A program made the translations under genes and the position numbers. Shown here piece by piece: positions 1-52,191 of a stretch of DNA of 52,191 bases. The first letter of the stretch is position 1, and every line of letters begins with the position of its first letter. A model generated the notes under the pieces. It saw nothing but the letters and a program-made list of their open reading frames with translations, ran no database searches and had not been told where the DNA came from. Source of the stretch: Alienimonas chondri (lineage in GTDB: Bacteria; Planctomycetota; Planctomycetia; Planctomycetales; Planctomycetaceae); the NCBI RefSeq assembly GCF_013036045.1, contig NZ_WTPX01000018.1, positions 1 through 52,191 of the forward strand. Direction: 5' to 3'.

Positions 1-22
1 CGCCTATCCCCCCGCCCGCCCC

Positions 23-904
23 TTGCTGGACGACTACGCCGATCGCCGCGCTCTCGTCACCGGGGCCAGTAGCGGTCTGGGCGCCGCGTACGCGCGGACG
101 CTGGCGGCGCGCGGTATGCACCTCGTGCTGGTCGCCCGCCGGGAAGGCCGATTGCGGGATCTCGCCGCGGAGCTGGACGCCAAGCACCGCACCAAGTGCG
201 AGATCATCGCCGCGGATCTGACGAAACCCGGCGAGGTGGAACGCGTCGCGGACGCCGCCGCGGAGGACGGGCACGGCGTCGAACTGCTGGTGAACAACGC
301 GGGGTTCGCCGTCGCTGAGGACGTGCCCCGCACCGATCGGGCCGACGTGCTGGCGATGATCGATCTGAACGTGCGGGCGTTGACCGATCTGACGTACCGG
401 TTCCTCCCGCCGATGCTGGCCCGCGGGCACGGGGCGGTGCTGAACGTCGCCAGCGTCGCCGCGTTCACGCCGGTCGCCTACATGGGCGCCTACGCGGCGA
501 GCAAAGCCTATGTGCTGCACTTCAGCGAGGCGCTGTGGGCCGAGACCCGCGATCGCGACGTGACGGTCACCGCCTGTTGCCCGGGGCCGACGCGGACGGA
601 GTTCTTCGACGTCGCCGGCGTCCAAGGCTGGTTGCAGAAGCGCCGGGCGCTGGACCCGGAGACGGTCGTCCGCCGCAGCCTGCGGGCGATGGAGAAGAAG
701 AAGCCGGTCGCGGTGATCGGCTTCAAGGAGAAGCTCCAGACGTTCGCCGTCCGGTTGGCGCCGCGTCGCGTGTGCGTGCTGGAGAGCCGGAAGTATTTCC
801 GTCCGAAGCACCGCGAACCGGACCCCAAGCTGCTCTCGGCGTCCGAGGACGCCCCCGGGGCGGCGTCCGATCCCTCCTTCGATTCGATCAAAAAAGCCGG
901 ATGA
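23..904 (+). CDS. Short-chain dehydrogenase/reductase (possibly 5'-truncated by the window)
   Basis: Classical SDR, an NAD(P)-dependent oxidoreductase with a Rossmann fold; the substrate cannot be read from sequence. Visible motifs, numbered from the TTG at 23, are the cofactor loop TGASSGLG (13-20), NNAG (91-94), the active-site Asn in DLNV (116), Ser144 and the YAASK motif (Tyr157, Lys161), so the catalytic tetrad is complete. The 293-residue length is normal for the family, and the Lys/Arg-rich C-terminal tail past residue 225 is typical of DltE-like SDRs. The frame stays open to the window edge, so the true start may lie upstream. The stop overlaps the next ATG (ATGA), implying co-transcription with the nucleoside hydrolase. 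Confidence 0.9.
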   Translation: MLDDYADRRALVTGASSGLGAAYARTLAARGMHLVLVARREGRLRDLAAELDAKHRTKCEIIAADLTKPGEVERVADAAAEDGHGVELLVNNAGFAVAEDVPRTDRADVLAMIDLNVRALTDLTYRFLPPMLARGHGAVLNVASVAAFTPVAYMGAYAASKAYVLHFSEALWAETRDRDVTVTACCPGPTRTEFFDVAGVQGWLQKRRALDPETVVRRSLRAMEKKKPVAVIGFKEKLQTFAVRLAPRRVCVLESRKYFRPKHREPDPKLLSASEDAPGAASDPSFDSIKKAG

Positions 905-1932
905 CGCACCTCGCGATGGCCCTCGCCCTGCTCGTCGCGGCTGATCCGGCGGAGCCAGCCTCGATGACGGTCGCTCCGACGCCGGTGATCTTCGATACGG
1001 ACCTCGGCAACGACGTCGACGATGCGCTGGCGATGGGCATGCTGCACGCCCTGGCAGACCGGGGCGAGTGCGAACTACTGGCCGTCACCTGCACCAAAGC
1101 GCACCCGCTGGCCGCCCCGTTGGCGGATGCGATCAACACGTTTTACGGACGACCGGACATCCCGGTGGGGGCGGTTTCGATCGACGGCGTTCTGAACGGC
1201 CCGACGCCGGCGGAGGGACGCTTCCTGAAGTTGGCGAACGCGACGAACGCGGACGGCTCGCTCCGCTTCCCCCACGATCTGTCGCACGATCCGGCGAACG
1301 TCCCGGACGCCGTCACGGTGTTGCGGCGGGCGTTAGCCGACGCGGCGGACGGTACGGTCGAGGTGGTGCAGGTCGGCTTCAGCACGAACCTCGCCCGCTT
1401 GCTCGACAGTCCGCCGGACGCGATCAGCCCGCTGTCCGGCCGGGACCTGGCGGCGCAGAAGGTCGCCCGGTTGGCCATCATGGCCGGCGATTTCGGCGGC
1501 GGCGGGCCGGAGTACAACGTCCGCGAGGACCGCGATGCGGCCGCCAAACTGGCGAACGACTGGCCCACGCCGATTGATTGGAGCGGCTTCAAGATCGGCG
1601 TCGCCCTGCCATACCCGCCGGAGAGCATCGACCGCGACTACCGGTACGCCGCCGCCCATCCGCTGCCGGAGAGCTACCAACTGTACAAGCCCACGCCGCA
1701 CGCTCGGCCGACGTGGGATCTCACGGCGGCGTTGCTCGCGGTGCGGCCCGACCGCGGCTATTTCCACTTCAGCGAACTCGGGCGGGTGACGGTCGAAGCC
1801 GACGGCCGCACGACTTTCGCCCCTTCCGCGGGCGGCCCGCATCGGGTGTTCCTCCCGCCCACCGACGAGGAACGCTCCCGCATCCTGGCGACCTTCGAGA
1901 CCCTGTGCAGTCAGCCGCCGCGGGGGCGATAA
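901..1932 (+). CDS. Secreted nucleoside hydrolase-like protein (IUNH family)
   Basis: Member of the inosine/uridine-preferring nucleoside hydrolase superfamily, which cleaves the N-glycosidic bond of nucleosides. The signature DTDLGNDVDD at residues 32-41 supplies the Asp cluster that binds catalytic Ca2+. It follows a hydrophobic leader (ALALLVAA), so export is likely. The ATG at 901 is chosen because it overlaps the SDR stop in an ATGA and gives a leader; the frame is open further upstream but only inside the SDR gene. At 343 residues it is close to family length. Planctomycetes carry many secreted members of this family, so a role in scavenging extracellular nucleosides or related ribosides is inference. 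Confidence 0.85.
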   Translation: MTHLAMALALLVAADPAEPASMTVAPTPVIFDTDLGNDVDDALAMGMLHALADRGECELLAVTCTKAHPLAAPLADAINTFYGRPDIPVGAVSIDGVLNGPTPAEGRFLKLANATNADGSLRFPHDLSHDPANVPDAVTVLRRALADAADGTVEVVQVGFSTNLARLLDSPPDAISPLSGRDLAAQKVARLAIMAGDFGGGGPEYNVREDRDAAAKLANDWPTPIDWSGFKIGVALPYPPESIDRDYRYAAAHPLPESYQLYKPTPHARPTWDLTAALLAVRPDRGYFHFSELGRVTVEADGRTTFAPSAGGPHRVFLPPTDEERSRILATFETLCSQPPRGR

Positions 1933-1952
1933 TTCGAGCCGACCGGAGCTTG

Positions 1953-2050
1953 TCGTAGCGGCGGCTTCCAGCCGCCGGCTCTCAACGTGGCTGTCCCGGC
2001 GAACCCCGCTCGCTGCGCTCGCGGACGGCGGCAGGATGCCGCCGCTACGA
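1953..2050. repeat. Intergenic palindromic element, 24-bp arms, 50-nt loop
   Basis: Left arm 1953-1976 (TCGTAGCGGCGGCTTCCAGC...) is complementary to 2027-2050 apart from a few central bases. The loop contains GCTCGCTGCGCTCGC, which resembles the loop of the element at 44092-44184. It lies between the nucleoside hydrolase and the convergent acyltransferase, so it may fold in both transcripts. No open reading frame is convincing here. Confidence 0.8.
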
Positions 2051-2074
2051 CTCAACGCGGACTGCTCCAGCCGA

Positions 2075-3490
2075 TCAGGCGGCAGCGCGGGCGTCGGACG
2101 GGTCGGTATCCACGCGGGAGGTGGCTTGGTCCGCGATCGGTTTCGAGTCGATCGCTTGCGGCCCGGACGGCTCGGATGAAACGCCTTGCGGGCGGACGGA
2201 ACTTTCCAACCCATGCACGCGGAGGCCCTCCGCCGTGACGGGCTTCGATCTCGGGGGCAGGAACCGCTTGCGGCACCAGGCGACCGCGGGCTTCTCGTAG
2301 TAGTGATGGAACAGCGCGGCCGCGGCGAGGCTGACGGCGAGGGCGAACGCCGCCAGCGGCAACATCGACGTGAGTCCGTAGGCCATCAGACCGAGCGCCG
2401 CGCCGACCTTGAAGATGATGCTGAACAGCGCCTGGTGCACGAGGTACCACGCATAGCTGACGTCCCCGAACCAGCGGGTGACGCGGGAGCGGCCGATCTT
2501 CCACCCGCGGTCCTCGCAGAGCACCAACCCAAGCGCCAGCACGGAGAACGCGACGCCGCGGATCCACACTTCCCAGTAGCCGAACGGCCCGCCCCGCTTC
2601 AGGCCGCCGGCGAGAATCGATTCGACGGAGACCATCACGAGGCCGATCGTGCCGAGCGTCAGCAGTCCGACCGCCCACTTCACGCCCGTGCGGTCGGTGA
2701 TTTTGCGCCGGACCCAGGCCACGCCGGCGCCGGCGGCGAACAGCGGCGGGTAGGGGGTCGCGCAGAAGTCCAACGGGTAGTCCAGCGCCACGCCGCTTCG
2801 CTCCGCGGCCCAGAGGCCCAGCATCCCCGCGATCAGCGGCCACATCAGCCGGCGATCCAGCAGGACGAGGGCGAACGCGGCGTAGAACAGCACTTCGTAT
2901 TGCAGCGTCCAGGCGACGCCCAGCACCGGCGCCGCTCGCCCCACGGACCCGCCGACCCAATCGTGATCGAGGGGCAGCAGCGTCGCGGCGGCGACGAGCT
3001 TCAGCGGATCGGTCGGGGCGGTTTGCTCCGGCATGGAACCGGGCCGCAGGGTGGCGAAGATCAGGGCCGGAATCGCGAACGCGGCGAACAGCGCGACGTA
3101 CGGGACGTGTACCCGAACCACCCGCCGCCGGGCGAACAGCCAGGTCTTGCTGAGGCGATCACGGAACGAGGCCCGCCCAGTGCCGCCCGCGGCGGCGAGG
3201 TCTTTCGCGTGGGCGGTCGCGATGACGAACCCGCTCAGCACGAAGAAGAATTCGACCCCCGCGGCGCCCGGCGCGGTCGCGGCGAGCGTCCAGTCCGTGC
3301 CGAAGTACTGTCGGCCCCAGCAGATGCCCCCGAGGTGAAACAGCACCACCCCCGCGGCGGCGATTCCTCGGCCGGCGTGAAGGGAGTGGTACACGGAGCG
3401 ACTCGCGGGGGAGCGGGGGGCGGGATCGTCACGGCATAACTCGCGCGTCGCAATGCCGACAAGGGCGGCCGGGTCACGCCCCCGCCGCAT
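2075..3490 (-). CDS. Acyltransferase 3 family membrane protein (OafA/YrhL-like)
   Basis: Multi-pass inner-membrane O-acyltransferase family, which moves acyl groups onto cell-surface glycans or other exported molecules. The family N-terminal motif is visible as HAGRGIAAAGVVLFHLGG, followed by about ten hydrophobic segments, SGFVIATAHAKDL near residue 110 and a hydrophilic Arg-rich C-terminal tail of about 60 residues. The ATG at 3490 precedes the first conserved residues by about 34 low-complexity residues. A GTG at 3394 sits just before the family N-terminus and is an equally good start (439 residues). It begins 6 nt after the upstream 104-residue gene, suggesting one transcript. The substrate is unknown. 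Confidence 0.85.
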   Translation of the reverse strand: MRRGRDPAALVGIATRELCRDDPAPRSPASRSVYHSLHAGRGIAAAGVVLFHLGGICWGRQYFGTDWTLAATAPGAAGVEFFFVLSGFVIATAHAKDLAAAGGTGRASFRDRLSKTWLFARRRVVRVHVPYVALFAAFAIPALIFATLRPGSMPEQTAPTDPLKLVAAATLLPLDHDWVGGSVGRAAPVLGVAWTLQYEVLFYAAFALVLLDRRLMWPLIAGMLGLWAAERSGVALDYPLDFCATPYPPLFAAGAGVAWVRRKITDRTGVKWAVGLLTLGTIGLVMVSVESILAGGLKRGGPFGYWEVWIRGVAFSVLALGLVLCEDRGWKIGRSRVTRWFGDVSYAWYLVHQALFSIIFKVGAALGLMAYGLTSMLPLAAFALAVSLAAAALFHHYYEKPAVAWCRKRFLPPRSKPVTAEGLRVHGLESSVRPQGVSSEPSGPQAIDSKPIADQATSRVDTDPSDARAAA

Positions 3491-3496
3491 CCCTGT

Positions 3497-3811
3497 TCAG
3501 TCGCCCCACGCCTCGGGGGGGAGGAACCGGGGGAACTCCGTTCGCAGGAAGCCGTGCATATCTTCGTGCAACTCCGGGTGGCTGTAGCGCATCGCCTTGG
3601 GCACGAGCAGCCCGCTGACCGAGTCTTTCAGCAACATGTCGACGTAGTCGTGGAAGTAGACCACGCCTTCCCAAAAGGTGCCGCCGCCGCCCAGCCGCAC
3701 GTTGACGTAGTCCGGGTCGCCGTCGTCCAGTTTGGCGTCGTAGCCGCTCTCCAGCGCCGCGGCGTGCAGCATCCGGGCGTAGTTCTCGCGAGCTTCGTAG
3801 GGGAGCGCCAA
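3497..3811 (-). CDS. Conserved-looking hypothetical protein, 104 aa
   Basis: Function not recognised. From the TTG at 3811 it reads as a soluble, acidic-aromatic protein (starts LALPYEARENYARM, ends FLPPEAWGD) with no leader or membrane segment. The TTG is chosen because GGGAG lies 6 nt upstream, and because extending the frame further gives only a low-complexity translation antisense to the scpB repeats. It ends 6 nt before the acyltransferase ATG, so the two are probably translated from one mRNA. Divergent from scpB by about 210 bp. Confidence 0.65.
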   Translation of the reverse strand: MALPYEARENYARMLHAAALESGYDAKLDDGDPDYVNVRLGGGGTFWEGVVYFHDYVDMLLKDSVSGLLVPKAMRYSHPELHEDMHGFLRTEFPRFLPPEAWGD

Positions 3812-4022
3812 CGGAAACTCCCGGCGACGGGGAGAGGGGCGGGAACGGGCGACGCCGTATCCTAACCCCCGCCGCCCCGCCCGCGACCGGCGACTCGCAC
3901 CCGGCCGGCTCACCACCGATCGACGCGCGACCGATCCACGGGCGACCGGGTTCCCCTCGGACGGGGTCGCGGAGTACATCCCCGGCGGCTGCTCCTCTCC
4001 CTTCGCTCCCCGCGACGCTCCC

Positions 4023-5003
4023 TTGGCCGACGACCCGGTCACCGACGCCGAATCGACCGGCCCCCCGACCGGCGGCTTGACCGGCGACCCCGCCGACGCG
4101 CCGCATCTGCTGCCGTTTCCCCCCGGCGGGAGCGACGAGGGGTTCGACTCGGAGATCGGGGACTCCGAGAACGGGGACTCCGAGAACGGGGACTCCGAGA
4201 ACGGGGACTCCGAGAACGGGGACGACGACACGCTGTCGTTCGGCGACGGGGAGGATCTCGAAACGGCCTATCGCCGGGCCTTGGCGGTGGTGGATGCGGC
4301 GGAACCGACGCTCGCCCCGGACCCCCGCAAACCGGCCGAACCGAAGGGTGACGAATCCCCGGGGGACGGCGGCCCGGCAGACGGCGGCCCGGCGATCGCG
4401 GGGGCCGTGCCCACGCCGACCGTCCCGCCGGTGCGGGTCCGGCCGCGGGAGGTCGTGGAGGCGGCGCTGTTCGTCGGCGGGGCGGGGCTGACCGCCGAAC
4501 GGGCCGGCAAACTGCTGCGGGGCACCTTCACCGACGCGGACCTCGCCGGCGCTGTTGGAGAGCTAAATCGGCGCTACGAAGCGGAGGGCCGTCCCTACCG
4601 GGCGCGTTCCACCGACGACGGCTACGTGCTGAAACTGCTGCCGGAGTACGAATCGCTGCGGCGGCGCCTGTACGGGCTGGGACCGCGGGAGGTCACGCTG
4701 CCGCCGGACGTGTTGGAGACGCTGTCGGTCGTCGCCTATCGGCAGCCGATCACCGCGGCGGACGTCGACCGCACACGCGACCGACCCAGCGGCGGGGCGC
4801 TGCGGCGACTCGTGCGGCTCGGCGTGCTGCGGATCGACAAACCCGTGGAGAATCTCACTGTCGCCCGTGAAGCAGGCGATGAGGAAGCCCCGCCCCCGGC
4901 GAAGCCCGAGCCGACGTTTTCCACGACCGACCGCTTCCTTGATCTGTTCGGACTGGGATCGCTGGACGACCTCCCCGTCCCCGCGGATCTGCGGTTCAAG
5001 TAA
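4023..5003 (+). CDS. scpB: Segregation and condensation protein B (SMC-Scp complex)
   Basis: ScpB dimers bind ScpA and the SMC ATPase to condense and segregate the chromosome. The conserved tandem winged-helix region covers about residues 135-295: VVEAALFVGGAGLTAERAG, then LETLSVVAYRQPITAADVD and the GGALRRLVRLGVL wing. The C-terminus ends with a short DRFLDLFGLGSLDDLP tail. The first 130 residues are unusual: low complexity, acidic, with five 15-bp units encoding GDSEN-like repeats. The TTG at 4023 has no clear Shine-Dalgarno sequence, so the true start could be internal and the acidic extension shorter. No ScpA gene is in the window. Confidence 0.9.
   Translation: MADDPVTDAESTGPPTGGLTGDPADAPHLLPFPPGGSDEGFDSEIGDSENGDSENGDSENGDSENGDDDTLSFGDGEDLETAYRRALAVVDAAEPTLAPDPRKPAEPKGDESPGDGGPADGGPAIAGAVPTPTVPPVRVRPREVVEAALFVGGAGLTAERAGKLLRGTFTDADLAGAVGELNRRYEAEGRPYRARSTDDGYVLKLLPEYESLRRRLYGLGPREVTLPPDVLETLSVVAYRQPITAADVDRTRDRPSGGALRRLVRLGVLRIDKPVENLTVAREAGDEEAPPPAKPEPTFSTTDRFLDLFGLGSLDDLPVPADLRFK
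4146..4220 (+). repeat. 15-bp tandem repeat inside scpB, five units
   Basis: Units GACTCCGAGAACGGG at 4161-4175, 4176-4190, 4191-4205 and 4206-4220 are identical, preceded by a degenerate copy at 4146-4160. The unit length keeps the frame and encodes repeated GDSEN in the disordered N-terminal region. Confidence 0.95.
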
Positions 5004-5030
5004 ACACGGCGGCGCACCGCGGCCGGACGC

Positions 5031-8000
5031 CTACAGCGGCGCCGGTTCCAGCGCGGCGTCCGGGCAGTCGGCTCGGGTGAACTGCTTTGAATCGAGACGC
5101 CCCGCGACGGCCCGCAGGACGCAGGTCACCAGCTTCTCCTGATTGATCGGCTTCGTGGCGTAGGCATCGCAGCCGGCGGCGAGGCAGTCCGCCGCGTCGC
5201 CCTCCATCGCGTGGGCGGTCAGCGCCACGATCGGTCCGCGATATCCGCGACTGCGGAGTTCCCGCGAGGCGCCGTATCCGTCCAGCACGGGCATCTGCAT
5301 ATCCATCAGAATCACGTCGAAGCCCATCTCCGGGCTGTGCTCCCGCGATGCATTTCCCTCGCTGTCGACGCGGGGGAGGACGGCGTCGACGGCGTCGCGG
5401 CCGTTGGCGACCGCTTCGACGTCGGCTCCCGCCTTGGTCAGGAGGAAGGTGATCAAGCGGCGACTGTCCATCATATCCTCCGCCAACAGCACCCGACGTC
5501 CGACCAACGGCTTAGGGTCCGCCGCGGCGTCGAAGGCGACCTGATCCACGGCGATCGGCCTCGTGGCCAGCGGACGCGGGGGGAAGTTCGGAATGACGGA
5601 CGCCGCCGAGTCGTTCGGCTGGCAGGCCGGCGCCGGCACGCGGAGACGGAACTGGCTGCCGATCCCGGGGGCGCTCTCCGCCGTGAGCGTGCCGCCCATG
5701 CGTTCCGCCAGCCGACGGGAGATCGACAGGCCCAGCCCGGTTCCGCCGTACTGCCGCGTCGTACTCGCGTCGGCCTGCTCGAACGGATCGAACAGGCGCT
5801 CCAACTGTTCCGAAGGGATGCCGCAGCCGGTATCGGAGACGACGTATTCCAGCCAGTCGTAAGGTCCGCCGGCGCCGCCCGCGGTCAGTCCGCCCGCGAA
5901 TCCGCCGCCGAAGCCGAGAACCGGGTTCACCGAGAGCGTCACGGTTCCCCCGCCCGTCGCCCCATGTGCGACGCCGTGCGCCGCCTCGCTCAGGGTCGGC
6001 CCCCCGCCTTCCGTCGCCCCGGCCCGACTGGTGAACTTCACGGCGTTGCCCAACAGGTTCAACAGCACCTGCCGCACGCGGGTCGGGTCGCCCAGCACGG
6101 TCCGGTTCTGAAGTTCCGCGGCGACCTGCACCTCCAGCGTCAATCCGCCGGCTTCGGCTTTGGGACGTATCAGCGTGGCCGCTTCCTCCGCCAAGTGCCT
6201 GACGGGGAAGGGCATGCGATCGACGACCAACTTGCCGGCCTCGATCTTGGCCAGGTCCAGCACGTCATTGATGAGCCGCAGCAGGTGCTCTCCGTTCCGC
6301 CGGATCGTGCGGGCGTGGCTGACGATTTCGTCACGGGCCTCGCGGACCGTCCGATCGTCCCCGCCGACCGCCGCTTCGACGGCCTCGGCGCTGAGGTCCG
6401 AGAACCCCAGAATGGCGGTCAGCGGGGTCCGGAGTTCATGGCTCATGTTCGCGACGAATTCGCTTTTCGCGCGATCGGAGGCTTCCGCCTCCGCCTTGGC
6501 GTTGCGCAGATCCTCCTCGGCCTGTTTGCGATCGGTGATATCGACGACGGCGCCGTGGAAGCTGACCGGGTCGTCCGCTTCGTCGCGGGAGACCTTGCCG
6601 CGGGCGGCGAGCCAGTACAGCTTCCCGTCCGGAGGTTGGACGCGGAACTCCGTGTCGAACTCTCCGGTTTCGTAGGCCCGATGAACGGCCGCGGCGACGC
6701 GGCTTTGATCGTCGGCGTGGATCGGGTCGTAGAGTCGATCCGGGGCGATCCCGACCGTTTCCGCCTCCGGGGGGAAGCCGAAGAACTTTCGCAGACCGCC
6801 GTCGGCCAGCAGGACGCCGGTGCGCAGATCCCACAACCAGGTGCCGAGGTCCGCGGCGGCCACGGCGCTTTGCAGGCGGCTGAGGTTGCACTGCCGGTCG
6901 GTGACGTCGGTCGACAAGATGAGGATGCCGCCGACGTTCCCGTCGTCGTCGGTCCACGGTTGGACCAGCCAGTCCAGCCACCCCGGGGCGCCGTCGGCTC
7001 GGGTGAACGCGTCGGCGATGCCGCGACGGGTCTCCCCGTTCAAAGCGGCCTCGTGAACCTCCCGCCAGCGGGCGGGCTGGGCGGGAAACGCTTCGTAGCA
7101 GTTCTGCCCCACCCAGTCGGTGCCGGGCGGCATGTTGTGCAGTTCCACCCACGCTTGGCTGTGGGTGATGTACCGCATTCGCCGGTCGAACATCGCCACC
7201 GCCGCCGGCGCCTGCGTGATGAACCGTTCCAGCAGATCGTGTCGATCGCGGCGGGCGCTTTCGGCGGCGGCCTCCGCCCACTGACGTTGCGCGTCCGCTC
7301 GGGCGGCGGCCTGCTCCGCGCGTTTCTCGACGGTGACGTCCAGACCGGTCCCGCGATAGCCGAGCAATTCTCCGTCGTCGCTCAGGATCGGGGAACCGCT
7401 CAGCCGCACCCAGTGCTCCTGCCCGTCCGGCCGGACGCTGCGGCGGATCAGGTTGCGGAACCGACTCCGCTTCGCACGGACGTCGTCGAACCACGCTCGC
7501 ACGCGGTCCGCTTCGTCACAGTTTTCATAGAGTTCCCACGGCCTCGATCCGAGGATCGCCTGCACCGGCAGGCCGAAGACGTCCTCGGCCGGATCGGTGA
7601 GAAACGAGAACCGGGCGTCCGCATCGACCTCCCAGAGGTACTCGCCGGCGCTCTCGGCGATGTCGCGGAAGCGTTCCTCGCTGGCACGGGCGCGGGATTC
7701 GGCGGCGGCGTGGGCGATGGTCAATCGGTCGGACCGAATCACGCCCGCGGCGACTTCCGCAAGATCCGCGATAGCCGCCCGGTCCTCCTCCGTCCACGTC
7801 CGGGGCGACATGCTCAGTACGCACAGGGCCGCTTTCTCGGCAGTTCCCGGCAGGGCGACGGGCACCCCGATGTAGCTACGCACTCCGAACGCGGCCGGCC
7901 CCGCCAACTGGCCGAAGACCGGGTGATTCGGCACGTCGTCCACCGCGAGCACTTCGCCGAGGGTCGCGCACTGGACGCAGATTCCGTCCTGAGCGTCGAG

Positions 8001-8273
8001 GTCTCCCCCGGAGGGCACGCCGGCCGCGCTCACGATCCGCTGACGTCCGTTCTGAAACGTCGAGAGCAGGGCCGTCTCCAGCCCGAACATGCGGGCGGCG
8101 GTGCGGGTCAGCCGATCCAGCACGGCGCTGCCGAGCGGCTCAAACGAATCGTTCGAGACGCGGCCTTCGCCGTCGTGCTCAGAATCCGTGTCGCACCGGC
8201 CTCCAGGCACGGCCCGGGTCGGGGTAGAGCTGGCCGGAGCCAGCGAGGCGGCGGGGCTGGGGGAGACGGACAC
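5031..8273 (-). CDS. Hybrid sensor histidine kinase (GAF-PAS-PAS-PAS-HisKA-HATPase-REC)
   Basis: Soluble two-component hybrid kinase; no membrane segment is visible. Order: GAF about 50-190, PAS about 205-320, PAS about 350-470, PAS/PAC about 475-590, HisKA with phospho-acceptor His in MSHELRTPL (about 613), HATPase with DTGCGIP (about 815) and GTGLGLSISRRL, and a C-terminal receiver with phospho-acceptor Asp in ILMDMQMPVLDGYG (about 990) and KPI. A Gly/Ala-rich stretch of roughly 50 residues (about 746-804) interrupts the ATPase domain between the N and G1 boxes. The GTG start at 8273 is the longest option; the first 45 residues are low complexity. The signal sensed and the downstream partner are unknown. 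Confidence 0.92.
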   Translation of the reverse strand: MSVSPSPAASLAPASSTPTRAVPGGRCDTDSEHDGEGRVSNDSFEPLGSAVLDRLTRTAARMFGLETALLSTFQNGRQRIVSAAGVPSGGDLDAQDGICVQCATLGEVLAVDDVPNHPVFGQLAGPAAFGVRSYIGVPVALPGTAEKAALCVLSMSPRTWTEEDRAAIADLAEVAAGVIRSDRLTIAHAAAESRARASEERFRDIAESAGEYLWEVDADARFSFLTDPAEDVFGLPVQAILGSRPWELYENCDEADRVRAWFDDVRAKRSRFRNLIRRSVRPDGQEHWVRLSGSPILSDDGELLGYRGTGLDVTVEKRAEQAAARADAQRQWAEAAAESARRDRHDLLERFITQAPAAVAMFDRRMRYITHSQAWVELHNMPPGTDWVGQNCYEAFPAQPARWREVHEAALNGETRRGIADAFTRADGAPGWLDWLVQPWTDDDGNVGGILILSTDVTDRQCNLSRLQSAVAAADLGTWLWDLRTGVLLADGGLRKFFGFPPEAETVGIAPDRLYDPIHADDQSRVAAAVHRAYETGEFDTEFRVQPPDGKLYWLAARGKVSRDEADDPVSFHGAVVDITDRKQAEEDLRNAKAEAEASDRAKSEFVANMSHELRTPLTAILGFSDLSAEAVEAAVGGDDRTVREARDEIVSHARTIRRNGEHLLRLINDVLDLAKIEAGKLVVDRMPFPVRHLAEEAATLIRPKAEAGGLTLEVQVAAELQNRTVLGDPTRVRQVLLNLLGNAVKFTSRAGATEGGGPTLSEAAHGVAHGATGGGTVTLSVNPVLGFGGGFAGGLTAGGAGGPYDWLEYVVSDTGCGIPSEQLERLFDPFEQADASTTRQYGGTGLGLSISRRLAERMGGTLTAESAPGIGSQFRLRVPAPACQPNDSAASVIPNFPPRPLATRPIAVDQVAFDAAADPKPLVGRRVLLAEDMMDSRRLITFLLTKAGADVEAVANGRDAVDAVLPRVDSEGNASREHSPEMGFDVILMDMQMPVLDGYGASRELRSRGYRGPIVALTAHAMEGDAADCLAAGCDAYATKPINQEKLVTCVLRAVAGRLDSKQFTRADCPDAALEPAPL

Positions 8274-8500
8274 TCGTCGGGCAGTGCGGGGCGAAAGCTC
8301 AATCGTAACCCGACTATCGCCTACCGTGGGCAGGCGGGTCGGATTTGCTTTGCTGATCGCCGCCGACGCTGCGTCGCCGCGGGGGAGGTTGCCGATCGCG
8401 CCGATCCCGACGGTTCGCGTGCGCCGCCGTCGGCAACCGCTCGCTCGTCGGACTCATCAGAACCTCCCGCCGGCGATGACGCCAGCGGTGACGCCGCCGG

Positions 8501-9928
8501 TTACGCGGTGAGGCCGCTCAGCACGCCGCCTTCGCTCAGGTCTTCCTGACCGAACGTGCTGCGGTCCACGCCGAACGGCTTGGCGAGGCTCAGCAGCAAG
8601 CGGTTGTGCGGCACGTTGCCCATGTGCAACGCCCGGCCGGTCTTGAAGCCCAGCCCGCCGCCGACCAGCACCCAGGGGATGTCGTTCAGGCTGTGCGAGT
8701 TCCCCGTGCCCATTTCGTTCGTCCAGACCACCGTGGTGTGGTCCAGCATCGAACCGGAATGGCCGGGTTCGGGCGTCTCCGCGAGTTGCTTGCAGAGTCC
8801 GGCGACCTGCTCCGCGTACCAGGCGTTGATGCGGGTGAGCTTCTCGGAGGCGTCCTCGTTGCCGTCCGGCTCGTGGGAGAGCGTGTGGTGGCTCTCGTCG
8901 ATCCCCAACCACCGCATCTTCGCCCCGCCGACGCTGTTGGTGTACTGCACCGAGGCGACGCGGCAGGCGTCCCGTTTGAAGGCGTCGATCAGCAGGTCCT
9001 GCTGGGCGGCGGCGATCTCCGGGATGCGGTCGTTCAGCAGCTCCAGCGCCGGGTCCGGCTCCGGCAGGGCGTGGCCGAGGTGCTCCGCGTCGTCGGCTCC
9101 GCCGTCCGGCTTGCCGACCGGGGCAGTCTTCGCCAACTGACGCTCCATATCCCGCACGAACGATTCGTGCTGTTCCAGAATCGCCCGGTCCTCGGCGGCC
9201 ACGAGGCCCTTCACCTTGGCCAGGTCGGCCCGCACGTCGTCCAGCACGGTGGCCATCACCGCATTGTCCCGCGCCCGGCCGTACAGCTTCTTGAACATCC
9301 GCCGGGGATCGTCGATCGGCGCGATCGGCTTGTTGGAACCGGCGTAGACCATGCGGGTCCAGGTATCGGCGCGGTCGGGGACCATCACGCCGAACTCCAG
9401 CGAGCCGAACCGCGTCTCCGTGGCTGCGCTGGCTTGCAGGTGATTGCGGATCTCCTGATCGACGGAGATGCCGCTGCTCCAACCGGCGGGGGTGTCGCTG
9501 CCGCCCTGAATGTTGCCGGGCAGCAGGATCTTGCCGGTCAGCAGGCAGCCGATGCCGCGCATGTGGCGGTCGCCGTCGCCCTGCATCTTGTTGTCGACGC
9601 CGCGGAGCAGCAGCGTCTGATCCTTGAACGGCGCCAGCGGGGCGAGGGAGCCGGTCAGTTCGAAGTCGGACGTTTCCGAGTACTTCTTCGCGTTCGCGTC
9701 CAGCACGTCCGGCCAGAACGTCTTGGGGATCACGCCGTTGGGGCTGAAGATCACCACCAGCCGCTGCGGGGCGGGGCGTTCAGAGCGACCGGCCTCGCTG
9801 GCGAACGCGCGGCCGAACCCGAGGCTCGGCAGGTTCAGCACGAACGGAGCCGCGGCGGCCGACAGACCGAGCGTCGTCAGAAAGTCCCGGCGGGCGAGAC
9901 GATACGGCGAGGGAGTCGAACGAGGCAT
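8501..9928 (-). CDS. DUF1552 domain-containing exported protein
   Basis: Planctomycete-typical DUF1552 protein, 475 residues, function undefined experimentally. The N-terminus [20 protein letters not shown] is a twin-arginine-like leader (RRDFL), so folded export to the periplasm is expected. The body carries the family features [18 protein letters not shown] near residue 55 and [20 protein letters not shown] near residue 395; it resembles the sulfatase/DUF1501 fold. It lies 57 nt downstream of the DUF1592 gene on the same strand, the usual partnership for these families. What the pair degrades or transports is not known. Confidence 0.9.
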
Positions 9929-9985
9929 GGTGAACGGCGGATAAGGGTGGATACGGGACGTGCGGGGCGATCCGGGACGGAGCGA

Positions 9986-12496
9986 TCAGTTCTTGCCGGT
10001 TCCATCCGCGGCAGCGGTGCGGGCGGTCTCGGCGGGTTCGATCGGCGGACCGAGGGCGGCGACGGTCGCGGCGGCGGCGAAGGCCGCTCGCATATCCGTG
10101 CCGTTCTCCTCGAACTGTTCGGCGAGGGTCTCGCGGGTGTTCATTCCATAGGCGGCGGCGGGCTGCTTGACCGCGTGATGGAACAACCGCTCCACGAACG
10201 CCGTGCGGGCTTCGGAACTTTCCACGATGTACCGGCTCAGGTCGGCGGCGCCGCCGAGCTTCACCTCGGTTCCGTCCGGCGTCGGATAGACGCCAGTCGG
10301 GTCCACCGGCTTCACCTCGGCGCCGTCGGCGGTCTTCGTCGCGAGCCGCTCCTGAGTCCGGAACCGGCCGATCGCATCGAACTGCTCCAGACTGAATCCG
10401 AGCGGGTTGATCATGTCGTGACAGGCCGAGCAGGCCACGTCGCCGGTCTGATGGGCGACCCGTTCGCGGGTGGTCAGGCCTTCGCCGAAATCCTCCGGCA
10501 GCGGGCTGAACGCTTCCTTGGGCGGCTTGAGGTTGCGGCCCAGCAGCTTCCGCGCGACGAACACGCCGCGATGGATCGGGCTGGTCACCCGGTGGTGGGC
10601 GTAGCCGGCCATCAGCAGCGGATGCGTCAGCAGTCCGGCCCGGCGACCGGGCTTCACGGCGAGTTTGACGAACGTGCCGTCCTGCGGCGCCCCCTCGCCC
10701 AACGCCGCCTGCGGATCGACGAGGTCGTCCTTGTACAACTCCGCCAAACGGGCGTTGAGGTACAGGTGGTCCGCGTTCCACAGCGCCTTGAAGTCCGCGG
10801 AATCCCCCGCGAGACCTTCGGCGATCGTCAGTTCCAGGCTGGTCCGCAGGTCGCCCACGGCCGCGGCGTCGAAGCCGGGGTACAGCGTTTCGTCCTTGGC
10901 CATGCCCTCGGCCCCTTCCGGGATCAACCAGTCGGCGAAGAACTCGGTCAGTTTGACCGTCGCGCGATGGTCCTTACTCATCCGGTCCGCCTGCTGAGCG
11001 ACCTGCTCCGGCTGATCCAGTTGACCCTTCGCCGCGGCGTTCCGCAGCGCGTCGTCCGGAAGACCGTCCCACATGGCCAGCGCCAACGCGGCCGCCCGGT
11101 CGTAGCCGTCCGGCTGATCGCCCTGGGCCGCGGCGATCGCGGCGTGCAGGTTCGGGTAGAGGAAGTGCGGGCTTTTCAGCGTCATCAACACACACCGCTT
11201 CACGGCGTCCCGCCAGGGGCGACCGTCGGCGAAGTGAGCGTCGACGTAGGCGGCGCGTTGCTCGTCGGTCAGCGGGCGGCGGAAGGCGCGCTCGGCCCAC
11301 TTCGTGCAGAATTCGCGAGCCTTTTCGGTCTGCTTCTCGGGGGCGTCCTTGTCGTTGATCTTCAGGAAGGTGCGGACTGCTTCGTCCGTTTCCAACAGGG
11401 AGTCCGCGACTTCAAACGCCGCCTCGGTGGTCGCTTCATCCCACGCCGCGCTGACCGCGGAACCGCGTTCGTAACCGACGCTGCGATCGTCCGGGGGGAA
11501 CGGCGCGGAGACCAGCAGCGTCCGCGGGGTTCCGCCGGGCAGCAGGTGACGCTCCGGGATGACGGCTTCCGCCCGGTGCGGCACGACCCAGGACAACCGA
11601 CTGACGAAGTCGTACGTCCGCGGGTCTTTGTCGAAGCTTTTGCCCAGCCGCTTCTCCATCCGCACCCGGATCGGCGTCGGTCGACCGGCCAGCAGAAACG
11701 CCGACGCCTCGTAGCGGGTTTGATCGCCGCTGCGGACCTTCGTTTCGACCAGCGTGACGCCGTTCAAATCGAACGAAACCGCGTTGGAGCCCTCCACGAT
11801 AAACTTGTATTCGCCCGTGACCGGGGGCAGCAGGGCGCCGTCCCAAGTGATCTCGAAGCCGTCTTCATTCAGCTTGTCGACCGCGGGGCCGGTTTGGTCC
11901 CCATCGTTCGGTTTGGGCACCTCTTGACCGAGGTTCAGATCGATGGACGAATCGACCCGTTTGAAGGCCAATCGCTTGTCCCACGGCCCGCCGCGGCGGC
12001 GGTATTCGGCGTTCAGGCCCCGCTGTTCATCCGGGCTGCGCGTCCCGACGAACGCCGCGGCGAGGTCCGCCACGGAGGTGCGATACTGATTCTCCGTCAG
12101 CCGGGACAGTTCGACCCGCGGGGGAGCGTTGCGAATCTGCGCGACGCGGGAATAGAAGGCGTCGTAGGCGAACGCGGCGACGGCGGCGGCGTCCTCCCCG
12201 ACGACCGAGCTGGGATCGTCTTCCGGCATCGTGCGGGCGATCAGGTCCCCCAACTGACCGACGGACAGATCCCCGTGCAGCGGGCTCTCGTAGAGAAAGT
12301 CGACGCCTTCGCCGTGCTCCCCGTGGCAGTCCGCACAGACGTTGGCGAACAGTTCCGCCCCCCGCTGGATGCGGGCCTTATCACGAGATTCGGGCGACTC
12401 GGCAGCGAGCGAAAGAGGGGGGGCGCTCAGCGCCAGCAGGGCACAGGCGAGTGCGACGGCCGCCCCGGCGGGGCGATTCGGAACGAGGGTGGGCAT
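9986..12496 (-). CDS. DUF1592/DUF1588/DUF1585 cytochrome-c-like protein with PA14-like domain
   Basis: Large exported planctomycete protein, 836 residues from the ATG at 12496, chosen because it gives a clean signal peptide (LACALLALSAPPLSLAAES). Order: haem-binding CADCH near residue 48, DUF1587-like region, a PA14-like beta domain about 205-315 (TGEYKFIVEGSNAVSFDLNG), DUF1595/DUF1592, DUF1588 and DUF1585. A second haem-like motif CSACHD is near residue 691. The PA14-like insert suggests carbohydrate binding. It is encoded directly upstream of the DUF1552 gene. A redox role at the cell envelope is inferred from the haem motifs. The frame runs further upstream to 12649, but that stretch is Arg-rich and not leader-like. 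Confidence 0.9.
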   Translation of the reverse strand: MPTLVPNRPAGAAVALACALLALSAPPLSLAAESPESRDKARIQRGAELFANVCADCHGEHGEGVDFLYESPLHGDLSVGQLGDLIARTMPEDDPSSVVGEDAAAVAAFAYDAFYSRVAQIRNAPPRVELSRLTENQYRTSVADLAAAFVGTRSPDEQRGLNAEYRRRGGPWDKRLAFKRVDSSIDLNLGQEVPKPNDGDQTGPAVDKLNEDGFEITWDGALLPPVTGEYKFIVEGSNAVSFDLNGVTLVETKVRSGDQTRYEASAFLLAGRPTPIRVRMEKRLGKSFDKDPRTYDFVSRLSWVVPHRAEAVIPERHLLPGGTPRTLLVSAPFPPDDRSVGYERGSAVSAAWDEATTEAAFEVADSLLETDEAVRTFLKINDKDAPEKQTEKAREFCTKWAERAFRRPLTDEQRAAYVDAHFADGRPWRDAVKRCVLMTLKSPHFLYPNLHAAIAAAQGDQPDGYDRAAALALAMWDGLPDDALRNAAAKGQLDQPEQVAQQADRMSKDHRATVKLTEFFADWLIPEGAEGMAKDETLYPGFDAAAVGDLRTSLELTIAEGLAGDSADFKALWNADHLYLNARLAELYKDDLVDPQAALGEGAPQDGTFVKLAVKPGRRAGLLTHPLLMAGYAHHRVTSPIHRGVFVARKLLGRNLKPPKEAFSPLPEDFGEGLTTRERVAHQTGDVACSACHDMINPLGFSLEQFDAIGRFRTQERLATKTADGAEVKPVDPTGVYPTPDGTEVKLGGAADLSRYIVESSEARTAFVERLFHHAVKQPAAAYGMNTRETLAEQFEENGTDMRAAFAAAATVAALGPPIEPAETARTAAADGTGKN

Positions 12497-12708
12497 ATTA
12501 TAGGGCGGGAGACCCGAGGACGGATCGTCGGTCCGGGCGGGCCGTCCGGCATGTCGGGATGACATGGACCGAAACTCGCCGCGGGGGGCGGAAGCCGAGG
12601 CTCTATTCCCAAGGGAGGAGCCGCAGACCGCCGCAAACCCGGAACGCACTATTCTACGCTATCGGCGCTCTCACTGCAAAGAGTTCTCCGATCCGTCCCG
12701 GCCCTCAC

Positions 12709-12732
12709 GACCGGGCCGGGGAGGCCCCGGTC
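12709..12732 (-). terminator. Possible hairpin downstream of the autotransporter gene
   Basis: GACCGGGCC and GGCCCCGGTC form a GC-rich stem with a short loop and one bulge, about 50 nt beyond the autotransporter stop. There is no U-run, so intrinsic termination is only possible. The rest of 12497-12783 shows no gene. Confidence 0.3.
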
Positions 12733-12783
12733 GCCTCTAATCCTCTGAAAATCGGGCCTCTGGGAATCAGGCCGCGGACCGGC

Positions 12784-15700
12784 TCACCACCGCAGTTCGG
12801 CGCCGCCGGTGCCGGCGTGGCTGAGGGAGTCCTCGCCCAGCAGCAGGTCGTAGTGGGCGTAGAGTCGGACGTGCCGGCCCAGCAGCCCGGTCAAACCGCC
12901 GCCCAGCACCCACTGGTTGGCGGGGTCGTCGCCCACGGTGGAGAACGCCGGCAGGGTCGGGGCCGCGGCGAACCGCACCGGGGCGGCGCTGTCGGAGCCG
13001 GACACCTCGCCGAACCACCAGGCCCGCAGCTCGGGGATGACGGCGAAACTACCGACGTCGCCCAGCGTCTTCGCGGCCCGGGCGCCCAGTTGCAGCCGCA
13101 GGCTGTCGCCGCTGGCGTCGCCGTACTGCAGGTCCGCGGCGCCCAGTCCGGTCTCGGTGTAGCCGTCGCGGGCGGAGTGGACGTACTGGATGCCGGCCAG
13201 CGGTTGCAGGTCCATCCATTCGATCGGCAGGAGATAACCGGTTTCCGCGGCGAGGGTCACTGTGGAGCCGTCCGTGTCGCCGTTCGCCGTGAACCGTTGC
13301 CCGCCGGCCGTCACGGAGCGGGTCGTCTCGTAGCTGTCGCCGCCATAGACCGCCGCCGCCGCCCCGTGCCAGCGGCCGGCGGTTTTGGTGCCGTACAGGC
13401 CGATCTGCCAGCTATCGACGTCCGCTTCGAATTTCTCGGCGCCGCCGTCGTTCTCCGCGCCAGTCCCGCCGACGCCGAACAGCACGCCGATCTTCGCTCC
13501 CGGGGCGACCAGTCGATCGAAGCCGAACACTGCCCCGCCGCTGAGGTATTCGGTTTCGCTGACGCCGGACCCGACCTCGCCGCCGACGACGTAGCCTTCC
13601 GCGAACCCGCCCCACGGCAGTTCCCGTCCCCCGCGGCGCGACCGGGCGGCCCGGGCCCCGGGGGTGAACGACGCCTGTTTGACTCCCGAATCGGAGTCGC
13701 TGTCTCCCGCGTCGGCGTTGCGGACTCCCGTGTCGACGTCGTCGGACTCCTCGTTCCCGATGTCCGTGGCGAGGGCGAAGGAGCCGAAGCCGAACTCGTC
13801 GTTCGCCCCGCCGCCGTTCGCCCCGCTGAGAGAGTCGGCGTTCTGGCCGCGGAACAGCCCGCCGCCGGCGCTGCCGGGACGCAGGGCGCGGAATGCAGTG
13901 CGACGCACGGCGCCGGCGCCGGCCCGGGAGACGCCCCCCAATCCGCCGGAGCGGGCCGCGGTGAGGCCGTTGAACACGGACTGGGCGCCCTGGGCATCCG
14001 AGAGCAGGGCGGCGGCGAACAGGTCGGCCGCCGGGCCTTCGGCGTTCGGCATAAGGGTGAACAATGCATCCGCCGCGGCGGCGTCTTCGGCGTTCGCGAA
14101 GACCGCGGCCCCGTTCGCGACCCGGCTCAACCGCACTTCCAAGGCGTCGCCGCCGCCGCCGGCGACCGTCGACGCCGTCCCGGTCAGCGACCAAGAGGAG
14201 ACGTTCACGTCCCGCGGCCCGCCCGTCACGCCGCCGGCCGCGGTCAGCACGGTCAGGTCCATGGAGGAGCCGGGCTGAGCGATCTGCGTGGCCAAGGCAC
14301 GCCGTTGAGCCGCGTTCCCCCCGCCGACGTTCACCGTCACCGCTCCGCCGGAGAGGTTCGCGGCGCCGCCGACGACCAGCGAATCCGTGCCGCCGGGGGT
14401 GTGGTCGACGACCAGTTCGCTCCCGGAACGCAGGGTCAGGTCGCCGGCCACATCGAGCGTTTGGCCGCCGACGCCGTCGGCGCCCGGGGCGATGCGTCCG
14501 GCGGTGGTCACGTCGCCCAATACTTCGCCGAGACCGGTCAGGCGGGTGTCGGCCGCGAGGTCGAGCGAGGGGGCGACGGTGTCCACCCGCACGGTGGAGC
14601 CGTTCGCCGCGGTTGCGACCACGCCGGAGGCGGAGTTGAACGTGGCGGCGTCCGGAGCGAAGACGAACGTCCCGCCGCCGTTGAGCGCGAGATTCCCCTG
14701 TAGATCGACGTCGCCGCCCAGCGTGATGCGGTCGTCAGCGTCGATGGTTCGAAGAGCGCCGCCCGCCGCGGCGGCGGCGAACCCGTTCTCGCCGAGCGTC
14801 ACCTGACCGCCGGTGAAGAACGATCCGCCGGCCAGCGTCAGCGGGCCGATCCCCAGCGCCGACTGCCGGTCCGCCCGCAGGGCGCCGCCGGTGACGAGGA
14901 ACCCGCCGGTCGCCGCGTTCGTGCCCTGCACGATCAGCACGCCGGACCCGGCTTTCGTCAGCAGTCCCGCCCCGCTGAGACGGCCGTCGTGGGTCAGGTT
15001 GCGGCTGGTGGTGCGAATCGTTCCGCCGCCGGCGCCCAGCGCGACGGCGTTCGCCAACACGGAGTCCTCGCCGGAGGCCAGCGGGGCGAATAGCTCGCCC
15101 CCGTCGAGGGTCAGCGTGCCGGAACCGAGAGCGGAGAGGGTGGCGGCGGCCACCGTGCCGCCGGTCACGGTGGTGGAGGAGTGCGTTCCGGCGCTGACCA
15201 GCCAAAGTTGTCCGGCTCCGGTTTTCGTCAGCGCCCCGCCAGCCGTGCCTTTGCTGATGACCCAGGCGCCCCCCGTCGTTTCGATCGTCCCGCCGTCTTC
15301 GCCGATCGCGACGCCCCCGGCGTAGGTCAGCGATCCGCTGGTGTGGGCGGTGCGGAGCGTGGCGTCGTTGAGGTACACGTCGCCGCCGCCCAAGGCGCCG
15401 GCGGCGGCCACGACCAGCGTGGCGTCTTCCACGGCGACGCCGCCCTGAAAGGTATTCTCGACGCCGAGGGTCAGTTCGGCTCCGCCGTGGACGTACAGCC
15501 CGCCGGCGCCGGTGACCCGACCGCCCAGCAGCAGGTCATGCCCGTTCAGGTCGATCCGCCCGCCGCCGTCGATCAGGCTGATCTCGCGGAGAAACGCCGG
15601 TCCCGCGGCGTGACCGGGGCGATCGTCCAGCACGCCCAACAACCGCAATTCGGCCCCGTTGCCGATCTGCACGTCGCCGGTTCCCAGCGACTCCGCGGAG

Positions 15701-16551
15701 CCGACTTCCAAAACCCCGGCAAGGATCGAGGTGCCGCCGCCGTAGGTGCTGGCGCCGGTCAGCGAGACGGTCCCCGTGCCGAGCTTGAGGAGGCCGGCGG
15801 TGTCGGTTCCGGCCAGCGAACCGGCGAACGCGCTGCTGTAGCCGGGGCCGTCCGCGGCGGAACCCCGACCCGGGTTGGCGGGGAAGATGCCGAGGACGAG
15901 CCGATGAGCGCCGAGGTTCAGCGTGCCGTCGCCGGTCAGTTGGCCGAGGTAGCTGTCGCCGGTCAGCCGTCCGGCGGCGCCGGCTTCGAGGTGCAGTCCG
16001 CGGCCGAAGCCGGTGTCCGTCCCCGCGACCGCCACGCCGGAGATCACCCGCGTGAGGCCATGGCCGTTGTGCCCGTTGAGCGTCAGTTCCGCGGCGGAGC
16101 CGCTGCCGAGGTCCACCGCGATCGTGCCGGACCCGGTGAAGGTCGGATTGAGCGCGTGCGGTCCGGCGGCGCTCTGTGCGTTTCCGTTCGGCTTCACCAG
16201 CAACTCGATCCCGCGACCGCCCTGTTCGAGATCCACGAACACGTCCTCGCGCCCCGCGGGAATCGCCCCGTTCAATTCGATGACGGGCGTGACGTTCGGG
16301 TCGGCGAACAACGGCACGTCGAACCGCACGCCGGTCCCGCCGGGGTGCAGGGCGTCGAGCGCCTCGCGGAAGCTGAGGGTCGAGTCCTCGTCCGTCTCAT
16401 CGACGGCCGTGTCGACCGTCCCGCCGACCGGGTTCGTCTGAGCCAGGGTGGGAACGGCGAACGCCGGAGCGGCGACGCACGCCGCGGCGGCCAAGCGAGC
16501 AAACCGGGGGGCGAACCGCGAGGCAGCGGAAGAGCGGGCGGCGAGGGGCAA
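12784..16551 (-). CDS. Giant autotransporter with beta-helix passenger and C-terminal barrel
   Basis: Type V secretion-like surface protein, 1255 residues. The signal peptide is AAAACVAAPAFAVPTLAQT. Residues about 100-800 are Gly/Ala/Thr-rich passenger repeats of the autotransporter-associated strand type, with recurring LTKTGAGQLWL/LLKLGTGTVSLTG motifs at irregular spacing. A linker rich in Asp/Ser follows. Residues about 980-1255 alternate hydrophobic and polar residues and end in an aromatic (ELRW), as outer-membrane barrels do. The start is a TTG at 16551. The passenger's ligand is unknown; adhesion is only an inference from the family. No dedicated secretion partner lies nearby. Confidence 0.88.
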   Translation of the reverse strand: MPLAARSSAASRFAPRFARLAAAACVAAPAFAVPTLAQTNPVGGTVDTAVDETDEDSTLSFREALDALHPGGTGVRFDVPLFADPNVTPVIELNGAIPAGREDVFVDLEQGGRGIELLVKPNGNAQSAAGPHALNPTFTGSGTIAVDLGSGSAAELTLNGHNGHGLTRVISGVAVAGTDTGFGRGLHLEAGAAGRLTGDSYLGQLTGDGTLNLGAHRLVLGIFPANPGRGSAADGPGYSSAFAGSLAGTDTAGLLKLGTGTVSLTGASTYGGGTSILAGVLEVGSAESLGTGDVQIGNGAELRLLGVLDDRPGHAAGPAFLREISLIDGGGRIDLNGHDLLLGGRVTGAGGLYVHGGAELTLGVENTFQGGVAVEDATLVVAAAGALGGGDVYLNDATLRTAHTSGSLTYAGGVAIGEDGGTIETTGGAWVISKGTAGGALTKTGAGQLWLVSAGTHSSTTVTGGTVAAATLSALGSGTLTLDGGELFAPLASGEDSVLANAVALGAGGGTIRTTSRNLTHDGRLSGAGLLTKAGSGVLIVQGTNAATGGFLVTGGALRADRQSALGIGPLTLAGGSFFTGGQVTLGENGFAAAAAGGALRTIDADDRITLGGDVDLQGNLALNGGGTFVFAPDAATFNSASGVVATAANGSTVRVDTVAPSLDLAADTRLTGLGEVLGDVTTAGRIAPGADGVGGQTLDVAGDLTLRSGSELVVDHTPGGTDSLVVGGAANLSGGAVTVNVGGGNAAQRRALATQIAQPGSSMDLTVLTAAGGVTGGPRDVNVSSWSLTGTASTVAGGGGDALEVRLSRVANGAAVFANAEDAAAADALFTLMPNAEGPAADLFAAALLSDAQGAQSVFNGLTAARSGGLGGVSRAGAGAVRRTAFRALRPGSAGGGLFRGQNADSLSGANGGGANDEFGFGSFALATDIGNEESDDVDTGVRNADAGDSDSDSGVKQASFTPGARAARSRRGGRELPWGGFAEGYVVGGEVGSGVSETEYLSGGAVFGFDRLVAPGAKIGVLFGVGGTGAENDGGAEKFEADVDSWQIGLYGTKTAGRWHGAAAAVYGGDSYETTRSVTAGGQRFTANGDTDGSTVTLAAETGYLLPIEWMDLQPLAGIQYVHSARDGYTETGLGAADLQYGDASGDSLRLQLGARAAKTLGDVGSFAVIPELRAWWFGEVSGSDSAAPVRFAAAPTLPAFSTVGDDPANQWVLGGGLTGLLGRHVRLYAHYDLLLGEDSLSHAGTGGAELRW

Positions 16552-16731
16552 GGCGGGCGTCCGTACCTAAGGCTCGGGGAACCGCGAACCCCCTCCTGGG
16601 GATCGTTTCGCGCCGGAACTCCGGGCGCGACGGTTCGGGTGCGAACGGCATCGGTCGCCCGATGCAGGCGGCTTGAGAGAAATCCTCCGGGCGCGAGGAA
16701 GTTTTTGAATCGCTCCGCGGTGACTCGAACA

Positions 16732-16757
16732 GCGCGCCGCCTGGCGGCGACGGCGAA
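16732..16757. repeat. Solitary half copy of palindrome family 2
   Basis: GCGCGCCGCCTGGCGGCGAC plus CGGCGAA, one arm of the full palindrome at 22586-22658 with few changes. It lies 18 nt beyond the moeA stop. No complementary arm is adjacent. The remainder of 16552-16775 has no gene. Confidence 0.7.
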
Positions 16758-16775
16758 CCGGCGGAGAGAAGCGAG

Positions 16776-17993
16776 CTAACCGCAACCCGCCCAGCGGATT
16801 GCGTCGACGCGATCGCCCGCCGCGAGTTGCGATTCGCTGGGGATCAGCGCCGCCCCGTTCGCGTCCGCGGCGCCGCGCAGATCGCCGGAGCCGGCCCAGC
16901 GGACCGGTTCGGCGGAGAGTCCCGCGGGGCCGTCCGTCAGCCGAACCGGGCGGTACAGCGGGCGATCGCCGCGGTTGGCGATCGCCTCCGTCAGCGTCGC
17001 GGACAACGGCGCCGGCTCGCAGTCCGACCAGCCCCCCAACCGCCGGAGGGCGGGGCGGACGAACAGTTCGAAGCCGGTCAGGGAGCTCACCGGATTGCCC
17101 GGCAGGCCGAAGACGGCGGTCGGTCCGCGGTCGTTTTCCGTCACGCCGAACCACAGCGGTTTGCCGGGCTTCACGTTGATCTTGTGGAACACGCGACGCA
17201 CGCCGCAGTCGGCCAATACGCCGGGGACGAGGTCGTAGTCGCCCATGCTGACGCCGCCGGAGATGAGGAGGACGTCGGCGTTCAACCCGTCTCGCACCTT
17301 CGCCGTGAGGGCGTCCCGGTCGTCGCCGGCGAGGCCGAGGGGCAAAGGAAGCGCTCCCGCCGCGGCGATGGCGGCGCACAGCAGCGGGCCGTTGGCGTCG
17401 CGAATCTGTCCCGGGCCGGGGGGCAAGCTGGCGGGCACGACTTCATCCCCCGTCGACAGCACGGCGACCCGCAGTTTCGGCGTCACGGCGACCGGATCGA
17501 AGCCATGCTCCGCCAGCAAGCCGATCGCGGCGGGCGTCAGCGGTTCACCCGCGGCGATGAGCGTTTCACCCCAGCGGACCGCCGCTCCGCGGGCCATGAC
17601 GCACGATCCGGGGCGGACCGCCGGGGGCGGGGAAAGCGACACGCGATCGACGATCCGCTCGGAGCATTCGACCGGGATCACCACGTCGGCGCCGTCCGGG
17701 AGGGGGGCGCCGGTCATGATCTTCGCGCACTCGCCGGGACCGACGGATCGCGTGGGCACGGCGCCGGCGGGGATCTCCTCGACCACCGTCAACGTCACGT
17801 GGGAAGAACCACACTCGGCTGCGTTCGTCGCATACCCGTCCATCTTCGCCTTGGCGAACGGTGGTGAGTCGACAGTCGCGACGGCCGGTTCGCTCAGGCA
17901 TCGACCGCAGGCCTCCGCCAGCGGAACGCGCGTCGCGGGGCGCGGGGCGAGGGCGGCGAGGATCGCGGCGCGGGCCTCGGGGACGGACAGCAT
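16776..17993 (-). CDS. moeA: Molybdopterin molybdotransferase
   Basis: MoeA inserts molybdate into adenylated molybdopterin in the last step of molybdenum cofactor synthesis. Family motifs are in order: an N-terminal PLAEACGRCLSEP helix region, MTGAPLPDGADVVIPVE, STGDEV (near residue 180), GPGQIRDANGPLL, ISGGVSMGDYD, HKINVKPGKPLWFGV and GLPGNPVSSLTGFELFVRP, followed by the domain IV tail. At 405 residues it is full length. The ATG at 17993 gives the normal N-terminus. No other moa/mob/mog gene is adjacent, so its partners must be elsewhere. Confidence 0.95.
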   Translation of the reverse strand: MLSVPEARAAILAALAPRPATRVPLAEACGRCLSEPAVATVDSPPFAKAKMDGYATNAAECGSSHVTLTVVEEIPAGAVPTRSVGPGECAKIMTGAPLPDGADVVIPVECSERIVDRVSLSPPPAVRPGSCVMARGAAVRWGETLIAAGEPLTPAAIGLLAEHGFDPVAVTPKLRVAVLSTGDEVVPASLPPGPGQIRDANGPLLCAAIAAAGALPLPLGLAGDDRDALTAKVRDGLNADVLLISGGVSMGDYDLVPGVLADCGVRRVFHKINVKPGKPLWFGVTENDRGPTAVFGLPGNPVSSLTGFELFVRPALRRLGGWSDCEPAPLSATLTEAIANRGDRPLYRPVRLTDGPAGLSAEPVRWAGSGDLRGAADANGAALIPSESQLAAGDRVDAIRWAGCG

Positions 17994-18013
17994 TGCGGAC
18001 GCCGGTGAGCGGG

Positions 18014-18040
18014 GCGCGCCGCCTGTCGGCGACGGCGAAG
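18014..18040. repeat. Solitary half copy of palindrome family 2
   Basis: GCGCGCCGCCTGTCGGCGAC plus GGCGAAG, close to the right arm of the palindrome at 22586-22658 and to 16732-16757. Lies just upstream of moeA, with no partner arm beside it. Confidence 0.7.
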
Positions 18041-18096
18041 TGGGGGAGCCGCGAAAGGGTACCCGCCGCCGAGAGGAAGCTCAGTCGTCGTTGGTA

Positions 18097-18408
18097 TCAG
18101 TCCTCGCTGATGAACTTGCAGAAGCGGCTGACGGAGCCGTCGCTGGTGTGTTCCTGATAGAGGAACTGGACGCCGGCGTCGTCGAATTTCTCGAAGAACT
18201 CGTCCCAGGTGATGCGGTGCAAACCGCTGTCGGGGGTGTTCGGCTGTTCCTCGGAGGGATCTTCGAAGTCGATCCGCAAGATGCCGGGGTCGCCGCCTTT
18301 GCTCTCTGTGTCCGCCACGGTCGCCGGGTAGCCCTTACGGCTCTCGGCCCAGTTTTTGATGGTCCCGTGGTCGGTGGTCGTCTTCGATTCGTGGTCGGTG
18401 GAAGCCAT
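18097..18408 (-). CDS. Small soluble protein of the family often misannotated '1,4-alpha-glucan branching enzyme'
   Basis: 103 residues from the ATG at 18408. Sequence features are DHGTIKNWAESRKGYPATV near the N-terminus, GILRIDFEDPSEE in the middle, and ITWDEFFEKFDDAGVQFLYQ then SRFCKFISED at the end. This pattern of IKxWAExRxGxPATV followed by WDEFFEKFD recurs in a small protein family that databases often label a branching enzyme, although it is far too short and has no GH13 motifs. The function is unknown. The frame continues upstream to 18507, but that part is low complexity. It is divergent from the first signal peptidase gene. Confidence 0.8.
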   Translation of the reverse strand: MASTDHESKTTTDHGTIKNWAESRKGYPATVADTESKGGDPGILRIDFEDPSEEQPNTPDSGLHRITWDEFFEKFDDAGVQFLYQEHTSDGSVSRFCKFISED

Positions 18409-18525
18409 TGGTGGTGATGGAGGTGGTGAAGCGCGATGGGGGATACGGGGGCGTTGTTCAGCGAATCGCATGCCGATCGGGACAGGTGGTCGCTGAGCGA
18501 CCGACACCGGATTCGCCCGCTCAAA

Positions 18526-18554
18526 CGCTGCGAGCGTCCCGGACGCTCGCAGCG
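18526..18554. repeat. Perfect 14-bp inverted repeat with 1-nt centre
   Basis: CGCTGCGAGCGTCC (18526-18539) is followed after one base by its exact reverse complement (18541-18554). It sits in the divergent region between the small protein and the first signal peptidase gene. Could be a DNA-binding palindrome or a transcript hairpin; no T-run follows. Confidence 0.7.
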
Positions 18555-18621
18555 TCCCGAGACGCTGCGTTTCACGAGACGGGTTCCCCGCGGTTCCGGC
18601 GTCGAACTACACTGGGAACTG

Positions 18622-20412
18622 ATGACCGGTCCGCCCCCGCCGCCGCCGACGCACCAGTCCACGGTCCCGCGACAGCGACGGCGAACCGTCGGCCTGGGGC
18701 AGCGTGGTGGTTGGGCGGTGACGACCCGCAGCGTGGCGGACGCCCTTGCCCTGCTGGCGGTCGCGGTGATGGTCGCCCACGCCTTTCTGGTCGAGGGGTA
18801 CGTCATCAGCAGCGGATCGATGGCCCCGGGGCTGTTCGGCTATCACAAACGGGTCGTCTGTCCAGCCTGTGCGCTCACGTTCGCTCGCGGGGTCACCTTC
18901 GACGGCTCGGTTTCTGCCGGGAAAGGGGGCGGCCGGGTCACCGCCGACGAAGACGGAGGCACGGAGCCGGCGACGCTCGCCCATTGCCCGAACTGCGGGC
19001 AGGCGGAGATCGACGTTACCGCCGCCCCGGATACGCAGGGCGACCAGTTGCTCGTCTTGAAGCACGCCTTCGCGTGGCGTCACCCCCGGCGGTGGGAGGT
19101 GGTCGTGTTTCGTCACCCCGACGACGCTCGACAGGCGTATGTGAAGCGGGTCGTGGGTTTGCCGGGCGAATCGGTGCGGGTCGCCGGCGGGGACGTCTGG
19201 GCGAACGGGGAACTCTGCCGCAAGCCGCTCGCGACGCAGCGGGCCGTCCGCATCCCGGTGTTCGATCCGAACTTCGCCCCGCAGGAGATCGCGAACGGGG
19301 CCGCAGAGCCGAACGACGACCGCGAACCGCGGTGGGCCGGCGAAGGCTGGACCCGGAGCGAAACCCCCGCCGACGGCGTGCGGTTCGAGACGACGTCCGC
19401 CGCCGCGGAGGGAGAGACCGAAACCGACTGGGCCAGACTGAGATACCAGCACGTACTCGCCGCGGGGGGCGTGCACGAGACCGCCGTGACGATCGACCCG
19501 CCGCCGCGTCGGTTCTCTTGGGATAAGCCGCGGACGCCGGTGTCTTTCGACTTTGATCCGGGGACGAACACGCTTTCCTGCCGCGGCGTATTGACGGAGG
19601 CCGACCGCGTTCGCCTGCGGCGGTTCTCCCGCGATCCGCGGTGGCGGAACGCGGTCGAGGAACTGGCCGATCGCAGCCGGTTCGCCCCGATCACCGATGA
19701 CTACGGCTACAACCGCACCTCCGACCCGCGGTTGGCGGCCCGCGTGCGGGACTACGCGTTGAGCGCCACGGTCGATCTGTCCGGCGACGCGGACGCGGCC
19801 GTCGGTCTGCAACTCACGGACGGTCACAACGTCTTCCGGCTGATCGCCGACCGGGCCCATCGCGATCGGTTCCCCACGGGCACGCTGGCGCTGTTTGAAC
19901 TGGACGCCCGCGGGCGCCCGCTCGGTTCGGCCCGCAGGGCCGTCGCGTTGCCGGCCTCGGTCGCGCTGGGGCCGGTCGAGGTGGAGTTCAGTCTGTTCGA
20001 TCGACAGGCGGTCGCGGCGATCGACGGGATTCCGTCCTTCGCCGCCGTGCCGTTCGAGCGCCCGGAGGACGCCCCGCCGCCGGACCACCGCCCCGCGGTC
20101 GTCGGCGCCCGCGGCGCCGTGAGCCTGAGCCACCTGATGCTTTACCGCGACGTGCACTACACCCGCGGTCGCGGCGTGCACGGGGTCGAGGAGGACTACC
20201 GCTTGAACGACGGCGAACTGTTCGTGCTGGGCGACAACAGCCCGGTCAGCCTGGACAGCCGCGGCTGGACCGACGGCGCCGTGCCGGAGCGATTGCTGGT
20301 CGGCAAGCCGTTCGTCGTGCACCTCCCCAGCAAGCCCGGCACGCTGAGTTGGGGGGATTCCTCCACCACCGTCCGCATCCCTGATCCGTCGCGGATTCGG
20401 TACGTTCGCTAA
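18622..20412 (+). CDS. lepB: Signal peptidase I, very large, zinc-ribbon-like insert (copy 1)
   Basis: Membrane serine/lysine protease that removes signal peptides. One membrane segment precedes catalytic Ser66 in SGSMAP; catalytic Lys175 is in YVKRVVGLPGES; the conserved C-terminal box VLGDNSPVSLDSRGW is near residue 532. At 596 residues it is roughly twice the usual length. Extra parts are CPAC (80-83) and CPNC (122-125), a possible zinc ribbon between the catalytic residues, and about 300 residues (about 210-510) that look like a beta-sandwich. The ATG at 18622 is chosen because the upstream frame is repeat-rich and uninformative. A paralogue follows 122 nt downstream. Confidence 0.9.
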   Translation: MTGPPPPPPTHQSTVPRQRRRTVGLGQRGGWAVTTRSVADALALLAVAVMVAHAFLVEGYVISSGSMAPGLFGYHKRVVCPACALTFARGVTFDGSVSAGKGGGRVTADEDGGTEPATLAHCPNCGQAEIDVTAAPDTQGDQLLVLKHAFAWRHPRRWEVVVFRHPDDARQAYVKRVVGLPGESVRVAGGDVWANGELCRKPLATQRAVRIPVFDPNFAPQEIANGAAEPNDDREPRWAGEGWTRSETPADGVRFETTSAAAEGETETDWARLRYQHVLAAGGVHETAVTIDPPPRRFSWDKPRTPVSFDFDPGTNTLSCRGVLTEADRVRLRRFSRDPRWRNAVEELADRSRFAPITDDYGYNRTSDPRLAARVRDYALSATVDLSGDADAAVGLQLTDGHNVFRLIADRAHRDRFPTGTLALFELDARGRPLGSARRAVALPASVALGPVEVEFSLFDRQAVAAIDGIPSFAAVPFERPEDAPPPDHRPAVVGARGAVSLSHLMLYRDVHYTRGRGVHGVEEDYRLNDGELFVLGDNSPVSLDSRGWTDGAVPERLLVGKPFVVHLPSKPGTLSWGDSSTTVRIPDPSRIRYVR

Positions 20413-20434
20413 CCTGCCGGCCGTTGCGAGAATA

Positions 20435-20509
20435 GAACCGCGACCGTCAGGGAGCCGGCTCGTTCCGGACGCGAACCTCCCAGAGCCGCCTCCCTGACGG
20501 TCGCGGTTC
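20435..20509. repeat. Perfect 20-bp inverted repeat between the signal peptidase genes
   Basis: GAACCGCGACCGTCAGGGAG at 20435-20454 and its exact complement at 20490-20509 enclose a 35-nt loop. The arms resemble those at 29450-29491. It could act as a processing or attenuation hairpin between the two genes. Confidence 0.9.
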
Positions 20510-20534
20510 CAACACCTCTCCCCCACGCTCCGCC

Positions 20535-22571
20535 ATGACGAAACCGGACACGGACGCCGCCGCATCGCCCGAGAAGCCGCCCAAAAAGGACGGCACGCGG
20601 GAGACGATGGAGTCCATCGTGATCGCGTTCGTGTTCTGCTTCCTGTTCAAGACGTTTGAAGCGGAGGCGTTCGTCATCCCGACCGGGTCGATGGCGCCCA
20701 CGCTGTACGGTCGGCATAAGGACGCCGTCTGCCCCGGATGCGGGTTCGAGTGGGCCGTCGGCGCCAGCCAGGAGGTGGACGACGCCGGCTACCTGCATTC
20801 CTTCGACCCCGACGGCATTCGCGGACCCAAACCGCCGGAACCCAGTTCCCGGGAACGGGTCCACTCGGCCAAGTGCCCGAACTGCAATCGGCCGGTGAAC
20901 CTCGCCCCGCTGCCGCCGTTCGCGGGGGATCGCATCCTCGTCAACAAATGGCCCTTCTTGCTGGGCGAGCCGGAACGCTGGGCCGTGACGGTCTTCAAAT
21001 TCCCGGAGAGTCCGACCACCAACTACGTCAAGCGGTTGGTCGGCCTGCCGGGCGAAACGCTGACGCTGCGGCAGGGCGATCTGTATCGGATCGTCGGCCG
21101 AGAAAACGGCGCCGGCGCCGCGGAGATGTTGCGGAAAGAACCGGCGAAGCAGCGGGCGATGACGCTGCCGGTCTATGAACACGCCAAGCCGGCCCCCGAA
21201 CTGCTCGCCGCCGGCGTGCCGGAGCGATTCGCCCCGGTTCGCTATCGCGGCGAGAGCGCCGGCCCGGGGGCGGTCGCCGGCTGGGTCGAGGACGCCACCG
21301 GCTGGTCCGCTCTGCCGGAGGCCCGCGCCCTCCGCCTGACCCCCGGCGCCGGCTCGGGCGGCGGTTCCGACGGCGCCCCGGACGACCAGTGGGATTGGGT
21401 TCGCTACCGTCACTTCCGCCCGACCGCGGAGCAATGGCGGCAGGTCGCCGACGGCGTGCCGGTCAACGACGTCACCCCCAAGCTGATCCTCGATCACTGC
21501 GCCTACAATCCGGACACCCTCCAGCCGGACGGCGCTTTCTGGGTGGGCGATCTGGAGATGGCGCTGGAACTGGAACTCTCGGACGTCGCCGACGGGGCCG
21601 GCGTGCTGCTGGAACTCGTCGAGGGCGACCGCACCTACCGCTGCCGGATCGATCCCGGCACGGGGCAGGCGACGCTGAGCTACTACGACACGCTCCCTGG
21701 CGCCGAGCAGGCGGCGGAGGCGTCCGACGGGCGGCTTGATCCGATCGAATCGACGCTCGCCGAGGGGGCGACGGAGATCTTCGGTCCCGGCGAGTACGAA
21801 TTGGTCTTCGCCAACGTGGACGACGCCCTCACCCTGTGGGTGGACGGCGACCCGATCGAATTCATGCCCGCCGGCGGAGGCGAACCGGTCGAGCAAACCC
21901 TCTATCCGCCGTACGCCGCGACAAGCGTGCAGGAGCCGACCGACCGCGACTTCACGCCCGCCGGGTTTGCGGTGAAGAACCTGACCGCCCGGGCCAGCGA
22001 GATGACGATCCGCCGCGACCTCTACTACCGCGGCAGCTTCCGAGACCCGAACGACCTCGGTCCGGTGGTGCGGAAGACGGACTCGCTGGGCCGGAAACTG
22101 GAGTTCGACGACGTCGAGACGGGCCGGTTGAGCGAACTGGCCTCGCTGGCCGACCAACCGGCCGCCTACGCCCGCCGGTATCGCAGCACGCTGCTGGCGG
22201 ACGATCCGCGGGTGAACCGTCGGGTGTACGAGATGACGCTCGGCCCGGACGAGTTCCTGATGCTCGGCGACAACAGCCCCAGCAGCCTGGATAGCCGCCT
22301 GTGGTCGAACACCCGCGGCGCCCCCCGCCGCCACGCCGTCCCCCGGGAGGCGCTGGTGGGGACCGCCTTCGCGATCTATTGGCCGCACGGCGAACCGTTC
22401 TGGTTCGCGGATGACGACGGCGTGACCCGCGGCTGGGCCGCCGACTGGATCCCGGGCCTGAACCGCTGGTTCTACCACGTCGGCACCGACGGCCGGATCG
22501 TCCCCAGCTACCAGGAACACGGCGTCCCCTTCCTCCCGAACTTCGCCCGCCTGTTCCAGCGGATTCGGTAG
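20535..22571 (+). CDS. lepB: Signal peptidase I, very large, zinc-ribbon-like insert (copy 2)
   Basis: Paralogue of the preceding gene, 678 residues. The first 20 residues are charged, then one membrane segment (SIVIAFVFCFLFKTF), catalytic Ser52 in TGSMAPTLYG, CPGC (66-69) and CPNC (114-117), catalytic Lys166 in YVKRLVGLPGET, and LGDNSPSSLDSRLW near residue 576. A large insert (about 190-560) contains two stretches resembling a LamG/laminin-type sandwich (ELELSDVADGAGVLLELVEG; YELVFANVDDALTLWVDGDP). Both copies keep all catalytic residues, so neither looks decayed. Specialisation for different substrates is inference. Confidence 0.9.
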   Translation: MTKPDTDAAASPEKPPKKDGTRETMESIVIAFVFCFLFKTFEAEAFVIPTGSMAPTLYGRHKDAVCPGCGFEWAVGASQEVDDAGYLHSFDPDGIRGPKPPEPSSRERVHSAKCPNCNRPVNLAPLPPFAGDRILVNKWPFLLGEPERWAVTVFKFPESPTTNYVKRLVGLPGETLTLRQGDLYRIVGRENGAGAAEMLRKEPAKQRAMTLPVYEHAKPAPELLAAGVPERFAPVRYRGESAGPGAVAGWVEDATGWSALPEARALRLTPGAGSGGGSDGAPDDQWDWVRYRHFRPTAEQWRQVADGVPVNDVTPKLILDHCAYNPDTLQPDGAFWVGDLEMALELELSDVADGAGVLLELVEGDRTYRCRIDPGTGQATLSYYDTLPGAEQAAEASDGRLDPIESTLAEGATEIFGPGEYELVFANVDDALTLWVDGDPIEFMPAGGGEPVEQTLYPPYAATSVQEPTDRDFTPAGFAVKNLTARASEMTIRRDLYYRGSFRDPNDLGPVVRKTDSLGRKLEFDDVETGRLSELASLADQPAAYARRYRSTLLADDPRVNRRVYEMTLGPDEFLMLGDNSPSSLDSRLWSNTRGAPRRHAVPREALVGTAFAIYWPHGEPFWFADDDGVTRGWAADWIPGLNRWFYHVGTDGRIVPSYQEHGVPFLPNFARLFQRIR

Positions 22572-22585
22572 TGCTCCGGCGCCCC

Positions 22586-22658
22586 CCGCTTCGCCGTCGC
22601 CGCTAGGCGGCGCGCGCCGTCGCTGGACGCGCGCCGCCTGCCGGCGACGGCGAAGCGG
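22586..22658. repeat. Palindrome family 2, full copy: 31-bp arms, 11-nt loop
   Basis: The arm beginning CCGCTTCGCCGTCGCCG (22586-22616) pairs with 22628-22658 with two mismatches. It lies between the second signal peptidase and the membrane-protein array and is unlikely to be coding. Half copies occur at 16732-16757 and 18014-18040. Confidence 0.9.
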
Positions 22659-22697
22659 AGAACCCGTCAGAGCGATCCGCCCGATACGCTGGCCCGT

Positions 22698-23750
22698 ATG
22701 AGCGCCGAGGACCGCCCGCAAACTGCGTTCTCCCGCCTCCGCCGAACCGCGGCGACGCTTGCGCGGCCGTTCGTGTGGGTCGCCGCGGCGGTGGGGCTGG
22801 CGCTCGCCGCGGTTCCGCCGGTGCCGAACCGCTACGAACTGGCGGCGGGGCGCTGGGCCGCCCCGCCGGTGCGGGCGTCCGTCACGTCGTTCTCTCAGTC
22901 CGATTGGCACCCGGCCGCGGTAAAGGTCGAGGCGCTCGGCGGGAAGATCCCCGGGGATCTCGGCGAAGAGGTCGATCGAACGTGGGCGCCGCCGCACGCC
23001 GGCTTCACATGGTCTCGCCGATGGATCATGCCGCGGGAATGGTTCCATCGGGACTTGAGGTCGCGCATTCACCGCGAAAAACTCGGCTGGCATGAACGGA
23101 CCGAGGCGGAGGAGCGAGCCTGGGTCGATGCGGTCACGCCGCGGTTCCGGTACATCGTGACGTTCAGCGTCTGGACGTTGCTGCTACCGGCGGTTCTGTG
23201 GGGCGGCTGGCGAATCTTTCGGCCGGCGCCGGTCCGGCCGGCGGGGTTGGCTCGCCGGATGCTTCGGCCGTGGGTCTGGACGATGGCCCTGCTGGGCGGA
23301 TCGGCGATCGTGGGTGAGTTCGCCGACGCATGGGGACCGGAGCGGGCGCCGGAGATGCAGGTCGGCGGACTGATCGGCCCGGCGGAAACGCCCCATCCGC
23401 GACTCGTGACCGTCGATCTCGCCTGGCCGACCGCCGCGGCCGATCCCCCGAACGAGCAAACCGCCTGTCCGCAGTGGGGCGTGTGGTGGAGTTGGTCTCG
23501 ACAGCGGCGCGGCGGCTTTGGCTTTGGCGGCGGCGGACTCGGCGGCGGCGGGATGTTCAGCCTGCCGCCGGTCTCCAACCAATTCGGCGGCGGAATGGCC
23601 GGCGGCCTGGGCGGGGGAGCGGGCGGGGCTGACCTTCGGCGCAAGCTCTCTCTGAAGTTCAGTCTCTGGTGGCTGCTGCTGCCGGCGGAACTGGCGAATC
23701 TCGTCACGCTGTACCGCAGTCGGCCGAGACACGCCACGGTTGCCCGATGA
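22698..23750 (+). CDS. Multi-pass membrane protein, tandem array member 1
   Basis: Not recognised. 350 residues. The N-terminus (DRPQTAFSRLRRT) is followed by a membrane segment at about 20-42 (PFVWVAAAVGLALAAVP), an extracytoplasmic-looking loop, segments at about 150-172 and 192-212 (LRPWVWTMALLGGSA), a second soluble loop containing a Gly-rich stretch at about 280-320, and a final segment in KFSLWWLLLPAELANLVTLY before a basic tail. The N-terminal, RPWVW and SLWW motifs recur in the next three genes. Its stop overlaps the next start in an ATGA. The ATG at 22698 matches the N-terminus of member 2. Confidence 0.75.
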   Translation: MSAEDRPQTAFSRLRRTAATLARPFVWVAAAVGLALAAVPPVPNRYELAAGRWAAPPVRASVTSFSQSDWHPAAVKVEALGGKIPGDLGEEVDRTWAPPHAGFTWSRRWIMPREWFHRDLRSRIHREKLGWHERTEAEERAWVDAVTPRFRYIVTFSVWTLLLPAVLWGGWRIFRPAPVRPAGLARRMLRPWVWTMALLGGSAIVGEFADAWGPERAPEMQVGGLIGPAETPHPRLVTVDLAWPTAAADPPNEQTACPQWGVWWSWSRQRRGGFGFGGGGLGGGGMFSLPPVSNQFGGGMAGGLGGGAGGADLRRKLSLKFSLWWLLLPAELANLVTLYRSRPRHATVAR

Positions 23751-24691
23751 GCGCCCACGACCGCCCGCAGACCGCGTTCGCTCGGCTGCGGGGGGCGCTG
23801 CGGATCGCGCTGGCCCCGTTCGTTGGGACGCTCGCGGCGATCGGGCTGCTGCTGGCGACCTTCCCCGCCGGGCCGATGCCGCCGACCGGCACGCCCGGCG
23901 TGCATCCGCAGATCTGGCGCTGGGGACCGAGCGGCCCCACGCTGGCAGTGGTGAACGAATGGGGGGACTTCGACGTCGCGATCAGCGGGCCGCGGCTGAC
24001 GAGCGAGTCTCCGAACGAGCGTTGGTCCTGGTGGCGCACGGATGACGCATTGATTCTCGCCGCGTCTTGGGGATCGCCCGCCGGGACACTTCTGCCGCAC
24101 GATCGCAGTGCGACCACGCTGCAGGCCGGCCCGCTCGGTCTACTGCTGCTTACTCTGCCGTTCGCGCTGCTGTGGTGGGCGTGGCTTGCCTGGCGGCGCT
24201 CAGAACGCACGGCGCCCAGCGCGGCGACGCCGATTCGCTCCGCCCTCGCCGCGGCGGCGCGGCCGTGGGTCTGGTCGGCCGCGGCGCTGGGGGCGGTCTG
24301 CCTGTACGGCTACAACGAGACGATCCGGTCGGATGAACCGCTGCTGGTCGCGGTGCAGGCCGGCGCCGCGGGGGAGGATCACGCCGTCGCCCATCGCCGA
24401 CTGCTGCGGCTCACCGTCGCCCGCACCTTCGACCCGCCCCGCCCGCCGGACACGGTCGGTCCGTGGGAGTGGGGTTCGCACGCCGCGGGGTTGCGGATGG
24501 AGGGCGAGCTGATGGGCGTCGCCCAGATGGCCGACCACGGCGGCCGGTTCTACGGCTGGCCGAACCTCACCCACACGACGACCTGGCTGAGCTTGTGGTG
24601 GCCGCTGGCGATGGTCGCGATCTGGTCCGCGATCGCCGGCGCCGTCACGCTGCGGGGCATTCGCCGAGAACCTCCGGAGAGAGCTGCTTGA
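23747..24691 (+). CDS. Multi-pass membrane protein, tandem array member 2
   Basis: Function unknown. 314 residues from the ATG at 23747, set by the ATGA overlap with member 1 and by the matching N-terminus (DRPQTAFARLRGA). Segments: APFVGTLAAIGLLLATFPAG near 22-42, LGLLLLTLPFALLWWAWLAW near 130-150, RPWVWSAAALGAVCLY near 173-188 and LSLWWPLAMVAIWSAIAG near 281-298. The loop between segments is Trp-rich (WSWWRTDD). The stop overlaps the start of member 3 (TGATG). Confidence 0.75.
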   Translation: MSAHDRPQTAFARLRGALRIALAPFVGTLAAIGLLLATFPAGPMPPTGTPGVHPQIWRWGPSGPTLAVVNEWGDFDVAISGPRLTSESPNERWSWWRTDDALILAASWGSPAGTLLPHDRSATTLQAGPLGLLLLTLPFALLWWAWLAWRRSERTAPSAATPIRSALAAAARPWVWSAAALGAVCLYGYNETIRSDEPLLVAVQAGAAGEDHAVAHRRLLRLTVARTFDPPRPPDTVGPWEWGSHAAGLRMEGELMGVAQMADHGGRFYGWPNLTHTTTWLSLWWPLAMVAIWSAIAGAVTLRGIRREPPERAA

Positions 24692-25671
24692 TGACCCGCG
24701 ACGATCATGCCCGGCAGACGCCGGCTCGTCGGTTTGCTCGTTTGCTGGGGGAACTGCTCCGGCCGTTCGCCTGGATGTTCGCCGCGATCGGGGCGGCGCT
24801 GATCGCCTTCCCGGCGGGGCCGATGTGGTCCGCGGAGAGCGACGAGGATTGGACGGAGAGTCGCGTGCAGGTGAGCATCGACGAGGGCCGGTACCTGTTC
24901 GCTTGGGGGGGACTTGCAGCCGGGGAGCCATGGTCGCCGCACCTGCGGGCGGTGTCGGTGACCGTTTTCGGCGATCCGATGGATGAGAACGCCGGTCCCG
25001 AACGGCAGGGCGACGCATCCCACTCCGGGGGGAGCGCGATCGGGGGGTGGATCTGGATTGTCGCCATGATGGAGCGGGGCGGAGTGTCGACCTATCCCGT
25101 CACCGAGGACAGCGCTCGCGGCACGATGCATCGGACCTACGACGCCGCGATCAGCCTGTGGCCGCTGGCCCTCCTGTTCATCGCGATCGCGGCGGTCCGC
25201 TGGCGCCGGCGGGTCGGGCGAACTCCATCGACGGGAGCGTCGCGGTTCGAAGCGGTCTGCCGTGTCGCGCGCCCGTGGATCTGGTCGGCGGCGGGCATCG
25301 GGGCGTTCGTCACGGTCGTGCAGTTCCTCCCCGTCGGTCCGGGGTATGCGACGGCGAGCGTCAATCGCGGCCCCGTCGAGACGCGGCACCCGCGGGTTCT
25401 GGAGGCGAGCATCGACTGGATCTCACCCCCGCCGGAGTGGATCGACGAAGGGGGGACGAGAACGGCGGCGGCGACCGGGGCGGGGCTGTGGTTCTCGCAC
25501 GAGAGGTCGACTCTGCCCCGCATCGTCTCCAACCCCGTTTGGCAGGGCCGAACCGTGGTCGGCCTCAGCCTGTGGTGGTTCGCTTTCGTCGCGCTGCTGG
25601 CGAACGGCGTGACGCTGTGGCGGATGCGGCGGCGGGGAGAACCGGACGCTGACACTGCTCGTTCCAGTTAG
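24691..25671 (+). CDS. Multi-pass membrane protein, tandem array member 3
   Basis: Function unknown. 326 residues. The ATG at 24691 shares its A with the previous TGA stop. Conserved marks: RQTPARRFARLLGE, then LLRPFAWMFAAIGAALIAFPAGPM (about 23-46), PLALLFIAIAAVRWRRRVG (about 155-173), ARPWIWSAAGIGAFVTVV (about 193-210) and LSLWWFAFVALLANGVTLWRMRRR at the end. It is the closest of the four to member 2 by these motifs. Adjacent to member 4 with a one-base gap. Confidence 0.75.
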   Translation: MTRDDHARQTPARRFARLLGELLRPFAWMFAAIGAALIAFPAGPMWSAESDEDWTESRVQVSIDEGRYLFAWGGLAAGEPWSPHLRAVSVTVFGDPMDENAGPERQGDASHSGGSAIGGWIWIVAMMERGGVSTYPVTEDSARGTMHRTYDAAISLWPLALLFIAIAAVRWRRRVGRTPSTGASRFEAVCRVARPWIWSAAGIGAFVTVVQFLPVGPGYATASVNRGPVETRHPRVLEASIDWISPPPEWIDEGGTRTAAATGAGLWFSHERSTLPRIVSNPVWQGRTVVGLSLWWFAFVALLANGVTLWRMRRRGEPDADTARSS

Positions 25672-25672
25672 C

Positions 25673-26494
25673 ATGAGCCGTCCCGATCGATCCGCCGCTG
25701 CCCCTTCGCGCCCCTCGCCGTTGACCACCCTCGCCCGCCTCCGCCGCCCGGCCGTCGTGCTGGCGGAGAGCGTCGCGGTCGTGCTGGCGGCGATCGCGGT
25801 GACGGTCGTGCTGTTCGCCACGGGGGCGGAGCAGGGAACGACGGCGTCGATCACCGGGACCGACTGGCGAGCCGCGGGCGCAATCGCGACGCGCGATCTG
25901 TCGGTCTCGATCGTCACGCAGCGTGCGACGCCGCTCCTCATCACTGATGATTCCGGTTCGATGCGGCGGAGCGCGTTCGAGTGGGAGGACGGCTGGCTCG
26001 GGATACGGGTCTGGGCGTACCGGTACAGCGGCGGCGAGCGGACATGGAAAGGGGCTTCCGTTCCCGTCTGGTTCCTGCTCGGGGCCGGGCTGGCGGCCGG
26101 GGCCGTGCGATTGATCTGGGGAGCGACGCATGGGGCGACCCGGGAGCGGCCGGACCGTTCCCCGACGTGGCGGTTGGCCCATCGCACGGGGCGAATCCTG
26201 CTCTGGTCCGCGGCGGCGCTGGGGGCGGCATTGGTGATCATCCCGCATCCGGACGCCTCCGGCTGGTCGGCGGGGCTGTGGGTGGAGCGCCGCTGGGATT
26301 TTCTGAGCGGGAACACCTACCCCCAACTCTTCTGGGGCGCCGACGCGAACGGCGAACGCTTCATCCTGCTGTGGCGCTGGTTGCTGGCGGCGCCGGCGGC
26401 GGGAATCCTCGTCGCGGTGGCCCGCTTCGTGGGGTCGAATTCGGCGGCGGCGGGGGAAGAATCAGAGAATGTCGCTCTCACGAAGGATCACTGA
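25673..26494 (+). CDS. Multi-pass membrane protein, tandem array member 4 (most divergent)
   Basis: Function unknown. 273 residues. N-terminal LTTLARLRRPAVVLAESVAVV leads into a membrane segment (about 25-48), then a soluble loop, a second segment at about 124-142 (VWFLLGAGLAAGAVRLIW), a third in RILLWSAAALGAALVII and a fourth near 234-250 (LWRWLLAAPAAGILVAV). The order matches members 1-3, but the RPWVW motif is reduced to LLWSAAALGAAL and the SLWW end to LLWRWLL. It ends the run; a palindrome follows. Confidence 0.7.
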   Translation: MSRPDRSAAAPSRPSPLTTLARLRRPAVVLAESVAVVLAAIAVTVVLFATGAEQGTTASITGTDWRAAGAIATRDLSVSIVTQRATPLLITDDSGSMRRSAFEWEDGWLGIRVWAYRYSGGERTWKGASVPVWFLLGAGLAAGAVRLIWGATHGATRERPDRSPTWRLAHRTGRILLWSAAALGAALVIIPHPDASGWSAGLWVERRWDFLSGNTYPQLFWGADANGERFILLWRWLLAAPAAGILVAVARFVGSNSAAAGEESENVALTKDH

Positions 26495-26525
26495 GACTCG
26501 GAACGGAGGCGACGCGTGGACCGTC

Positions 26526-26578
26526 CGCTTGCGGTTTCGCGGCGCCGACAGCTCTCGGGCGCCGCGAAACCGCAAGCG
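26526..26578. repeat. Palindrome family 3, full copy: perfect 21-bp arms, 11-nt loop
   Basis: The left arm 26526-26546 (CGCTTGCGGTTTCGCGGC...) is exactly complementary to 26558-26578. The gap 26495-26650 holds nothing else obvious. Related sequences are at 38840-38895 (palindrome) and 42046-42070 (half copy). Confidence 0.92.
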
Positions 26579-26650
26579 AGAAGCGTAGCGCGAACAGCTG
26601 CCGAACCCGTTCGGAATTCTCATACCGCCCCGCCGCTCGCCTTGGGATTC

Positions 26651-27439
26651 ATGGCCGCATCGCCCCCCACCTCTCGATTCCTGCGGTGGGGGTTCCGGCG
26701 GTATCTGCTGGGCGGGTTCCCGTTCGGTCGGGGGATGCTCGCTCGGAACTTCCACGCCGTGCGATTGCTGGAACCGATCCCCGTTCCGTTTGACGACGGC
26801 GGACCGGGCGGTCCGCGGGTCTTCTATTTGAATCACCCTGGTTGGTGGGATCCCTTGGCGGCGGCGGCGTTGGCGGCGTACCTCGTTCCGTTTCGCACGC
26901 CGTACGCACCGATCGATGCGGAAGCGCTTCGGTCGATCCCCTGCGGGCGGGCGCTGGGGCTGTTCGGGGTGGAACGCGACGCTGCGGCCGGCGCTCGCGC
27001 CTTCCTGCGAGGCGCCACGGCCGCGCTGACCGACCCCGCGGCCGATCTGTGGCTCACGCCGCAGGGGACGTTCGCCCCGCCGGAGCGGCGGCCGATCACC
27101 TTCGCCCCCGGATTGGGACACCTGCTGAGCCGCAATCCGAGGCTGACCGCCGTGCCGGTCGCCGTGCGGTACGACTTTTGGAGTGAACGTCGCCCCGAAC
27201 TCCTGCTGGCGGTCGGCGAGCCGGTGCGGCGAAGCGACGTACCGACGGCGGACGACACGTTGGGGCAAGGGACGCCGCGAAGCGAGGCGCGGGGGGACGC
27301 CCCCGTGCGATCCGGGGAGTGCTCCCGGTTCCTCGAGGGGCGTTTGGAGGACATTCTGAGTGAACTCTCCGCGGCGTCGGCGGACCGTGATCCGGGTCGG
27401 TTCCGTCCGCTGCGGTTCGATGGAAACGCCCGGTCCTGA
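26651..27439 (+). CDS. Lysophospholipid acyltransferase-fold protein (CruD/CrtO-like, probable carotenoid or glycolipid acylation)
   Basis: 1-acylglycerol-3-phosphate acyltransferase fold, 262 residues. The catalytic HX4D motif is HPGWWD (His62, Asp67). The usual FPEGTR block is replaced by LTPQGTF near residue 140, a variation I associate with members acting on non-phospholipid acceptors. The ATG at 26651 is chosen because the frame upstream crosses the palindrome at 26526-26578. The gene lies 27 nt before a membrane glycosyltransferase, a pairing found in glycosyl-acyl carotenoid pathways; the substrate here is inference. The C-terminal part (about 205-225) is low complexity and looks like inserted repeat sequence (27262-27320). 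Confidence 0.75.
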   Translation: MAASPPTSRFLRWGFRRYLLGGFPFGRGMLARNFHAVRLLEPIPVPFDDGGPGGPRVFYLNHPGWWDPLAAAALAAYLVPFRTPYAPIDAEALRSIPCGRALGLFGVERDAAAGARAFLRGATAALTDPAADLWLTPQGTFAPPERRPITFAPGLGHLLSRNPRLTAVPVAVRYDFWSERRPELLLAVGEPVRRSDVPTADDTLGQGTPRSEARGDAPVRSGECSRFLEGRLEDILSELSAASADRDPGRFRPLRFDGNARS

Positions 27440-27466
27440 CCGTTCACCCCCGCACTCCGGTTCGCG

Positions 27467-28786
27467 ATGCCGACGTTCGCCCCGCCGGAGACCGCTCTCG
27501 ATTGGCTCGCCTGGGCCTGTTTGGCCTGCGCGGCGCTGCCGGCCGCATTAACAGCGCTGAACCTGCCGGCGTTTCGATCGCCGCGGCGGAGAGGGAACGG
27601 GGCGCCGCCGCGGGTGTCGTTGCTGATCCCGGCTCGGAACGAAGCGGGCGGGATCGGCGAGTGTCTGCACGCGGCGTTGAGCAGCGAAGGGGTCGATCTG
27701 GAGGTGGTCGTGCTGGACGATCACTCGACCGACGGCACCGCGGAGATCGTCGCGGAAGCGGCCCGCGAGGACGGTCGGGTTCGACTCGAACAGGCGCCGC
27801 CGCTGCCGGCCGGGTGGTGCGGGAAGCAGTGGGCCTGCCGCACGCTGGCGGCGCGGGCGGACCGCTCCCGGGAGCTGCTGTGCTTCATCGACGCCGACGT
27901 GCGACTTGCCCCGCACGCCCTCCGCACGCTGTGCGATGAACGGGCGCGGCGGAATGTGGGCCTGCTGGGCGGGTTCCCCCGCGAAGCCTGCGGGACGGCG
28001 ACGGAGGCGGCGGTGATCCCGCTGATCCACTTCGTCCTGCTGGGGTTCCTGCCGATCGCTGCGGCGCGTCGGTTGCGCGGCCCGGCCTGGGCGGCCGGCT
28101 GCGGGCAGCTTTTCCTCACGACCCGCGACGCCTACGAGGCCGTCGGCGGGCATGACGCGGTGAAATCGAGTTTGCACGACGGGCTGACGCTCCCCCGCGC
28201 GTACCGGGCCGCCGGGCAGACGACCGACGTGGTCGACGCGGCGGATCTCGCCGTATGTCGGATGTATCACGGCGCCTCGGAGACCTTCGCCGGGCTGGCG
28301 AAGAACGCGACCGAGGGCGTCGCGGCGCCGGGGCTGATCGGGTTCTTCACCGTCGTGTTGGGTTTGGGGCAGGCGGCGCCGCTGCCGTTGCTGATCGCGG
28401 GGGCCCTGGGGGCGATCACGCTTTCAAATGGGTCGATCGCGGCGCTGCTGGCGGCGGCGGGGCTGTCGTTCGGCACGCGGGCGGCGCTGGCGCTTTCCTA
28501 TCGGCAGCCGTGGCTGGGGGTGGCGCTGCATCCGTTCGGGGTCGCGTTCTTCCTGGCCGTGCAGTGGTACGCGCTGGGGCGAAAGCTGTTGGGCAAACCG
28601 GCGGCGTGGCGGGGGCGGAGCTACAGCCCGGACCTCGTCCCGGCGCCGGACGCCGTCCCGCGGAGCGAACCGACTCGTTCGCCCCTTCCGACCGCGCCGC
28701 GGCCGCGCGAGCTTCGGCCGACGCACCGACCGGCGGCGTCGTTCTCGGCATCTTCCCGACCCGGAGTCTCGGCGCCCGCCCGGTGA
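27467..28786 (+). CDS. Family 2 membrane glycosyltransferase (CruC/CrtQ/HpnB-like)
   Basis: Inner-membrane GT2 enzyme, 439 residues. One membrane segment at about 10-33 precedes the GT-A domain: VSLLIPARNEAGGI, VVVLDDHSTDGT, PLPAGWCGKQWAC and FIDADVRLAP (DXD-type metal site). Several membrane segments follow at about 280-380, with a basic, Pro-rich tail. The PAGWxGKxWAC motif is characteristic of the hopanoid/carotenoid-associated GT2 group. With the preceding acyltransferase this suggests glycosylation and acylation of a C30 carotenoid or similar lipid, but no desaturase or phytoene synthase-like gene is in the window to confirm it. Confidence 0.8.
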   Translation: MPTFAPPETALDWLAWACLACAALPAALTALNLPAFRSPRRRGNGAPPRVSLLIPARNEAGGIGECLHAALSSEGVDLEVVVLDDHSTDGTAEIVAEAAREDGRVRLEQAPPLPAGWCGKQWACRTLAARADRSRELLCFIDADVRLAPHALRTLCDERARRNVGLLGGFPREACGTATEAAVIPLIHFVLLGFLPIAAARRLRGPAWAAGCGQLFLTTRDAYEAVGGHDAVKSSLHDGLTLPRAYRAAGQTTDVVDAADLAVCRMYHGASETFAGLAKNATEGVAAPGLIGFFTVVLGLGQAAPLPLLIAGALGAITLSNGSIAALLAAAGLSFGTRAALALSYRQPWLGVALHPFGVAFFLAVQWYALGRKLLGKPAAWRGRSYSPDLVPAPDAVPRSEPTRSPLPTAPRPRELRPTHRPAASFSASSRPGVSAPAR

Positions 28787-28885
28787 AGAATGAGCGGGCG
28801 GCCCTACAGTAACGGCGTACACCGTTCGCGAAGCGGGGCGATCCCTCCATTTGCGGCTCCTTTCTAATCTCACCACACGCCCGCC

Positions 28886-29392
28886 ATGACTTTCTGGAAA
28901 CGCAATATCCTGCCCGAGGCAGACGCCCAAACCGTCTGCTCGGCGCTGCAAGAAGTGCTCGTCTCCCTGATCGACCTCGGTCTGCAGGGCAAGCAGGCGC
29001 ACTGGAACCTGTTCGGGCCGAACTTTCAGAGTCTGCACGAAAAGCTGGACGCGATCGTCGAGACCGCCCGCCTGACCAGCGACGAAGTCGCCGAACGCAT
29101 GAACCAACTCGGCATCGCCCCGGACGGACGGCGGAACACCGTCGCGGAGAGCAGCCCGCTGGCGAATTACTCCTCCGACTTCGAACCCGTCCCGCAGGCG
29201 CTGCACCTCATCGGCGATCGTCTGCACACCGCGGTGGAGACGATTCGCACCGCCCGGAAGACCGTCGCCGACCCGGACCCGATGACCGAAGACCTGCTGA
29301 TCGCCGTCAGCCAGCAGGTGGAAGAGCACCTCTGGATGATCCAGGCGATGGAGCACGAAGTCGGCGCCGGGGAGCCGTCGAAGCTGCCGTAA
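28886..29392 (+). CDS. dps: Dps family ferritin-like protein
   Basis: Dodecameric DNA-protection and iron-storage protein that oxidises Fe(II) with hydrogen peroxide. The inter-subunit ferroxidase ligands are all present at family spacing: His39, His51, Asp55, Asp66 and Glu70 (in KQAHWNLFGP, LHEKLDAIVE and TSDEVAE). At 168 residues it is full length. The ATG at 28886 is the only sensible start. It is probably monocistronic, with a hairpin 58 nt downstream. No OxyR/Fur box could be recognised upstream by eye. Confidence 0.93.
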   Translation: MTFWKRNILPEADAQTVCSALQEVLVSLIDLGLQGKQAHWNLFGPNFQSLHEKLDAIVETARLTSDEVAERMNQLGIAPDGRRNTVAESSPLANYSSDFEPVPQALHLIGDRLHTAVETIRTARKTVADPDPMTEDLLIAVSQQVEEHLWMIQAMEHEVGAGEPSKLP

Positions 29393-29812
29393 GTCGACAG
29401 GACGCCGGGGGCCGGCCGGACGTCGGCTCTCTGCCAGACAAACGCTGAAGAACCGCGATCGCGGGGCGACGTGCCCCGTCGGTCGCGGTTCCACTTTTGC
29501 GGGATCGACGAGCCGCACGGCCCGCACGGGTTCTCCAGCCGTTTGCGGCCCCGTGGCATGCGGATCTTCGCTATTTTGCCCGATCGGACCGAAAGCGGCC
29601 GCACGTCTTCGGGGGCGACGTACTTTTGCCGGCTGACGGATCGAACGACGCGAACGCATCCCGAGGGGACGCGACTCACGGCGATCGGCGCCGCAGCAGG
29701 GTGTCCCGGGCCGGACGCCGTGCGGACGTTCCGCACGGTCTGCCGGCCTACCGCGGCACGTCCCGGAGGGGTCTGGGGCCGCCGTTTCAAACCGATTACT
29801 GGAGAGTCCCCC
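29393..29812. other. 420-bp gene-free region between dps and the Flp pilin
   Basis: Contains the hairpin at 29450-29491 and the presumed pilin promoter and leader. The frame of the pilin is open upstream to 29471, but that stretch has no start with a leader-like translation and no domain-like sequence. I saw no convincing sigma-54 or other promoter consensus. Confidence 0.6.
29450..29491 (+). terminator. Hairpin downstream of dps, possible terminator
   Basis: GAACCGCGATCGCGGGGC and GCCCCGTCGGTCGCGGTTC form an imperfect stem with a very short loop, followed by CCACTTTTG. The arms share the GAACCGCGA core with the palindrome at 20435-20509, so it may be a repeat-derived terminator. Confidence 0.55.
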
Positions 29813-29998
29813 ATGAGCAACTTCCTGACCAGCGTCAAGACCTTCCTCGAGACCGAGGACGGCCCCACGGCGGTCGAGTACGCCGTCATGCTGGCCCTCA
29901 TCCTGGTGGCCTGCATCGCCACGGTCCAGACGCTGGGCACCAGCGCCAACTCCAAATTCGAAGAGATCAACGGCTACCTCGGCGGCGGCGCCGAGTAG
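29813..29998 (+). CDS. flp: Flp/TadE-type pilin (type IVb)
   Basis: Small pilin, 61 residues. The charged leader ends in EDG, followed by PTAVEYAVMLALILVAC; cleavage after Gly17 puts the conserved Glu at +5 with Tyr at +6, as in Flp pilins. The rest is one hydrophobic helix and a short tail. Such pilins polymerise through a Tad apparatus into adhesive pili. GGAGAG lies upstream of the ATG. No CpaA/TadV peptidase, CpaF ATPase or TadB/C gene is in the window, although a secretin gene follows at 30303. Confidence 0.92.
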   Translation: MSNFLTSVKTFLETEDGPTAVEYAVMLALILVACIATVQTLGTSANSKFEEINGYLGGGAE

Positions 29999-30083
29999 TG
30001 CGATCGGGCCGCCCGAGCGGCCCTGGCTGGCGACGCTGCGTTCACCGCGGTGCACCGTAAGCCTTCCGTCCTGCTGAGTAACG

Positions 30084-30123
30084 AACCGACCCGGGGGCGA
30101 CCGCCTCCGGGTCGGTTGTTTTT
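30084..30123 (+). terminator. Rho-independent terminator after the Flp pilin
   Basis: AACCGACCCGG (30084-30094) pairs exactly with 30107-30117, with a 12-nt loop, followed by GTTTTT. It is 86 nt beyond the pilin stop and would separate the pilin transcript from the secretin gene. Confidence 0.85.
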
Positions 30124-30302
30124 GCGCTGTGCGACGCACGCGCCGAACGGCGAGGCGTGTTCGCCGCGCCGGGGTCCGGTTAGGGGGTTCGGGCGGTTCG
30201 CTCGTGTCGAGGGGGTCGCCGGGGGATACGGGCGGCCGAACGGTCGATAACTCCGGAGCGACCGGACTTGCCGGTCGAACCGCCTCTTCCCCTGTCTCCC
30301 CC

Positions 30303-32531
30303 ATGGCGATGTCCCGCACGACCGCCCCCCGCCGTTCGGCGTCGGTTTGCGCGGGGATGATCTGTCTCACGGTTGCGGCGCTGTTCTGTTCGGAACGTGC
30401 GCCGGCGTTCGCCCAGACGGCGGCCTCCACGGTTCCCGGGCTGACCGCGGCGACCCGGGCGAAGCTCAATCGCCGGATCACCCTGACGCTGCCCGGCGTC
30501 CCGCTGCGGGAAGCCTTGATGAGCGTCCGCGAAGTCGCGGAGTTGAATCTGGTCATCAATCAGGAACTTGCCGGGACGGTGGACGTCTCGTTCCGCGACG
30601 CCCCCGTGCACGAGGTGCTGGACACGCTGCTGCTCTCCCGCGGATTGGGCTACCGGCCGGTGGGCGACGGGCTGGTGGTGGTGCCGATCGCGGATCTCGG
30701 GGCGGGGAACCCGTTGCTGGCCTCGGAGGTGTTCTCGACGCCCTCGGTCGACCCCATCCAATTGCTGCCGATCGTGGAAGAGATGCTGTCGCCGGAGGGT
30801 CGGGCGCACGCCATGACCGCCGGCCGCTCGCTGGTGGTCTTCGACTACCCCGCCCGGATCGACGCGATCCGCACGCAGGTGGAACGCCTGGACGCCGCCG
30901 CCGCGAGTCGCACCTCCGTTGAGGAGCAGGCCGCTGCCGCGCGGTTGCTGACCGTACCCTCGAGCCGCGGGCCCGGCGGCCGAGCGGGGGCGGGCGACGG
31001 CCAGCCGTTGGACTCCGTGGTGGTGAGACTGCTGTACGTCCCGGCGGCCGAGATGGCCGTCGCGCTCGCCCCGTTGTTGGGAGAGAACGGGCGGGTCTCC
31101 GCGATGGACAACGAAGATCGGTTGCTGGTCGTGGACAGCCCCGCGAACCTCCGGGCGATTCAGTCCGCGATGCAGTCGTTGGACGTGCCGCGGGTGCAGG
31201 TCCGCATTCGGGCGCTGATCTACGACTGTGCGATCGAAGACGGCCGCGATCTCGGATTGAACTGGGGCGGCAGTTTGCGGGGCCGCAGCTTCGCCGCGGA
31301 CGGTACGCCCATGCAATCCATCGCGTTTAGCGGCGTGACGGCGGCCGGCGTGGTGAATCCGACCGCCGCCGGGGCCGTCGTCGCCGCGGCCACCGCCAGC
31401 CGCTACCTCGATCTCACCAGCACGCTGCGGGCGCTCAACGAGAGCAAGGACAGCCGTCTGCTGGCCGACCCGAACGTCGTCGTGCTGAACCACGAACGGG
31501 CCGACATCAAAATCGTCACCGAGGTGCCCTATCAGGAACTGACGCAGAGCGCCCTGGGCGGAGCGATCGGCACGACCTCCTTCCGCGAGGCCGGCGTGCG
31601 GTTGGAAGTCACGCCTCACATCGCCCCGGACCGCACCGTGACGATGCTGGTGCATCCGGAGTTCAGCGTCCTCAGCGGGTTCACCCCGGAAACGAACGCC
31701 CCGATCATCGACACCCGCGAGGCGACGACCACGGTCCGCATCGCCGACCGGGAGACGTTGGTGCTGGGCGGCCTGCGTCAGCGGAGCAAGGTCCGCACGA
31801 AGACCAGCCTGCCCTTCTTCGGGGCGATTCCGGTGGCCGGTCGACTGTTCCGTCAGAACGACTTCGAAGTTCGCGAGAGCGAACTGCTGGTGTTCCTCAC
31901 GCCGGAGATCGTCGGCCCCTGCTATTCCGGCGACTACCGCGAGACCGGCGTGGCGGTGTTCGGTCACAGCGAACTGGAGGCGACCCCCCTCCATCCGCAG
32001 TCGATGGGCACCGACGCCGCGTTGCGCGAAGACCGTTGCGCGTGGGACAATTGCCACTTCGATAAGGCGCTGCGCCGCGGTCCCTGGGGAACATCGGGCG
32101 AAGCGCACTGTGATCTGCCGGCGGAGGTCTTCGCCGCCCCGGTCGTGACGGGGCTAATCGGCCCGGAGTACGGCGAATCGGAGTACGGCGAATCGCATTA
32201 CGGCGAACGCGAGTTCGGCGAAGGCGCCGTGATTCCCCCGGCGCCGGCGCCGCCGTCGGCCCCTCACTGGTCGGAGCCGACGTACGGCGAACCAACCCGC
32301 ACGCGGTCGCTGCCGTCGCCGTCTCCGTATGAAGGCTCGCAGTCCTTCACCGCTCCGCCGAGGTCGTCCGTCCCGCCCTCGGCTCGGTCGCAGAATCCGT
32401 CGGACGCGTCGTCGGCCGCTCTGAGGCCGATTCCCGCGCCGGCTCCCCTCGCCGTCCCGCCGCCGGCGTTCCCGCAGATGGGCGACGAGCCGTCCCCCGG
32501 CGCCGACGCAGCCATCCCGGCTCCGTTCTGA
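30303..32531 (+). CDS. Type II/III/Tad secretin (GspD/CpaC/PilQ-like) with repeat-bearing tail
   Basis: Outer-membrane secretin pore subunit, 742 residues from the ATG at 30303, which gives a signal peptide ending APAFAQ. N-domains follow: VPLREALMSVREVAEL (secretin/TonB short N-terminal type), then two N1-like repeats ending SLDVPRVQVRIRALIYD. The secretin core is intact: VVVLNHERADIKIVTEVPY, REAGVRLEVTPHI, TTTVRIADRETLVLGGL and PFFGAIPVAGRLFR, up to LLVFLTPEIV near residue 537. The last 200 residues are an odd Pro/Glu/Tyr-rich tail with four 15-bp repeats. Its position after an Flp pilin suggests a Tad role, but a terminator separates them and a general secretion role is possible. Confidence 0.88.
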   Translation: MAMSRTTAPRRSASVCAGMICLTVAALFCSERAPAFAQTAASTVPGLTAATRAKLNRRITLTLPGVPLREALMSVREVAELNLVINQELAGTVDVSFRDAPVHEVLDTLLLSRGLGYRPVGDGLVVVPIADLGAGNPLLASEVFSTPSVDPIQLLPIVEEMLSPEGRAHAMTAGRSLVVFDYPARIDAIRTQVERLDAAAASRTSVEEQAAAARLLTVPSSRGPGGRAGAGDGQPLDSVVVRLLYVPAAEMAVALAPLLGENGRVSAMDNEDRLLVVDSPANLRAIQSAMQSLDVPRVQVRIRALIYDCAIEDGRDLGLNWGGSLRGRSFAADGTPMQSIAFSGVTAAGVVNPTAAGAVVAAATASRYLDLTSTLRALNESKDSRLLADPNVVVLNHERADIKIVTEVPYQELTQSALGGAIGTTSFREAGVRLEVTPHIAPDRTVTMLVHPEFSVLSGFTPETNAPIIDTREATTTVRIADRETLVLGGLRQRSKVRTKTSLPFFGAIPVAGRLFRQNDFEVRESELLVFLTPEIVGPCYSGDYRETGVAVFGHSELEATPLHPQSMGTDAALREDRCAWDNCHFDKALRRGPWGTSGEAHCDLPAEVFAAPVVTGLIGPEYGESEYGESHYGEREFGEGAVIPPAPAPPSAPHWSEPTYGEPTRTRSLPSPSPYEGSQSFTAPPRSSVPPSARSQNPSDASSAALRPIPAPAPLAVPPPAFPQMGDEPSPGADAAIPAPF
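32166..32225 (+). repeat. 15-bp tandem repeat in the secretin tail, four units
   Basis: GAGTACGGCGAATCG at 32166-32180 and 32181-32195, then two degenerate copies to 32225. In frame, encoding YGESE-like pentapeptides. Confidence 0.95.
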
Positions 32532-32586
32532 GCACGCGGTTTGCGACCGAGCCATCAGCGGTCCGTCGAACAGCAGCCAAGCAGGA

Positions 32587-34404
32587 CTACGCGGTCGCCC
32601 GTTCTTCCAGCGTCTCCCAGCGTTCGAAGGCGGCTTCCAACTGCTTCGTGAGGGCTGCGTCGCGGTCGGTCGCGGCGGTGATCTCTTCCTGAGAGCGTTG
32701 ATAGAACCCGGCTTCGGCCATCGCGGCGTGCAACTCGGCCTGCTCCGCTTCGAGCTTCTCCATCTTTGCCGGCAGGCCGTCCAGTTCTTTCCGCTCTTTG
32801 AACGATAGCTTCTTGCCGGCCGGCTTGGACTTCGCGGGTGCCTGCGAGTTTCCGGCGGAGGGCGTCACGCCGCCGGCGGCCTCGGCGGCGTCGCGGGCCC
32901 GCATCCAGTCGGAGAACCCGCCGTCGTACTCCTTGAACTGCCCGTCGCCCTCGTAGGCCAGCACGCTCGTGGCGACGTGATCGAGGAAGTCCCGGTCGTG
33001 ACTCACCAGCAGCACGGTGCCGGTGTAGTCCACCAACAGACCCTCCAGCAGTTCGAGCGTCTCCAGATCGAGGTCGTTCGTCGGTTCGTCCAGCACCAGC
33101 ACGTTCGACGGCTTGGTGAACAACCGGGCCAGCAGCAGCCGGTTCCGCTCGCCGCCGGACAGGCTGCCGACCGCCACGTTCACCCGATCCGGGGGGAACA
33201 GGAAGTCGCCGAGGTAGCCGACGACGTGCTTCTTGCGGCCGCCGATCGTGACTTCCTCCGCCCCGTCGGTGACGCTTTCGCGGACGGATTTGGTCGGGTC
33301 GAGCGTGTCGCGAAGCTGATCAAAGTAGGCGACTTCGAGGTTCGTGCCCTCGCGCACCGAGCCGGAATCGGGCGTCAGAGCGCCCAGCAACAACCGCAGG
33401 GCGGTCGTTTTCCCGCAGCCGTTCGGGCCGAGCAGACCGAGTTTGTCGCCGCGCGAGAGGGTCAGGTTCAAGTCGCGGACGGTGGGTTCGCCCGCCCCCG
33501 GGTACGTGAAGGTCACGCTGTCGGCTTTGAGCACGAGCCGACCGCTCTTCTCCGCGGCGGCGGCGACCATGTTGGCGTTGCCGAGCTTCTGGCGGCGGGC
33601 GGCCCGCTGCCGGCGGAGATCCTCCAGAGCCCGCACGCGACCCTCGTTGCGGGTGCGGCGGGCCTTGATCCCCTGGCGGATCCAGGCTTCTTCCCGGGCG
33701 AGCACCTTGTCGAACGCCGCCGCTTGCGCCTCCTCGGCCTCCAACTGCTGCGCCCGGCGGGTGAGGAACGTTTCGTAATCGCACTCCCAGGCGCTGAGGC
33801 CGCCGCGGTCCAGTTCGCCGATGCGATTGGCGACCCGCTTCAGGAACGCCCGGTCGTGGGTGACGAACAGCACCGCGCCCCGCAGGCTCCCGGCGAGCTT
33901 CTCCACGACGGCGATCGATTCCACGTCGAGGTGGTTCGTCGGTTCGTCCAGCAGCAATACGTCCGGGTCCGGGGCGAGGGCGCGGGCCAGCAGGGCGCGC
34001 CGCTTCCGTCCGGCGGAGAGGTCGGCGAACTGCTCGTCGGGATCGAGGTTCAACTCGCCGATCACGCGGTCGACGGCGATGTCGATCTCCCAGTCCTCGG
34101 GCGGGTGCTCCTTCTGGGCGCCGGCGGCCTGGGCGCCGCGGGTGACGACCTCGCGGACCGTGCCCGCGGTGCCGGCGGGGACTTCCTGTTCGAGCCGCGT
34201 CAGCACGCGGCCCTTCTGCACGTTGATCGCGCCTTCGTCGGGCGCGAGGTTGCCCGCCGCGAGGTTCATCAGCGTGCTCTTGCCGGCGCCGTTCCGGCCG
34301 ACCAACGCCATCCGTTGCCCCGCTTCGAGCCGCAGCGTCACGCCGTTCAGCAGCGCAGCCTCCCCGTGGGAAAAGGTGACGTCTTCGAGGGACAGCAGCG
34401 ACAT
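32587..34404 (-). CDS. uup: ABC-F family ATPase (Uup-like)
   Basis: Soluble twin-ATPase protein, 605 residues. ABC-F proteins act on ribosomes or on DNA rather than as membrane transporters. First domain: Walker A GRNGAGKST, signature LSAGRKRRALLARAL, Walker B LLLDEPTNHLD. A linker rich in Arg/Lys follows, then the second domain with GPNGCGKTT, LSGGERNRLLLARLF and LVLDEPTNDLD. The C-terminal 85 residues form a probable coiled coil (KLEAEQAELHAAMAEA), as in Uup. The ATG at 34404 gives the canonical start MSLLSLEDVTFSHGE; the longer upstream frame is repeat-rich and would overlap the DUF3592 gene antiparallel to its meaning. Uup is the closest subfamily by architecture; EttA-like is less likely. 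Confidence 0.9.
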   Translation of the reverse strand: MSLLSLEDVTFSHGEAALLNGVTLRLEAGQRMALVGRNGAGKSTLMNLAAGNLAPDEGAINVQKGRVLTRLEQEVPAGTAGTVREVVTRGAQAAGAQKEHPPEDWEIDIAVDRVIGELNLDPDEQFADLSAGRKRRALLARALAPDPDVLLLDEPTNHLDVESIAVVEKLAGSLRGAVLFVTHDRAFLKRVANRIGELDRGGLSAWECDYETFLTRRAQQLEAEEAQAAAFDKVLAREEAWIRQGIKARRTRNEGRVRALEDLRRQRAARRQKLGNANMVAAAAEKSGRLVLKADSVTFTYPGAGEPTVRDLNLTLSRGDKLGLLGPNGCGKTTALRLLLGALTPDSGSVREGTNLEVAYFDQLRDTLDPTKSVRESVTDGAEEVTIGGRKKHVVGYLGDFLFPPDRVNVAVGSLSGGERNRLLLARLFTKPSNVLVLDEPTNDLDLETLELLEGLLVDYTGTVLLVSHDRDFLDHVATSVLAYEGDGQFKEYDGGFSDWMRARDAAEAAGGVTPSAGNSQAPAKSKPAGKKLSFKERKELDGLPAKMEKLEAEQAELHAAMAEAGFYQRSQEEITAATDRDAALTKQLEAAFERWETLEERATA

Positions 34405-34529
34405 GAACGTTCGGCGAGCGGGGGGCGTCAGCCCCCTGAGCGACCGACCAGAGAGCCGGCGAGGGGGGGCGGACGGGACTGTCGCCCCCCGCCCGCGGTT
34501 CGGCAAGGGCCGCGGTCCGGCAAGGACCG
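34405..34529. repeat. GC-rich repeat-laden spacer upstream of the ABC-F gene
   Basis: Contains CGGGGGGCGTCAGCCCCCTG and GGGGGGGCGGACGG...CGCCCCCCGCC hairpins, and the direct repeat CGGCAAGGxCCG (34501-34530). It resembles the palindromes elsewhere in the window but the arms are less regular. Confidence 0.5.
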
Positions 34530-35648
34530 TCAGGTCGCCTCGTCGCCGAACCCCTCGTCGATCGGCCGCCCCAAGTGTCCCCGCAGCCACCGAATCAACC
34601 CGTCCCGCCTCGGGCACCGCGGCGACGGACCGTAGTGAACCGTCAGCGCCTGCGTCCGCTTCGCGCCCAGATCCGCGGCGGCCTGGTCCGTGAGGAACAC
34701 GGCGGCGGCGTAGGTGGAACCCTCCGAGTCGGTGCGTTTGTCGATCCCCACGCGTTCCACGCCGGCGAAGGGGACGGCCAACCGCTTGCGGCGGCCGAGG
34801 CTCATCGGCAGGGCGAGCAACTCCTGGTCCGGGTCGATCACCAGATCGTACACGCCCGTCGCCCGCCGCCGCGTCACCCCGACGGCCCCCCCAATTCCCG
34901 CGGCGGCCGCGATCAACAGCGCCGTCGCCGGAACCCAGAGCGGCGGCCGGGAACCGTACGTGAAGGAGATGGCGAACACCTCGATCAGGGCGACGCCCCC
35001 CGCCCCGATCGCCCCGGCGACGAACGGCGGATATGGGGCCAGCGGCGCCCGGATCAAGCGTCCGTCGTGGACCGTCGGCGGCGGCTCGGCGGCTCCCGTC
35101 GAGGCTCGGCTCTGCTGAATCCGAATTCGGAGGAACCGCACGGCCACGGCGAGCATCGCGGCGAACGGCACCGCGAACAGCGCTGCGAACAGCTGCGTCC
35201 CGGTGACGCCCGGGGCCAGCAAGCTGTTCTTCGGGTCGGCCGGGTCGTAATGCACGGTGACGACCGTGTTCGGTCGCAGCGCTTCGGCCCGTCGGCGGTA
35301 CCAGTCGCGATCGCCGCTTTTCGGGGAGTTCGCATCGTACCGGGCGCCGAGGTACTTTCGTCCGCCGACCTGGTAGGCGTAGGAGAGGTCCAGCGAATAA
35401 GTCGGTCCGTTGTCGCCGCCCGGGTGGGCGATCACCCGGCAGTCGATCACCCGACCGAGCGTCTCCGCAAACCCGAGACTGCGGACCGCCAGCCGGTAGT
35501 TGGGCAGCACGCCAACGGCGAACGCGATCAGAAAGATCGCCCATCCGAGCAGCCAGAACGCGACGATCGCGAACTGTCGCCAATCGCCCCGCCCCGCCGG
35601 CGGGACGCTCTCCAAGGACTGCGGGTCGTTTGATTCGCGTTCGGTCAC
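34530..35648 (-). CDS. DUF3592 membrane protein (copy B)
   Basis: 372 residues from a GTG at 35648, chosen because it lies 32 nt beyond the aminotransferase stop and precedes the first conserved segment. A membrane segment (AIVAFWLLGWAIFLIAFAVG) leads into the DUF3592 domain (about 55-150: GRVIDCRVIAHPGGDNGPTYSLDL, VTVHYDPADPKNSLLAPGV), a further membrane segment, two more near 215-260, then a C-terminal soluble domain with VYDLVIDPDQELLALP. Function unknown; the family is widespread in planctomycetes. Closely parallels the gene at 37666-38790 in order of parts. Confidence 0.75.
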   Translation of the reverse strand: MTERESNDPQSLESVPPAGRGDWRQFAIVAFWLLGWAIFLIAFAVGVLPNYRLAVRSLGFAETLGRVIDCRVIAHPGGDNGPTYSLDLSYAYQVGGRKYLGARYDANSPKSGDRDWYRRRAEALRPNTVVTVHYDPADPKNSLLAPGVTGTQLFAALFAVPFAAMLAVAVRFLRIRIQQSRASTGAAEPPPTVHDGRLIRAPLAPYPPFVAGAIGAGGVALIEVFAISFTYGSRPPLWVPATALLIAAAAGIGGAVGVTRRRATGVYDLVIDPDQELLALPMSLGRRKRLAVPFAGVERVGIDKRTDSEGSTYAAAVFLTDQAAADLGAKRTQALTVHYGPSPRCPRRDGLIRWLRGHLGRPIDEGFGDEAT

Positions 35649-35680
35649 GGCGTCGGGAACGTCAGGGGGACGACGGCGGT

Positions 35681-36874
35681 TCACAGCCCGCGGTCGAGTT
35701 CTTCCTCGACCGCCGCGATCAGCCAGTCGATGTGGGCCGGCGTGGTGTAGAGGTGACAGGAGACGCGGATCTGCCGCCGGCCGCCGCGATGGACGACGGG
35801 AATCTCGATCCGGTGCCGTTCCCACAGGGCTTTCTGCAGCGGATCGCAGTCGCCGTGGCCGACTTTCGGCGTGCCGGCCGGCGGATCGGGCAGGGCGGCG
35901 GGGGCCATCGGCAGGCGGCGCCCCTCGGGAAACCGCGGTCCGAGCGGCGGGAGACCGGTGAGGGCGTTCAACCGTTCGACCGCCGCCCCCGCCAACCCGG
36001 CGGAGTGGGCGCGGAACGCTTCGAGGCCCGCCTCCTCCAGCACGCGAATCGCCGCGGGGATCGACAGGAACGGGCTGGGGTCCGGCGTGCCGGGCCAGCG
36101 GAAGTCGTCCCGCCAGTCCGGCGAACGACCGGAGACGCTGCCGCCCCAACTCGCGACCAGCGGCGCGAACCCCTCGCGGCGCTGCGGGGCGATCCACAGG
36201 AACCCGCTGCCGAACGGGGCGCTCAGCCACTTGTGACACCCTGCCGTGTACCAGTCGCAGCCGAGATCGGCGATCCCCTCGCCCGGCCGCTCCAGCGGCA
36301 GCGCCGCGATCGCGTGCGGCCCGTCGACGGCCACCGGCACCCCGCGTTCTTTCGCCCCCGCACAGATCCGCTGCACCGGCAAAATCGCGGCCGATTTGCT
36401 GGTGACGTGGGAGACGACCAGGACTTTCGTCCGCGGCGTGATCGCGGACAGCACGTCCGCGGCGACGCCCTCCGCATCATCCAGCGAGGCCCGAATCGGA
36501 GCGGAGATCACCTTCGCCCCGACCGGCTCGGCCCGCTGTTTCCACAGGCGGAACACGGCGCCGTACTCGTGGGAGGTCAGCAGAACCTCGTCGCCCGCCG
36601 CCAGCGACAGGTTGTGAGCCACGAGGTTCATCCCCGTCGTCGAGTTCGACACCGGCACGATGCCCCCCGCGTCGGCGCCGACGAACCGCCCCAGCGTTTC
36701 GGCGGCGGCGTCCAGTTCGTCCTCCAAGCGACGGACGAAGAAGTCCATCGGCTGGCTCGCCAGTTCGCGGCTCCACCGTTCCCGTTCCGCCAACACCGGC
36801 TCGGAGGTCGGCCCGAACGAACCGTGGTTCAGGTAAATGACGCCGGGGCGTATCGGCCAAGCGGGAACGTTCAT
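35681..36874 (-). CDS. Class V aminotransferase (isopenicillin-N-epimerase-like)
   Basis: PLP-dependent enzyme of the cysteine desulfurase/aminotransferase class V fold, 397 residues, full length. N-terminal YLNHGSFGPTSEPV is the usual epimerase-like opening; VDGPHAIAALPL (Asp184) contacts the cofactor and Lys215 in WYTAGCHKWLSAP is the Schiff-base lysine. The substrate is not predictable; planctomycete members are annotated as epimerases without evidence. It sits between the Coa1-like gene (61 nt upstream) and DUF3592 copy B (32 nt downstream), all on the minus strand, so it may be co-transcribed. Confidence 0.9.
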   Translation of the reverse strand: MNVPAWPIRPGVIYLNHGSFGPTSEPVLAERERWSRELASQPMDFFVRRLEDELDAAAETLGRFVGADAGGIVPVSNSTTGMNLVAHNLSLAAGDEVLLTSHEYGAVFRLWKQRAEPVGAKVISAPIRASLDDAEGVAADVLSAITPRTKVLVVSHVTSKSAAILPVQRICAGAKERGVPVAVDGPHAIAALPLERPGEGIADLGCDWYTAGCHKWLSAPFGSGFLWIAPQRREGFAPLVASWGGSVSGRSPDWRDDFRWPGTPDPSPFLSIPAAIRVLEEAGLEAFRAHSAGLAGAAVERLNALTGLPPLGPRFPEGRRLPMAPAALPDPPAGTPKVGHGDCDPLQKALWERHRIEIPVVHRGGRRQIRVSCHLYTTPAHIDWLIAAVEEELDRGL

Positions 36875-36935
36875 CCGGCCGTTGTGACGTTCGAGGTCCG
36901 CCTCGAACAGCGTCGGAAACGAGATTGCCGAACGC

Positions 36936-37583
36936 TCACTCCGCCGCGTCGTCGTTCGAGTCGTCGCCTGCCGCGGCGGCCTCCGGGACCGCGGGCGGTT
37001 CCGAGACGTCGACGCCGGTCGGGATCGCCAGGTCGAGGGGAAGGACCGTGCCGTCGGGCAGCGTGAGGTCGGCCTCCTTGTAGTGTTCCTGCGTGTCGAA
37101 CCGGGCGCGGATCAGGCCGGTCCCGTGCTCGCCGACGACGTCGTAGAACCATTCGTCGTACTCCACATCGGCTGCGTAAGAGCGGTCCTCGTTCAGCGTC
37201 GCCCCGGTGACGGTTCCGAGATACTCCTGCACGACGGGATTCGCGTTCAGGGCTGAAGTCAGAGCGACCGTATCGCTCTCGTCCCAAGCCGTCGGGCCGT
37301 AATCATCGAACAAGTAATCCTCGTCGTCCTCTTGGGCGGCGATCACGCCCAGCAGGGCGACGCACCAGACGACGGAGGCGGCCATCGCCCCGCCCAGCCC
37401 GCCGCCCAGAACCAGCGCCGCCGCCTTCCAACCGTTCGGCGCCGGGCCGCGGCGTGTCGGGCGGATCGATCCGGCCGCGGACGTCGATGTACCGGGCGCG
37501 GATGTACCGGGCGCGGATGTATCGGGCGCGGGGGCCTCCCAGGGATCGGGGTCGTCGGCGAAGAGGTCGGCAGGGGCGGTCAC
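36936..37583 (-). CDS. Single-pass membrane protein with Coa1-like C-terminal domain
   Basis: 215 residues, GTG start at 37583. The N-terminal 50 residues are Pro/Ser/Ala-rich with repeated TSAPG, then one membrane helix (LVLGGGLGGAMAASVVWCVALLGVI). The C-terminal domain (NANPVVQEYLGTVTG, then GTGLIRARFDTQEHYKEADLTL) resembles the Coa1/cytochrome-oxidase-assembly family, a weak match by eye. The tail is acidic. A role in oxidase assembly would be a guess; no oxidase gene is near. Confidence 0.6.
   Translation of the reverse strand: MTAPADLFADDPDPWEAPAPDTSAPGTSAPGTSTSAAGSIRPTRRGPAPNGWKAAALVLGGGLGGAMAASVVWCVALLGVIAAQEDDEDYLFDDYGPTAWDESDTVALTSALNANPVVQEYLGTVTGATLNEDRSYAADVEYDEWFYDVVGEHGTGLIRARFDTQEHYKEADLTLPDGTVLPLDLAIPTGVDVSEPPAVPEAAAAGDDSNDDAAE
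37486..37530 (-). repeat. 15-bp tandem repeat in the Coa1-like gene, three units
   Basis: GATGTACCGGGCGCG at 37486-37500 and 37501-37515 is followed by GATGTATCGGGCGCG. On the coding strand the units give the repeated TSAPG pentapeptide. Confidence 0.95.
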
Positions 37584-37665
37584 GGCGATCTCGGTAAGGT
37601 CGATCTCGGTTTGATCGGTGAGCCGCCGGCGCGTTGATCGGGGAGCCGTCGGCGCGGCGGGGGGA

Positions 37666-38790
37666 TTAAACTACCGAACGCGACGGCAAGTCGGGGTCGG
37701 CGTTCGACGAGAGTTCCTCTTCCAACCACTCCATGAGCCGGCGGTCCCGGTCGCACAGTTTGAGACCGGAGCGGAACGGCGTGAGCCGCTGCTTCGGTTC
37801 GACGCCCGCCTCGGCGGCGGCTTCGGGGGCGAGGTACAGCGCCACGCCGCTCACGCCGCGACCCCGATGCGCTCTCTTGCGGGCGACTTCGACCCGACGC
37901 ACGTCGTCATACGGGACGACCACGCGGGACTCGCGACCCTCGGTGATCGGCAGGGCGACGAGTCGGCGCGTCGGGTCGAGCACCACGTCTTCCGCCCCGC
38001 TGGACCGCTTCCGGTAGACCTTCGCCGCGAGGTATCCGGCGAGTAACGCTCCCAGGAGCAGGATGCCGGCCGGGAACCACAGCGGCGGGCGAAAGCCGGC
38101 CGTGAACGCCACGAGAAACGTCCCCGCGAACCCGACCGCCCCGAGGACGGCGACCGCCATCCCCGCCGCGGAGACCAAGCTCGGCAGGCTGCCGGTGTCC
38201 CACCGCTTCATCCCGCCCGCATCGAACGCCCCCCGCGCGGAGCGTCCCGTCACGGCCCCGAGGGCGGCAGCGCTCATGCCGCCGAGTACCAGCGTCGCGA
38301 TTGCCAGAAACGGCAGGGCGAACAGCACGATGAACAGGTGCCCGCCGGTGACGCCGGGAACCAACAGGGCGACCGACGGGTCGTCCGGGGCGTAGTAGAC
38401 GGGAACTACGGTCCCCGGCTTGAGCGCGTTTGCGGTGCGGTCGTGCCAGCCGCGGTCGTTGTTCGAGACGACGGTCGTGTCGTACCGCGTGCCGACGTAC
38501 GACCGGCCGGCGACCTCATAGACGTAGGCGAGGTCCAGCGCATAGGAGGGGCCGTCTTCGCCGCCGTGACTCACGTCGATCTTGCACCGCGTAACGCGCC
38601 CGTCGACCTGCGGGAAGTTCGCGCTGCGGATCGCCAGCTTCGCCCCCGGCAACATCACGGCGGCGGCGAAGATGATTCCGCCGATCCAAAACGTGATCCA
38701 AGCCGTCATGAACAGGCCGACGAACACCGTTCCGAAGCGGATCCCAACCCGTTCGAGCGCGGCGGCGGCGGCGTCGGGGGCGTCACTCGG
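37666..38790 (-). CDS. DUF3592 membrane protein (copy A)
   Basis: Paralogue of the gene at 34530-35648. 374 residues from the ATG at 38790; a GTG at 38829 would add 13 residues, and neither has a good ribosome-binding site. Parts in order: a membrane segment (FVGLFMTAWITFWIGGIIFAA), DUF3592 domain (VDGRVTRCKIDVSHGGEDGPSYALDL, VPVYYAPDDPSVALLVPGV), a further segment (FIVLFALPFLAIATLVLGG), two close segments and a C-terminal domain (VVLDPTRRLVALPITEGRES). The similarity to copy B runs the full length, so it is an old tandem duplication now split by two other genes. Function unknown. Confidence 0.75.
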   Translation of the reverse strand, partial: PSDAPDAAAAALERVGIRFGTVFVGLFMTAWITFWIGGIIFAAAVMLPGAKLAIRSANFPQVDGRVTRCKIDVSHGGEDGPSYALDLAYVYEVAGRSYVGTRYDTTVVSNNDRGWHDRTANALKPGTVVPVYYAPDDPSVALLVPGVTGGHLFIVLFALPFLAIATLVLGGMSAAALGAVTGRSARGAFDAGGMKRWDTGSLPSLVSAAGMAVAVLGAVGFAGTFLVAFTAGFRPPLWFPAGILLLGALLAGYLAAKVYRKRSSGAEDVVLDPTRRLVALPITEGRESRVVVPYDDVRRVEVARKRAHRGRGVSGVALYLAPEAAAEAGVEPKQRLTPFRSGLKLCDRDRRLMEWLEEELSSNADPDLPSRSVV

Positions 38791-38839
38791 CATAGCGGAG
38801 GATACGTCCTCGAATCGCCCGCGGTTCACGAACGTAAAA

Positions 38840-38895
38840 CCGCTCGCGGTTTCTCGGGATCCGACCCTTCTGGGATCCTCTGAAACCGCGAGCGG
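38840..38895. repeat. Palindrome related to family 3: 23-bp arms, 10-nt loop
   Basis: CCGCTCGCGGTTTC...GGATCC (38840-38862) pairs with 38873-38895 with three central mismatches. The GAAACCGCGAGCG arm resembles the arms at 26526-26578. Lies between the Cys-rich gene stop and DUF3592 copy A. Confidence 0.85.
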
Positions 38896-38948
38896 CAGGT
38901 CTCACGCGATCGATCGTTCAGATCGCGTCAGTCGTTCCTCGTCGTCGT

Positions 38949-39671
38949 TCACTCCGCCGAGGCCGGCGGGGCGTCGATCAGCGACGGCAGGTCGAACGTG
39001 GTCGCCGGGGGAGCCGGGACCGGGGCCGGCGGAACGGCGTCGCCGCCGACGGGGCGCTGGTCGTACCGCGGCGCCGCGGGGGCGGGGTAAACCTGCATCG
39101 CCGGGACTTGGCCGACGGCCGATTCGCAGGGAGCCTGGCCGCAGCCGCCGACGGGCACGGCGGACCATTCACAGACGCAGCGGGTGCCGCATTCGTACTC
39201 GTGGACGTCCAGCGTGTTGACGCAGCGGAGGCCGCCGCCGCACCCGCAACCGTGGTTGGTCAGCTTGGCGAACCAGCCGGACGGCTTCTTCGGAACGCAG
39301 CCGCGGGCGCCGCAGGCGGCACCGTCGCAGCCAGCGGTCGTGCAGCCGTCGACGCCGCAGCCGCGGTTCTTCGTGCCGCAGTCCTTCTTGCCGCACAGCA
39401 GGTTCTTCAGGCAGCACAGGGGGGAGGTGGTGATCGGCGGGATGCAGATCACGTCGGTCTCGATCACGGCACAATCGCGTTCGATCGGTTCGTGACCGAC
39501 TTTCACGCGGCAGGCGTACCGGGTCGGCGGGGCGCAGGCGCCTGGGCCGGTCGTGCAGCCGTCGGCCACGCAGGGGGGACCGGCGATCGCGGCGGGGGAG
39601 AGAACCGCGGCCAGCAGCGCCGCGGCGGCGACGCCGGGGAACAAACGGGACAGGGGAAGGCGAACGGACAT
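38949..39671 (-). CDS. Cysteine-rich exported protein
   Basis: 240 residues from the ATG at 39671, which gives a signal peptide (GVAAAALLAAVLSPAAIAG). The mature part has over 20 cysteines in CxxxxC-like patterns (CCLKNLLCGKKDCGTKNRGC, then CTTAGCDGAACGARGC), likely disulfide-stabilised or metal-binding. A Pro/Ala-rich tail of about 60 residues follows. Not recognised beyond a general resemblance to planctomycete Cys-rich surface proteins. It starts 62 nt after the porin stop on the same strand, so the two may be one transcript. Confidence 0.75.
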   Translation of the reverse strand: MSVRLPLSRLFPGVAAAALLAAVLSPAAIAGPPCVADGCTTGPGACAPPTRYACRVKVGHEPIERDCAVIETDVICIPPITTSPLCCLKNLLCGKKDCGTKNRGCGVDGCTTAGCDGAACGARGCVPKKPSGWFAKLTNHGCGCGGGLRCVNTLDVHEYECGTRCVCEWSAVPVGGCGQAPCESAVGQVPAMQVYPAPAAPRYDQRPVGGDAVPPAPVPAPPATTFDLPSLIDAPPASAE

Positions 39672-39733
39672 CCGTGTGGCTCGCTGGGGTGAGAAGGTGT
39701 GGGAAAGGAGCGGGTCGGGCCGTGATTGGCGGC

Positions 39734-41461
39734 CTAGAAATCGAGCCGGAAACGCACGCCGAGAATGTCGTACCGGCTGTCGGTCGGAACGCCGGCCCCG
39801 CCGACGCCGGCGACCACGGCGGAGTCCCGAATGGCGCCGTTCACCCAGTTGAACTGCATGCCGGCGGCGTCGTTCCAGTACCAGTTCACGCCCAGCGTCA
39901 GGCTGTCGGCCTTGCCGCCGAACACGTCGGCGTCGTTCATGTCGAGGTAGGAGTACCGGGCGGCCACCTGCCAGGCGCCCCAACCCCCGCCGCAACGGCC
40001 GTTGCAGTCCCGCACGAGGAAGAAATCCTCATGCGGTTTCACCCGGCCCAGCGTGCCGCTCTCGCGATTCCAGGGCATGTGCTCCCCGGTCAGGAAGTAG
40101 CTGACATAGGTGTAGGCGCCGTGGAACGTGGCGTCCTCCGCCCCGTTGTTGCGATTGTTGGAGAGCACCTGCGCCTCGGTCACCCACTGCACGGCGCCGT
40201 AGTTCAGGACGTGCTCCAGGCCGACGAGGCTGAATCGCTCCACGTCGTCGATGCGGCCGGTGTTCAGCCAGCGATCGCCGGTACGGGCTTCGGGGCGGGT
40301 GCGGAAGCGGGCCTCGTTGTTGTTCAGCGGGCCGCCGGTTTCGTCCGGGTCCGCCACCGTGCCGGAGACCGCGAAGTGCCCGTAGCCGCGGCCGTCGGAG
40401 CACTCATCCCACCAATACGTCGTGGCCAGGCGCCCGGCGACCTGCAACTGATAGGCGTCGCCGATATAAATGCCGTCGTCCTGGATCCGTTCGAGATTCC
40501 AGATCCCGTACCGCCAATTATAACGGAGGTCGTCGGAGACGCCGTAGGAGGCGATGCCCAAGCGACGCGCGTCCTCGTTGAACGCCTCGATGACGTTCGG
40601 ACGACCGATAAAGACGTTGTACCGGCTGCTGTTCAGGTGGTCCAAACCGTAGGGACGCTTCTGGTTGCCGATCGTGAGGGTCTGCAGAATCGGCAGATCG
40701 CGGAAGCCGAAGTAGACGTCCCGCACCTCGAAGTCGTTCACCGAGGCGAACTCCGTCTCCATCTTATAGAACATATTCGTATTGATATCCCCCTTGACCC
40801 CGATCCGCAGGCGGCGGAACAGGAAGCGGTCCTGGGGGTTCTCGCCTTCGAACCGTGCGGCGCCGTCGTCAGTGTCCGGGAAGGCGTAGTAGTCGGCGTG
40901 CAACCGACCGAATAATTGCACCTTGGAGTTCTTCGTCCCGCGGGTGACGTACTTGGACAGACCGCCCTCCACGTCGTCGATCCGCTCGGAGAGGGACTCG
41001 AATTCTTCATCGAGCGCCTCAGAATTCCCGTCGCCGAACAGTTCTTCCAACTCCGTCAGGCGGGCCTCGAAGTCACTGTCGCCGGCCTCCGAGGCTGCCG
41101 TGCTGGATTCCTCGCCGGGAATGATGAGCGCCTGATCCGCGACGCCCTTATCCGCCGGGGTCACGTCCTGCAAAGCGGCCGAGCGGAACAGCGGGGCCGA
41201 GGTCAAACTCGCCCGCTCCGTATACGACTGGGCGGCCGCGACGGGCGGCGTATCCAGCCGCGTGCGGAGCGAGCGGACTTCCGCTTCGGCTCGATCGAGC
41301 CGGTTCACGAGGGCGGCAAAGTCCTCGGCGGAGACTACGGAGTCCGCCGCCGACGCGACCGGCGCGGGAGCCACGGGGTCGTCGGCCCAAGCGACGGAGC
41401 AGAGGGCGGCGGGGGCCAGGAACGCCCCGCGGGCGATCCAACGTGAGGGAAGGGGAAACAT
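39734..41461 (-). CDS. Phosphate-selective porin O/P family protein (OprP-like)
   Basis: Outer-membrane beta-barrel, 575 residues. The leader (ARGAFLAPAALCSVAWAD) is followed by a probable coiled coil (LVNRLDRAEAEVRSLRTRLD; about 50-70), an acidic linker, a second helical stretch (LTELEELFGD to LSERIDDVEGG) and the barrel from about residue 185 (KVQLFGRLHADYYAFPDTDD), ending YDILGVRFRLDF with the C-terminal aromatic. OprP-like porins in planctomycetes are numerous; phosphate selectivity is not proven. The coiled coil may anchor the barrel to the wall layer, as in other long porins. Start ATG at 41461. Confidence 0.88.
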   Translation of the reverse strand: MFPLPSRWIARGAFLAPAALCSVAWADDPVAPAPVASAADSVVSAEDFAALVNRLDRAEAEVRSLRTRLDTPPVAAAQSYTERASLTSAPLFRSAALQDVTPADKGVADQALIIPGEESSTAASEAGDSDFEARLTELEELFGDGNSEALDEEFESLSERIDDVEGGLSKYVTRGTKNSKVQLFGRLHADYYAFPDTDDGAARFEGENPQDRFLFRRLRIGVKGDINTNMFYKMETEFASVNDFEVRDVYFGFRDLPILQTLTIGNQKRPYGLDHLNSSRYNVFIGRPNVIEAFNEDARRLGIASYGVSDDLRYNWRYGIWNLERIQDDGIYIGDAYQLQVAGRLATTYWWDECSDGRGYGHFAVSGTVADPDETGGPLNNNEARFRTRPEARTGDRWLNTGRIDDVERFSLVGLEHVLNYGAVQWVTEAQVLSNNRNNGAEDATFHGAYTYVSYFLTGEHMPWNRESGTLGRVKPHEDFFLVRDCNGRCGGGWGAWQVAARYSYLDMNDADVFGGKADSLTLGVNWYWNDAAGMQFNWVNGAIRDSAVVAGVGGAGVPTDSRYDILGVRFRLDF

Positions 41462-41859
<398 letters not shown>

Positions 41860-42045
41860 GGGGTTTCAGCGAGGCGGCGTCGGAATCAACCGGCGGCCGC
41901 TTCGGCTGGAAGTGGGGGCGAAGAATACCCGCCCGCCCGACACGCCCCAACCCCGCGGCGTTCGCGAATCGTGGGAAATTGATCTCCCAAGCCGGCTACC
42001 CTGAGGCCGCGGCCGTCGCTAGCGGGTTCGGGGCGTCCGCAAACC

Positions 42046-42070
42046 CTCGGGCGCCGCGAATCCGCGAGCG
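42046..42070. repeat. Solitary half copy of palindrome family 3
   Basis: CTCGGGCGCCGCGAATCCGC plus GAGCG, matching the right arm and loop edge at 26554-26578 with two changes. It lies just upstream of the RND pseudogene. Confidence 0.65.
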
Positions 42071-42116
42071 GGCGATGCGCCTGTCTATCAATCGGTCTTC
42101 GCTTCGACGGTTTCGC

Positions 42117-43391
42117 ATGTTGAACGCTGTCATCCGCTTCGCGTTGCGGAACTGAGCCGTCGTGCTGGCCCTCGCGGCGACGCTGTTGGCGATCGGCGGG
42201 TGGCAGACGGCGAACCTGCCGATCGACCTCTTCCCCGACCTCAACCGACCCCGGGTCGTGATGCTGACGGAGGCCCCCGGCATGGCGCCGGAGGAGGTCG
42301 AAGCCCTGATCACCTTCCCGCTGGAAACCGCCGTCAACGGCGCCACCGGCGTGGAGGCGGTCTGCAGCAGCAGCGGCGTGGGGATCAGCGTGATCAACGT
42401 GGAGTTCGCCTACGGCACGGACATCTACACCGACCGCCAGATCGTCGCCGAACGGATCGCCGCCGTCGCCGATCGGATGCCGGAGGGCGTCGAACCGTCG
42501 CTGGCCCCGGTCAGTTCGATCATTGGGCAGGTGCTGATCCTCGCGCTCTGGACGGATCCGGCGGACGCCGTGGGCGGGGACGCGAGGGACGCGCTGGAAC
42601 TCCGCACGCTGGCCGACTGGGTGATTCGTCAACGCCTGCTGACCGTCCCCGGCGTCGCCCAGGTGTTCACGATGGGCGGGGGACGCTCGCAGTACCAGAT
42701 TCTCGTCGACCCGGACGCCCTGCGGACGCCCGGCGTGACGATGGAGGAGGTCCGCGAGGCCGCCCACGACGCCAACCGCAACGCGACCGGCGGCTACCTC
42801 GACGATCGCGGCCCGACCGAACTGCTGGTCCGCGGACTCGGGCGGGCCGTCACGCTCGAAGTCCTGCGATTGGTTCCCGTGGCGACCCGGGGCGGGGTGC
42901 CGGTCACGCTGGTCGTCGTGATTCTGTTCGCCTTTCTGCTGAACCTGCGGACCACGCTGGTGACGCTGACCGCGATTCCGCTGTCGGTGGTGGCGACCGC
43001 GACCGTCTTCGCGGGATTCGACCTCGGCATCAACACGATGACGCTGGGCGGTTTGGCGGTCGCGATCGGGGAGTTGGTCGACGACGCGATCGTCGATGTG
43101 GAGAACGTCCATCGACGGCTCGGCGAGAATCGCCTGAAGCCGCTGGACGAACGGCTGCACCCGTTGCGGGTCGTGTACGGGGCGAGCGCGGAGATTCGCG
43201 GGTCGATCGTCTTCGGCACCGCGGTCGTGGTGCTCTTCCTGCCGCTGTTCGCGTTGCAGGGGATGGAGGGACGGCTGTTCGCCCCGCTGGCGGCGGCGTC
43301 GGTGCTGGGGGTGTTCCTCGTCCTCTACACGCTGTTCGGACCGGCGAACTTCGGCTTGCAGGTGATGGCCGCGGCGCCGGGCGCCGGCTGA
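42117..43391 (+). pseudogene. Decayed CusA/CzcA-type heavy-metal RND efflux pump gene
   Basis: Intact pumps of this family are about 1040 residues. The reading from the ATG at 42117 (MLNAVIRFALRN) meets a TGA at 42153-42155 where homologues usually have Arg, then continues in frame with AVVLALAATLLAIGGW. Block 1 (to about 42908) matches the first porter region, ending GGVPVTL. It jumps directly to LVVVILFAFLLNLRTT (TM4 region), losing about 100 residues. Block 2 ends near 43310 (LAAASVLG) and jumps to VFLVLYTLF, a segment normally near residue 880. The reading stops soon after. No membrane-fusion or outer-membrane partner is present. The positions of the missing parts come from my knowledge of the family. 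Confidence 0.88.
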
Positions 43392-43512
43392 CGGCGACGG
43401 ACGCGGCGGGAGACCCGCTGGCGTGATGGAAATGCTGCGCCTTCCGTCTGCACGGCGACCGTCTAGACTGATCGATTCCCCCGTCCCCGCTCCGCTCGGA
43501 AGGAACCAAACC

Positions 43513-44085
43513 ATGCGTCGCTCGACCCTGATCCCCTCTCTCGCCCTCGCCCCGGCGTACCTGCTGGCGTGCACGCTAACGATCGGCTGCGCCCCGGAAG
43601 AGGACGACGCCGTCGTCACCGACACCCCGCCCGTCGGCGGCGACGATCATGCGGACCACGAAGGCCACGACCACGGCGACGGCCATCCCACCAAGGGCCC
43701 GCACGGCGGTTCGCTGATCGAACTGGGCGACGAGGAGTACCACGGCGAACTGGTCCACGACGTGGAGAACGGCCAGGTGCTGATCTACGTGCTGGACGGC
43801 GCCGCGAAGGAAGAGGTGATGGTCGACGCCCCGGAAGCGACCGTGAATCTCTCCCATGACGGGGAGCGGAAGACGTTCACCCTCGCCGCCTCGCCCCCGG
43901 AAGGCGGCGACGACGGCTCCGCGTCGCTGTTCGTTTCGACCGACCCGGTGCTGGGCGAAGAACTCGACCACGGCCACGACGACGCCAAGCTGATGATCAA
44001 GATCGACGGCCGGGCCTACTCCGGCACCATCCGCCACAGCGAAGCGAGCCACGACGAAGACCACAGCGACCACGATCACGAGTAA
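43513..44085 (+). CDS. His/Asp-rich predicted metal-binding lipoprotein
   Basis: 190 residues. Signal peptide with two possible lipobox cysteines (LLAC, Cys20; TIGC, Cys26). His-rich segments flank the body: DDHADHEGHDHGDGHPTKGP near residues 43-62 and HDEDHSDHDHE at the end. The middle (DEEYHGELVHDVENGQVLIY, LDGAAKEEVMVDAPEATVN) is a beta-rich domain I have seen beside planctomycete cus-type operons. AGGA precedes the ATG. The reading frame is intact although the adjacent pump gene is destroyed. A periplasmic metal-buffering role is inferred from the His content and context. Confidence 0.75.
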   Translation: MRRSTLIPSLALAPAYLLACTLTIGCAPEEDDAVVTDTPPVGGDDHADHEGHDHGDGHPTKGPHGGSLIELGDEEYHGELVHDVENGQVLIYVLDGAAKEEVMVDAPEATVNLSHDGERKTFTLAASPPEGGDDGSASLFVSTDPVLGEELDHGHDDAKLMIKIDGRAYSGTIRHSEASHDEDHSDHDHE

Positions 44086-44091
44086 GCCGCC

Positions 44092-44184
44092 GCGAGCCGG
44101 GGGGCTTGTCCCCCCGGACCGGGCAGAGATTCGCGTTCGGTTCGCTGCGTTCGCCGGGCCGGGGGGATGAACCCCCCGGCTCGC
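44092..44184. repeat. Palindromic element: 26-bp arms, 41-nt loop
   Basis: The arm GCGAGCCGGGGGGCTTGTCC...GG (44092-44117) pairs with 44159-44184 with three mismatches. The loop includes TTCGCTGCGTTCGC, like the loop at 1953-2050. Lies between convergent genes. Confidence 0.85.
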
Positions 44185-44192
44185 CATTTGCC

Positions 44193-46697
44193 TCACTCGT
44201 AGGCCAACTGGGCGGTCGCCGTGGCGTCGACGTCGGCGACGGCTCGCACCCAGTACGCCCCGAACGCTGCGGGGAACGTGTGTTCGACCGGGCCGTCTGG
44301 CGTGACGCGGAAGGTGCGGTAGGGCGTCCAGGAACCGTCGCCGGCGATGTCGACTTCGACCGTGATCTCCGTCGGTCGGTCGGCGGAGAGCGTCAGTGCC
44401 TTCCGGTCGTAGCCGGTCATCAGGTACGGATCGGACGGCTCGCCGGCCGTCACGGCGCTGTTCTGCCACGGCCCGCCCTGGCCGACCGGCTTGCCCATCT
44501 TCCAGATCCCGTCCAGCGACCCGACCCACAATCCCACGTCCCCGGCCCGGTCGCGGACGATCCGCGGGTTGGCCATCGCGGCGCCCAGGTCGAGTCCGGA
44601 GAGAACCAGCAGCCCGCGGTAGCTGCAGAAATCGTGAATCCGCCGGCCGTGCGTGCACACCGGTCGCAGCTTGGCGAACCCGCCGGCGTTGCGGGCCGGC
44701 AGCTCGTAGAACGTGCCGTGGCAGTTCAGCAGGTCGCGTTCCGTGGCGACCTCCCGCGCCAACCGGCCGAAGCCCAGGGAGAGGTCCGGGGCGGCGAACG
44801 CGTCGTCTTTCGGCAGGCGGTAGCGGGTCCCGTCGTCGTCGACGTACAGCACGCTGGCGGCGTCGACCGACAGCACGCCGGCCCGGTCCGGGATCGCGGC
44901 GTTCGCCCGCAGCCACGCGTCCGCGGTCGCGTCCCCGTCCGCGGTCGCGTCCCCGTCCGGGGTGAGCGTCATCGTCTCGTCCAGCACGTAATGCCCCAGC
45001 GGCCCCGCGGCGGTGGTCGCGGCGAAGTGCAGCGTTCGCTCGTTCCCCCCGCGGGCCCGGATCACCCCGCCGGCGACCTCCGGGAACGCGCGGGGCTTGA
45101 TGAGGCCCTCGAACAGCCCCGCCGCCTCCGGGCCGAGGTTCTCCGCCGTCGGGCGGTCGTCGCGGTCGGCGAAATGAAACACCGCGGAGACCGTCGCCGG
45201 TTCGGTCAGCCGCAGCCGGACCCACTCCCCCGCGGCGTCCTCCGGAAAAGCGTGCCAGGCGGCGCCGTCGACTCGCAGACTCTCCAGCGCCCTCCATTCG
45301 CCCGTGCCGCGGCGGTCGACCTCGAACGTCACCGTCGTCGGCCGGTCGGTCGTGAGGTGCACGCCGCGGCGGTCGTAGCCGGCGAACAGGTAGGGGTCGG
45401 ACGGTTCGTTCGCGGCGACCGATTCGACCTTCCAGACCGCCCCGCGTCCCAGCGCCGGGCCGAACGTGTCGAGGTCGTCCGGCTTCACGAACCAGAGGTT
45501 CGATTGGCTCTGCGGGCCGGCGATCTCGCCTTTCGCCCGGCGTTTGTTGAGGAACTCGCTGGCCGCGGCGTCGTCGCAACCGAGGACCACCCGATCGCCC
45601 CAGCGGCAGAAGTCGCCGACGACCTTCAGATAGTTCGACCGCGGCCGAATGCCCGCGGTCTCGCCGGGACGGAAGCCCTTGGGAAACCGCCAGAACGTGC
45701 CGTGCATCGTCATCAGCAGGTCGTCGCTGCCGTCAGCATTCGGCCCGATCTCGCGGATGCGGGGCCACTCCGTGTTCCACCCGTGGGCGCCGTCGTAGCT
45801 GTGGCTGCCCTTGGGGAGGCGGTAGGAGGTCCATTCGCCCTCGTGCAGGCACATCAAGACCAGCGACTTGTCGTCCCAGCCCATCGTCCAGATCGGGTCC
45901 GTTGCGGGGTTCGGGTTGCCGTAGATCCCGCCGGGGCCGGTGACCTCGGTGAACTGGTTGCGTCGCACGATCGTCCAGGCGCCTTTGCCGGGCGATCCGT
46001 TCCAGGTCGCCAGCACGCCGGAGGGCGTCGTCGGGTCGGACTTCGCATCCACGCCGTGCTCGCCGTTGTTGGCATAGATCACGCGATCATGACCGGAGTA
46101 CAGCCCCTTGCCGTGATAGCCGGGCAGGTTGGAACGGGGACCGTTCCGCCGGTCGGCTTCGTCGCGGAACAACGTCGTGACGGCGAGCGTTTTCACATCG
46201 ATCTCGTACAACGCCTCCTCCATCGAGGCGTAGTAGATCTTCCCCGCGGGGTCGGTCAGGTGGCGGGCGTTGGCCGTGGGGCGGCCGAACATCTCCTCGT
46301 AGGGAATCGTGCGGACCTCGCCGTCGGCGCGAATCGCGTAGGGGCCGATGAAGAGTTGATCGCTCTCGCGATGGATCATCCGGTTCGCGGGGGTGCCGCC
46401 GATCGATTCGGGACGCACGATTTGCGTCAGGTCCGGGGTGATCTCGTACAGCTTATCGGAGGAGCCGCGGGGGCTGTGCGGGGCATAGGTGACGGCCCAG
46501 AGCCGCCCCGCCCACGGCACGACGGCGCCGGTGCCGCACTCGTTCTCGTTGTTGAAGAAGGCGAGGTGCGGATAGATCCCGCCGAAGCTCGGCTGGTCGA
46601 TCGCCTCGTAATCCGGCGCATCCGCGGCGATCGTCGGGGCGACCGACCACAGCGCTGCCAGACCGAACGCGAGCAGCGGAGCGAAGAATCGGGGCAT
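44193..46697 (-). CDS. Secreted beta-propeller-like protein with duplicated C-terminal module
   Basis: 834 residues from the ATG at 46697, which gives a signal peptide ([19 protein letters not shown]). The first 400 residues contain short recurring strand-turn units ([44 protein letters not shown]), suggestive of a propeller. A module beginning W-K-(V/M)-...-EPSDPYL(F/M)(A/T)GYDR occurs twice, near residues 417-510 and 728-834, so the protein contains an internal duplication. It also has an 18-bp tandem repeat at 44923-44958 (DGDATA). No catalytic motif recognised. It is divergent from the sulfatase across 140 bp, so shared regulation is possible. Confidence 0.75.
44923..44958 (-). repeat. 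18-bp tandem duplication in the propeller-like gene
   Basis: GCGGTCGCGTCCCCGTCC occurs at 44923-44940 and again, identical, at 44941-44958. It is in frame and encodes DGDATA twice. Confidence 0.95.
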
Positions 46698-46837
46698 CGT
46701 GGTCGGCTCAGGCAGCAGAAGGGTCGTCGCACTGTCCGATCGGGGTTGGTGGATCGCAACTGCGCCGAGCGGGATGGCGGTCGCGCGGACGGGTTCGCAC
46801 AATCGCCGGCGTTCGCCTGTCTTTGGGAGATTCGAAG
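46698..46837. promoter_or_regulatory. Divergent intergenic region of propeller-like protein and sulfatase
   Basis: 140 bp containing both 5' ends. No recognisable -35/-10 pair or operator palindrome stands out by eye, but both promoters must lie here unless transcription enters from neighbours. Confidence 0.5.
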
Positions 46838-48283
46838 ATGATCGCCGCGTCGTTGCTGCTTGCCGGAACGCTGATCGCCGCGGGGCCGGGCGACGCCGGA
46901 ACCCCCGACGCGACCGCCGATCGACCGAACGTGCTGTTGATCTGCATCGACGACCTCCGCCCGGAGCTGCGCAGCTTCGGGGCGGACTGGATCGACTCGC
47001 CGCACATCGACGCCCTCGCCGCCCGCGGTCGAGCGTTCCATCGCCACTACGTGCAGGCGCCGACTTGCGGGGCGTCGCGGTACGCCCTGCTGACCGGTCT
47101 CTACGGTCCGGCGGGCAACGGGGCGTTGTTCGAGCGGGCGAAACGACTGCGGAATGATCCCTCTTCCGTGCCCCCCAGCATGCCGGCGTGGTTCCGGCAG
47201 AACGGCTACACGACGGTCTCCGTGGGAAAGGTTTCGCATCATCCCGGCGGACGCGGCGGGGGAAACTGGGACGACCCTGCTCAGCCGGAGATGCCGGATT
47301 CCTGGGATCGCCACCTGATGCCCGTCGGCCCCTGGCAGCACCCCCGCGGAGCGATGCACGGGCTGGCTCACGGGGAGATCCGCACGAACGCCGGGAAGAT
47401 GGCCGTGTTTCAGTCCGAAGACGGCCCGGCGGCGATCTACCCGGACGGCCTGACGACGGACGAGGCGCTCTCGCAGCTTGATACGCTTAATGCCGATGAG
47501 AAGCCGTTCTTCCTCGCCGTCGGGCTGATCCGCCCGCACCTGCCGTTCGGGGCGCCGGCGGAGTACATGCAGCCGTACGCCGACGCGGCCGTTCCCCCGA
47601 TCCCGCACCCGAACAAGCCGGCCGGCAAGACGACCTGGCACGGCTCCGGCGAGTTCATGAAGTACGACCGCTTCGGCAAGAACCCGAACGACGACGCCGC
47701 GTTCGCCGAGGCCGTCCTCAAGCACTACGCCGCTTGCGTGAGCTACGCCGACGCGATGACGGGGCGACTGCTCGATCGGCTGGACGAACTGCAGCTGACG
47801 GAGAACACGGTCGTGGTGCTGTGGGGCGACCACGGCTGGCATCTCGGCGAGCACGCGATCTGGGGCAAGCACGCATTGTTTGAGGAATCGCTGCGATCCC
47901 CGCTGATCATCGCCGCCCCGAACATGCCACGGCCGGGACGCAAAACCGGGGCGATCGTGGAGTCGATCGACCTGTTTCCGACCCTCTGCGACCTCGCCGA
48001 ACTGCCGGCGCCGGAGTTCGCGCAGGGCGAATCGCTGCGGCCGCTGCTGAACGATCCCGAAGACGCTTCGGCCGCCGCGGGGGGCGTCGCCGTTTCCTAT
48101 ACGTCCAGAGCGAACACGATTCGGACCGACACGCACCGCCTGATCGCCCACCGCGACGGGCATCTGGAGCTCTACGATCATCGCACCCCGGACGCGGAGA
48201 CGCGGAATCTGGCGAACGCGCAGCCGGAGGTCGCGGAAGCGTTGCTCATGCGGTTGCAGAAGCGCTTGGCGGATCGTCGCTGA
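46838..48283 (+). CDS. Secreted sulfatase (iduronate-2-sulfatase-like, FGly type)
   Basis: Type I sulfatase, 481 residues, which hydrolyses sulfate esters after its active-site Cys is converted to formylglycine. Leader [18 protein letters not shown]; metal-binding DD in [10 protein letters not shown] (38-39); CGASR with Cys77 as the FGly residue; [12 protein letters not shown]; then [21 protein letters not shown] near residue 330, with the second metal ligands. The overall order matches the iduronate-2-sulfatase group. A TTG at 46823 could add five residues, but the ATG at 46838 gives a standard leader. The polysaccharide target is unknown. Sulfatase-maturing enzyme is not in the window. Confidence 0.93.
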
Positions 48284-48709
48284 ATCGCCGCTGTTGCGTG
48301 ATGCAGGGCGACGGCCAAGTCCGATGTCCGGTGTGGCATGCTCTCACGCCGGAGTGCAGCGAAGCGGAACGCAGGCGAGTGAGCATGGAGGGTTGCGCTC
48401 GCCGGCTCTCTGCGGCCGGGCGTCGCTCTCCATGCTTACGCCGCGGCCATGACGGGGCACAGCGATTCGGACGCGGCCCAGACGCGGCGAAAGCATGCCA
48501 CACCGTCTCATGTCTTTCGCCGGCATATGCCGACTTCACAATTGCCCTACGGGGCGAACGGGAGAGGTTCCGGGACTTGCGGCCAATCTGTAGAGTGCCG
48601 GCCGTTCGCCGGACGGATCGCGCACACCAGGGGGCGTGCGGTCCGTCACGCCGGCGAGCGGCCCGTCCTTCTCCCCGCCGAGCGTCCCTTCGCGGACATC
48701 CCCTGCTGT
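48284..48709. other. 426-bp gene-free region before the glycosyltransferase operon
   Basis: Contains the nested palindrome at 48329-48505 and the operon leader. A frame open from 48449 joins the first glycosyltransferase, but its extra residues are Arg/Ser-rich and overlap the palindrome, so it is not counted as coding. Confidence 0.6.
48329..48505. repeat. Nested double palindrome
   Basis: The outer arms CGGTGTGGCATGCT (48329-48342) and 48492-48505 are exact complements. Inside, AGCATGGAG (48382-48390) pairs with 48428-48436. AGCATG recurs in both arm pairs, so alternative folds are possible. No transposase or open frame is associated with it. Confidence 0.8.
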
Positions 48710-49675
48710 ATGCCGGACTCCTCGCCCAGCCCGTCCCCCGACGACGATTCCGCGGATCAGGCCGCCGATCGGCCGCGGTTCAGCATCGTCACGCCCAGTT
48801 ATAATCAGGGGGCGTATCTGCGGGAGACGCTGGAGAGCGTTTTGAATCAAGAGGGGATCGGCACGGAATTCGACTTGGACTACGCCGTAATCGACGGCGG
48901 CAGCACGGATGACTCCGCGGCGATCATTCGCGAGTACGCCGACCGCCTCACCTTCTGGTGCAGCGAAAAGGACCGCGGCCAGAGCCACGCGATCAACAAG
49001 GGATTCGAGCACGTCTCGAAGGACCCGAACGCGATCGCTGCGTGGCTCAATAGCGACGACGTATATCTGCCGGGCGCGCTGTCGAGGGTCGCCGCATACT
49101 GGCGGGAACATCGCCCCGACGCGCTGGTCGGATTATGCCAAAAGACCGACGAGTCCGGCCACGTTTATAACTCGACCGTGCTGGAGGAATATACGTTCGA
49201 GAAGCTGGTCGATTGGGACAATCACAACTTCATGCAGCCGGGGTGTTTTCTCTCCCGGGGCGTGTGGGATGCGGTCGGCGGGCTGAACGAGGAACTGTGG
49301 TACGTGATGGACGTCGAGCTGTGGCTGAAAGTCGCCAAGCAGTTCCGGTTCGAGACGCTGAACGAACCGCTCGCCGCCGCCAAAAGCCACGATCAGGCGA
49401 AGACCACGAACGTCCAGATGCGGGGCGAATTATGGGCCGAGCAGCAATTAATGTTGCTGCGATACGGCGCCCGGGAGCAAGTGGTTCGCACGCTGCGTGA
49501 TCGCAGTATCGCACATAAAATGCTGGATGCGGAAATTCGGGTCGCCAGTCAACTCCCGATCGTCGGCTGGGTCGTGCGGGCCGCCCGCAAGGCCGCCCGC
49601 AGGCGACTGGAGCGAGATCCGACGTATCGTCCGCCGACGGTGCGGTCCGCCGAACCCCCGCAAACCGGCGGATGA
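48710..49675 (+). CDS. Family 2 glycosyltransferase
   Basis: GT2 enzyme, 321 residues, cytoplasmic, no membrane segment. Domain: FSIVTPSYNQGAYLRETLES, YAVIDGGSTDDSAAIIREY, AAWLNSDDVYLPGAL (DXD-like metal site at NSDD), NHNFMQPGCFLSRGVWDAVG for the acceptor region. The ATG at 48710 starts a short acidic Pro/Ser-rich lead. It is the first of four genes that overlap at stop/start, so it opens a polysaccharide operon. Donor and acceptor sugars are unknown. Confidence 0.88.
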   Translation: MPDSSPSPSPDDDSADQAADRPRFSIVTPSYNQGAYLRETLESVLNQEGIGTEFDLDYAVIDGGSTDDSAAIIREYADRLTFWCSEKDRGQSHAINKGFEHVSKDPNAIAAWLNSDDVYLPGALSRVAAYWREHRPDALVGLCQKTDESGHVYNSTVLEEYTFEKLVDWDNHNFMQPGCFLSRGVWDAVGGLNEELWYVMDVELWLKVAKQFRFETLNEPLAAAKSHDQAKTTNVQMRGELWAEQQLMLLRYGAREQVVRTLRDRSIAHKMLDAEIRVASQLPIVGWVVRAARKAARRRLERDPTYRPPTVRSAEPPQTGG

Positions 49676-50922
49676 CGTCGACCGCCGCCCCCGCCGTTTC
49701 CGCTGCCGCCCCCGCGCCGGAGAAGTCAGGCGGTCGCCCGCCGCGCCGCTTGCTCTATATTGCGACGAATTACGGGGCGCTGTCGGAAACGTTCGTCAGC
49801 GACCTCGTCGCGGATCTCGCCGGCCGCGACTGGGAGGTGACGGTCGTCTGTTCGGACGCCGTGCCGAACGTCGTCCCGCCGCCGGGCGTCGCGTTGAAAG
49901 CGGTTCGTTTCGCCCAATTGACGAGCGCGACGGATCGGCTCGCGGGAAAGTTGGAACGCACGTTCCGCGGAGCCAGCGACTGGCCCCGCCTGATGCGTTC
50001 CGCGGCCCGGGCGCTGGGGCCGGCGATCGCCGAGGCGCGGCCGGACGTGGCCTATGTGGACGACGGCCGCGCCGCGTCGCTGGCCGTCGGTCCGCTGACG
50101 GCGGCGAACGTCCCTTTCGCCGTGCACTTTCACGGATCGGACGTGACGACCTCCCTGGCCGACGACGCCTATCGCCGGTCGTTGCCGGCCGTCTTCGACG
50201 GGGCCGGGGCGCTGGTGACGGCGTCGCATCACATGCGTCGCTTGCTGGTGCTGGAGGGCGCCGACCCGGAGCGCTGCCGGGTGATTCGGTTGGCGGTCCG
50301 CACCGACGGCGTCGAACCGGTTCCGTGGGCGGAGCGACGCACGCAGCCGCCGTCCGTCGCCTACTTCGGCCGGCTCACCGCGAAGAAGCACCCGGTCGCG
50401 TTGATCGAGGCGTTCGCGATCGCCCGCAGAGCCGTGCCGAACGCGCGGTTGACCATGATCGGCGACGGACCGGAGCGGGACCGCGTGGTTCATCGCATCA
50501 AGCGGCTCGGCCTGAGCGACGCGGTCCGCCTTTCCCCCGGCGTGCCGCGGGCGGAGGGGTTGGTGACGGTCGCGGGGCATTGGGTCTTCGCCCAGCACAG
50601 CGTCACCGCGGTCAGCGGCGATCAGGAGGGATTCGCCCTCAGCCCGGCCGAGGCGGCACTGCTGGAACTGCCGATCGTCTCCACCTGGCACAACGGCATC
50701 CCGGAGCACGTCGCCGACGGCGAGACCGGCCTGCTCGTGCGGGAACACGACTACGAAGCGATGGGCGAACGCCTCGCGGAATTGCTCGCCGACCCCGACC
50801 GCTGCGAAGCGATGGGCCGCGCGGGACGGGAGCGGGTGTCCGCCCTCTGCCCGCCGAACGCCCGCGGAGAGGCGATCGACGCCCTGCTGTCAGAACTGGC
50901 GGATCAGGGGGGCGCTGGATGA
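49672..50922 (+). CDS. Family 4 glycosyltransferase
   Basis: Retaining GT-B enzyme, 416 residues. N-terminal half: RLLYIATNYGALSETFVSDL, HFHGSDVTTSL; C-terminal half: VAYFGRLTAKKHPVALIEAF, LTMIGDGPERD, and the EX7E motif in EGFALSPAEAALLELPIVST, followed by GIPEHVADGETGLLV, all typical of GT4. Its start overlaps the previous stop, with an ATGA at 49672. A sugar-nucleotide donor is implied, but the linkage cannot be read. Confidence 0.92.
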   Translation: MTSTAAPAVSAAAPAPEKSGGRPPRRLLYIATNYGALSETFVSDLVADLAGRDWEVTVVCSDAVPNVVPPPGVALKAVRFAQLTSATDRLAGKLERTFRGASDWPRLMRSAARALGPAIAEARPDVAYVDDGRAASLAVGPLTAANVPFAVHFHGSDVTTSLADDAYRRSLPAVFDGAGALVTASHHMRRLLVLEGADPERCRVIRLAVRTDGVEPVPWAERRTQPPSVAYFGRLTAKKHPVALIEAFAIARRAVPNARLTMIGDGPERDRVVHRIKRLGLSDAVRLSPGVPRAEGLVTVAGHWVFAQHSVTAVSGDQEGFALSPAEAALLELPIVSTWHNGIPEHVADGETGLLVREHDYEAMGERLAELLADPDRCEAMGRAGRERVSALCPPNARGEAIDALLSELADQGGAG

Positions 50923-51869
50923 GCGGGCCGGTCACGATCGTGATTCCCAACCACAACGGCGCCGCGTACCTCGCGGAGGCGGTGGAGAGCGCCCTGGCGG
51001 AACCGGCCGTCGGCCGGGTCGTGGCGGTGGACGACGCTTCGACCGATGGAAGCCTGAAACTGCTCGACGACCTCGCGGAGCGAGCCGGCGACCGGTTGAC
51101 GGTCATTCGCCAGAGCGGCGGCGGGGCCTGCGTCGCCCGGAACGCCGGGCTGGCCGCGGCGGACGGGGCGTTTGTGAAGTTCCTGGACTCGGACGACACG
51201 CTCGAACCAGGCGCCGTGGCCCGGCAGGTCGAACAGATGGCGGAGTTCGCCGGTCAGTCGGTCAGCGTCTACGGCGACAGCGCCTGGGTGGACGCCGACG
51301 GCCGGCCGCTGCCGACCCCGCCCTCGCCGACGGGGCTGTCGGAAGCGACGCAGATGATCGAACACCCGCCGCTGATCACCCCCCCGCTGCATCGCGTGGA
51401 GGACCTCCGATTGGTCGACGGCTTCGACGCCCGCGTCCCCCGCGGACAGGAGCACGACCTGCACCTGCGGATGTGGCTGGCCGGCGTGCGGTTCGTGCAC
51501 CGGCCCGGCGTCGTCTTCCATTATCGACAGCACGGCGGCCCGCGGGTCAGCACGGCGGACGGTCGGCCGGAGGTCGCTCGCGGACGGTTCGAGGCGCTCC
51601 ATCGGCACCTGTCCGCGGCCCGGGAGAAGTTCGGCGAGCCGCTGCCCGAGGAGATGGCTCACGCCTTCGGCCGTCAGTTCTGGCGCATCGGGCGCCGGTG
51701 CCTGCACGCGGGCCTCGCCGGAGCGGACGCGGCGCCGTTCTTCCAAACCGCCCGGGGGTTGGCGGGGAGAGAAGCGATCATCGGCGGACGGGCCTATCGG
51801 GGCCTCGTCGCCGCGTTCGGACCGGTGCTCGCGGAACGACTGGGGCAACTCGGGGGGCGTCGCTCCTGA
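50919..51869 (+). CDS. Family 2 glycosyltransferase
   Basis: GT2 enzyme, 316 residues, soluble. Motifs: VTIVIPNHNGAAYLAEAVES, VVAVDDASTDGSLKLLDDL, ARNAGLAAADGAFVKFLDSD with DSDD as the metal site, and HDLHLRMWLAGVRFVHRPG. It starts in an ATGA with the GT4 stop at 50922 and ends at 51869, so it shares the operon. Confidence 0.9.
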   Translation: MSGPVTIVIPNHNGAAYLAEAVESALAEPAVGRVVAVDDASTDGSLKLLDDLAERAGDRLTVIRQSGGGACVARNAGLAAADGAFVKFLDSDDTLEPGAVARQVEQMAEFAGQSVSVYGDSAWVDADGRPLPTPPSPTGLSEATQMIEHPPLITPPLHRVEDLRLVDGFDARVPRGQEHDLHLRMWLAGVRFVHRPGVVFHYRQHGGPRVSTADGRPEVARGRFEALHRHLSAAREKFGEPLPEEMAHAFGRQFWRIGRRCLHAGLAGADAAPFFQTARGLAGREAIIGGRAYRGLVAAFGPVLAERLGQLGGRRS

Positions 51870-51904
51870 CCTCTCCCCCTGCTTCCGCCGCCGCTTCGGA
51901 CGAC

Positions 51905-52191
51905 GTGCCGAATCCATTGCCGATCGGCCCGGCGGACCGGTTGCGCTATCTGGCGCTCCGTGCGCGGGGCGAGGCGAGCAGTCGGCTCCGCCGCGCAACG
52001 GCCGGGCTATTTCCGCGCTGGGATCCCGGCGAGATCGCCGTGCTGGGGGCGTTCCACGGGCGGAACGTCGGGGACATGGCGCTCGGCCAAAGCGTACTGG
52101 CGGCGCTGGGCGAGCGGCCGGCCCGGCTGTTCGACATTCATCGTCTGCGGGAGGAGGGCGCCGGTTCGCCTCAGTCGGGCGGGGCCGCGAT
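51905..52191 (+). CDS. Polysaccharide pyruvyltransferase family protein, 3'-truncated by the window
   Basis: The first 95 residues are present. GAFHGRNVGDMALGQSVLAA resembles the Gly-rich N-terminal motif of the family (GxxGxxNxGDxxL). Such enzymes add ketal-linked pyruvate to exopolysaccharide. The GTG at 51905 is the first usual start; a CTG at 51866 overlaps the previous stop with the same geometry as the other overlaps in this operon. Assignment to this family is moderate, since only the N-terminus is visible. Confidence 0.65.
   Translation, partial: MPNPLPIGPADRLRYLALRARGEASSRLRRATAGLFPRWDPGEIAVLGAFHGRNVGDMALGQSVLAALGERPARLFDIHRLREEGAGSPQSGGAA

Follow-up and report, generated by a model that had tools for sequence, protein, structure and literature searches.

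Four abutting genes on the plus strand at 22698-26494 of the window (the whole stretch of 52,191 nucleotides analysed) from the marine planctomycete Alienimonas chondri encode homologous membrane proteins (Table 1), raising the question of what kind of family these represent and why several copies stand together here. The initial annotation described one unrecognised family of four adjacent copies, and its account of four same-strand genes with tight junctions agrees with the coordinates. Most of the motifs it listed as shared are also as stated: RPW(V/I)W and (F/L)SLWW are present in members 1-3, with GRILLW and ILLW as their counterparts in member 4, the exception being PF(V/A)W, since member 2 reads PFVG at this position. 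We tentatively interpret the array as one locus of a dispersed, fast-turnover Alienimonas family, in which an internally doubled scaffold would hold variable exoplasmic loops.

Table 1. Coordinates of the array and its neighbours within the window
Feature	Position	Strand	Remarks
Other large signal peptidase I-like protein (length as read, 597 aa)	18619..20412	+	PF10502
Large signal peptidase I-like protein, 678 aa	20535..22571	+	PF10502; 82% identical in A. californiensis
Hairpin	22586..22658	.	Separates signal peptidase 2 from member 1; arms of 31 nt, 94% complementary
Member 1, 350 aa	22698..23750	+	Two TM-loop-TM units; second loop glycine-rich at about residues 271-310
Member 2, 314 aa	23747..24691	+	Two units; 4-base ATGA overlap with member 1
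Member 3, 326 aa	24691..25671	+	Two units; overlaps member 2 by one base
Member 4, 273 aa	25673..26494	+	Divergent two-unit protein, second loop short; 1-base gap after member 3
Acyltransferase-like ORF	26516..27439	+	PF01553 at 16.9 bits, below the cut-off of 23; downstream neighbour in both species

Homology and internal duplication

Scores of pairwise local alignments between members 1-3 exceeded those of whole-sequence shuffles by 9.9 to 18.2 standard deviations. Against shuffles confined to 20-residue windows, which preserve the hydropathy pattern, the excess was 10.3 to 18.9, and none of 200 shuffles reached the observed scores. By the same approach member 4 lay just 1.3 to 6.9 standard deviations above whole-sequence shuffles when aligned with members 1-3, and its score with member 2 was equalled in 24 of 200. 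Profile comparison was more sensitive: member 4 and its A. californiensis ortholog, which are 53% identical, together matched the other 11 two-unit proteins with a score of 77.1 (probability 97.0), compared with at most 37.1 among 60 block shuffles. When member 4 was left out of the HMM, the search still recovered it at E = 2e-6 and its ortholog at E = 9e-10, with Z set to 5000 and high composition bias. The match of this two-sequence profile to the five C286/FtsH-site proteins alone was weak (probability 37), and member 4 was absent from the matches of two unit profiles (A5 and A6) that had left it out. Judged on these alignments, members 1-4 are one paralogous family, similar beyond shared hydrophobicity; the description of member 4 as a worn relative is upheld by the profiles, weak as its pairwise signal is.

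The two-unit protein is predicted to consist of two copies of a transmembrane (TM) helix, an exoplasmic loop and a further TM helix. Profiles of the N- and C-terminal halves of 12 proteins matched one another (probability 96.9, E = 1.9e-10, score 66.0), compared with scores of 13.1 and 13.7 for reversed controls and at best 22.8 among 60 block shuffles, and halves drawn from disjoint subsets of proteins did so with probabilities of 95.0 (131 columns) and 90.4 (28 columns only). Single-unit relatives, found in both A. chondri and A. californiensis, match the C-halves (probability 97.5) and the N-halves (95.2) in profile comparisons, and the two-unit, four-helix form accounts for 13 of the 18 intact copies. 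The initial reading was right as to the family but passed over this duplication, and the members dispersed elsewhere lay beyond its view. Across the 13 two-unit proteins, the segments assigned to the cytoplasm carry a net charge of +13.9 per 100 residues, against -2.7 and +1.2 in the two loops, and it is from this positive-inside distribution only that a membrane topology with exoplasmic loops is inferred. Two AlphaFold runs on the four window sequences gave poor models (pLDDT 40.3 and 39.6).

The ancestor would probably have been a single unit, some 144-156 residues long, comprising a basic cytoplasmic N-terminus, a TM helix with an LPW or RPW motif, an exoplasmic loop, a TM helix with a WWL..P or SLWW motif and a basic cytoplasmic end. 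Internal duplication of this unit would have generated the two-unit, four-helix form, and copies would then have been duplicated, both locally and to unrelated sites, and frequently lost, if the direction of gains and losses is read correctly. In a tree of units, a branch set the C-halves apart in 70% of bootstrap trees and the N-halves in 2%; given such weak support, the single-unit form could instead derive from the loss of a half.

Distribution and turnover of copies

Ten intact family genes and a relic are present in A. chondri, and eight intact genes and a relic in A. californiensis, dispersed over 11 sites in the two species; all 18 reading frames are open. Intact members occur in both species at two of the nine sites with matchable flanks. 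At the signal peptidase locus itself there are four copies in A. chondri and two in A. californiensis, such that copy number beside the large signal peptidases does vary between genomes, as the initial annotation had anticipated. Elsewhere in A. californiensis, a family gene separates an ABC ATPase gene from that of its permease; in A. chondri these two genes adjoin one another. Both relics are remnants of the C-terminal TM region. That of A. chondri lies at C312:41403-41498 (E = 6e-7), and that of A. californiensis, at the ribE site, gave alignment scores with the C-termini of three C286 proteins that were reached by none of 500 shuffles each; the refined unit HMM gave it only E = 2.6 (best stretch 8.1), where earlier profiles had given 7e-4 and 0.02. 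The rpsD-adk gap of A. chondri gave a faint match (E = 2.5), had no convincing relic on reading and is uncounted. Repeat pairs common to the family copies were not seen in nine regions scanned and compared by eye, nor was a transposase recognised in a reading by eye. The turnover of copies suggests a dispensable, lineage-specific role in the envelope, adapting to the surroundings, rather than a core function.

Within the taxonomic family, two of 170 genomes held relatives, and a search of Planctomycetota matched four of 392 genomes at E <= 0.005, two of which were dropped; these large runs scored just 10-39 candidates per genome, and fast evolution may conceal relatives. An early profile matched 21 genomes at E <= 0.1, 19 of them outside Alienimonas (the best being G019 at 4.7e-4 and G040, with two stops inside, at 5.7e-4), a second matched five genomes outside the genus at E <= 0.5, and a third matched two, G002 and G235, at E <= 0.005. 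The refined unit HMM gave these no support: among 34 loci from outside the genus with weak earlier matches, none scored better than E = 0.021, and of the two that were read individually, G002 scored 0.64 (best stretch 0.19) and G235 gave nothing at E <= 5. Contig scans with five single-unit proteins (through a single short pattern) and with signal peptidase 2 revealed no relative, and searches of plasmids with member 3 and of phages with P0014 produced no match. Within the Planctomycetota searches, the credible relatives detected were confined to A. chondri and A. californiensis.

In the libraries searched, the family is as unrecognised as first described. None of the 18 members matched Pfam above cut-off, P0003 and P0014 giving weak matches below it (E = 0.01-0.5); none of 14 scanned reached a curated NCBIfam cut-off; and none of ten scanned, of the 18, matched PHROGs or PADLOC at E <= 0.001, with weak matches of 0.056-0.082 only. 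Profile searches of PDB sequences gave a best E of 0.53 and, in a second search, nothing at E <= 1. Rfam had no match across 18000-30000, and no description of this family was found in the literature searched. There is, then, no match in five protein libraries (three searched with some members or by profile), and single-unit forms, doubled forms and relics coexist in two genomes, making this a small, tractable case of the birth, doubling, spread and loss of an orphan membrane-protein family in one genus. On present evidence it is a modestly interesting orphan family.

Selection and competing explanations

In a tree of the proteins, member 1 groups with the A. californiensis protein (support 83/92); member 2 leans toward proteins of other loci, though not firmly (82/91). 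Monophyly of members 1-3 by themselves, as expected from a recent burst confined to A. chondri, was marginally rejected (p-AU 0.037; long branches urge caution), whereas a clade that also includes the A. californiensis protein was not (p-AU 0.24). The history is less simple than a recent burst at this locus; the local duplications originally proposed are allowed if they were older and followed by loss.

Loops are less conserved than TM segments overall, with a pooled dN/dS of 0.70 (0.55-0.85), resting on uncertain loop alignments, against 0.48 (0.37-0.63); the intervals overlap, and the two classes do not differ in the member 1 pair (loop 0.58, TM 0.55). Among the controls, two other exported proteins gave 0.54-0.57; in two neighbouring enzymes and both signal peptidases the range was 0.28-0.34. 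No value above 1, indicative of positive selection, was seen in loops or TM segments. The suggested diversification of exposed loops is supported as reduced conservation; diversifying selection is not supported. An HPR motif occurs in the second loop of eight of the 13 two-unit proteins, and both it and the TM motifs are retained in paralogs that share 24-34% identity with member 1. On the preferred reading, a four-helix inner-membrane scaffold under purifying selection would carry two loosely constrained exoplasmic loops, through which the protein would make any outside contact; the members are probably inner-membrane proteins presenting variable loops.

The high dN/dS relative to neighbouring enzymes and signal peptidases, the many copies confined to one species and the relics would also fit a weakly constrained, lineage-specific set of nearly inert paralogs, whose TM helices are kept mainly so that the inserted protein stays harmless. 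This is somewhat unlikely, as all the frames are open, the TM motifs and HPR persist across paralogs and two sites are retained in both species.

The tandem arrays, copy-number differences, relics and less conserved loops could alternatively reflect a repertoire of membrane immunity or exclusion proteins, whose loops would diversify in conflict with toxins, phage or competitors; the arrays would then resemble homogeneous polyimmunity loci. PMC3482391 describes such loci, along with two-TM immunity proteins (CdiI, Imm17), and Imm-CdiI/Imm17 resemble the Alienimonas family in their helix pairs, arrays and variable sequence. They differ in that no toxin partner is recognised here, and the comparison, made through the Pfam scan alone, gave nothing above cut-off. 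Were the loops under conflict-driven selection, they would indicate a planctomycete envelope recognition system. Such a repertoire is nonetheless unlikely: dN/dS is never above 1, the PADLOC scan of ten members gave no match at E <= 0.001, and no toxin-like gene was recognised in the flanks read (partly by eye), although orphan immunity loci would also lack one. That a repertoire of doubled proteins private to Alienimonas moves as bare genes into gaps in unrelated operons, such as that between the ABC ATPase and permease genes, its variable loops serving envelope recognition or exclusion, is more speculative and seems improbable.

Single TM-loop-TM proteins, with an N-terminal TM helix, a loop and a second TM helix of the IPYW or VPHW type, may be widespread in planctomycetes, and the family might be a divergent branch of these. 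One example (L097:1438-1896) shares with the single unit a short N-terminus, a TM helix, a loop of about 100 residues, a TM helix opening with an aromatic motif and a basic end. A consensus for such proteins matched a real protein of this layout (G138, 153 aa), but only two of 59 genomes matched, and the second (G097) had no such protein when read. With the G138 protein as query, 294 genomes yielded only itself and one match with an internal stop, so the wide spread of these proteins was not borne out here. Against the unit profile this one sequence gave a probability of 0.65 and a score of 14.4, its own block shuffles reaching 17.4, a weak test in which a single sequence stood for the whole family. 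The example lacks detectable profile similarity, as well as a doubled form, and common descent seems improbable. Other lineage-restricted orphan families of paralogous membrane proteins have a similarly narrow distribution, differences in copy number and fast change; the Alienimonas family is unlike them in its internal duplication and in the single-unit form still being present.

The suggestion that the members act as accessory factors for the two large signal peptidases, which adjoin the array in A. chondri and A. californiensis alike, in the same order and on the same strand, is highly improbable and unsupported, given that these lie beside only one of the 11 family sites and that a strong hairpin, conserved between the species, separates them from the array. 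In A. californiensis this hairpin is in the same position and has 30-nt arms (90%). At the other end of the array, the true start of the acyltransferase-like ORF is probably further in.

Tandem array and two-unit architecture

The four same-strand genes of the array encode related membrane proteins, as the initial annotation had proposed; the first two overlap by 4 bases, the second and third by 1 base, and a single base separates the third from the fourth. Members 2 and 3 align to member 1 with 29% and 32% identity respectively, and the pairwise scores among members 1-3 are far above those of shuffled controls, including shuffles preserving local composition. Member 4 is weak in pairwise comparison, its score with member 2 being equalled by 24 of 200 shuffles, and was not listed by two unit profiles built without it; its membership rests on a profile combining it with its A. 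californiensis ortholog, the N-terminus of which is still DDRPLTPFARLRR; against the 11 remaining two-unit proteins this profile scored far higher than any of 60 shuffles. On sequence grounds the family is real.

The two-unit architecture is clear. By hydropathy, these proteins consist of a transmembrane (TM) helix, loop, TM helix, basic linker, TM helix, loop and TM helix, some TM segments being marginal. Profiles of the N- and C-terminal halves of 12 proteins match one another (score 66.0, E 1.9e-10, probability 96.9), as against 13.1 and 13.7 for reversed controls and a top score of 22.8 among 60 block shuffles; in disjoint subsets, the match has a probability of 95.0 over 131 columns and of 90.4 over only 28 columns. 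Both halves are also matched, by profile, by the single-unit proteins, and the two-unit form probably arose by internal duplication. When 31 units were placed in one tree, the five single units grouped together (99/95); a single branch set the C-halves apart from all other units in 70% of bootstrap trees, compared with only 2% for the N-halves. Net charge per 100 residues is +13.9 for the ends and linker and -2.7 and +1.2 for the two loops, a distribution that fits a cytoplasmic location of the former and an exoplasmic location of the latter. Two AlphaFold models, with the four window sequences as input, were both poor; in them each of the four TM segments is helical, and the loops contain additional helices along with short strands. 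The second loop of member 1 contains a glycine-rich stretch absent from the other aligned members.

Loop divergence and duplication history

The loops had also been suggested to have diversified, and overall they evolve faster than the TM segments: dN/dS pooled over three interspecies pairs is 0.70 (bootstrap 0.55-0.85) in loops and 0.48 (0.37-0.63) in TM segments, loop alignment errors pushing dN upwards. The corresponding values are 0.60 and 0.39 for the member 4 pair, 0.84 and 0.48 for the FtsH-site pair, and 0.58 and 0.55 for the member 1 pair, the strict orthology of which is uncertain. Controls gave 0.28-0.34 for both signal peptidases and a pair of enzymes encoded nearby, and 0.54 and 0.57 for two other exported proteins; dN/dS in the three pairs gave no sign of positive selection in the loops.

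In the tree of two-unit proteins, the member 4 pair, the FtsH-site pair and the trio on contig C286 of A. chondri form firm groups (at least 100/99), member 1 joins a neighbour protein of A. californiensis (83/92), and member 2 leans towards the FtsH/C286 group (82/91). The local duplication envisaged in the initial annotation may hold in an older form. A recent burst generating members 1-3 in A. chondri is unlikely, as constraining them to an A. chondri-only clade gives a p-AU of 0.037. Since p-AU is 0.24 when the A. californiensis protein is added to members 1-3, 0.46 when it is grouped with members 1 and 3, and 0.22 when all six signal-peptidase-site proteins form a clade, local duplication predating the species split, followed by loss, is possible from these sequence comparisons.

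Turnover between two Alienimonas species

Alienimonas is a genus of Planctomycetaceae, with genome sizes given as 5,295,625 bases for A. chondri LzC2 and 5,475,215 bases for A. californiensis CA12 (PMC10509075); the A. californiensis assembly is a single contig. Profiles enlarged stepwise brought the intact family genes to 10 in A. chondri and 8 in A. californiensis, 13 of these 18 being two-unit. Flanking genes were named from Pfam wherever it gave a match; the nucleoside-hydrolase-like gene was named by eye, without one.

Family sites and associated features in the two species
Feature	Position	A. chondri	A. californiensis
Members 1-4, signal-peptidase site	window 22698-26494 (+)	4 intact (350, 314, 326, 273 codons)	2 intact, adjoining the signal peptidases
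Member 1	window 22698-23750		
Two adjacent signal peptidase I-like proteins	window 18619-22571	~600 and ~680 residues	counterparts, 76% and 82% identity
FtsH/FTR site	contig C201 (A. chondri)	1 intact; extra ORF between it and FtsH	1 intact
ribE site (riboflavin synthase-type and nucleoside-hydrolase-like flanks)	contig C286 (A. chondri)	3 intact	C-terminal remnant
Ribosomal protein S4-adenylate kinase gap		0	1
Between ABC ATPase and ABC-2 permease		0	1
Downstream of secretin-N gene		0	1
Beside BD-FAE/cytochrome gene		0	1
Beside beta-lactamase/BNR gene		1	0
Downstream of 368-codon ORF		remnant	nothing
Single-unit genes (overlapping with the sites above)		contigs C312 and C321	three, near 4434, 2320 and 3642 kb
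Remnants, one per species	L079:3122-3235; L077:2901-2993		
GC-rich hairpins near family genes	window 22586-22658; L013:9511-9586; L029 after 8121; L093:2804-2892		
Comparable hairpins elsewhere, examples	window 20435-20509; 44092-44184		
1,090-codon ORF	L092:3696-6968		beside single-unit member
Two similar multi-TM proteins	window 37666-38829; within 34530-36239 (-)		

The comparison covered eleven sites, of which ten carry intact genes and the remaining one only a relic. Nine have flanks with a counterpart in the other species, 1.5 kb being inspected on each side where a flank was located by search. Copy number beside the large signal peptidases varies, as had been anticipated; this and the FtsH/FTR site are the two of nine with intact members in both species. 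Six of the nine have intact members in one species only, although the A. chondri genome is a draft of 355 contigs and an absence from it might, in theory, stem from faulty assembly. Turnover of the family between the species is marked. Two sites have no cross-species pairing: flank matches of the C321 site (55% and 61%) lie far apart, and the neighbour gene at 2320 kb has no match in A. chondri.

Both remnants retain little beyond the last TM segment. That in A. chondri (31 codons, E 6e-7) is plain. The ribE-site remnant of A. californiensis gave E 7e-4 and 0.02 with earlier profiles, but the refined unit HMM gives it no better than E 2.6. One frame of this gap aligns to the C-termini of the three C286 proteins with scores of 63, 56 and 74, each equalled by 0 of 500 shuffles, and the other two plus-strand frames score at chance level; from these alignments the remnant is taken as a relic of a family gene.

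Distribution and neighbouring elements

Nothing above cut-off was found by Pfam in all 18 intact members or by NCBIfam in 14, nor any family match at E<=0.001 by PHROGs and PADLOC in 10 of the 18; the libraries searched and literature surveyed held no description or match. Genomes matched at E<=0.001 numbered 2 of 59, 2 of 119 and 2 of 170 in overlapping sets, always the two Alienimonas, and 4 of 392 Planctomycetota genomes matched at E<=0.005, two being later dropped; the large runs scored only 10-39 candidates per genome, so distant relatives may be missed. At laxer limits, one profile search gave weak matches in 19 genomes outside the genus. Relatives were sought among 34 weak-match loci from outside the genus, none of which was supported by the refined HMM (best E 0.021).

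The five single-unit proteins had no match in a named genome collection, from which the window's genome and near ones may be excluded. A single-unit-like layout is present in a protein of at least one other planctomycete, located via a consensus sequence; the genome searches lent no support to a wide planctomycete family of this layout, and no similarity between this protein and the unit profile was detected. Because of this, and because paralogous immunity-gene arrays, a known kind (PMC3482391), are resembled in style only, the Alienimonas family is filed as a new orphan family of known general kind.

The 1,090-codon ORF in A. californiensis has a GSGKT stretch and no Pfam match at 1e-5, and nothing in A. 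chondri matches its final 260 residues; the region is possibly an island. Long GC-rich hairpins, with arms of 25-31 nt, lie near several family genes, and the stretch 5' of member 1 has a folding energy of -88 kcal/mol (z -7.1), its hairpin being kept in both species. As comparable hairpins occur elsewhere in the window, these are probably general intergenic elements. In both large signal peptidase I-like proteins the match to the S26 profile is broken into two or three pieces, giving the appearance of an insertion. The two similar multi-TM proteins further along the window are DUF3592-like by eye.
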